Part shown: positions 1 through 30,099 of the stretch, piece after piece
Layout: the number at the start of each line of letters is the position of its first letter
Position numbering within the stretch: the stretch's first letter is position 1
Source: a virus
Strand: one strand, 5' to 3'
IMG/VR virus record: IMGVR_UViG_3300027911_000048
Location: 1-30,099 of that record
Length of the DNA: 30,099 nucleotides
Translations under genes and position numbers: made by a program
The notes under the pieces: generated by a model
Told to the model about the DNA's origin: nothing
The model's input: only the letters and a program-made list of their open reading frames with translations
Database searches by the model: none

Positions 1-2280
1 GGAACGAGCGGAACAAATGGAACAAACGGCACACAAGGAACACAAGGTATTCAAGGTTCAACAGCCGGAACAGCAACAAATGTAATTGTTACAGCAACAT
101 CAACAAATGCAACATTTTATCCAACATTTGTCAGCGCAACGTCTGGTACATTGGGACTTGATGCAAATGCAAACTTTTCATACAATCCAAGTACTGGAAC
201 ACATACAATTATAACAAGTGCAACTACTGCTCCTGGTCTGTATGTAACGGGAACAACGCTAGGTGGTACAACCGGCAATACAACACAGCTTGCAAACTTT
301 AACTACGCTTCCGCTAATAATGATCAATTATTATTTGAAGGTATTAGAAATTCTACAGGAACTGCTTGGTTTAATGCTCAATCTCGCTTGCAAAAAATTG
401 TCGATGTAACTAATCATGGATGGATTGGATTCGGAGACGGCTTGGGATCTTCCTCAGCTGCAAACCAAGGCATTGTGTTCGGTACTGGTGCAAATACATA
501 TATGACCTTAGCAAACAGTGGTAACTTGCTTCTTGGTTCGAACTACACATCAGATCGAGGCACAGGATATCCATTCCAAATCAACGAAAATGCAGCAAAC
601 ACTGCACAATATATGTCATTGTGGAACTCTGGAACGACAGGAACATCACAATCGTCTAACCTCCAACTTATCACATCAACAGGTAATGCATTCATGCAAC
701 TTTCGTGCAATGATAACAACGGAACTCCATGGACAAGCGTTGGTGGTGGTTCTGCTGTAACATATCTTTCATTTGCACCTGCTGGTTCGGAAAAAATGCG
801 AATTGTTTCTTCAACAGGGAACGTATTGATTGGTACAACGACAGATGCTGGTACTGGTATTCCATTACAAATTTCCGGAACAACCACCGGAACACAAAGC
901 ATAAGAATTACAAATACAAGCAACGGAACTGGTGCATTTACTTATATTCAAATGGGCAACGATTCAAACTTTGACGCTGGTTTACTTCGTAACTCTTCAA
1001 CAAATACAACCGGTCCGGGCGGAGTAAATGCTGTTGGTATTTGGAATAATACCACAGGTAACATATTTTTTGGAGCGACCGGTGCAGAAAATATGCGTCT
1101 TGTTGCATCCTCTGGTAATTTTCTAGTTGGAACGACAACAGATGCTGGCAGCGGATTGAGGATTCAAACAAGTGGTGCAATCTTAGCAGAAGGTCTCGGC
1201 GTTGGTACAAGCCAAGGACAATTTGTTGCTGTTGGCGGTAGCAGTTCAACGTGGTACAACACAATGTTCCGAAACGATGGAGCTAGTTTTTATTATTTAC
1301 AAAGTGCAGTACAGACAACACAGGCCGCAGCGGCAGCGGCAACGTGGTCAACCGCCCGTCCATTTACAGTTAATCTTTCGACAGCAGCAGTTAGTATTGA
1401 CGGTACAGCTGCTGGTACAACGTTTGGTGGAAATATTACAGTAAGTGGCGGAACAGTTACTGCAACAACGTTCAGCGGAAATGCAGCAACGGCAACAACA
1501 GCCACCACTGCAAACGCATTGAATACTGGAAATAGTTACACAATTAACGGTTTGACGTCGACAGGTCAAATCTTAGCAGAGTCACAATCAACATCGTCGG
1601 ACATTGCAACAGCAACAGGAAGTTTAGGTGCAGTGTGGGTTTATAATACTGCTGCGAGCACAAACGGCGGTGGAGCATTTATGACATTCCACCGTGCTGG
1701 TCTATATGCAGCATATTTTGGTCTTGATAATACAAACACGTTGAGTTTTGGTGGTTGGTCAGCAGGCGCCGTTAAGTATCCGATTGCAATGGGTAACGGT
1801 GGTACGTATACGATGAACATTAGCGGTACCGCATCAAACGTAATAAACAACTCAGGACGTACAGATAGTACAGCATATCCAGTCCTTTGGTCACCAGCAG
1901 GCGGTGGTGGTGGACAACCAACATATTCTTGTGCAGCAGTTACAATTACTTCAAGCACTGGCACATTAAATGCAACAATATTGAATGCAACATCAGACCG
2001 CAAAAAGAAGACAAATATTGTAAATATTGGTGGTGCTCTTGATATTGTCGATTCATTCAATGGTGTTCGTTTTAATTGGGCCGATAATGGAATCCCAAGC
2101 GCCGGTTTGATTGCTCAAGACGTTGAAAAAGAAATGCCTGAATTGGTTACGACAGACGAACACGACAACAAGAGCTTAAACTATAACGGTATCGTTGGAG
2201 TCCTTGTTGAAGCAGTAAAAGAAATGCGAGCAACAATCGACAGCCTCAAGGCAGAAATTGAACAACTAAAGGCAAAGTAA
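1..2280 (+). CDS. Tail fibre with collagen-like stretch and C-terminal S74 intramolecular chaperone (5' partial)
   Basis: The reading frame is open from base 1, so the true start lies upstream; a TTG at 151 is not a credible start because the upstream residues are typical fibre sequence. Residues 1-24 are Gly-X-Y triplets (GTS GTN GTN GTQ GTQ GIQ), a collagen-like stem. The middle is Thr/Ser/Gly/Asn-rich with degenerate repeats around GN-x-L-(I/V)-GTTTDAG, as in trimeric beta-structured fibres. Near the C-terminus the motif SDRKKK (about residues 665-670, counted from base 1) opens a Peptidase_S74 / endosialidase-chaperone domain. In this family the Ser and the Lys five residues on form the self-cleavage dyad, and the domain folds the trimer and is then released. 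The last about 30 residues form a coiled coil. Role: host-receptor binding as part of the tail fibre. The domain call is strong; which fibre position it occupies is unknown. Confidence 0.9.
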   Translation, partial: GTSGTNGTNGTQGTQGIQGSTAGTATNVIVTATSTNATFYPTFVSATSGTLGLDANANFSYNPSTGTHTIITSATTAPGLYVTGTTLGGTTGNTTQLANFNYASANNDQLLFEGIRNSTGTAWFNAQSRLQKIVDVTNHGWIGFGDGLGSSSAANQGIVFGTGANTYMTLANSGNLLLGSNYTSDRGTGYPFQINENAANTAQYMSLWNSGTTGTSQSSNLQLITSTGNAFMQLSCNDNNGTPWTSVGGGSAVTYLSFAPAGSEKMRIVSSTGNVLIGTTTDAGTGIPLQISGTTTGTQSIRITNTSNGTGAFTYIQMGNDSNFDAGLLRNSSTNTTGPGGVNAVGIWNNTTGNIFFGATGAENMRLVASSGNFLVGTTTDAGSGLRIQTSGAILAEGLGVGTSQGQFVAVGGSSSTWYNTMFRNDGASFYYLQSAVQTTQAAAAAATWSTARPFTVNLSTAAVSIDGTAAGTTFGGNITVSGGTVTATTFSGNAATATTATTANALNTGNSYTINGLTSTGQILAESQSTSSDIATATGSLGAVWVYNTAASTNGGGAFMTFHRAGLYAAYFGLDNTNTLSFGGWSAGAVKYPIAMGNGGTYTMNISGTASNVINNSGRTDSTAYPVLWSPAGGGGGQPTYSCAAVTITSSTGTLNATILNATSDRKKKTNIVNIGGALDIVDSFNGVRFNWADNGIPSAGLIAQDVEKEMPELVTTDEHDNKSLNYNGIVGVLVEAVKEMRATIDSLKAEIEQLKAK

Positions 2281-2281
2281 C

Positions 2282-3517
2282 ATGACGACCAATGTTCAAA
2301 AAGCTGGTACAGATTTAGACAGCGTACTTGCACAACGTACGAGTAGCTGGCCTGCCGCATCGGCTACAAGCATTCAATACGGTGGTGTAGATTTGAACAA
2401 CAGGTATGCGCCAGCGTCTACAGGTACAGCAACAGGAACAACAAACATTCAGCATGCTGGTACTGATATTGGTCCATCTTTTGCAAGCCTCGGTAGTACA
2501 AATCTTATAGTTGGATTTAGTGGCAATGGCGTTACTGGATCTGCAGCAAGCTCTTCTGTAACATCAGGATTTACAGGATCTGTGACAGCTGTGAAGGGAA
2601 GCGGAACGTATACATATTCATGGTCTGTTGCATCTGTTACTGCTGGATCAACACCAACGATCACATCACCAACATCAGCAACCACAACGGTGTCAGCAAC
2701 CGGCATTCCAAACTCAACAACGTGGACAGGAACTTTACATTGTACAATTTCTGATGCTTATCCAGCGCCAGGACAAACGAGCAGTGTTGTAACAACTGCT
2801 ATCAGCTATTCATTAACAAATTCAACAGTATCGTATACACCAACGCTTCGTGTCTTCACAACAGCTGGTGCAATTACTGGATTCACGGTTCCAACAGGTG
2901 CAACATCATTCCAAGTGTTGGTTGTTGGCGGCGGTGGTGCTGGTGGTAATTCGTCTCTTCCTGGTGGAACGGCGGGCTTGCCAGGTGGAGGCGGCGCTGG
3001 TGGTGCAATATATTATAATGCAACGTGGGCTGTATCGGCAGGACAGTCTGTTTCAGGTACCGTTGGCGCAGGCGGTTCCACCGGAGGCAGCGGAACTGCA
3101 TCTACGTTGACAATCAATAGCGTAACGCAAACGGGGGCGGGAGGTACCGGCCGTACCAATGGCGGCACAACTGGAGCAGTATCTGCCGGAACAGGAAGCG
3201 GCGCTGGTGGAAATGGACAAACGGGAACTGGCGGCGCTGGTGGAAATGGTGGGTCTCAAGTAATCAATGGCATAACATTCACGTATGGCGGTGGTGGCGG
3301 CGGTGGTGGATCCTCGACTGGTGGCACGGGCGGTAGTAGCGGTACCGGTGGTAACGGCGGTGGTGGAAGCAACGTTGTTGGCGGCACAGCAACAAATACA
3401 GTCACAACATCCGGTGGTCACGGTGGTGGAGGTGGAGGTGGGGCAAGTTTAAGATCTGGTACTGGTCAGACAAGCGGAGGTGCTGGTTCACAAGGATATA
3501 TTATCATATATGGATAA
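2282..3517 (+). CDS. Glycine-rich tail fibre adhesin
   Basis: A 411-residue protein starting one base after the upstream fibre gene, so probably co-transcribed. Residues 1-75 contain three degenerate copies of a unit around (N/S)-(V/I)-Q-x-(A/G)-G-(T/V)-D-(L/I), followed by a Thr/Ser-rich segment with an Ig/PKD-like pattern (Y-x-Y-S-W-S-V at about 120). From about residue 210 it is dominated by poly-glycine runs (VVGGGGAGG and many GGGG blocks) separated by short hydrophobic or Ser/Thr stretches. This resembles the glycine-rich domain of T4-like gp38-type distal adhesins, in which polyglycine helices pack and intervening loops contact the receptor. By position next to a long fibre it may be the exchangeable receptor-binding tip. 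The fold assignment is inference from composition; the fibre/adhesin role is well supported by context. Confidence 0.75.
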   Translation: MTTNVQKAGTDLDSVLAQRTSSWPAASATSIQYGGVDLNNRYAPASTGTATGTTNIQHAGTDIGPSFASLGSTNLIVGFSGNGVTGSAASSSVTSGFTGSVTAVKGSGTYTYSWSVASVTAGSTPTITSPTSATTTVSATGIPNSTTWTGTLHCTISDAYPAPGQTSSVVTTAISYSLTNSTVSYTPTLRVFTTAGAITGFTVPTGATSFQVLVVGGGGAGGNSSLPGGTAGLPGGGGAGGAIYYNATWAVSAGQSVSGTVGAGGSTGGSGTASTLTINSVTQTGAGGTGRTNGGTTGAVSAGTGSGAGGNGQTGTGGAGGNGGSQVINGITFTYGGGGGGGGSSTGGTGGSSGTGGNGGGGSNVVGGTATNTVTTSGGHGGGGGGGASLRSGTGQTSGGAGSQGYIIIYG

Positions 3518-3520
3518 TGG

Positions 3521-3549
3521 TTGACGTTGTAAATAGTTTTCGCTATACT
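3521..3549 (+). promoter_or_regulatory. Sigma70-type promoter
   Basis: TTGACG at 3521-3526, a 17-base spacer and TATACT at 3544-3549. Each hexamer matches consensus at five of six positions. It lies directly after the late adhesin gene and about 30 bases before the start at 3581, which has a GGAT-type ribosome site. It would allow the glycan-related pair to be expressed by host RNA polymerase independently of the fibre genes. Confidence 0.8.
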
Positions 3550-3580
3550 GATATTATAATAACTATAATAGGATAAACCA

Positions 3581-4564
3581 ATGATCGATCAACACGGTCT
3601 CGTCAAATTCGTTCTCAACAATGGTGGAAGCATTCATCCACTAATTCTCCCAGCAAAAGACACAAATGGGACAGGAACATTCAATCCATCAATCTATAAC
3701 GACAATGGTAAGTTGCTAATGAACATTCGTCATTGTCAAGTAACGATCTATCACAGCGAACGAAATAAGTTTGAGCACGAGTGGGGCCCTTTATCATACC
3801 TGAATCCAGAGAATGATATTACCCTAACGACAACAAACTTCTTTTGTGAGCTTGACAGCAACCTAAACATCACAAAGCATACAAAGGTCGACTTCTCAAA
3901 GTTTGATGTTCCACCGTTGTGGGAGTTTAGAGGTCTTGAAGACGGTCGTGTTATCCGTTGGGACGGTAAACTATACCTATGTGGCGTTCGTAGAGACACA
4001 ACAACAAATGGTGTCGGTAGAATGGAATTATCTGAAATTGAAATAACACACAATGCAGTAAAAGAAGTATCACGATACAGAATCCCCACACCAGGAAATA
4101 TCGAAACGTATTGTGAAAAGAATTGGATGCCAATTGTTGATCAACCGTTCCATTATGTTAAGTGGTGTAACCCAACTGAAGTTGTAAAAGTTGATCCAGA
4201 AAACAATGCAACAACTCAAGTATTCCATGGTTCATTTGCTTCAAGAAACTTTGATATTCGTGGTGGATCTCACGTCATTCCAATAGGTGATCACTACGTT
4301 GCTTTGTGTCATGAAAGCCGTTTATTCAAGTCAGAACAGGGAAGAAAGAATGCCGTATATCGTCACCTGTTCGTCGTGTGGGATAAGAACTGGAATGTTG
4401 TACGATACACAGAACCAGTTTCGTTCATGAATACGTGGATTGAGTTTGCAGCGGGAATGTGTGAGTATAAAGGTGATATTCTTATATCATTTGGAATACA
4501 AGACAATGCAGCATTCCTCTTACGAGTGCCAATGAATACATTTACTAAAATTGTGGGGCTATAA
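3581..4564 (+). CDS. GH130-like five-bladed beta-propeller, probable glycan-active enzyme
   Basis: A 327-residue soluble protein. The early FNPSI, then N-I-R and the motif GLEDGR (about residues 118-123) followed by DGKLYLCGVRRDT match the arrangement of GH130-type propellers (mannoside phosphorylases and the related mannosyltransferases), where the equivalent motif is usually GxEDPR. Here the Pro is replaced by Gly. Strand-rich segments ending in short polar turns continue to the C-terminus, as expected for propeller blades. The start is ATG with a GGAT ribosome site shortly upstream. The gene overlaps the next by one base (TAATG), implying translational coupling with the TPR-methyltransferase. 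A role in modifying or cleaving a sugar on host surface or phage components is inference; the GH130-like fold is moderately supported and the exact reaction is unknown. Confidence 0.55.
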   Translation: MIDQHGLVKFVLNNGGSIHPLILPAKDTNGTGTFNPSIYNDNGKLLMNIRHCQVTIYHSERNKFEHEWGPLSYLNPENDITLTTTNFFCELDSNLNITKHTKVDFSKFDVPPLWEFRGLEDGRVIRWDGKLYLCGVRRDTTTNGVGRMELSEIEITHNAVKEVSRYRIPTPGNIETYCEKNWMPIVDQPFHYVKWCNPTEVVKVDPENNATTQVFHGSFASRNFDIRGGSHVIPIGDHYVALCHESRLFKSEQGRKNAVYRHLFVVWDKNWNVVRYTEPVSFMNTWIEFAAGMCEYKGDILISFGIQDNAAFLLRVPMNTFTKIVGL

Positions 4565-5811
4565 TGGAACTAGTCGAAGCACTAAAGCAATACGCATACG
4601 ATACTGACAATCCAGAAACAAATTACACTCTTGCTCGTGCATATGAAGAGATTGGACAGACAGCATCTGCCATCACGTACTTTATGAGAGCGGCAGAACG
4701 AACAACAGACGATAACCTTGCATATGAGTGTTTATTGAAACAAGCGCTTGCTTACGATAAACAAGGAAATAGAAACCATACAGTATTCACCATGTTTAGA
4801 CATGCACTGTGCTTACTACCAAAGCGACCAGAAGCTTGGTTCTTGATCAGTCGACAGCTTGAAAGGAATCGCTCATACGTCGATGCGTATACGTGGGCAC
4901 ACCTTGGATTATCAACTGCTGATCTAAATGCACCTCCACTTCGTTCAAGCGTCGAGTATCCTGGTGAATATGGAATACCATTTGAGAAGGCAGTGTGTGG
5001 TTGGTGGTGGGGTAAAGGAAATGAAGCTCGTAAACTGTTCTCCGACGTTGCTGAAAAGTACGTTGGCAAGATGGACGATGCTCATACACAAGCTGTTCAG
5101 AATAACTTGCTATTCCTTGGTTCAGGACCTGACCATCAATCATTCATTGGATATGATAATTCAAAGCACGACAGATTGAAATTTAAGTTTCCTGGATCTG
5201 ATAAGATCGTTCAAAACTACTCACAAGTATATCAGGACTTGTTTGTTCTTGCAATGCTCGACGGAAAACGAAACGGTAAGTTCCTTGAACTTGGATCGTG
5301 CTTTCCTTGGAGAGGAAATAACACAGCATTGTTGGAAACTCAATTTGACTGGACTGGCGTTGGAATTGAATTTAATGCAGAACGTGCTGCAGATTATTCG
5401 AAGGTTCGCAAGGCAAAAAACATTTGTGCTGATGCGTTGACAGTAAATTACGATAAACTCCTATCAGAGCTAGCACCAGATGGTATTGTTGATTATTTGC
5501 AGATGGATCTTGAGCCACCAAAGATTACATTTGATGCATTGCTATGCATTCCATTTGAAAAGTATAAGTTTGCTGTTATTACATATGAGCACGACTATTA
5601 CATTGATATCAGTAAGTCGTATCGTGATAAGTCAAGACGATATCTTACAGCAATGGGATACGTTCTTGTTGCTGCAAACATTTCACCAAACGACATTTCA
5701 GCATTTGAAGATTGGTGGGTTCATCCAGACCTCGTCAGCAAAGAAACTATCGAAAAATTCAAGTGCGTCGACAAGAATGTCAATAAAATTGAAGACTATA
5801 TGTTGGAATAA
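4564..5811 (+). CDS. TPR-repeat / FkbM-type methyltransferase fusion
   Basis: A 415-residue two-part protein. Residues 1-120 are helical tetratricopeptide-like repeats (for example NYTLARAYEEIGQTASAITYF, about 20-40). A linker with a Trp-rich patch (GWWWGKG, about 146-152) follows. The second half carries a SAM-dependent methyltransferase of FkbM type: SQVYQDLFVLAML at about 220-232, SAM-binding motif I FLELGS at 240-245 and GVGIEFN at 265-271, then a QMDLEPP segment typical of the post-motif region. FkbM enzymes O-methylate sugars or small molecules; TPR-FkbM and TPR-glycosyltransferase fusions are common in T4-like marine phages. Coupling with the propeller gene suggests a joint glycan-modification function. 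Domain calls are good; the substrate is unknown. Confidence 0.7.
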   Translation: MELVEALKQYAYDTDNPETNYTLARAYEEIGQTASAITYFMRAAERTTDDNLAYECLLKQALAYDKQGNRNHTVFTMFRHALCLLPKRPEAWFLISRQLERNRSYVDAYTWAHLGLSTADLNAPPLRSSVEYPGEYGIPFEKAVCGWWWGKGNEARKLFSDVAEKYVGKMDDAHTQAVQNNLLFLGSGPDHQSFIGYDNSKHDRLKFKFPGSDKIVQNYSQVYQDLFVLAMLDGKRNGKFLELGSCFPWRGNNTALLETQFDWTGVGIEFNAERAADYSKVRKAKNICADALTVNYDKLLSELAPDGIVDYLQMDLEPPKITFDALLCIPFEKYKFAVITYEHDYYIDISKSYRDKSRRYLTAMGYVLVAANISPNDISAFEDWWVHPDLVSKETIEKFKCVDKNVNKIEDYMLE

Positions 5812-5818
5812 TTCGCAG

Positions 5819-5847
5819 GGGGAAGCCAACTTTTTGTTGTGTTTTCC
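5819..5847 (+). terminator. Imperfect hairpin after the methyltransferase gene, possible terminator
   Basis: GGGGAA pairs with TTTTCC (two G-U pairs) and CAAC pairs with GTTG, separated by a 2x2 internal loop, with a TTTTT apical loop. It starts eight bases after the stop codon, but the T tract is in the loop rather than after the stem, so intrinsic termination would be weak at best. Confidence 0.35.
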
Positions 5848-5866
5848 TATTGCGATCATATATACT
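5837..5866 (+). promoter_or_regulatory. Weak candidate sigma70 promoter
   Basis: TTGTGT at 5837-5842, an 18-base spacer and TATACT at 5861-5866. The -10 is good but the -35 matches only about half the consensus. It would serve the homing endonuclease and possibly gene 32. It overlaps the hairpin above. Confidence 0.3.
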
Positions 5867-5894
5867 TAATGGTGTTCTGATTTGTTAGGCACCT

Positions 5895-5927
5895 AAGCTG
5901 AGAAGCAGCTTCAAGTGAATTTTTCAC
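5895..5927 (+). other. Two adjacent small stem-loops in the leader of the GIY-YIG gene
   Basis: AAGCTG (5895-5900) and CAGCTT (5906-5911) form a perfect 6-bp stem with a 5-base loop. GTGAA (5915-5919) and TTCAC (5923-5927) form a second 5-bp stem with a TTT loop. They lie in the 153-base gap upstream of the endonuclease. No U tract follows, so they are not obvious terminators; they may shape the 5' leader RNA. Confidence 0.4.
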
Positions 5928-5934
5928 CTTCTTA

Positions 5935-6625
5935 CAATTAGATAAAACAAGACAATTAGATATTATGGATAAAGAATTCTACTGCTACGTGTACGTTGAT
6001 ACAAAGAACAACAAAGTTCGTTATGTAGGCAAAGGTTTCGGTGTTAGAGCCTGGAAACATAAGTCAACGGGAACGCACAACAAAAAACTCCACAATACCA
6101 TTGTAAAACGTATCAACGAAGGATACGTGATGGAGCCGTTTATCATTCCAGCTGTTGATGAACAACACGCACATCAGATTGAACAATATCTAATAAAACT
6201 TTTCGGTCGCGAAGACCAACAAGCTGGTCCTCTATTCAACCTAACGGATGGTGGTGAAGGTGTAACAGGACTAAAGCATTCTGACGAACAACGACGTAAG
6301 ATGTCAGAGCGTCGTCAAGGTAAGAAGGCATCAGAAGTAACAAAACAAAAGTTATCAAGTATTCTACGAGGTGCTCCTGGAAGGCGACGAGGAAAAAGCT
6401 GGACAGCTGAACAAAGAGAAACACTAAGCAAAGCACATCGCGGTAAGAAATATACTCCACGTACTAAACCAATGAGTGGTGAACGTCGTGATAGTATATC
6501 TGCTCAAATGAAAAGAATTTGGGCAGAACGTAAGGCAGCAAAGCAACAAGTAGTAGAAGTAGACATTTGCAAATAGTTTGCAGATAATAGATAGGCAATT
6601 AGATAATTTAGACAACTTAGACAAT
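5935..6625 (+). repeat. A/T-rich direct repeats bracketing the homing endonuclease and forming the gene 32 leader
   Basis: CAATTAGATAA occurs at 5935-5945 and again at 6596-6606, and CAATTAGATA at 5953-5962. The gene 32 side continues with TTAGACAAC and TTAGACAATC just before the ribosome site. The endonuclease gene therefore lies between two similar leader sequences. In T4 the unstructured A/U-rich leader of gene 32 is the site where gp32 represses its own translation, so these units are candidates for an equivalent operator. Confidence 0.6.
5965..6576 (+). CDS. GIY-YIG homing endonuclease with NUMOD3 DNA-binding repeats
   Basis: A 203-residue protein. The nuclease domain is at the N-terminus: Y8-V-Y10, then RYVGKG at 19-24, the Arg of GVRAWKH at about 28, a Glu in HQIEQYL at about 73, and an FNLTDGGEG segment. 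From about residue 95 there are repeated basic motifs of the NUMOD3 type (G-x-K-H-S-x-E-x-R-x-K-M-S, then SWTAEQRETLSKAHRGKK) that bind DNA along the homing site. T4-type Seg/Mob nucleases cut related phage genomes lacking the gene and spread by recombinational repair. It is free-standing, not in an intron, directly upstream of gene 32, a known kind of location next to conserved genes. The ATG at 5965 is preceded by repeat copies rather than a clear Shine-Dalgarno, so it may be weakly translated. Confidence 0.88.
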   Translation: MDKEFYCYVYVDTKNNKVRYVGKGFGVRAWKHKSTGTHNKKLHNTIVKRINEGYVMEPFIIPAVDEQHAHQIEQYLIKLFGREDQQAGPLFNLTDGGEGVTGLKHSDEQRRKMSERRQGKKASEVTKQKLSSILRGAPGRRRGKSWTAEQRETLSKAHRGKKYTPRTKPMSGERRDSISAQMKRIWAERKAAKQQVVEVDICK

Positions 6626-6641
6626 CAAAGGAGATAATGTC

Positions 6642-7589
6642 ATGGCTAAAACACTCGCGGAGCTCAAAGCCGCATACGCATCAAAAGATTCATCCAACAC
6701 AGAACGCTCATCAAACGGTTACTACCCATTTTGGAATATGAAGGTCGGCGAAAGCTGCACAATTCGTTTCCTAGCCGATAAGAACGACGAAAACCCACTA
6801 GGCTTCCTCAAAGAAAAGTTGATGCACAATCTCGAGATCAACGGCGAGAAGAAGACTGTTCCTTGCTTGAAGACATACGGCGAAAACTGCCCAATCTGCA
6901 AGACATCAGCAGATTTCTACAAAGTAGAGGGCGACGATAGTCCAAACGGCAAGAAGTACTGGCGTAAGAAGCAGTACATCGCTCAAGCACTTGTTCTAAA
7001 GGATCCACTTCCAGCAGACAAGGACAGCGGTGAGACACACGTCGGTAAGGTTCGTTTCATCAATTTGTCATTCCAAATTTATAATGTAATTATGGAAGCA
7101 TTCAAGGGCGACGAGCTCGAGGAAATTCCAAGTGCAGTTGAAGGTGGATATGACTTCATCATCAAGAAGACACAACAAGGCAAGTACGACTCATATACTG
7201 TCGGCACGAAGTTCTCAAAGCAACGTGACTTGACAGACGAAGAGATCGAAGTTGCTAATGAGAACAGTGTTGATCTTGAAACGCTACTCCCACGCAACCC
7301 AGGTTTTGAAAAGGTTCAGGCTATGCTCGACGCAGCATTGACTGGTGGTACATATTCAGAGTCAAAGGGAACGTCCGATGACGAAGAAGAAGCACCAAAG
7401 CCAAAGGCAAAGCCAGCAGCTGCTAAGAAGCCAGTTGTCGAAGACGAAGAGGAAGAAGATGTTCCAGTCGCCAAGACACCAGCCAAGAAGCCAGCTCCTC
7501 CAAAGGTTGAAGAAGAGACCTCCGAAGGCGATACTGATGTCGATGACATGCTCGCAACAATCCGTGCACGTCGTAAGGCAGCTCAGTAA
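6642..7589 (+). CDS. 32: Single-stranded DNA-binding protein, gp32 family
   Basis: A 315-residue protein close in size to T4 gp32. The N-terminus (AELKAAY) is the helical, basic cooperativity region. The core has the gp32 zinc site: H62, C75, C83 and C86 (TYGENCPIC), the same His plus three Cys arrangement as T4. KKQYIAQALVLKDP at about 107-120 matches the DNA-binding core. The C-terminal 80 residues are acidic with Lys/Ala/Pro repeats, the expected protein-docking tail for UvsX/UvsY and the replisome. It coats ssDNA in replication and recombination. The start is supported by a strong AAAGGAG site seven bases upstream. The A/T-rich repeated leader suggests translational self-regulation, and a terminator follows the gene. 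Confidence 0.95.
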   Translation: MAKTLAELKAAYASKDSSNTERSSNGYYPFWNMKVGESCTIRFLADKNDENPLGFLKEKLMHNLEINGEKKTVPCLKTYGENCPICKTSADFYKVEGDDSPNGKKYWRKKQYIAQALVLKDPLPADKDSGETHVGKVRFINLSFQIYNVIMEAFKGDELEEIPSAVEGGYDFIIKKTQQGKYDSYTVGTKFSKQRDLTDEEIEVANENSVDLETLLPRNPGFEKVQAMLDAALTGGTYSESKGTSDDEEEAPKPKAKPAAAKKPVVEDEEEEDVPVAKTPAKKPAPPKVEEETSEGDTDVDDMLATIRARRKAAQ

Positions 7590-7603
7590 TAGTTGAAAGA
7601 CAC

Positions 7604-7632
7604 GGTTAGGGAGTTAACTCCCTAACCATTTT
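7604..7632 (+). terminator. Intrinsic terminator between gene 32 and uvsX
   Basis: A perfect 10-bp stem (GGTTAGGGAG / CTCCCTAACC, 7604-7613 with 7618-7627) with a TTAA loop, followed by ATTTT. The T tract is short, so some readthrough into uvsX is likely; no separate promoter for uvsX is evident downstream of it. It would help set gp32 output above UvsX. Confidence 0.85.
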
Positions 7633-7644
7633 CGGAGAATAATA

Positions 7645-8772
7645 ATGGCAAAGCTACCAGCATTTCTAAAAACATTCGAGAAGCAACTCGAAGACATTGA
7701 TGGTGTAGGAACATCATCACTACCACCACGTTATTGGTATTCAACAGGAAACTTTGTGTTGAATAAGATTCTTAGTGGTTCATTCTACAAAGGAATCCCA
7801 CAAGGTCGCATCACAAATCTATCAGGTGCTTCTGCAACTGGTAAGAGTTTCCTTGCTGCAAACTTGATTCGTTCAGCTCAACAAGCTGGTGCAATCGTAT
7901 TCGTTATTGATACAGAGAATGCACTTGACGATCAGTTTATGAGGAACATCGGCGTTGATCCAGATCGTGAAGATTACTTCTACGCTGACGTAACAACCAT
8001 TGAGCAAGTGACAGCAGTTGTTTCAAAGTTCTTGAAGGGATACAAAGCTGAGTACGGTTCTGCTGTAGATGCACCACAAGTCCTGATCGTTATCGACAGT
8101 CTTGATATGTTGATGACACCAACAGAACTTGAGCACTATGACAAGGGAATCCAAAAGGGTGATCAAGGACAACGTAATAAGCAACTGAAGGCAATGCTTC
8201 GTACATTCGTTCAAGATATCAAGAGCTTGAACGTTGCGATGGTTGTTACATCACAAGTGTACAAGAACCAAGACGTGTTGAACGGCGAAGGTCTTTGGAT
8301 TGTAAGCGATGCTGTCAAGTATAGTGCATCACAAATCGCTCTGTTGACAAAGCTGAAATTGAAGGATAAGTCAGAAGGGAAGAGTGAAGTTGTTGGCGTC
8401 CGTATTACAGCAGAAGGATACAAGACACGATTCACAAAGCCATTCCAAAAAGTTATCATTGAAGTTCCATATGAGTCAGGTATGGATCCATATTCAGGAT
8501 TGCTTGAAACAGGACTTGCAATGGGACTCGTTGAGAAGAAGGGAAGTTGGTATACACTGACAGGTCAAGAAGATAAGTGGCGTGCAAGCGACATTGCGTC
8601 CGTTGCAGAAACAATTCTTCTTGGCGGCGAAGCACAAAGCCAGACGTTCCTTTCAGTAACACAAGCAGCAGATGCAGAAGTTGAAGTTGATACCGATGCA
8701 GAAGAGACGACAGCAGATGCAACTGCCCGTCGCAAGGCTAAGGCAGCAAAGACGAAAGTAGCAAAGCGTTGA
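7645..8772 (+). CDS. uvsX: RecA-like recombinase UvsX
   Basis: A 375-residue protein, near the T4 UvsX length. Walker A is GASATGKS at 61-68; the IDTENAL segment at about 88-94 carries the catalytic Glu region; Walker B is VLIVIDSLD ending at about 154; MVVTSQVYKN at about 200 is the allosteric Gln switch plus L2-side motif typical of RecA/UvsX. The C-terminus is acidic then Lys/Ala-rich. UvsX forms filaments on ssDNA with UvsY help and drives strand invasion for recombination-dependent replication. The start is ATG with TTCGGAG upstream. The stop codon overlaps the -35 box of the next promoter, and a hairpin terminator lies just beyond. Confidence 0.95.
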   Translation: MAKLPAFLKTFEKQLEDIDGVGTSSLPPRYWYSTGNFVLNKILSGSFYKGIPQGRITNLSGASATGKSFLAANLIRSAQQAGAIVFVIDTENALDDQFMRNIGVDPDREDYFYADVTTIEQVTAVVSKFLKGYKAEYGSAVDAPQVLIVIDSLDMLMTPTELEHYDKGIQKGDQGQRNKQLKAMLRTFVQDIKSLNVAMVVTSQVYKNQDVLNGEGLWIVSDAVKYSASQIALLTKLKLKDKSEGKSEVVGVRITAEGYKTRFTKPFQKVIIEVPYESGMDPYSGLLETGLAMGLVEKKGSWYTLTGQEDKWRASDIASVAETILLGGEAQSQTFLSVTQAADAEVEVDTDAEETTADATARRKAKAAKTKVAKR

Positions 8773-8797
8773 CATTAGGACAAGAATAGGGTATATT
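8769..8797 (+). promoter_or_regulatory. Near-consensus sigma70 promoter for the nucleotidyltransferase
   Basis: TTGACA at 8769-8774 (overlapping the uvsX stop codon), a 17-base spacer and TATATT at 8792-8797. The transcript should start near 8804. The -10 box sits in the left arm and loop of the uvsX terminator hairpin, so initiating transcripts lack that arm. Confidence 0.85.
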
Positions 8798-8818
8798 CGG
8801 AAGTTTATGCCCTTTCTT
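8788..8818 (+). terminator. uvsX terminator hairpin overlapping a promoter
   Basis: AGGGTATA (8788-8795) pairs with TATGCCCT (8806-8813) over 8 bp with one G-U pair and a 10-base loop, followed by TTCTT. Only RNA coming from uvsX contains both arms; RNA starting at the nested promoter does not. Confidence 0.6.
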
Positions 8819-8829
8819 GAGAAAATATT

Positions 8830-9888
8830 ATGAAGCCAAAGACAGCTAAAGAACTAATGACGGAGAACTTGCTAGTCAAACACTATGCAGGTTCTCACGC
8901 CTATGGGACATCGACCCCTACGTCAGATGTTGACTTTCGTGGAATATTTGTAGCCGATCCGATCAATGTTCGTACTCCGTTCTATCGTATAGACGAAACC
9001 ACTGACACATCGGAAGAGGACACAAAGTTCTACGAGCTATCAAACTTTATGAAGCTTGCTCTTGACTGCAATCCAAACGTAATAGAAACGCTGTGGGTTG
9101 ACGAGAAAGATATTGTTCATCAGACAGAAGGATACAAGCTACTTCGTGAAGCTCGTGAAAAGCTATTGAGTCGTAAAGTTGTCTTTACGTTCTCTGGCTA
9201 TGCTATGAGTCAGTTGAAGCGTATACGTGGTCATAACAAATGGATAAACAATCCACAGGAATTTACTCCACCACGTCAAATAGACTTCGTGTCGCTCGTT
9301 CACAACTTTACGAAAGCAAAGATATTCAAAGTTGATATGGCTGACTATCGTGTCAACTATCGTCTTGTTCCATTCAGTGGCGACGTATATGGTTTGTATG
9401 AAGCACACGGCTATATGTCATACAGCGACGACTTTACTTTGAACACAGCTTGGGAAGGCGATAGTCACCAACTCGGTGAGCCATTGTTCGTTGTCAAGTT
9501 CAATAAACAAGTGTATCTTGAAGCTAAAGAGAAGTGGGCTCAGTACTGGGAATGGAAGAAGAACAGAAATGTAAAACGCTCTGAACTTGAAGAGAAGTTT
9601 GGATACGATACAAAGCACGCAATGCATCTTGTTCGTTTGCTTCGTATGTGTTCAGAAGTCTTGAAAGATGGAGTTGTAAATGTTCGTCGTCCAGATGCAG
9701 AGGAGCTACTTCAGATACGAAATGGGGCTTGGTCATATGAAGACCTCGTTACCTATGCCGAAGGTTTGGATAAATATAATCAAGAGGTGCTATATCCGAA
9801 GAGCAATCTCCCAGCTAAACCAAACTTACATTTGGCAGCTGAGCTAATAATGGACGTTCAGGATCTAACATGGCTACACCCAAAATAA
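8830..9888 (+). CDS. RlaP-type nucleotidyltransferase (Pol beta superfamily)
   Basis: A 352-residue protein. The N-terminal signature GSHAYGTSTPTSDVDFRG (residues 21-38) is the nucleotidyltransferase motif, with metal-binding D33 and D35, in the form typical of the RlaP/YcgL-like family that bacteria place beside RNA-ligase repair genes. The ENLLVKHYAGSH lead-in and ANFMK-like segment (ELSNFMKLALDCNPNVIE, about 74-91) also fit. The family is predicted to add nucleotides or act in RNA repair; a biochemical role is not established. Here it has its own near-consensus promoter, which suggests early expression by host polymerase. It overlaps the next gene by 19 bases. Countering host nuclease damage to tRNA is a plausible but unproven role. 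Confidence 0.8.
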   Translation: MKPKTAKELMTENLLVKHYAGSHAYGTSTPTSDVDFRGIFVADPINVRTPFYRIDETTDTSEEDTKFYELSNFMKLALDCNPNVIETLWVDEKDIVHQTEGYKLLREAREKLLSRKVVFTFSGYAMSQLKRIRGHNKWINNPQEFTPPRQIDFVSLVHNFTKAKIFKVDMADYRVNYRLVPFSGDVYGLYEAHGYMSYSDDFTLNTAWEGDSHQLGEPLFVVKFNKQVYLEAKEKWAQYWEWKKNRNVKRSELEEKFGYDTKHAMHLVRLLRMCSEVLKDGVVNVRRPDAEELLQIRNGAWSYEDLVTYAEGLDKYNQEVLYPKSNLPAKPNLHLAAELIMDVQDLTWLHPK

Positions 9889-10520
9889 CAATATCGGCTG
9901 ATGAGACGAAACAGATTTTAGAGTTAGCAGAGCTTTTTGAGAAGCGAGCAGCGATTGAGCTGAACGCGAAGAAAGCTATTATCGAAAAACTTAGCAGCAC
10001 TGCAATCGAAGCCATCTATACATTCTTCGGAGTAGGATATGAAGGAATCGTGTGGACAGATGTTCAACTCGTCGATAATGTTGTTATATTTGCTTTGGTT
10101 GTAACGTATGATAGTACAACACCGCCGCCGGATTACATCGAAAGATTTAGTCCGACGGCTAACACTGGAGTTGTTCCAGCAAAGACCCAACGTGCAATGC
10201 GTATTGGGATCCCTGCTATCCAAGCATTTAAGCCAAAAGAAGAAGTTGTTCAATATCTCAAGGCAGAGCTTGAAAAGCTTCCACCACAAGAAAATACTCC
10301 AACGAAAATCATTGATGCATCTGAGCAAGATGATCCAAGAGAGTGGCTTGACGATGACGACGATGACGGTAATGAAGACGATATAGAATTTGATGCAGCG
10401 TCTGACGTATCAGCACGTGTCGTATCAAGTCCTAATGCTTGGGATATGGGTTCCTTGACAAAAGAGCAAATTTCCGATATACTCTTTTTTCAACACCAGA
10501 CACTCAAAAAGGTTCAATAA
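9870..10520 (+). CDS. Hypothetical protein with acidic Asp-rich C-terminal region
   Basis: I do not recognise this 216-residue protein. Residues 1-50 are strongly helical and charged (ADETKQILELAELFEKRAA), residues 60-100 look beta-rich, and residues about 156-175 contain an Asp run (WLDDDDDDGNEDD) that could mimic DNA or dock a partner. It begins inside the end of the nucleotidyltransferase gene and ends directly against uvsY (stop TAA, then ATG with no gap). Position in the uvsX-uvsY-uvsW block suggests a function with recombination or repair, but nothing in the sequence proves it. No membrane segments. Confidence 0.85.
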   Translation: MATPKITISADETKQILELAELFEKRAAIELNAKKAIIEKLSSTAIEAIYTFFGVGYEGIVWTDVQLVDNVVIFALVVTYDSTTPPPDYIERFSPTANTGVVPAKTQRAMRIGIPAIQAFKPKEEVVQYLKAELEKLPPQENTPTKIIDASEQDDPREWLDDDDDDGNEDDIEFDAASDVSARVVSSPNAWDMGSLTKEQISDILFFQHQTLKKVQ

Positions 10521-10979
10521 ATGGCAAGTCAGATAGGCAACCTCGGCAAGAACTTTGAAGGTCTTGTCGATCTAATAGCATCGTATGAGGATCTCCTCGA
10601 TGAAGCTAAAGCTCATCTTTCGCTCAAAGGAAAGACGCTTGGGCAAGCAAATAAAGATCAAATGCAAGTTTATGAGTATGACGAACGACGTTCAGAGCTA
10701 AGTATTCTTTGTAAGCATATGCAAGCACAAGTTGATAAGGTTCGTGGTGAGCGTGGTCGGTTTATCAAAGAGAATGGTGGACAAGCATATTCCGAGCGAT
10801 ACATCGATAAGATCGTTGACTATACTCCAGAGTTTCTACGAATGAATGAGTTGTTCCTTGAAGTCGAAGATATGAAGGGAAAGTACGAAGCGGTTGTTGA
10901 AGCATTCAAGACTCGTGGGTTCGTTCTTCGTAACTTGAACGATGCAAAAGCAAAGGCGTTTGAAAATGATCAACTATAA
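10521..10979 (+). CDS. uvsY: Recombination mediator UvsY
   Basis: A 152-residue protein, slightly longer than T4 UvsY (137). The C-terminal part, VEAFKTRGFVLRNLNDAKAKAFE, closely tracks the T4 UvsY C-terminus (a Lys-Ser-Arg-Gly-Phe block followed by a basic helix). A helical coiled region rich in Lys/Glu precedes it, and ERYIDKIVDYTPEF (about 91-104) sits where T4 has the D-R-Y-E-K segment. UvsY loads UvsX on gp32-covered ssDNA as an oligomer. Its place three genes after uvsX and just before uvsW strengthens the call. The AAAGG site about nine bases upstream supports the start, which abuts the previous stop. The homology is from memory of the T4 sequence, not from an alignment program. Confidence 0.75.
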   Translation: MASQIGNLGKNFEGLVDLIASYEDLLDEAKAHLSLKGKTLGQANKDQMQVYEYDERRSELSILCKHMQAQVDKVRGERGRFIKENGGQAYSERYIDKIVDYTPEFLRMNELFLEVEDMKGKYEAVVEAFKTRGFVLRNLNDAKAKAFENDQL

Positions 10980-11196
10980 AGATATCGTAACAAAGACAAC
11001 TCTTGGTAAGAACGGAAAGCCAAAAAAGATAAGAGACGCTGCGTTTTTCTATTGTCCGTACATTCCTCTAATGACTGTAATTCACATTGATACTACAGCG
11101 TGGACAAAACAACAACAAGAAGAAATACTCGGTATACCAATAACTATAAAGTTCAACACAAGATATGGCGTCCAAAGTAAAAATACGGATCAATGA
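10966..11196 (+). CDS. Small hypothetical protein between uvsY and uvsW
   Basis: A 77-residue protein from ATG 10966 (MINYKDIV). An in-frame upstream ATG at 10942 would give a deeper overlap with uvsY and lacks support. The start lies 14 bases inside uvsY and the end runs 32 bases into uvsW, an unusually nested arrangement implying translational coupling. The sequence has a basic start (LGKNGKPKKIRD), then a hydrophobic stretch (FFYCPYIPLMTVIHI) that is too interrupted to be a clear membrane helix, and a basic end. I do not recognise it. Coding is likely because its frame fills the span between two good genes. Confidence 0.65.
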   Translation: MINYKDIVTKTTLGKNGKPKKIRDAAFFYCPYIPLMTVIHIDTTAWTKQQQEEILGIPITIKFNTRYGVQSKNTDQ

Positions 11197-12745
11197 CGAA
11201 GCAAATGCAGTCGTCCTGGGACTATCTGACGAACACCAAGAATACTTCTATGACAAGTATGCTGTCCCTGCACCTAACTATTTCTTCAATCCAAAGTACA
11301 AGTTAGGTCAATGGGACGGGAAGATCCGTTTCTTTCACAAGACAGGTAAGACATTTCTTTATCTTCTTGAAGACATCATTCCTCGTATAGCAAAACTTGG
11401 ATACAAACTCGAGCTCGAAGACTTACGAACAACAATCCTTCAAACGCCACAACCTATTGACAATCAGTACTTTGCTCACGTACAACACGTTGAGACAAAG
11501 GCTCCAACTATTCTTCGTCCACATCAGGTAGAAGCTATCAATGCAGCAACGACATACGGCAATGGAGTTATTATTGCTGCAACCGGTGCTGGTAAGACAT
11601 TGATAACTGCTGCACTATGTGACATCTATGGTAAGCTTGGAATGAAGACGATCACGATCGTTCCAAACCAAGACTTGATCTCACAGACAAAAGCAGACTT
11701 CTCACATTATGGATTAGACGTTGGTGAGTATTCTGGTAAAGAGAAGACGCTTGATCATCAACACATTGTTTCAACTTGGCAGGCATTGAAGAACAACCCA
11801 AAGATCCTACTGATGTTTCAAGTAGTAGTTGTTGACGAATGTCATGGATTGAAAGGAAACGTTCTTACAAAGTTGCTGGTTGAGCATAGTGCAAAAATCC
11901 CATATCGTTTTGGAGTAACAGGAACACTACCAAAAGAGAAGTCAGACAAGATGGCTGTTCACGTTGCTGTCGGTCCTGTTCGTTATGAAGTTGATGCAGC
12001 ATACTTGATCGATAAAAAGATCCTTGCATCACTAAACATAAGCATCTTACAACTTGAAGAAGACTTTCGTACGGAATATGAAACATTTTGTCGAGATCAC
12101 GAAGCGTGGGTCAACTCACTAACAGAACGAGAACGTATCCTTGCAAAAGATCAAGGTACCGATAAAGTGCCAACATATATTCAGTTCAAGGATCAATACT
12201 TCACAGACTTTGAAGCAGAAAAGACATACTTGCATCATAAGGAAGATCGTTTAGAAACGATCGCGCAGTTTATCGAACAAAAGCGTGATATGAAGAAAGG
12301 CAATGTTTTGTGTCTTGTTGATCGTATTGACTTTGCAAGACGCCTTGCTGCTTTGATACCTGATGCAATACTTGTCAATGGCAAAGATATCAAACAAAAA
12401 GACCGCAAGAGCGTGTATAAAATGTTCGAGGACAATGACAACTTGATCGTTATCGCGACAGTGCATATTGCCGGCACTGGCTTGAACATACCGCGTATTT
12501 TCAACTTGATGATCGTTGATATAGGCAAGTCATTCATTCGTGTTATTCAGGGTATCGGTCGAGGCTTACGACTTGCAGAAGATAAGACTCACTTAAACGT
12601 AACAGATATTTGTAGCGACTTGAAGTACAGCAAACGACACGTTGCTGAAAGAATAAGGTATTACAAAGAGGCAAAATATCCACACAAGAAGTCAAAGATT
12701 GACTACTCTGCCCATTCAAAAGCTGTTGCTACTGTTGAACAATAA
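11165..12745 (+). CDS. uvsW: Recombination helicase UvsW
   Basis: A 526-residue SF2 helicase. An N-terminal domain of about 110 residues (KYKLGQWDGKIRFF, 44-57) is the UvsW-specific DNA-binding region. The helicase core follows: RPHQ at 118-121, Walker A ATGAGKT at 139-145, DECH at 224-227, the TGT motif in FGVTGTLPK at about 252, and the second RecA fold with GTGLNIPR and QGIGRGLR near 430-465 (motifs V and VI). UvsW remodels branched DNA, drives branch migration and unwinds R-loops, shifting T4 from origin-initiated to recombination-driven replication. In T4 it is a late protein; here no late promoter is visible directly upstream, so control may differ. Confidence 0.93.
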   Translation: MASKVKIRINDEANAVVLGLSDEHQEYFYDKYAVPAPNYFFNPKYKLGQWDGKIRFFHKTGKTFLYLLEDIIPRIAKLGYKLELEDLRTTILQTPQPIDNQYFAHVQHVETKAPTILRPHQVEAINAATTYGNGVIIAATGAGKTLITAALCDIYGKLGMKTITIVPNQDLISQTKADFSHYGLDVGEYSGKEKTLDHQHIVSTWQALKNNPKILLMFQVVVVDECHGLKGNVLTKLLVEHSAKIPYRFGVTGTLPKEKSDKMAVHVAVGPVRYEVDAAYLIDKKILASLNISILQLEEDFRTEYETFCRDHEAWVNSLTERERILAKDQGTDKVPTYIQFKDQYFTDFEAEKTYLHHKEDRLETIAQFIEQKRDMKKGNVLCLVDRIDFARRLAALIPDAILVNGKDIKQKDRKSVYKMFEDNDNLIVIATVHIAGTGLNIPRIFNLMIVDIGKSFIRVIQGIGRGLRLAEDKTHLNVTDICSDLKYSKRHVAERIRYYKEAKYPHKKSKIDYSAHSKAVATVEQ

Positions 12746-12755
12746 CCTCTATAAT
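12726..12755 (+). promoter_or_regulatory. Sigma70-type promoter downstream of uvsW
   Basis: TTGCTA at 12726-12731, an 18-base spacer and a perfect TATAAT at 12750-12755. The -35 lies in the uvsW coding end. The start codon at 12781 follows with TAGGAAA as ribosome site. It probably drives the operon 12781-16281, which includes the first polymerase fragment. Confidence 0.65.
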
Positions 12756-12780
12756 GTAAGTTCGACATATAGGAAAATAA

Positions 12781-13281
12781 ATGCTAATATTTGATAATGA
12801 AAGCCGACCAGTAATTCTCGACAACGTCAACGGTCCTTGCGTTGCAACACATATGTGGGTTCTCGACTTGAATATGGAAGGTGGAATGGACTTCACGATG
12901 GCTCCTTTGTTAATTCTGGAAGAGATCGTTTGTCCGTCTGTTTCTGTTCGTATTAATGGTGCTGAGTTTATTGCTCCTGCATATTGGAACATTCTCGTCT
13001 TCGATAAAGAGACACGTCAGCTTGATGTTGTTAATTTGTCAGAAGCTGCTGGAAAAGAATTCACGGCGCTGATTTATGGTCCACGAAAAACAGTTGCAAC
13101 AGGTGGAATCATTACTATTACAAATTATTTTCTTGAGAGCAAGAATGTTGCACCCTCATTGAATAAGCATCAAATGTTGTGCCATCCTATCGGGTACGAC
13201 GAGTGGGTTGCAATTTCACCGAGCGACACGTACAATAAGTACCTCAAGGATGCTGTTGTAGGTGACCTGATCGGTGGGTAA
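12781..13281 (+). CDS. Hypothetical protein
   Basis: A 166-residue protein I cannot assign. It is rich in short beta-like segments (LIFDNESRPVILDN; VSVRINGAEFI; WNILVFDKETRQLDVVNL), has no signal peptide or membrane helix, and ends with SPSDTYNKYLKDAVVGDLIG, a conserved-looking tail. It is the first gene after a promoter with a perfect -10 and probably heads an operon with the Pro/Ala-rich protein and the polymerase fragment. Coding status is secure because of its length, promoter, ribosome site and packing. Confidence 0.85.
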   Translation: MLIFDNESRPVILDNVNGPCVATHMWVLDLNMEGGMDFTMAPLLILEEIVCPSVSVRINGAEFIAPAYWNILVFDKETRQLDVVNLSEAAGKEFTALIYGPRKTVATGGIITITNYFLESKNVAPSLNKHQMLCHPIGYDEWVAISPSDTYNKYLKDAVVGDLIGG

Positions 13282-13312
13282 CGGTAAATATAAGTACAAA
13301 TGGGGAATGAAA

Positions 13313-13744
13313 ATGGTTGAACCTAAAAAATTATCAGTAAAAGAATTCAAGATGTGGTTGAGTGGCGTTGAGGAAATGCAAGGAGCCGATTGGTCTCCTG
13401 ATGCTAATCAATGGGCAAAGATCCGTGCAAAGATCGAACAGCTTAACGAAGTCGTAGAAGTTCCACCACAGGCTACCCAGCCATATACTGGTTATAGAGG
13501 TGCTCCTCCAGCGGCAAGTGCTCCAGCATTTGTTCCTCCAGCGGCAAGTGCTCCAGCTGCAGGTCCTACATTTCAACCGCCTCCAAGCGATCTTGGAGCG
13601 CAAACACAAGTAGTACCAAACGTACCATCAGCACCAGTTCGTGTTGCTCCAGGAATCCCTCTCGCAACAGGCCAAGGAAACATTCCTATCAAGACGCCTG
13701 ACATCGACACGTTTGGAAAGCCATATGGATCAAGTTTCGCATAA
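13313..13744 (+). CDS. Hypothetical protein with conserved N-terminal WLSGVEEM module and Pro/Ala-rich linker
   Basis: The chosen start is ATG 13313 (MVEPKKLS), about seven bases after GGGGA; a GTG at 13274 and an ATG at 13307 are in frame but less well placed. This gives 144 codons including stop. Residues 1-45 (KEFKMWLSGVEEMQ...WSPDANQWAKIRAKIEQL) form a compact Trp-containing helical module of a kind I associate with small T4-like phage proteins of unknown role. Residues 55-125 are a Pro/Ala/Val linker containing a repeated APPAASAPA unit encoded by exact DNA repeats. The tail is TPDIDTFGKPYG. A helical domain plus flexible tether suggests a bridging or scaffolding role. It overlaps the polymerase fragment by 20 bases. 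Confidence 0.75.
   Translation: MVEPKKLSVKEFKMWLSGVEEMQGADWSPDANQWAKIRAKIEQLNEVVEVPPQATQPYTGYRGAPPAASAPAFVPPAASAPAAGPTFQPPPSDLGAQTQVVPNVPSAPVRVAPGIPLATGQGNIPIKTPDIDTFGKPYGSSFA
13504..13557 (+). repeat. Tandem 24-base direct repeat in the Pro/Ala-rich linker
   Basis: TCCTCCAGCGGCAAGTGCTC plus CAGC is identical at 13504-13527 and 13534-13557, period 30 bases (10 residues). Exact identity at the DNA level points to recent slippage or unequal recombination. Confidence 0.9.
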
Positions 13745-14267
13745 ACTAAAGAACAGAACACTCTGGTTTGATGGAGATAGCAGTTTTGATGGAAGTGATA
13801 TACTTTCTGTCGTCCAGCACTATCCAAATGTTCAGTTTGTCAATGAACTAACTCCACTGATCGAACAGTACAACAATACTGTTCCATCGAGTGAGCGCCT
13901 ATCCGTCAAAACAAATTGTAGGGAACTTTCGTTTCAATGGAACATTCCAAAAAAGTATCTTGACGTCAACGTTGAAAAATATATCATCAAAGCACTCGAT
14001 CATGAACTTGAACATTTCAAGAGCGATAAAGATCAATTTGCACGATTGTCGCGGGTCGCACAAGAGATCAAATTGTATCGGAAGATGGGTCTAATACCTG
14101 TACTACGAACTATCATTTACGTTATAAATACACTCGCTGCTAACAATATCGTTTGGGGAGTCGGACGAGGAAGTAGCGTATCATCATATGTCCTTTATTT
14201 AATAGGTGCTCACGATGTTGATAGCGTCAAGTATAATTTGGACATTCACGACTTCCTACACAACTAA
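13725..14267 (+). CDS. Family C DNA polymerase (DnaE / Pol III alpha) fragment A: palm segment with GRGS motif
   Basis: A 180-residue protein from ATG 13725; an open frame continues upstream to 13641 but only inside the previous gene. The C-terminal 70 residues align by eye with the DnaE palm: EIKLYRKMG (114-121) for the usual E-L-x-V-I-x-x-MG; VWGVGRGSSVSSYVLYLIG (143-161) for vGpGRGSaaGSlvaY-x-L-x-I; HDVDSVKYNL (163-172) for tDiDPl-x-y-L; and DFLHN (176-180) for eRFLN. The protein ends precisely there. In cellular DnaE the next residues are the catalytic DxDxD motif, which here begins the gene at 26185. The N-terminal PHP domain is absent. Either a split minimal polymerase or a derived regulator; the homology is strong, activity unproven. 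Confidence 0.82.
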   Translation: MDQVSHKLKNRTLWFDGDSSFDGSDILSVVQHYPNVQFVNELTPLIEQYNNTVPSSERLSVKTNCRELSFQWNIPKKYLDVNVEKYIIKALDHELEHFKSDKDQFARLSRVAQEIKLYRKMGLIPVLRTIIYVINTLAANNIVWGVGRGSSVSSYVLYLIGAHDVDSVKYNLDIHDFLHN

Positions 14268-14278
14268 GGAGAATTAAT

Positions 14279-14512
14279 ATGGCAAAGGGCGTATCAGCAA
14301 GAGGTAAAGAGGTCGACTTCGACTTGATGAAGATTCAAAAGCAGTTGGGTGCTCAACCAGCTCCAACAACAGTCGCAGCTCGTCAAAGTTTCGTTGATCA
14401 AAAAATGAAGCGTGCGCAGCGCGCATTAGCTCGTGCAGCAAAGACAACAGTAGCTCCAGCAGGAGAAGTTGTCGTAGAGCCAAAAGTAGAAGATAATAAT
14501 ACAGAAGAATAA
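14279..14512 (+). CDS. Small conserved-looking phage protein of unknown function
   Basis: A 77-residue protein with a strong AAGGAGAAT ribosome site directly upstream, right after the polymerase fragment. The N-terminus (KGVSARGKEVDFDLMKIQKQL) resembles small T4-like phage proteins of unknown role beginning with an (N/S)-A-R-G-x-x-V-D-F-D-L-x-K-I motif. The middle is basic and helical (FVDQKMKRAQRALARAAK), the tail is acidic. No enzymatic motif is visible. It could bind nucleic acid or a larger partner. Confidence 0.75.
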   Translation: MAKGVSARGKEVDFDLMKIQKQLGAQPAPTTVAARQSFVDQKMKRAQRALARAAKTTVAPAGEVVVEPKVEDNNTEE

Positions 14513-14539
14513 GCAACACCAAATAATAAGGATATTATA

Positions 14540-14884
14540 ATGCAGATCAAGCCGATCAAGAATCATATTGTATTTCAATTTCTCGACGCCGTCGACTCAA
14601 AGGGACAATTTGTCCGAACGACGAAGTCAGGAATTATCTTGGGTAGTCACTATGACGACAGCGCGAAGTCAGCACGATGGGCTAACGTAATTGCAGTTGG
14701 TCCACAAGTGTGTGAAGAACTTCGCGTTGAGGGATGTCAAATTCTTGTTGCTCCACTAAAGTGGACATCTTTCTTTCTTTTCAATGATCAAAAACATTGG
14801 CGGACAGACGAAAATGAAGTGTTGATGTATCGATATCCAGAGGACATCGAGGACGAACACTACAGTGGAATCTACGCCGACTAA
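14540..14884 (+). CDS. GroES/gp31-like co-chaperonin
   Basis: A 114-residue protein, close to T4 gp31 (111) and GroES (about 97). IKPIKNHIVFQF matches the GroES start (i-k-P-l-x-x-R-v-x-v), TTKSGIILGSH at about 27-37 matches the mobile-loop end KT-x-gGIilp, WANVIAVGP at about 49-57 matches g-x-ViAVGpG, and CQILVAPLKWTSFFL sits where GroES has the v-k-x-GD-x-Vl-f segment. Phage co-chaperonins replace GroES on host GroEL, enlarging the cage to fold the capsid protein. It has an AAGGAT ribosome site and is not next to capsid genes in this window. Sequence identity is low, so the call rests on motif order. Confidence 0.65.
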   Translation: MQIKPIKNHIVFQFLDAVDSKGQFVRTTKSGIILGSHYDDSAKSARWANVIAVGPQVCEELRVEGCQILVAPLKWTSFFLFNDQKHWRTDENEVLMYRYPEDIEDEHYSGIYAD

Positions 14885-14895
14885 AGGAGCAAGTG

Positions 14896-16281
14896 ATGAG
14901 TTTTATTTGGATGCTAATATTAGCAGCTATAACTATAGCTGGTGCTGCAGAATTTTTTAGTGTATATGGTCTCGCTCATACGTTCAGTGGCGTATTCTGG
15001 TCTGTTGTTATTATGGGTGGTGCTCTTGGTTTTGGAAAGCTTGTCGGACTATCATTCCTTTATCGTTATTGGAAACAGACACCAATTGTTCTTCGCACAT
15101 ACTTGACGGTTGGTATTATCAGTTTGATGATTTTAACATCGGTTGGTATCTTCGGATATATGAGTGCTGGATATCAACAAGATAGCCTTCCGTTGAAGCA
15201 AATGAACGAACAAATCACACTGTTGCAAGGCGAGAAAGATCGTCTCATTGATCGTAAGAAACAAATCGACGACCTGCTTGCAAAGGCACCAGCTATCAGC
15301 GCGACAACAAATAAGAACGGTGAGATCGATCCAAACGCAACTCGTGCCATTAATGCTGCAACTCGTGCTCGTGAACAAGCTAATGCTCAGTATAAAGTTG
15401 AGCAACGTGAAGCAACACAGCGGATTACAGAACTTGATAAACAGCTGCTTACGTTAAAGCAGCAACAAATTGCAACAAATGTTCATATTGGTCCTATCAC
15501 ATACATTGCAGAAGCGTTTGGATTGTCTCCTGACAATGCGACAAAGTATCTTGTTTTGATGATCATTTTCGTTTTCGATCCTATGGCTGTTGCTCTTACG
15601 CTTGCTGCCAATATTGCAATTCGGATTCGCGAAGAAGAAAAGAAGAAGCCAAACGATCCAACTCTTGATCAAATGCTCGAAAAGTTTGATCCGGAAAAGC
15701 ATAATGGTCAAGAGGAACCTGCTCGTCCAGTTATGGAATATAAAGTAGAAGAAGCAACACCAGAAATGAAGGAAGCGATTGACTTTCTAATGGACGATGA
15801 GCCATCAAAAGGAATCAATATGGAGGCTCCTCTTGGACCATCTGCAACAGAATGGACGCAAGAGAAACAAGACGAATTGAAAGAAGTCTTATCAAGATAT
15901 TATCCTGTTGACGAAAACGATAAGCGGTTTGAGGCAGCTACGCCAGCACCAGAACAAGAGGTGGTTCAGGCAGTTACTGAGGACGTTCCCGTTACTAAGG
16001 AGGTGATTGAACAAATCCCAGAAGCGGCACCGAGCGCGGAAGAACCCAAGCAATCTGAGCCACCTCTTGCTCCACAGCCAGCACCAACGAATGATATGAC
16101 ACATGTAATTAGTGGAATGGATACAAGCACTGGAAACAAGATAATGGAGCTCCTTCAACATTATCGTGCACTTGCAACTAAGCAATCCGATGGTTATTCG
16201 TTGAACGAAACAGAACGTTGGGAACTCTCTCAACTTCGCAGACTCTTGCACGACAAAGGGTTTGCAGCCTACCTTGACTAA
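14896..16281 (+). CDS. Membrane protein with multiple helices, central coiled coil and long acidic tail
   Basis: ATG 14896 is preferred over GTG 14893 because the AAAGGAGC site lies at better distance. Residues 1-23, about 33-57 and 68-92 are hydrophobic membrane helices, followed by a coiled coil (about 100-195, with LKQMNEQITLLQGEKDRLIDRKKQID). A fourth hydrophobic segment follows, with YLVLMIIFVFDPMAVALTLAANIA (about 215-240). The C-terminal 210 residues are acidic and Pro/Glu-rich. The FVFDP-(M/L)-A-V motif after a coiled coil occurs in uncharacterised membrane proteins of T4-like phages, as far as I can recall. Location is the inner membrane. Function is unknown; anchoring of replication or lysis-timing/superinfection roles are possible. 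Its last codons contain the -35 box of the clamp-loader promoter. Confidence 0.75.
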   Translation: MSFIWMLILAAITIAGAAEFFSVYGLAHTFSGVFWSVVIMGGALGFGKLVGLSFLYRYWKQTPIVLRTYLTVGIISLMILTSVGIFGYMSAGYQQDSLPLKQMNEQITLLQGEKDRLIDRKKQIDDLLAKAPAISATTNKNGEIDPNATRAINAATRAREQANAQYKVEQREATQRITELDKQLLTLKQQQIATNVHIGPITYIAEAFGLSPDNATKYLVLMIIFVFDPMAVALTLAANIAIRIREEEKKKPNDPTLDQMLEKFDPEKHNGQEEPARPVMEYKVEEATPEMKEAIDFLMDDEPSKGINMEAPLGPSATEWTQEKQDELKEVLSRYYPVDENDKRFEAATPAPEQEVVQAVTEDVPVTKEVIEQIPEAAPSAEEPKQSEPPLAPQPAPTNDMTHVISGMDTSTGNKIMELLQHYRALATKQSDGYSLNETERWELSQLRRLLHDKGFAAYLD

Positions 16282-16302
16282 CCTCATTGGACATAGTATA
16301 AT
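16274..16302 (+). promoter_or_regulatory. Near-consensus sigma70 promoter for the clamp-loader operon
   Basis: TTGACT at 16274-16279 (inside the end of the membrane-protein gene), a 17-base spacer and a perfect TATAAT at 16297-16302. An AAAGGGA ribosome site and ATG 16329 follow. This should be one of the strongest host-type promoters in the window. Confidence 0.88.
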
Positions 16303-16328
16303 TCCTGTACGATATAAAGGGAAATTCT

Positions 16329-17258
16329 ATGTCCAATAATAAACTTTGGGTCGAAAAATATCGACCAAAGACAGTCGATCAATACGTCTTTCAAGATGCA
16401 AACCTTCGTGCAAACGTTGATCAATGGATCAAAGAAAAGACAATTCCACATCTGCTATTATCAGGCGTTCAAGGGAGTGGCAAGACGACGCTCGCGTTTA
16501 TATTGATCAATGCGATGGGTTTGGATCAGTCAGACATTCTTATTATCAATGCATCAGATGAAAACAATGTTGACACGATGCGCGAGAAGATTAAAGGATT
16601 TGTTACGTCTTGGGCAATGGGTCCATTCAAGGTTGTTCTTCTTGAAGAGGCAGATGCAATGTCTCATCCTGCACAAGGGATCTTACGTCGATTGATGGAG
16701 GAATTCTCTGATACGAGTCGATTCATTTTGACTTGTAATTACGACAACAAGATCATTCCTGCGATTAAATCACGGTGCCAACAATTTCATTTCAAGAGTC
16801 CAAACAAAGACGATATTCTTGCATATCTCGTTGGTATACTCGACGATGAAAACGTATCCTTCAAACTCCCATTACTCCATAAGTATATAGCATACGCATA
16901 TCCAGATATTCGGAAGATTGTAAATGCAATGCAGCAAAATTGCATTGACGGTAAGCTAACAGCTCCTCAATCTGATGCAGAAGCAGGTGATTATAAATTT
17001 CAGCTTCTCGATCTAATTGAAAATGATAAGTGGCAAGACGCTCGTAAGTTGCTGTGTGGTAATGTTGCAAACGACGAATGGGAAGGCGTATATCGATTCC
17101 TGTATGAAAACTTGGATCGTGCTCCTCGGTTTGCTCCAAAGGATGCCTGGGAACAAGGAATTGTAATTATTGCTGATCATCTATACAAGGATGGTCTTGT
17201 ATCAGACCGCGAGATTAATGCTGCAGCAATGTTGATTGAGTTGGGGAAGGTGCCGTAA
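16329..17258 (+). CDS. 44: Clamp loader large subunit, gp44 family (AAA+ ATPase)
   Basis: A 309-residue protein near T4 gp44 length. WVEKYRPKTVDQYVFQD (7-23) is the classic RFC/gp44 opening. Walker A is GVQGSGKT (46-53). The Walker B region reads VVLLEEAD (102-109), with Glu where most clamp loaders have the first Asp of DEAD. LTCNY (134-138) is sensor 1 and SRC (148-150) carries the arginine finger. A helical collar fills the C-terminus. With gp62 it loads the sliding clamp gp45 using ATP. It starts an overlapping operon that continues to 20213, and its stop overlaps the next start (TAATG). Confidence 0.93.
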   Translation: MSNNKLWVEKYRPKTVDQYVFQDANLRANVDQWIKEKTIPHLLLSGVQGSGKTTLAFILINAMGLDQSDILIINASDENNVDTMREKIKGFVTSWAMGPFKVVLLEEADAMSHPAQGILRRLMEEFSDTSRFILTCNYDNKIIPAIKSRCQQFHFKSPNKDDILAYLVGILDDENVSFKLPLLHKYIAYAYPDIRKIVNAMQQNCIDGKLTAPQSDAEAGDYKFQLLDLIENDKWQDARKLLCGNVANDEWEGVYRFLYENLDRAPRFAPKDAWEQGIVIIADHLYKDGLVSDREINAAAMLIELGKVP

Positions 17259-17674
17259 TGGGAGAAGACGAAATCGAAGGCACCGTTTGGGATCCAAACG
17301 AAGAAATAGACGTAGGAGACTGGTCGCTTGATACATCAGGTAATACTGTTCCACTAACAACATTACCGTCCAACTGTTCAGGCGTTGCGATGCAATCCCC
17401 AATGACTCCACCTACGATGGTGATTGCTGGAACTGATCCTGCGTTCGATAGAATGATCACAATTAATGACGACGATGGTAATGTGCTCGTTGAGATTATG
17501 AAAACCGGAAAGATTAAATTTCATGACATATACGAACCGGATACGACAGCAAGAATATTTTGGAATGCAATAACAATGCGTGGTAAGCAATTCTATACAT
17601 TGATGAAACAAAACGAGGATCTTGAACGAGAAGTACAAAACCTAAAACAACAATTACAGGAGAAGATGCGATGA
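17258..17674 (+). CDS. Hypothetical phage protein with a beta module and C-terminal coiled coil
   Basis: A 138-residue protein translationally coupled to gp44 by one-base overlap. The first 65 residues are acidic and low-complexity. Residues about 66-106 (MITINDDDGNVLVEIMKTGKIKFHD...EPDTTARIFWNAI) form a recognisable unit I associate with uncharacterised phage proteins: two short strands around D-G-x-V-L-V-x-I-x-x-x-G-x-I-x-F followed by a helix with PD-x-(A/T)-AR-x-FW. A coiled coil (NEDLEREVQNLKQQLQEKM) ends it. It may present the strand module as an adaptor, but its function is unknown. Location inside the clamp-loader operon hints at a replication-linked role. Confidence 0.75.
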   Translation: MGEDEIEGTVWDPNEEIDVGDWSLDTSGNTVPLTTLPSNCSGVAMQSPMTPPTMVIAGTDPAFDRMITINDDDGNVLVEIMKTGKIKFHDIYEPDTTARIFWNAITMRGKQFYTLMKQNEDLEREVQNLKQQLQEKMR

Positions 17675-18300
17675 GCACAAAATCACAAACAGGCGACTAT
17701 AATCTATATCGACCAACCAGCCAACTTGGCACAGGTCCAACATATGTCATTCCATACACAAACGTTTTTGGCAATCCATCAACGTATGCATTTGGTCCTC
17801 CTGCTACGTACAGCTTAACAAGCCCATTTTATTACCTCGATACGCGTAGTAGTCTAACTGCAGAAATTGAAAGACTCCAAGCACGAGTAACAGAACTTGA
17901 AAATAAATTACAAGAGGCAGAGGAGACTATTGATCTTATGTCATATGTTAAATCAATTTCAACTCCAGTACCAGTATCGCAATTCTATTATGATAATCCT
18001 GACTTGGTAACGTCATCATTTGATGTCGATCTCGCAGAGCTAAAGAAAGCAATCGATCAACTAAATGAAATGCACCAATCTGTTGCAAAACACAACGATC
18101 CATCGTTTCCAGACGATGACGATGATTATAGTATGGACGGTTGCCAATGCGATCAGGGCACAGAACTTCAACTCGATCTAAATCTTGATGATTGGATTCG
18201 TGCAGTAAAGGAAGAAGAGAAGCGACAAGAACAAGCAACAAAGACACCGGAGCAAGTTGCAAATGAAGCATATGAGCGTTCAATGAGAGGTTTTCGATAA
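17671..18300 (+). CDS. Hypothetical coiled-coil protein
   Basis: A 209-residue protein starting in an ATGA overlap with the previous stop. Residues 1-55 are rich in Tyr, Pro, Gly, Ser and Thr (GTGPTYVIPYTNVFGNPSTYAF has a low-complexity look). Residues 58-95 form a coiled coil (SLTAEIERLQARVTELENKLQEAEETI). The region about 145-160 is acidic with DDDDD, and one CQC pair lies at about 154-156. I do not recognise it. The disordered aromatic N-terminus joined to a coiled coil could mediate assembly. Confidence 0.75.
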   Translation: MSTKSQTGDYNLYRPTSQLGTGPTYVIPYTNVFGNPSTYAFGPPATYSLTSPFYYLDTRSSLTAEIERLQARVTELENKLQEAEETIDLMSYVKSISTPVPVSQFYYDNPDLVTSSFDVDLAELKKAIDQLNEMHQSVAKHNDPSFPDDDDDYSMDGCQCDQGTELQLDLNLDDWIRAVKEEEKRQEQATKTPEQVANEAYERSMRGFR

Positions 18301-18337
18301 TAGTTGTAAGTGCGAAATACACATAAGGAGAATTACC

Positions 18338-18673
18338 GTGGCAAGACGCAAGAAACCAGAAGATGAAACAGATCAGCAAACAGCAGTCCGTCGCTTGAAG
18401 GATGCAATTGCCGACAAGAGCACGCGATCTGAAAAAGTATCATGGGATCGTAAGATGGACCTAATGGTCAAGAAAATATCAGAACTTCGTCCAATCGAGG
18501 ATGAAATTGTTCGTCTTCAATCACAGAAAATTCCATTATTTGATGAGATTGCTGCACTGCGCAATGAAATGGTTGAGTCCTGCACACATCCATTTACTCA
18601 CCTTACAGAAAAAGACGGAAAGATCATCTGTAAGTTTTGCAACCACACATTCGCTGTTGTGAACAATGGATAA
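18338..18673 (+). CDS. Coiled-coil protein with C-terminal zinc ribbon (first of two)
   Basis: The start is GTG 18338 with a good AAGGAG site seven bases upstream. The product has 111 residues: a basic N-terminus (ARRKKPED), a helical coiled-coil centre (EDEIVRLQSQKIPLFDEIAALRNEM), then C-T-H-P about 82-85 and C-K-F-C at about 98-101, a Cys/His...Cys-x-x-Cys zinc-binding pattern. The protein at 19130 has the same plan. It overlaps the probable gp62 gene by eight bases. It may bind DNA or a protein of the clamp-loader complex; this is inference from position. Confidence 0.7.
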   Translation: MARRKKPEDETDQQTAVRRLKDAIADKSTRSEKVSWDRKMDLMVKKISELRPIEDEIVRLQSQKIPLFDEIAALRNEMVESCTHPFTHLTEKDGKIICKFCNHTFAVVNNG

Positions 18674-19133
18674 GAAACTTGACTTGTTTAAGACGTTGGG
18701 GCAAATCGATCGTAAGAATTATCAAGCGTTTTCAGAGTTTGATGATGGGCAACGAAAAGAATTTGCACCGTACGTTTATCTCCGTTGGCTGTCGGGGACT
18801 TCGAACAAACAGCAAGTTGTTCTCCTAAATGAGTTCGTCAATCCTGTTGCCTTTTACTTCACATTGAAGGATCATTCGCACAAGGAATTATTATTCAAAC
18901 TAATGACAGTATGCACTTCTGGCTCGGGACAACGATATAGTTGGAGCATTCCTAAAAGAGCACAAGGTTCAAAACCATTGAGCAATCAAGTTGTCCGACA
19001 AGCATATCGTTATAATTTTCGTAAGGCAGAAGATGCACTGAAAGTTTTGACAGCAGAAGATGTCGTTGAGATGGCGGAGCAGCAGGGAAAGCAAAAGGAC
19101 GAGATCAAATTAATAACTAAGGAATGGAAATGA
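18666..19133 (+). CDS. 62: Probable clamp loader small subunit, gp62 family
   Basis: A 155-residue protein against 187 in T4. Gp62 proteins diverge strongly, but the order of features fits: FAPYVYLRWLSG (about 33-44) for T4 D-Y-S-K-F-M-V-x-x-x-L-S; a VLLNEFVN segment for the A-x-N-L-I stretch; HKELLFKLMTVCTSGSGQRYSW (about 71-92) for the x-x-N-Y-L-M-x-A-V-P-R-G-K-R-Y-x-K-W region; a helical QAYRYNFRKAEDAL segment; and an end with KQKDEIKLITKEW similar to the T4 gp62 C-terminus. It lies in the gp44 operon, three genes downstream rather than adjacent. Its start is coupled to the previous gene by an 8-base overlap. Reasonable but not certain. Confidence 0.6.
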   Translation: MDKKLDLFKTLGQIDRKNYQAFSEFDDGQRKEFAPYVYLRWLSGTSNKQQVVLLNEFVNPVAFYFTLKDHSHKELLFKLMTVCTSGSGQRYSWSIPKRAQGSKPLSNQVVRQAYRYNFRKAEDALKVLTAEDVVEMAEQQGKQKDEIKLITKEWK

Positions 19134-19513
19134 GAATTAATAAAACACCAGCACCAACAGTAGTCTCCCAGCGTCAATATCATCGCAGAAACTTTTTTCG
19201 TACGTTGAAAGAGTTTTGTGGAGACGTCGAGTTTAAGAATGGTGATATTCTTCACAAGAAGATCGAACTTCGTGCTGCAAAGACGAAGCATACAAAAATT
19301 GTTAATTTGCAAATGGAGATTGCTGAAAAGCAACAAGAATTGCTTGCACAGCAAGCAAAGTTGAAAGAAACGTGTCCTCACCCGTTGGAATATTTAATGC
19401 ACTGTGAAAAGTATACAGAAGATGAGTTTGGTTCTCACTCTGCAAATATGGACACGGAGTGGATTGAATGTGAACTGTGTGGAACACAAACACATGCTAC
19501 AACGCGGGTTTAA
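19130..19513 (+). CDS. Coiled-coil protein with C-terminal zinc ribbon (second of two)
   Basis: ATG 19130 forms an ATGA overlap with the gp62 stop and has AAGGA six bases upstream; ATG 19124, in frame, would leave almost no spacing. The product has about 127 residues: a basic N-terminus with RQYHRRNFFRTLKEF, a coiled coil (NLQMEIAEKQQELLAQQAKLK), then C-P-H-P and, about 28 residues later, C-E-L-C-G. The same coiled coil plus C-x-HP...CxxC plan appears in the protein at 18338, so the two may be ancient paralogues flanking gp62. Function unknown. Confidence 0.7.
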   Translation: MRINKTPAPTVVSQRQYHRRNFFRTLKEFCGDVEFKNGDILHKKIELRAAKTKHTKIVNLQMEIAEKQQELLAQQAKLKETCPHPLEYLMHCEKYTEDEFGSHSANMDTEWIECELCGTQTHATTRV

Positions 19514-19529
19514 TATTAATGAGAGGATT

Positions 19530-20213
19530 ATGAGCTCACGAGGCAAATGGACATGTAAGTTTTGTCACAAGCCTTTCGTTCTCGAACTTCGGTTTGAGGC
19601 GCATAAGTGTAAGCAAATGATCCGTCAAGAAGAAGCAAAGACGCCAGATGGTCAAATGGCGTACTATTACTATCAACTTTGGCTTCGTGCAACAAAGAAA
19701 AATCCACCACCGATTTCGTCGTTTATTTCGTCAAGATACTTTCGGACGTTTATGGAATTTGCAAGGTTCGTCAAGAGCGTCAACTTGCCCAAGCCTGAAA
19801 CGTTTATCAAACTAATGACAAGCAAGGACTTTACGCCAACGATGTGGCGATCTAATGACGTGTATGTGATCTATTTGGAATTTGTTGATAACAAACTACC
19901 GCCAATGAAGCACGTAGAATTGTCTGTTAAGACAATTCTTGACTATTGCGAAAAGAATGAAATTGAGACATCACAGTACTTTGAAACTATTAACCCAAAT
20001 GAAGTTATTCAGCTAATTCAAGCTCGTCAACTGTCTCCGTGGTTGCTATTATTGAGTAATTCGTTCAAGAAAATGTTCGCAGAACGAACAAGTCCTGAGC
20101 AAAAAGTAATTCTTGAAACGTTAATCCGTCCCGAAACGTGGGGCGAAAAGATTGCAGAACGTGCAGAAGACGTCAACCGGATAAAGGTCCTGATCAAAGA
20201 GTTGTCCGTATAA
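19530..20213 (+). CDS. Zinc-finger protein with helical body, possibly gp59-like helicase loader
   Basis: The start is ATG 19530 with a GAGAGGA site; in-frame ATGs upstream lie inside the previous gene. The product has 227 residues. The first 30 contain C-K-F-C and H-K-C spaced as a C2H2/C2HC finger (WTCKFC...FEAHKC). The rest is all-helical. The pattern around FTPTMWRSNDVYVIYLEFVD (about 108-127), TILDYCEKNEI and LSPWLLLLSNSFKKMF (about 168-183) loosely follows the gp59 helicase-loader layout in T4. Position at the end of the clamp-loader operon would suit a replisome assembly factor. The gp59 idea is weak; the zinc finger and helical content are directly visible. Confidence 0.4.
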   Translation: MSSRGKWTCKFCHKPFVLELRFEAHKCKQMIRQEEAKTPDGQMAYYYYQLWLRATKKNPPPISSFISSRYFRTFMEFARFVKSVNLPKPETFIKLMTSKDFTPTMWRSNDVYVIYLEFVDNKLPPMKHVELSVKTILDYCEKNEIETSQYFETINPNEVIQLIQARQLSPWLLLLSNSFKKMFAERTSPEQKVILETLIRPETWGEKIAERAEDVNRIKVLIKELSV

Positions 20214-20233
20214 ATAGGAGATAAACCTATTTA
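20209..20233 (+). promoter_or_regulatory. T4-type late promoter overlapping a perfect inverted repeat
   Basis: TATAAATA at 20209-20216 is the exact T4 late promoter sequence, 31 bases before the fibre start at 20247. Bases 20211-20218 (TAAATAGG) and 20226-20233 (CCTATTTA) form a perfect 8-bp inverted repeat. A late sigma factor of gp55 type is expected but not in this window. Confidence 0.75.
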
Positions 20234-20246
20234 ATGGACAACACGC

Positions 20247-22178
20247 ATGTCAAATTACACGCTTGCCTTTTCTGATCCGCTAAAAACGACAATATCGTTG
20301 AATTCTTCTGGTGCTGGCTTCATTGGACCAGTTGGTTCAACATCGTCGCCAGTATTGAATATATCATTAGCGCTGTATGGCCAGAACCACACACAGTGGG
20401 GCAGTGGGTTTGATAATAACCAACTATACCTGCTTGAAAGCTTTGCTGGTGCATCAACACCTCCGTCTCCAGTAGAAGGACAAATTTGGTATACAGTTCG
20501 TGCATATCGTTATTGCACAGCCAACAGCACATGGTATTTTTGGAATTACACATTGCAGACGTGGTCGACAATGTCAACGCCACCATCATATGCAAATTTT
20601 GCTTCATTTCCAACGTCAGCAGTAATTAACTCATATGCTCGTGCTACAGACACTGGTGCTTTATATCAGTTTATTCAACAAGGCGCGCCGAATAATTTAA
20701 CAGCTCCTGCATGGATCCAACGCCGTTATGATACCGTTCCTGCTGATCCAACAACAATCGTTGGTTCGCCAAACTACTATCCAACGTCATATGTTCGTTA
20801 TTACAACACAGGTCGTGGTTGGGTTAATCCATCGCTTGTTACTTCTGTTACAGCAACAGCAGATATTCCATATGGAAATCGTGGCGTTGTTGATGGAGAA
20901 ATTTGGTTTGACTCAACAAAAGGTGTGATGTCGTTATACGACGGTCTTACTGGTCTACCTCGTCCAGTAATTGATCCAAACGTTGCATCGCCAATCTTTG
21001 TTCCAACAACCGGTGGTACAATTACATCTGGCACGTTGACAATTTCTTCATTGACAGCAAATTCTTTTATATATTCTGGTGCAGGTGGTACATTGACAAC
21101 AACTACTGCACCAACAAATAGTCAAGTTCTTGTTGGTAGATCGGGACTTGCACCAGTAGCAATGACACTACAAGCTGGCACAGGAATGAATTTGAATAAT
21201 ACAGGTGCGGCAATAATTTTTAATAATACTGGTGTTACTGCACTTAATAATTTTGGCGGTTTGAATATTTCTGCATCAACAGGTAGCATCAACATTTCTA
21301 ACGCTGGTGTCCTTACTTTTAATACAAGGGCAGGTGCTGTTACATTAACGTCTACTGATGTTACATCAGCTCTTGGATATACTCCTTATAATCCGGCATC
21401 TGGCGTCGTTACCAGCGTAAATGCTGTTTCAGGAAATTCAGGAATTTCTGTATCTGGCGGTCCAATTACAACATCAGGAACTCTTACAATATCAGGAAAT
21501 CTTTTCACGAGCGGTGCACAAGGTGATGTACCAGCATCGGGTGGTGGAACAACAAATTATTTGCGAGCCGATGGTGGTTGGCATTCAGCATTGCAGACAG
21601 CAACTATTACAGCAGGTGCAGGTCTATCTGGCGGTGGAACAATAAGTGGTTCTGGCGGATCTGTTACGTTAAACAACACTGGCGTCACAGCAATCTATGC
21701 TGGTACGAATATTTCTGTTTCTGCTAACACCGGTGGTGTTACAGTCAATAGTACAGCAGTTGCACCAACATCATCTGTACATTGGAGTTATGGAAACGTC
21801 TTACAAAATACAGGAAGTAATTCTGTGTTGAATTTTCAATCTGCTAATAGTAGTCCTGTTGGATTATCAAGTTACTCAGGTGGTACAGTAGTTGTTGGTA
21901 CTTCAGGCTATTATTTCATAAGTGCGAATGTTACTGTTGGATATAATGGCGGCGCTAGTGGAGCAGGAAGCCATATACAAGTTTTCATCAATGGTGCTGG
22001 ACAATATGCACAAAACCGATGGACAGAAAACAACAACACAGGCGAGTGGAGTTCTCTATCTGTATCAGGAATATTCTATGTTTATGCAGGACAGACAATA
22101 GCAATTCATTATACAAATGAATATAATTGCTACTGCTTTGGTGGATATGGGTCGTTCTGTGGTTTCAGAATTGCATAA
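20247..22178 (+). CDS. Tail fibre protein with shared attachment domain and C1q-like tip
   Basis: A 643-residue protein and the first of three tandem fibres sharing an N-terminal domain of about 75 residues: Y-x-(I/L)-x-(F/Y)-(S/T)-(D/E), a Gly/Ser stretch, L-x-L-x-G-x-G-x-x-x-x-G, and finally P-P-x-P-x-x-GQ-x-W-(Y/F). This domain presumably plugs into the baseplate or a connector. The middle (about 250-500) is Gly/Thr/Ser/Asn beta-rich. The last 130 residues have strands resembling a C1q/TNF-like jelly roll (SGYYFISANVTVGYNGG; GIFYVYAGQTIAIHY), a common receptor-binding tip. The start at 20247 has only a weak GGA ribosome site; an out-of-frame ATG lies 13 bases upstream. Expressed late from TATAAATA. 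Confidence 0.8.
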   Translation: MSNYTLAFSDPLKTTISLNSSGAGFIGPVGSTSSPVLNISLALYGQNHTQWGSGFDNNQLYLLESFAGASTPPSPVEGQIWYTVRAYRYCTANSTWYFWNYTLQTWSTMSTPPSYANFASFPTSAVINSYARATDTGALYQFIQQGAPNNLTAPAWIQRRYDTVPADPTTIVGSPNYYPTSYVRYYNTGRGWVNPSLVTSVTATADIPYGNRGVVDGEIWFDSTKGVMSLYDGLTGLPRPVIDPNVASPIFVPTTGGTITSGTLTISSLTANSFIYSGAGGTLTTTTAPTNSQVLVGRSGLAPVAMTLQAGTGMNLNNTGAAIIFNNTGVTALNNFGGLNISASTGSINISNAGVLTFNTRAGAVTLTSTDVTSALGYTPYNPASGVVTSVNAVSGNSGISVSGGPITTSGTLTISGNLFTSGAQGDVPASGGGTTNYLRADGGWHSALQTATITAGAGLSGGGTISGSGGSVTLNNTGVTAIYAGTNISVSANTGGVTVNSTAVAPTSSVHWSYGNVLQNTGSNSVLNFQSANSSPVGLSSYSGGTVVVGTSGYYFISANVTVGYNGGASGAGSHIQVFINGAGQYAQNRWTENNNTGEWSSLSVSGIFYVYAGQTIAIHYTNEYNCYCFGGYGSFCGFRIA

Positions 22179-22189
22179 GAGGAAATATA

Positions 22190-23974
22190 ATGGCATACAT
22201 AATTAATTTTTCTGAACCAACAAAGAGTTCATTTACAATCAACGATAATGGATTCGATGGTCCAGGTGGAAGTGCACAAAGCTCGACACTGCGACTATAT
22301 GGTCGTGGTGCTCTTGAATGGGGCGAGAGTGTTGATGAAGACTTGCTTCGTTCATTAGAAAGCTATGCAAGTGCAACACCACCATATCCAGCAGTCGAAG
22401 GACAACTTTGGTTTGGTGTCGCTTTGTACTGGTACAATATTGGAACTGGACAATGGTTCCGTTGGGACTATCCAGCAGGAACATCAAACTCAAGCACAAT
22501 GGCTCCATTAAATTCAAATGGTGTCGGCTCTACATTAGCTAATGGTTCGTGGGTTTCAATTACACCAATAATCTATACATCGTATGCAGCACTACAAGCA
22601 GCAACAGGAACAATTGGTCAATATGCATTCGTTACTGATACGCCAGGAAATACAATTCGTCAACTGTATCGTTGGGACATTCCTTACGCAGAAGCAGCAC
22701 CACAGTGGATGCCAAGATTGTATAGATCAATAAACGGAAATCCAACGACTGGTAGTAATTTTCCAACGGGTAATTTGTATGTTTATAATCCATATATTCT
22801 TCATCACGAAGTTGCACCAACACCAACGTCGGCAAGTGCAAATCTCCCAACAATTAATGGATGGTATGATACATCTTCCATTCGTGTTCAAACAGGTTTC
22901 CCATCAAATCCAACTGTTGGACAAATGCTTCTTCTTACAAACGGTGTACCAACATTAATGGTTTGGGATGGTACTAGTTGGGGAATTGTTAATATTACAT
23001 ATAACGATATACGATATGTTTTTAAGTCCGGCGATACAATGACTGGCCCACTGTATTTAAATGCTGATCCAACACTACCGACGCAGGCGGCAACAAAGAA
23101 TTACGTTGATAGTATTGTTGGTGGAGCATCATACGTTCACATTGCTGGCAGCACAATGACTGGCCCACTGTATTTAAATGCTGATCCAACATTACCAACA
23201 CAGGCTTCAACAAAAAACTATACAGATTCTAAACTTGCAGTAACAGGTGGTCCGTTATCAGGCACGTTGAACATGACTGGAAACTATATCACAAATGTTG
23301 CAACGCCAATCAATAACAACGATGCAGCAAATAAGATATATGTTGATAGTCATGCAACGTTCACATTACCCGTTGGTGCTGTTATTATGTTGTATGGTGT
23401 TAATACAGCGCTTGGTGGTCCTAACTTTGATGGAACAGGTCTAGGAGTTCCAGGAAGTCCTTTTGCAGGTGCTACCGGTACGTGGGCTGTTTGTAATGGC
23501 AACCACGGAACGCCCAACTTGATTGGACAGTTTGTTCTTGGTCTTGCACCAGGAGCTGCAAATGCAACTGGTGGATCAAGCACGACAAACGCAACATCAC
23601 TAACAGGAGCAACTGCAAATGCATACACAGGCGTTTCTAATATTGGTACAGCATTGACGGCAGCGCAACTTCCTCCTCATCAACACGGTATGTTTACAGG
23701 AGATTATCCTGGATGGCCAATAACAGCTCCAACTAGTTCGTCAAGTGTAGCTTCTGGAGGCGGCGGTCATGCAAATTATGAAGCTTACTTTATGGCTCTT
23801 GGAACGTCAGCCGTATCTGTAGGACGGACAGATAGCGGTGTTGGTTTATCAGGCAGTGGACATACTCACACAGTAAGTGATCCATCACATGCACATAGCA
23901 TCAATCTTGGAACACACACGCACACGTTTACGCCACCATACTATAGTCTCGTTTATATCATGCGTGTTGCGTAA
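22190..23974 (+). CDS. Tail fibre protein with collar-type, His-x-His-rich tip
   Basis: The start is ATG 22190 with AAGAGGAAA upstream; a longer in-frame opening to 22127 lies inside the previous fibre. The product has 594 residues. It shares the attachment domain of the 20247 and 24001 fibres (LRLYGRGALEWGE, then PPYPAVEGQLWF). The middle has at least two copies of a T4-fibre-type repeat M-T-G-P-L-x-L-x-x-D-P-T-x-x-x-x-A-(A/S)-TKNY. The C-terminal 200 residues form a tail-collar-like domain: LPVGAVIMLYG, TPNLIGQFVLG, LPPHQHG, then HTHT, HAH and HTHTF, ending PPYYSLVYIMRV. Such H-x-H motifs chelate metal in T4 gp37-type tips. It is probably the short or long receptor-binding fibre. Confidence 0.85.
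   Translation: MAYIINFSEPTKSSFTINDNGFDGPGGSAQSSTLRLYGRGALEWGESVDEDLLRSLESYASATPPYPAVEGQLWFGVALYWYNIGTGQWFRWDYPAGTSNSSTMAPLNSNGVGSTLANGSWVSITPIIYTSYAALQAATGTIGQYAFVTDTPGNTIRQLYRWDIPYAEAAPQWMPRLYRSINGNPTTGSNFPTGNLYVYNPYILHHEVAPTPTSASANLPTINGWYDTSSIRVQTGFPSNPTVGQMLLLTNGVPTLMVWDGTSWGIVNITYNDIRYVFKSGDTMTGPLYLNADPTLPTQAATKNYVDSIVGGASYVHIAGSTMTGPLYLNADPTLPTQASTKNYTDSKLAVTGGPLSGTLNMTGNYITNVATPINNNDAANKIYVDSHATFTLPVGAVIMLYGVNTALGGPNFDGTGLGVPGSPFAGATGTWAVCNGNHGTPNLIGQFVLGLAPGAANATGGSSTTNATSLTGATANAYTGVSNIGTALTAAQLPPHQHGMFTGDYPGWPITAPTSSSSVASGGGGHANYEAYFMALGTSAVSVGRTDSGVGLSGSGHTHTVSDPSHAHSINLGTHTHTFTPPYYSLVYIMRVA
23036..23191 (+). repeat. 39-base exact direct repeat within the fibre gene
   Basis: The stretch beginning ACAATGACTGGCCCACTGTA is identical over 39 bases at 23036-23074 and 23153-23191, encoding the M-T-G-P-L-x-L-N-A-D-P-T unit twice. 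Exact DNA identity suggests recent duplication or conversion. Confidence 0.9.
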
Positions 23975-24000
23975 TAAATATTAAAAACTGAGGAACATCG

Positions 24001-26166
24001 ATGTCAAACTACGTAATTAGCTACACAGATACAACAGATACAACGGCTGGATATCTCAGCTCGTTTACTGTTCGTCCATATACATCTAATGGTCCTTCAA
24101 ACCCAACGACTGCAGCTCCACTACCAGCAACCGCGACGAGTGCTAATACTTCCATTGAAATCCTCGGTAAAGGATTTTTTGACTATGGTCAAGAAGTTGC
24201 AGAAAGTTTTGTTAACATGTTGGAGAATTTTGCTAACGTAAAATCTCCAGTTTATGCAATTCGTGGTCAGCAGTGGTACAAAAACAGAGCAGACGTAACA
24301 TCAGCATTCCCAACAGATTCAGGACAGTTGTTTATTCGTCGCAACTTATCTGCAATGCAGCTTGGACAAAATCCAACAACAGATGTGCCCGTGTGGGATC
24401 AAGTAGTTGTTGCTGGTAATCCTAATGCTGTTGTTCGTGGATCAATTCCTTTTGGCGGAACAGCAGGTGTGACAATTACAGGTCTTCCATTGCCGGCTGC
24501 ATCTGGTGACGCTGCAACAAAAAGTTATGTAGATACAGCTGTTAGTACTGCCGGCGGCAGCTTTGTGCCTTTGGCTGGTGGAACAATGACTGGTTTATTG
24601 ACTCTTTCAGGAAATCCAACAGTAGCACTTGGTGCAGCTACAAAGCAATATGTCGATGCATCAGTGATAGGTTTTGTGCCATTGGCTGGTGGAACAATGA
24701 CTGGTTCGTTGGTATTAAATGGAAATCCAACATTAGCACTTGGTGCAGCTACAAAGCAATATGTTGATACTGCAGTAACAGGAATTACAGGCTTTGTTCC
24801 TATTGCTGGATTTGTAACAATGACAGGACCGTTGATCCTTAACGGAGATCCAACAGCATCATTTGGTGCAGCAACAAAAAACTATGTTGATACAGTCACA
24901 CTTGGCACAGCACCACACAAGATTTCTGACGTTGTCGTTACAGCAGCAACGACAGGTCAGCTTCTACAATTCAATGGTACAAACTGGGTTAATGCTACAT
25001 ACGTTGCTCCTTCAACACCAATTAGCGGTTCGTTCAATTCAACAACAAGCACATTGACATTAACGACAAGTAATACGATTAATATTCCTATTGTTGTATC
25101 AACATCAACGGTTGCATGGAATGCTGATCCGTTGATTACAGGATCAGCATTGAGACAAGGTGCTGTGCAAGATCCAATGTATCCAAATCTTACAATTACA
25201 GATGCAATATCAATTATTGATCAGATGTTATTTGCATTGCGCAGTCGCAGTCGTACTGTATTCACAGGTGTGGGAATTAATTTTTCTTCTCCAACGCCGT
25301 TTATTGTCAATTCAAACTCATCAGAAGTATACATCGATGGGATTAAGCAAATATGTGATACGCGTGGAACATACTTGCAGCCAGTTCAACAAAAAGCTTA
25401 CTATGTTACAAGTGTTGTTACAGGAGCTGGTGGTAAGTGGGGCGTTGGTCCTGGTGATGTTAGTGGAGACTTTACAGTTGGTGAAAAAATTATTATTACA
25501 AATAACACATCACTTGATGCAAGTGCCGTTCCAGATCAAACATCGTACACCGTTGCAAGTGCCACATTTGATGGAATTTCACAAACGCTTGTTACAGTCA
25601 ATGAGACGATTCCGCCAGGAGCAATCGCAACTGGTAAATTAAATCACGCATTTGTTAATGGTACATCATCGGCAGCATCACCAACTGGACTCAGCTATAG
25701 CACTCCTTACTCATTCAATGCAACAGTTGATGGTGTAGGACCAACATTAGTCGCGTTTAGTATTACACCACCACCATCTCCTGCACCAGCTATTAGTTTT
25801 GTAAAACTAATTAGTATAATTAATACGGCAATGATTGCCTTAGGTCTTCAAGCTACAGCGATGCAACAAAATAATGCCGTCAATACATCTAATGGAATAT
25901 TATTTGTTTGTAATACATCAGGTGGAACAGGTACCGGCGCCGGAACAATATCATTGACAGATGTTAATTTATTCTCATCGTTAATGAACGCGACTGGTGT
26001 AACTGTAACGCCAGCATCTACTGTTGGCACATCATATGGATATCAGGAACAGGGTCAGCCGGGCTCTCCAACAACGTCAATTCAACTTGCTGCTGACCTT
26101 GCGGGTGGCACGATTGAATTTATATCCCTAACAAGTCTTCCAACGACTCTTGAAAATCTGGGCTAA
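24001..26166 (+). CDS. Tail fibre protein with repeated MTG...TKQYVD units
   Basis: A 721-residue protein and the third of the tandem fibres; CTGAGGAA lies nine bases before ATG 24001. The N-terminus carries a divergent copy of the attachment domain (IEILGKGFFDYGQEVAE, LLENF-like MLENFAN, GQQWYKN). Residues about 160-300 hold four units of about 37 residues, FVPLAGGTMTG-(L/S)-L-x-L-x-GNP-T-x-x-x-GAATKQYVD, similar to repeats in the 22190 fibre. The C-terminal half is beta-rich and unlike the tips of the other two, so a different receptor or structural role is likely. No self-cleaving chaperone is visible. Confidence 0.8.
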   Translation: MSNYVISYTDTTDTTAGYLSSFTVRPYTSNGPSNPTTAAPLPATATSANTSIEILGKGFFDYGQEVAESFVNMLENFANVKSPVYAIRGQQWYKNRADVTSAFPTDSGQLFIRRNLSAMQLGQNPTTDVPVWDQVVVAGNPNAVVRGSIPFGGTAGVTITGLPLPAASGDAATKSYVDTAVSTAGGSFVPLAGGTMTGLLTLSGNPTVALGAATKQYVDASVIGFVPLAGGTMTGSLVLNGNPTLALGAATKQYVDTAVTGITGFVPIAGFVTMTGPLILNGDPTASFGAATKNYVDTVTLGTAPHKISDVVVTAATTGQLLQFNGTNWVNATYVAPSTPISGSFNSTTSTLTLTTSNTINIPIVVSTSTVAWNADPLITGSALRQGAVQDPMYPNLTITDAISIIDQMLFALRSRSRTVFTGVGINFSSPTPFIVNSNSSEVYIDGIKQICDTRGTYLQPVQQKAYYVTSVVTGAGGKWGVGPGDVSGDFTVGEKIIITNNTSLDASAVPDQTSYTVASATFDGISQTLVTVNETIPPGAIATGKLNHAFVNGTSSAASPTGLSYSTPYSFNATVDGVGPTLVAFSITPPPSPAPAISFVKLISIINTAMIALGLQATAMQQNNAVNTSNGILFVCNTSGGTGTGAGTISLTDVNLFSSLMNATGVTVTPASTVGTSYGYQEQGQPGSPTTSIQLAADLAGGTIEFISLTSLPTTLENLG
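24571..24764 (+). repeat. 111-base-period tandem repeats in the third fibre gene
   Basis: TTGGCTGGTGGAACAATGAC plus TGGTT occurs at 24571-24595 and 24682-24706, and GCACTTGGTGCAGCTACAAA recurs about 111 bases apart downstream of each. They encode the MTG...TKQYVD units. Confidence 0.85.
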
Positions 26167-26178
26167 TAGTCGTATGAT
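26150..26178 (+). promoter_or_regulatory. Sigma70-type promoter implying a leaderless mRNA
   Basis: TTGAAA at 26150-26155, a 17-base spacer and TATGAT at 26173-26178, both five of six. Expected initiation seven bases on, at about 26185, coincides with the ATG of polymerase fragment B. No Shine-Dalgarno is present. Confidence 0.75.
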
Positions 26179-26184
26179 GTCTGT

Positions 26185-26757
26185 ATGGACATAGATATTG
26201 ATCTCCCGACATCTTTTGATCCTTTGAAAACATTCAAAGGTGCTATCCCTGCGTCTATGGTCAAGAACGACGAGTTGTCAAAGCATCCTTGTGGGGTATA
26301 TTTCCAACAAATTCCAACTGATCAGTATACGGGATTATCAGCAATACCGTACGAGCAAGCAGAACAATTAGGTTATTTTAAGATCGACTTCTTGCACCTT
26401 AATGTATTAAATACTATAACGAGTAAACAAGAGCTTCGTGAATTGATCGATCAAGAGCCAGACTGGAATTTATTTAATGATCGCAAAGTTGTTGAAAAGT
26501 TATTCCAACTTGGGAAGCAATATGAATTGATCTCAAAGTTGAAACCAAAGTCTGTTGATGACGTTGCAGATGTTCTTGCATTGATGCGTCCAGGAAAGAA
26601 ACACTTACTGCAAGACTATCTAAATAATAAACAAGAAGTCCGTAAAGAACTATATAAGAAGAACGATGACGGATATACATTCAAGCGATCACACGCTATC
26701 AGTTATGCGTTGACTATCATCGTACAGCTCCATTTAATAAAACAAAAGAGGATCTGA
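26185..26757 (+). CDS. Family C DNA polymerase (DnaE / Pol III alpha) fragment B: catalytic DIDID and finger motifs
   Basis: A 190-residue protein whose first residues are MDIDIDLP. This matches the P-D-x-D-(V/I)-D-F catalytic motif that directly follows FLN in DnaE; D4 and D6 correspond to E. coli D401 and D403. KHPCGVYF (33-40) matches h-A-(G/C)-GV; GYFKIDFLHLNVLNTI (63-78) matches G-L-x-K-x-DfLGL-x-x-L, with D68 as the third catalytic Asp (E. coli D555). SVDDVADVLALMRPG (123-137) matches the f-e-D-i-x-A-x-x-ALfRPGP segment, and YTFKRSHAISYALTI (164-178) matches y-x-FnkSHa-x-x-Ya-x-x. Spacings are shorter than in DnaE: about 100 residues are missing after DIDID and about 100 after RPG. Its partner half is at 13725. 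All three catalytic Asp are kept, so activity is conceivable. Confidence 0.85.
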   Translation: MDIDIDLPTSFDPLKTFKGAIPASMVKNDELSKHPCGVYFQQIPTDQYTGLSAIPYEQAEQLGYFKIDFLHLNVLNTITSKQELRELIDQEPDWNLFNDRKVVEKLFQLGKQYELISKLKPKSVDDVADVLALMRPGKKHLLQDYLNNKQEVRKELYKKNDDGYTFKRSHAISYALTIIVQLHLIKQKRI

Positions 26758-26761
26758 TCCG

Positions 26762-27556
26762 ATGTCAATAATTAATCCATACTCGTATGAAATATCTGAA
26801 GAACAACAAGAAAAAGCTGAGAGCTTTACGACAACATACAAGCGTGACAAGCATATTCTATCAATGCTGATCGTCCAGAACGGACAAATGACATATGGTG
26901 AATGGCAAGGAATATGTAGCACATACAAGCGAAGTGAATTTCCTCTAAGGCTTGGAATGCGTTTTGACGACGACATTATCAACAGACTTCAATACTATGC
27001 TACACGAGGAGAATATCACGTAACGTGTTATTCTTATGAGCAGACTCTTATAGCAGGTCCTCGCGATAAACATTTTTATTATGATGTAAACGGTATCTAT
27101 CAAAATTACATCTATGGTCCTCTATCAAATACAACATTTTGGAATACAGCTGCTGGAATTACAGGATTGACTGGTGCAGCAGGTATAACAGGTAACGTTA
27201 GCATAATGGGCGGAGGTGGTGGTGCCGGCGCATGGTCAGGAGTAGTTAGTGCTGGTGGAAGTATGTCACTTCCTGCAGGAACAGTTATAACAACAACTGG
27301 AAACATAACAACTGGATCGTGGTATCCATCAACACCATATTCAATCACGTCTGCAGGAAGTGTAGGAATTAATTCTCCAACGAGCGGAACGGCTTTACCT
27401 GTTTATCCATCAACGGCATCGTCGGCATCAGTGCCGACGATAACGACAACACTTCCAACGGCTGCTAATGTTACATATACACCGTCTAAAGAGCCAAACA
27501 AGAAATCTTGGCTTGATAAAATTGATGATTGGTTTGATAAAATGTGGGGAGTTTGA
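26762..27556 (+). CDS. Hypothetical protein, globular N-terminus with Gly/Ser/Thr-rich C-terminus
   Basis: A 264-residue protein with GAGGAT upstream, four bases after the polymerase fragment. Residues 1-105 are folded-looking and charged (TYKRDKHILSMLIVQNGQMTYGEWQ; RLGMRFDDDIINRLQYYA). Residues about 120-245 are low-complexity Gly, Thr, Ser and Pro with a GGGGGAG run, as in structural or fibre proteins. The last 20 residues form an amphipathic Trp-rich helix (KKSWLDKIDDWFDKMWGV). I do not recognise it. Composition suggests a virion protein rather than an enzyme. Confidence 0.7.
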   Translation: MSIINPYSYEISEEQQEKAESFTTTYKRDKHILSMLIVQNGQMTYGEWQGICSTYKRSEFPLRLGMRFDDDIINRLQYYATRGEYHVTCYSYEQTLIAGPRDKHFYYDVNGIYQNYIYGPLSNTTFWNTAAGITGLTGAAGITGNVSIMGGGGGAGAWSGVVSAGGSMSLPAGTVITTTGNITTGSWYPSTPYSITSAGSVGINSPTSGTALPVYPSTASSASVPTITTTLPTAANVTYTPSKEPNKKSWLDKIDDWFDKMWGV

Positions 27557-27580
27557 AATAGTCTCTATAACCAAAAGTAA

Positions 27581-27588
27581 GATAAATA
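27581..27588 (+). promoter_or_regulatory. Possible T4-type late promoter (one mismatch)
   Basis: GATAAATA differs from TATAAATA at the first base and lies 25 bases before the start at 27613, close to the spacing of the late promoters at 20209 and 28633. Confidence 0.5.
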
Positions 27589-27612
27589 CTACAACAATAA
27601 CAAAGGTATATT

Positions 27613-28143
27613 ATGAGAATTCTTCCAGCGCTCCGTTTGACGGACACACAAAAGCAAGTGCTTGCTAAGATCCTTGCATCGCCAACTCCAAAGGTTGCTG
27701 GTGAGCAGATTTCCAAAGATCAAAACTCAATCGCTGCTCGTGATATTCTTGTCAAGCTTGGTTTGATCACATACTTGAATGGCAACGCTGCATTGACAGA
27801 CAAAGGTCAGCAGATTGCTCAAGATGAAGATGTTGAGAATCAAGGCGGTGATCTAACACAGTCCGGAGAGCAAGATGCATTCGGAGACGAGGGAGCTGAT
27901 CAGATGGGGACACAAGACATTAATGGTTTGGGCAGTGAGCCAGAGTTGGCTCCCATTGGCGGCGAACCAGTCGAAGAGCCAGAACCACCACGTGAAAGTC
28001 TACGTCTTGTGCAAAAAGGTAAGATGATGAAGACGATCAATGAAGAAACGAGCGAGAAGAAGTCGCTCGTCCGTCGTGTATCAAAGCAAGATATCAAAGA
28101 GAGTGAATATAAGTCGTTCTCGACATTCTTCAAATCAATCTAA
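27613..28143 (+). CDS. Winged-helix-like protein with acidic linker
   Basis: A 176-residue protein with AAAGG upstream of ATG 27613. Residues 8-70 (LTDTQKQVLAKILASPTPKVAGEQI...AARDILVKLGLITYLNGNAALTDKGQQIA) have the order of a winged helix: helix, helix, recognition helix ending at LGLI, then a short beta wing and the L-T-x-x-G-x-x motif typical of MarR-like folds. The centre is acidic and Pro-rich; the end is basic (KKSLVRRVSKQDIK). It may bind DNA as a phage regulator. It converges with the minus-strand gene with only two bases between the stops and no terminator. Confidence 0.6.
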   Translation: MRILPALRLTDTQKQVLAKILASPTPKVAGEQISKDQNSIAARDILVKLGLITYLNGNAALTDKGQQIAQDEDVENQGGDLTQSGEQDAFGDEGADQMGTQDINGLGSEPELAPIGGEPVEEPEPPRESLRLVQKGKMMKTINEETSEKKSLVRRVSKQDIKESEYKSFSTFFKSI

Positions 28144-28145
28144 TA

Positions 28146-28607
28146 TTACCTGTGTATCTCAACAGTAGCAGGAATAGGCTTGCGACGACGTCGCTTGATG
28201 CTCTTGATACTCTCGACACCAACTGGAAACTGTGGGACAGGTCCAATCAATCTTGAAACATAGTCAAGGCTCAACGACTTATAAATCTTTGACGTAATAC
28301 CAGTCAAGTTCTTCTTTGAGAAAAAGATTGAGATTGGATGTAAGAAACGACTCGTCTCATACCATTCTGCAGCTGCAGCAATAACCAACTCTTCGCTAAC
28401 AACTTCTGGACCACACATATCAAGAACGTATGCTTTGATGTTTTCTTCATCGACGTTATCAACGATCGTTAGCATATGTTGCTTACGATATTGAATCAGA
28501 GTAATGAATGGATATCCGTAGTAGTCTTTTGGATGATGTTCAACGATAAGAGGGACACCTGACTTTGTTTTGATTTTTGTGTTCTCGACAACCATCTGCT
28601 TTTTCAT
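28146..28607 (-). CDS. Hypothetical protein, the only minus-strand gene
   Basis: A 153-residue protein reading leftward. TAA is at 28146-28148; ATG is at 28605-28607, preceded on its strand by an AGGAGA ribosome site and an exact TATAAATA late promoter. The N-terminus is beta-like (VVENTKIKTKSGVPLIVEHH), the centre helical (DEENIKAYVLDMCGPEVVSEELVIAAAAEWYETSR), with LDYVSRLIGPVPQFP and a very basic SIKRRRRKPIP tail. The order of an A-Y-V-L-D helix, a W-Y-x-x-S-R segment, then V-S-R-x-I-G-P recalls uncharacterised T4-like phage proteins. Function unknown; the basic tail might contact nucleic acid. Coding is well supported by promoter, ribosome site and absence of a better frame. Confidence 0.8.
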   Translation of the reverse strand: MKKQMVVENTKIKTKSGVPLIVEHHPKDYYGYPFITLIQYRKQHMLTIVDNVDEENIKAYVLDMCGPEVVSEELVIAAAAEWYETSRFLHPISIFFSKKNLTGITSKIYKSLSLDYVSRLIGPVPQFPVGVESIKSIKRRRRKPIPATVEIHR

Positions 28608-28632
28608 ATATTCTCCTGATGTCTTTAGGTTC

Positions 28633-28640
28633 TATTTATA
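28633..28640 (-). promoter_or_regulatory. T4-type late promoter for the minus-strand gene
   Basis: The minus strand reads TATAAATA exactly, 26 bases upstream of the ATG at 28607. It is flanked by an inverted repeat, TTTAGG at 28624-28629 and CCTAAA at 28643-28648. Confidence 0.75.
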
Positions 28641-28708
28641 GGCCTAAACACGCGTAAATATAGGGTATTCATTGAAGTAGTAAATAATAAGACACTGGAG
28701 ATACAAAT

Positions 28709-29320
28709 ATGAAGTTCGAAGCTAAACGTCTGCAATATCCACTTGATGCTCTTGAAGCAGCTCTTGCTAAACAAGAAGTTGATATTCACTATAACAAGCA
28801 CACAAAAGCGTACTTCAAGAAGGTCAATGAGCTTGTTGTAGGAACAGCATTTGCAAAAGCCGAATCGCTTGAAGCTATTCTCAAGAGAAAGACGTTGAAT
28901 ATTGACACACCAATATACAATAACGTGGCACAGGCATACAATCATGACTTTTACTGGCAGTGTTTGACGCCGGATAAAACGGAGCAAAGTGAGCAGTTAG
29001 AACAAGCTATCAAGACAGACTTCAAGTCGTTTGATAAGTTCAAAGAAGAAGCAATCGATAAGGGTGTAAAGTTCTTTGGGTCAGGATGGTTGTGGTTAGT
29101 TCAAGAAGGCGATAAACTAAAAATCGTCACTTTACCAAATGCACAGACGCCTGCAACGAATCCAAAGCAAACGCCTCTCCTTGCAATCGATCTGTGGGAA
29201 CATGCATACATTTACGATGAGCAGTACTTTGCTGATCGTAAGAAGTACCTCAACAACATATGGCGAGTCGTAAACTGGGACTTTGTCAGTGAAAACTATA
29301 AGAAAGCGAACTTGGTATGA
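28709..29320 (+). CDS. sodB: Superoxide dismutase, iron-type Fe/Mn family
   Basis: A 203-residue enzyme of normal length without a signal peptide, so cytoplasmic. Metal ligands are in the family positions: H27 (DIHYNKHTKAYF), H78 (AQAYNHDFYW), and D160 and H164 (DLWEHAYIYD). H31 and Y35 form the usual second-shell pair. Q74, just before the second ligand (VAQAYNH), is the placement typical of iron enzymes; manganese enzymes usually have Gly-Gly here and take the Gln from the C-terminal domain. GSGWLWLV at 123-130 also fits. It converts superoxide to oxygen and hydrogen peroxide and may protect the infected cell or phage enzymes from oxidative damage. ATG 28709 has a GGAGAT ribosome site. The next gene is coupled by an ATGA overlap. 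Confidence 0.93.
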   Translation: MKFEAKRLQYPLDALEAALAKQEVDIHYNKHTKAYFKKVNELVVGTAFAKAESLEAILKRKTLNIDTPIYNNVAQAYNHDFYWQCLTPDKTEQSEQLEQAIKTDFKSFDKFKEEAIDKGVKFFGSGWLWLVQEGDKLKIVTLPNAQTPATNPKQTPLLAIDLWEHAYIYDEQYFADRKKYLNNIWRVVNWDFVSENYKKANLV

Positions 29321-30099
29321 GCGAAGATATAAAAGAAACTATACTGGAACCAATTCCAGAAGCAAAGCCAAAGAAACCACGCAAGCCTCGTGCTAAGAAA
29401 GCAACGCCAGGTAAGCGAGGTCGTCCTAAGACAAAGCCATACCTTCCATATGCAGAGGCATCAACATTCGTTCGTGATCAAAATATCACATCTGTCCTTG
29501 AGTTCCAAAAGTGGCACGATAAAGAAAAGCCAGCTGTTATCCCACGTTGGCCGCACCGTGTTTATATTAAGGACTGGACAACATGGAATAACTTTCTTGG
29601 AACATCAAATACATTCGAAACCGCTCGTCGTAAGTGGAGAGGTTTCGAAGATGCATGCGAGTGGGCTCGTGCTCTAAAGTTGGAGACGGCAGCTGCTTGG
29701 ACAGAATATGTGAAGAACAATACAATCCCAACAGACATTCCAAAGCGTCCCGATCTAACTTACAAGACGTGGAGAACGTGGGGATATTTCCTTGGCAACA
29801 AACCAGAAGCCGTTGTTGAAGTTAAACAACAACAAGCACTGAAGCCTGTATTCTACATTGTTCGTGAAGGTGGAGATATAAACAAGCCAGGAAACATTTA
29901 TAGATTTGAAGTTGAACCACAAGGCCTTCGTTATGTTTATAACAAGTGGAAGCGAGAACAGTTTGAGATTATTAAGTTGTTCTGGTTTGAAGATGCACAA
30001 ACAGAAGTCGTTAGAGGGATCATCAACTCTCTATCGTCGTCGTACCAATCACAAGATAGAGTACGGATCGTTCCTAACATCTATGAAATATTGTGGAGA
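29317..30099 (+). CDS. AT-hook protein with phage-integrase-type repeats (3' partial)
   Basis: ATG 29317 lies in an ATGA overlap with the superoxide dismutase stop; the frame stays open to the window edge (261 codons). Residues 1-45 are very basic with Lys/Pro/Arg runs and KRGRPK, the core of an AT-hook minor-groove binder. Two imperfect repeats follow. The first is around F-x-x-W-x-x...P-x-W-P-x-x-x-Y...W-x-x-W-x-x-FLG (about 47-105). The second is FEDACEWARALKL...W-x-x-Y...IPTDIPKRPDLTYKTW...WGYFLG (about 122-174). Both have the pattern of integrase-repeat units (INT_rpt). The domain after about 190 (FYIVREGGDINKPGNIYRFE) is unidentified. DNA binding is likely; no integrase catalytic domain is visible. 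Confidence 0.75.
   Translation, partial: MSEDIKETILEPIPEAKPKKPRKPRAKKATPGKRGRPKTKPYLPYAEASTFVRDQNITSVLEFQKWHDKEKPAVIPRWPHRVYIKDWTTWNNFLGTSNTFETARRKWRGFEDACEWARALKLETAAAWTEYVKNNTIPTDIPKRPDLTYKTWRTWGYFLGNKPEAVVEVKQQQALKPVFYIVREGGDINKPGNIYRFEVEPQGLRYVYNKWKREQFEIIKLFWFEDAQTEVVRGIINSLSSSYQSQDRVRIVPNIYEILWR

Follow-up and report, generated by a model that had tools for sequence, protein, structure and literature searches.

Gene order and the elements of the leader

The window, that is, the whole stretch of DNA analysed, is a complete virus record of 30,099 bases represented by a single metagenomic contig, the assembly of which may be chimeric. It is a part of the genome of a T4-like phage relative and comprises, in this order, a TPR-containing gene (4564–5811), a GIY-YIG homing endonuclease gene (5965–6576), a gene coding for a gp32-type single-stranded DNA-binding protein (SSB; 6642–7589), and a gene for a UvsX-type recombinase (7645–8772). 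The gp32 assignment is firm, based on matches to PF08804 (1.6e-13) and phrog_1192 and on the agreement of a family profile with the solved gp32 chains of T4 and RB69 (8gme, 1gpc, 2a1k); the product of this plus-strand gene is the presumed repressor. Right after uvsX lies a gene for an RlaP-type nucleotidyltransferase (8830–9888, plus strand; PF10127), belonging to a Pfam family whose name refers to an RNA repair pathway, and the same strand encodes at 28709–29320 an Fe/Mn superoxide dismutase (PF02777, 3.6e-32; PF00081, 7.8e-20), which is unusual for a phage.

The endonuclease gene, located on the plus strand, is free-standing, 612 nt in size, and codes for 203 amino acids with a NUMOD3 motif and similarity to the homing endonucleases of phrog_314 (4e-18); its match to TIGR01453 falls under the family cut-off. 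In an alignment, residues Y6, Y20-V-G22, R27, E74, and N92 coincide with the catalytic positions of its homologues. The gene is intergenic and not situated in a self-splicing intron, with about 95 nt of non-coding DNA around it up to the pseudoknot described below and gp32, and with no Rfam match. Both this gene and that of gp32 are as described in the original prediction. The endonuclease ATG is not preceded by a clear Shine–Dalgarno (SD) sequence, so its translation may be weak in any case. The stop codon is covered by TTTGCAAATAGTTTGCA (6566–6586), and a hairpin is possible between the endonuclease and the gp32 repeats.

The repeat unit CAATTAGATA is present in the record exactly at positions 5935, 5953, and 6596, all on the plus strand, that is, on both sides of the endonuclease gene, in agreement with the original prediction. 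Two of the copies, 18 nt apart, form the left half of the leader (5935–5964, plus strand), which lies directly upstream of the endonuclease start and is predicted to be unfolded (MFE 0). The right half (6577–6641, plus strand) carries the third copy, and here, also as predicted, the repeats run on to the gp32 ribosome site in the form of a 9-nt tandem array, TTAGATAAT/TTAGACAAC/TTAGACAAT (6599–6625), ending just upstream of the gp32 SD sequence AAAGGAG (6627–6633) and the ATG at 6642. The window has four exact TTAGAYAA sites, all of them within these leaders; their number is unremarkable (2.5 expected over 30 kb), and that of CAATTAGATA is likewise within chance. It is the clustered placement that exceeds chance. 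The TTAGA count is matched by 0.3% of shuffles for the right leader and by 3% for the left one. UUAGA units lie upstream of only two of the ca. 30 open reading frames (ORFs) of the window, those of the endonuclease and gp32, and no TAGA is found at positions −66 to −16 of any other ORF of at least 120 amino acids. A reading of the TAGACA units as a promoter was rejected, the matches being near chance.

Upstream of the left half lies a predicted pseudoknot (5895–5932, plus strand), overlooked in the original prediction, whose stem 1 begins 70 nt 5' of the endonuclease start and 747 nt 5' of gp32. Stem 1 (AAGCTG/CAGCTT, 5895–5911) encloses the loop AGAAG (5901–5905) and is followed by a hairpin predicted by RNA folding (GTGAA-TTT-TTCAC, 5915–5927) and by the 3' strand of stem 2 (CTTCT, 5928–5932), which pairs with the loop. 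The best match of a covariance model (R1) built from 12 relatives with the window excluded is found in the 30-kb window at 5895–5940 (24.4 bits, E 4.8e-4), the next match reaching 12 bits. Taken by itself, the window pseudoknot is not significant against shuffles (9/60), and the folding of its leader as a single sequence is ordinary (z −0.41); no matching family was found in Rfam 15 for the leaders of the window, its relatives, or T4. The prediction of the pseudoknot in the window rests on comparison with relatives. A search for a second pseudoknot, adjoining gp32 in the window, gave weak candidates only.

Pseudoknot leaders of gp32 genes in related phages

In 43 relatives a pseudoknot of this kind starts 68–160 nt upstream of gp32, in an intact leader with no endonuclease in between, and both its stems show compensatory changes across the relatives. 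In 13 leaders of the window's type, 100% of the alignment cells of stem 1 are paired, and its covariation score of 0.733 compares with 0.196 for shuffled and at most 0.173 for slid alignments. As stem 2 was aligned poorly by MAFFT, its covariation was tested by permutation. In a curated set, a perfect Watson–Crick loop partner is present in 36 of 44 leaders, against 4.3 (maximum 12) after partner permutation. A blind test, in which stem 1 was picked by energy alone and the loop partner was sought within 55 nt, gave 24 leaders out of 61 with a strong partner, compared with 6% after downstream regions had been exchanged between leaders; this is the fairer figure, because the curated leaders had been picked for having both stems. 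Position 2 of stem 2 occurs as four pair types (GC, AU, CG, and UA). As a positive control, the finder's top candidate in the T4 leader was the published T4 pseudoknot.

The hairpin between the stems also occurs in many relatives, with a differing sequence, and a second hairpin, of the GTGAAC...GTTCAC type, recurs between the pseudoknot and the ribosome site in the window's pseudoknot group (leaders L001, L012, L016, L018, L027, and L038). Farther upstream, 39 of the 43 relatives carry ATAAATA 11–92 nt 5' of the pseudoknot; in the window the corresponding sequence is ATATATA, with one mismatch. At the place of the relatives' CATAAATAC/ATAAATA box the window has CATATATAC (5857–5865, plus strand), a weak candidate for a late promoter, suggested by position, as such sites are frequent by chance.

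About a third of near relatives have no such pseudoknot. Pseudoknot labels cluster on the gp32 tree (9 changes against a shuffled mean of 17.3), and one group of 13 has 12 members with the window's pseudoknot type; the window itself is placed near this group, without strong support. A pattern scan yielded, among the matches listed, four with gp32 downstream, all of them already known, and others that look like chance; no clear counterpart was found in named jumbo phages (XacN1, RAS14, BF, Muenster, and others).

The repeats, too, characterise these leaders. The density of TTAGA per 50 nt is 0.70 across 61 related gp32 leaders and 0.04 across 155 leaders from other intergenic regions in these loci, which makes the unit about 18 times commoner upstream of gp32 than of other genes, and at least two TAGA are present in 30% of gp32 leaders against 1.3% of other leaders. 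ATTAGA and TTAGAC rank high among the over-represented hexamers of the gp32 leader tails, and the spacing from one TAGA to the next is mostly 9–12 nt (20 cases, with about two expected). From this enrichment and spacing, the repeats are a feature of gp32 leaders in this phage group. The tails are no less folded than shuffles (−1.53 against −1.38 kcal/mol). The repeat varies among relatives, with TTAGATAATA in L008 and TTAGACAAC in L095. The gp32 leader of L008 (about 4925–4990) carries TTAGATAATA five to six times as a near-perfect 10-nt repeat and has no recognisable pseudoknot. A more distant SSB group (L148–L195) has a different, ATAGGCAA-like repeat upstream of the SSB gene, possibly a separate operator of similar kind; in this group the loop-partner test gave a negative result.

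Putative gp32 operator and proposed control of the endonuclease

Autogenous control by gp32 was worked out in T4, T2, and RB69, and a review calls for its study in diverse relatives (PMC3014915). In T4, gp32 nucleates at a pseudoknot and spreads across UUAAA units to the ribosome site; repression requires both the pseudoknot and the UUAAA tail, and its outcome is decided by free gp32, itself governed by how much single-stranded DNA is present (PMC535899). The leader of the window has the layout of these operators (PMC535899, PMC3014915): an H-type pseudoknot on the 5' side, an A/U-rich, repeated, unstructured tail on the 3' side, and the ribosome site of a gp32-family SSB gene. The distance from stem 1 to the start codon is also similar, about 68 nt in T4 gene 32 and 70 nt to the endonuclease in the window. 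The sequence is unrelated to that of the T4, T2, and RB69 operators, with UUAGA(C/U)AA units where those have UUAAA; stem 1 is longer, the two stems are often separated by a hairpin, and the window has a gene lying between its pseudoknot and gp32. Whereas the 43 relatives have the pseudoknot adjoining the initiation region of gene 32, in the window it adjoins the endonuclease cistron.

As originally predicted, the repeats can be assigned to an operator-like leader of gp32, because in relatives the same repeat type precedes gp32 and hardly any other gene, and because a covarying pseudoknot lies upstream, as in T4. The locus probably carries a putative gp32 autogenous translational operator, composed of the pseudoknot and the repeated unstructured tail, with the free-standing GIY-YIG gene inserted 3' of the pseudoknot. 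The anatomy of the interrupted leader is well supported. By analogy with T4 we infer that gp32 would repress the window's leader, and control of the endonuclease by gp32 is plausible. Since the mobile gene sits inside the predicted self-control leader of gp32, it now stands at the place of the controlled gene.

According to the proposed mechanism, gp32 would nucleate on the pseudoknot, then spread over the UUAGA repeats and cover the endonuclease start, so that the endonuclease would be made mainly once single-stranded DNA draws gp32 away. The gp32 start keeps its repeats and strong SD sequence and would have lost the nearby nucleation site, and control of gp32 would probably be looser than in the relatives, or exerted via the remaining repeats. 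Tentatively, then, the mobile endonuclease may have captured the gp32 operator, its synthesis being gated by free gp32, and hence by the amount of single-stranded DNA, and timed to when the recombination machinery by which it is copied is busy, with gp32 control loosened or rewired in return. If true, this would tie expression of the endonuclease to the state of phage DNA replication and recombination.

It is also conceivable, if rather unlikely, that the insertion caused regulatory damage only: the gene would have landed by chance, its translation would be too weak to matter, and gp32 would be rescued by its own promoter or repeats, with no selected control. The endonuclease ATG without an SD sequence is consistent with this, as is a sigma-70-like match (10/12) at the end of the endonuclease gene (6560–6588), which could give gp32 a separate message; in T4, gene 32 promoters are located within segG (PMC2988022). 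However, such promoter matches are at chance level (4 found against 2.5 expected), the catalytic residues of the endonuclease are kept, and its start lies at a T4-like distance from the pseudoknot. It is less likely still that the pseudoknot and repeats act otherwise in late transcripts, in mRNA stability, RNase processing, or ribosome standby, and not in gp32 binding. T4 gene 32 mRNA is indeed cut by RNase E in this region and is unusually stable (PMC3014915), but the two-part layout is the same as that of the tested T4/RB69 operator and, among the matches listed and the loci examined, it is confined to gp32 leaders.

The captured-operator arrangement proposed above can be set beside other phage endonuclease genes. 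As with T4 SegG (PMC2988022), a GIY-YIG gene lies between an upstream gene and gene 32 on the same strand. The window's enzyme, however, has no significant sequence similarity to SegG; an orthologue assignment was rejected, the best local match to T4 SegG being 18.5 bits (E 0.085). Moreover, the T4 pseudoknot adjoins gene 32 and shares sequence with the 3' end of segG, so that the SegG gene is located 5' of the pseudoknot, whereas in the window the endonuclease gene is located 3' of it. Since the T4 pseudoknot stays with gene 32 and the window's enzyme is not recognisably SegG, the layout is a new arrangement of known parts. Translation of the endonuclease is likely limited by leader RNA, as with I-TevI, segB, and Aeh1 mobE (PMC2988022); in these the ribosome site is hidden in a hairpin, whereas in the window control is presumed to be exerted by a phage repressor protein.

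The widespread set of gp32 pseudoknot leaders is apparently undescribed in the literature covered, most subscription papers lying outside it. It offers dozens of natural pseudoknot-operator variants with compensatory changes, and the question of how a sequence-independent SSB selects its own mRNA can therefore be put to a direct test. To these variants the window adds a naturally rearranged leader, in which the pseudoknot is parted from gp32 and handed to a mobile gene, and with which one can readily ask whether pseudoknot action is restricted to nearby sites in cis.

Origin of the split leader

The leader is split into the pseudoknot with two repeats, 5' of the endonuclease, and at least three repeats with the ribosome site, which stay with gp32. 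Without the gene, its halves of 30 and 65 nt would add up to 95 nt, and in relatives of the same pseudoknot type the distance from the pseudoknot to the start codon is 65–115 nt. In the endonuclease-free leaders of L082 and L083, TAGACAA-type units extend from the pseudoknot to the ribosome site. The comparison with endonuclease-less relatives called for by the original prediction thus revealed the repeats in one continuous, intact leader (e.g., L082, L083, L106, and L008). The simplest history suggested by these sequences is insertion into an already repetitive leader, with no duplication. The original prediction had the operator duplicated on insertion; that the two-sided repeats arose in this way, or that the endonuclease brought its own copy of the leader, is highly improbable, since, despite one 10-mer flanking the gene on both sides in three copies, endonuclease-free leaders were repetitive beforehand, the 95-nt gene-less leader is of ordinary length for close types, and a single convincing pseudoknot is present.

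Searches with gp32, UvsX, and the endonuclease as queries, and with exact patterns of the repeats and the pseudoknot, revealed no close endonuclease-free allele, and no other endonuclease gene was found within the leader among ca. 60 near leaders or among the listed matches of the pattern scan. With the nearest gp32 only 59% identical, there was no empty allele to align, and the site of insertion is placed only approximately. The final codons of the endonuclease gene, GTAGTAGAAGTAGACATT, are similar to the leader sequence, a resemblance from which its 3' end may be a recruited leader; the 3' end of segG in T4 has also been suggested to be one (PMC535899).

Follow-up and report, generated by a model that had tools for sequence, protein, structure and literature searches.

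The locus studied here raises a simple question: can two short genes, separated by 11.9 kb, together encode a single DNA polymerase? The window, which is the whole stretch of DNA that was analysed, is an IMG/VR record of 30,099 nucleotides, and the genome from which it comes is probably larger. It contains two complete open reading frames on the forward strand, gene A (13725..14267, 180 amino acids) and gene B (26185..26757, 190 amino acids), with the coordinates and lengths given in a preliminary description of this DNA. That description proposed that they are the N-terminal and C-terminal halves of a minimal family C (DnaE-type) core. We find good support for a minimal family C core divided between two distant genes, in the profile and fold matches, the invariance of the catalytic residues, the selection on the genes, and the co-occurrence of the two: the pair is genuine, and it is present in dozens of jumbo phages.

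Two consecutive parts of DnaE

Each reading frame was compared with profiles, a check that the preliminary description had suggested. Gene A matches DNA_pol3_alpha (PF07733) of Pfam over residues 87-179, with an E-value of 1.3e-10, and the family phrog_11127 of PHROGs at 8.5e-38; gene B matches DNA_pol3_finger (PF17657) over residues 94-157 at 7.1e-7, and phrog_11778 at 1.1e-64. Both PHROGs families are named 'DNA polymerase', and the Pfam and PHROGs matches of the two genes are well above chance. A six-frame search of the whole 30,099-nt record with PF07733 returns gene A as its sole match, at 1.4e-12. The absence of a DnaE match in both genes, which had been named as one of the outcomes that would refute the proposal, is thus not what the profiles show.

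When aligned to E. coli DnaE, whose reference sequence was taken from NC_000913, gene A ends just past the GRGS block, with coverage up to F391-L392, and gene B starts, after its initiator methionine, at the equivalent of D401: the two genes do carry consecutive parts of DnaE, as had been claimed. The assignment of the catalytic aspartates, on the other hand, must be amended. The metal ligands of the C family are D401, D403 and D555, and position 405 is Asp in all DnaE groups and Asn in PolC (PMC3919608). In gene B, these ligands correspond to D2, D4 and D68. The triad first proposed was D4, D6 and D68, of which D4 and D68 stand; D6 is the equivalent of D405, outside the triad, and D2 was the missing member. 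Since D6 is an Asp, the phage form sides with DnaE, not with PolC. Two other equivalents complete the active site of gene B: K66, which corresponds to K553, and H170, which corresponds to H760, the steric gate by which DnaE selects deoxyribose (PMC8485763).

The residues of gene A that never vary, in 31 distinct sequences, are R110, E114, G145, G147, R148, G149 and S150. For gene B, with 38 distinct sequences, they are D2, D4, D6, H34, G37, D46, K66, D68, L70, W94, L106, P121, R135, P136, H170 and Y174, and the equivalent of DnaE Y764 is likewise invariant. In a wider set of gene B sequences, D2, D4 and D6 are conserved at a level of at least 90%, and K66, D68, H170 and Y174 are present without exception. 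The end of gene B also has a conserved QLHL[IF] motif, for which a clamp-binding reading was considered and set aside, its residues being aligned with the DnaE helix that follows H760.

The AlphaFold2 folds, computed with the relatives of each gene as input, are confident for both halves, with a pLDDT of 94.1 for gene A and 81.3 for gene B. The best ten PDB matches of gene A and the best 15 of gene B are all bacterial replicative polymerase chains, nearly all of them labelled Pol III alpha. The E-values of the gene A matches are modest, the best being 1.7e-3, and the query TM-scores of the separate halves against Pol III alpha are only 0.39-0.53.

Sequence comparison indicates that the pair is under strong purifying selection: in close pairs where dS is not saturated, the ratio dN/dS is approximately 0.06-0.18.

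Occurrence in other phages

Relatives of gene B are found in 73 isolate phage records and, at close range, in 28 IMG/VR contigs. A single-sequence scan of IMG/VR for close relatives of gene A yields nothing, and an alignment-based profile is needed; this profile finds gene A in at least 592 places. The co-occurrence of the two genes was evaluated in 12 representative isolates: XacN1, RAS14, Atu_ph07, PA5oct, Phosso, XaC1, Slicko01, Vibrio 2.275.O, 121Q, RaK2, CBB and Munch. Each of the 12 has exactly one match to A, exactly one match to B, and a family B polymerase, so that both the conserved gene pair and the second polymerase, which the preliminary description had advised looking for in related phages, are there. 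The pair also occurs outside jumbo genomes, since that of Slicko01 is only 141 kb long. A family B polymerase is also found in most of the large IMG/VR relatives; none lies within the 30-kb record itself.

Gene A is present in 21 of the 28 IMG/VR records that bear gene B; in the other seven, the contig begins 0.3-7.5 kb upstream of B, and A is expected beyond its end. In the opposite direction, B is present in every tested A-bearing IMG/VR record of more than 150 kb. With three profiles, B was undetected in four A-bearing records of 108-148 kb (L106, L116, L123 and L156) and in several shorter ones; one A-bearing contig of 74.8 kb does carry B. The distance between A and B varies from 11 to 224 kb in the isolates, and A-only contigs may therefore be fragments: those of less than 150 kb without detectable B probably are, with A-only lineages as a possibility. 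Apart from these few contigs, another outcome named as adverse, relatives with one half only and no selection on the catalytic aspartates, did not occur.

The lengths of A and B stay within narrow ranges over many genomes, and no fusion of the two was found among about 190 open reading frames. The distance matrices of A and B have a correlation of r = 0.85, a value that shared ancestry alone can produce.

A reduced core

Genes A and B total 370 residues in two chains, versus 1160 for E. coli DnaE. The preliminary description had noticed two shortened spacers, and these can now be identified with the thumb and with much of the fingers. The span from D401 to H511 has 29-33 residues in the phage family versus 110 in E. 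coli, and the thumb, which we take from the crystal structure to be about residues 433-510 of E. coli alpha, is gone; between R639 and H760, the median is 36 residues versus 121, and much of the fingers is gone. The PHP, HhH and OB parts, reported missing from the start, are indeed absent from A and B, neither of which has such a Pfam match. More generally, no other Pol III alpha domain has a Pfam match in A, in B, or in 20 other scanned open reading frames of the record. The PHP and HHH_6 domains, looked for as a possible third piece of the enzyme, are absent from all 12 isolate genomes. With the thumb and much of the fingers gone, the activity of the pair is not assured.

Genomic context

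The preliminary description placed a T4-type clamp loader between the two genes, and a gp44-type clamp loader ATPase does lie there, two kb from gene A (16329..17258, forward strand; DNA_pol3_delta2 at 7.4e-14 and AAA at 8.1e-13 in Pfam). Upstream of gene A, also on the forward strand, are a UvsW-type helicase (11165..12745; ResIII at 1.6e-21, UvsW_N at 3.2e-7), a RecA/UvsX-like recombinase (7645..8772; PF00154 at 3e-19) and a gp32-like single-strand binding protein (6642..7589; PF08804 at 1.6e-13). The same replication and recombination cluster holds an RlaP-type nucleotidyltransferase of the pol-beta family, known from RNA repair pathways (8830-9888; PF10127 at 4e-16). Elsewhere in the record, the phage encodes a complete iron/manganese superoxide dismutase (28709-29320; PF02777 at 3.6e-32, PF00081 at 7.8e-20).

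Among the isolates, XacN1, CBB and Munch have annotated clamp loaders close to A, and B is directly upstream of the genes for primase and a DnaB-type helicase in RaK2, 121Q and others. A DnaQ-type exonuclease scores above the family cut-off in 10 of the 12 isolates and, in 8 of the 12, lies 2.9-5.2 kb from B; this closeness makes it a candidate proofreading partner.

In several of these phages, the family B polymerase occupies two separate reading frames, as if split or interrupted: at positions 90907-94077 of record L002 (G001), 3529-5033 of Slicko01, 212336-213688 of Atu_ph07 and 217618-221395 of PA5oct. Atu_ph07 was published with two polymerase genes, gp276 and gp277 (PMC6102473).

Comparison with known systems

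The split mini-polymerase was first taken to be new. It is not: Iyer et al. 2021 (PMC7824862) described the same minimal Pol III alpha, split in two and accompanied by PolB, in their "group 2.2" of jumbo phages, and the record is thus an uncultivated member of a published kind. There, as with A and B, an N-terminal NTP-binding protein and a C-terminal metal- and template-binding protein (PHROGs 11127 and 11778) are encoded by distant genes, and the other Pol III domains are absent; there is no essential difference with our pair, whose relatives, where tested, have the PolB companion. For CBB, Buttimer et al. 2017 reported a Pol III alpha truncated to 172 aa, together with gp43 and an epsilon-like protein (PMC5259590); for Atu_ph07, the subunits alpha and epsilon were mentioned in its 2018 publication (PMC6102473). 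In the literature searched, we found no experimental work or activity assay on the split enzyme. The present analysis goes beyond that of Iyer et al. 2021 with the deletion of the thumb, the evidence from the steric gate and D405, the absence of PHP and HHH_6 in the isolates, the DnaQ-type gene that 8 of 12 isolates have near B, and the presence of the pair in a 141-kb phage.

E. coli DnaE shares with A and B the palm motifs and the equivalents of D401, D403, D555, D405, K553 and H760, but it has the PHP, thumb, full fingers, HhH and OB parts, while the pair has lost most of the fingers and all the others. The full-length Pol III alpha of phage G and c-st (group 3.2 of Iyer et al. 2021, PMC7824862; phrog_405) is also a phage-encoded family C polymerase, but it consists of one long chain that includes a PHP domain, as opposed to two minimal chains. 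Other phage Pol III families, PHROGs 13169, 7513, 21652 and 11165, also match A or B: in those of 461-476 aa, the match is to A and confined to the region near their own C-terminus, or to B and in their middle, and in a family of 782 aa, A matches near the start of the family protein. These matches suggest that other split or PHP-less forms of phage Pol III may exist.

In cyanobacteria, DnaE is also encoded by two distant genes, the products of which are joined by a split intein. The site of the split differs from that of A and B, and no splicing is expected here because the end of A and the beginning of B are both DnaE motifs, with no spare sequence for an intein. A split intein between A and B, for which the junction has no room, was thus rejected, as it had been in the preliminary description.

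Discussion

We infer that A and B probably form one catalytically active enzyme. Each would be one subunit of a minimal family C polymerase specific to phages, on the side of DnaE rather than PolC. Gene B would supply the metal-binding D2, D4 and D68, the residue equivalent to K553, and the helix of the steric gate, with H170 in the place of H760; gene A would supply the GRGS block, which in DnaE lines that side of the palm where the nucleotide binds. The two chains would meet at the point that corresponds to L392-D401 of DnaE, thus completing one palm. Given the lack of thumb, PHP, HhH and OB parts, the grip of such an enzyme on DNA is expected to be weak. Its specific role is less certain than its existence: most likely, it would be an accessory gap-filling or repair polymerase working beside the phage family B replicase, and possibly served by the separate DnaQ-type exonuclease. 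It is also possible, though doubtful, that these phages have two replicases, a T4-like PolB and a Pol III-like enzyme encoded by three genes, namely A, B and that of the DnaQ-type exonuclease; the thumbless core of this enzyme, with its two chains, would then be the smallest family C polymerase known to us, and would serve on one strand or during recombination-dependent replication.

Losing a template-gripping thumb and most of the fingers while retaining the catalytic residues could also lead to an active nucleotidyltransferase of the pol-beta fold, one that does end processing or adds short primers or tails rather than carrying out templated synthesis, all the more so in phages that already have a full PolB. 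However, the helix and the histidine of the steric gate, responsible for deoxyribose selection in DnaE (PMC8485763), are invariant, which suggests that dNTPs are used in a polymerase-like pocket and leads us to regard such a transferase as unlikely.

The remaining alternatives deny that A and B form an enzyme. Each half resembles a part of DnaE, and partial chains could compete for the partners of Pol III, in which case A and B would act as mimics, binding to components of the host replicase or blocking them. Yet the parts of alpha that contact its partners, the PHP, clamp-binding and C-terminal regions, are precisely the missing ones, and a mimic does not need metal ligands or equivalents of K553 and H760, all of which are invariant in the 38 distinct gene B sequences. 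The conservation of the whole active site weakens this reading, which seems quite improbable. Finally, the absence of much of DnaE and the distance between the genes might evoke the decaying relics of a captured dnaE. Selection data already contradict this: dN/dS is well below 0.2, lengths vary little over many genomes, the active site is invariant, and A and B are both kept in all 12 isolates. Between the invariant residues and the dN/dS values, decay is a virtually untenable explanation.

If A and B do assemble into a single enzyme and polymerise, they would define the minimal catalytic core of family C, and the phages that carry them would have a replisome that mixes a bacterial-type polymerase with one of archaeo-eukaryotic type.
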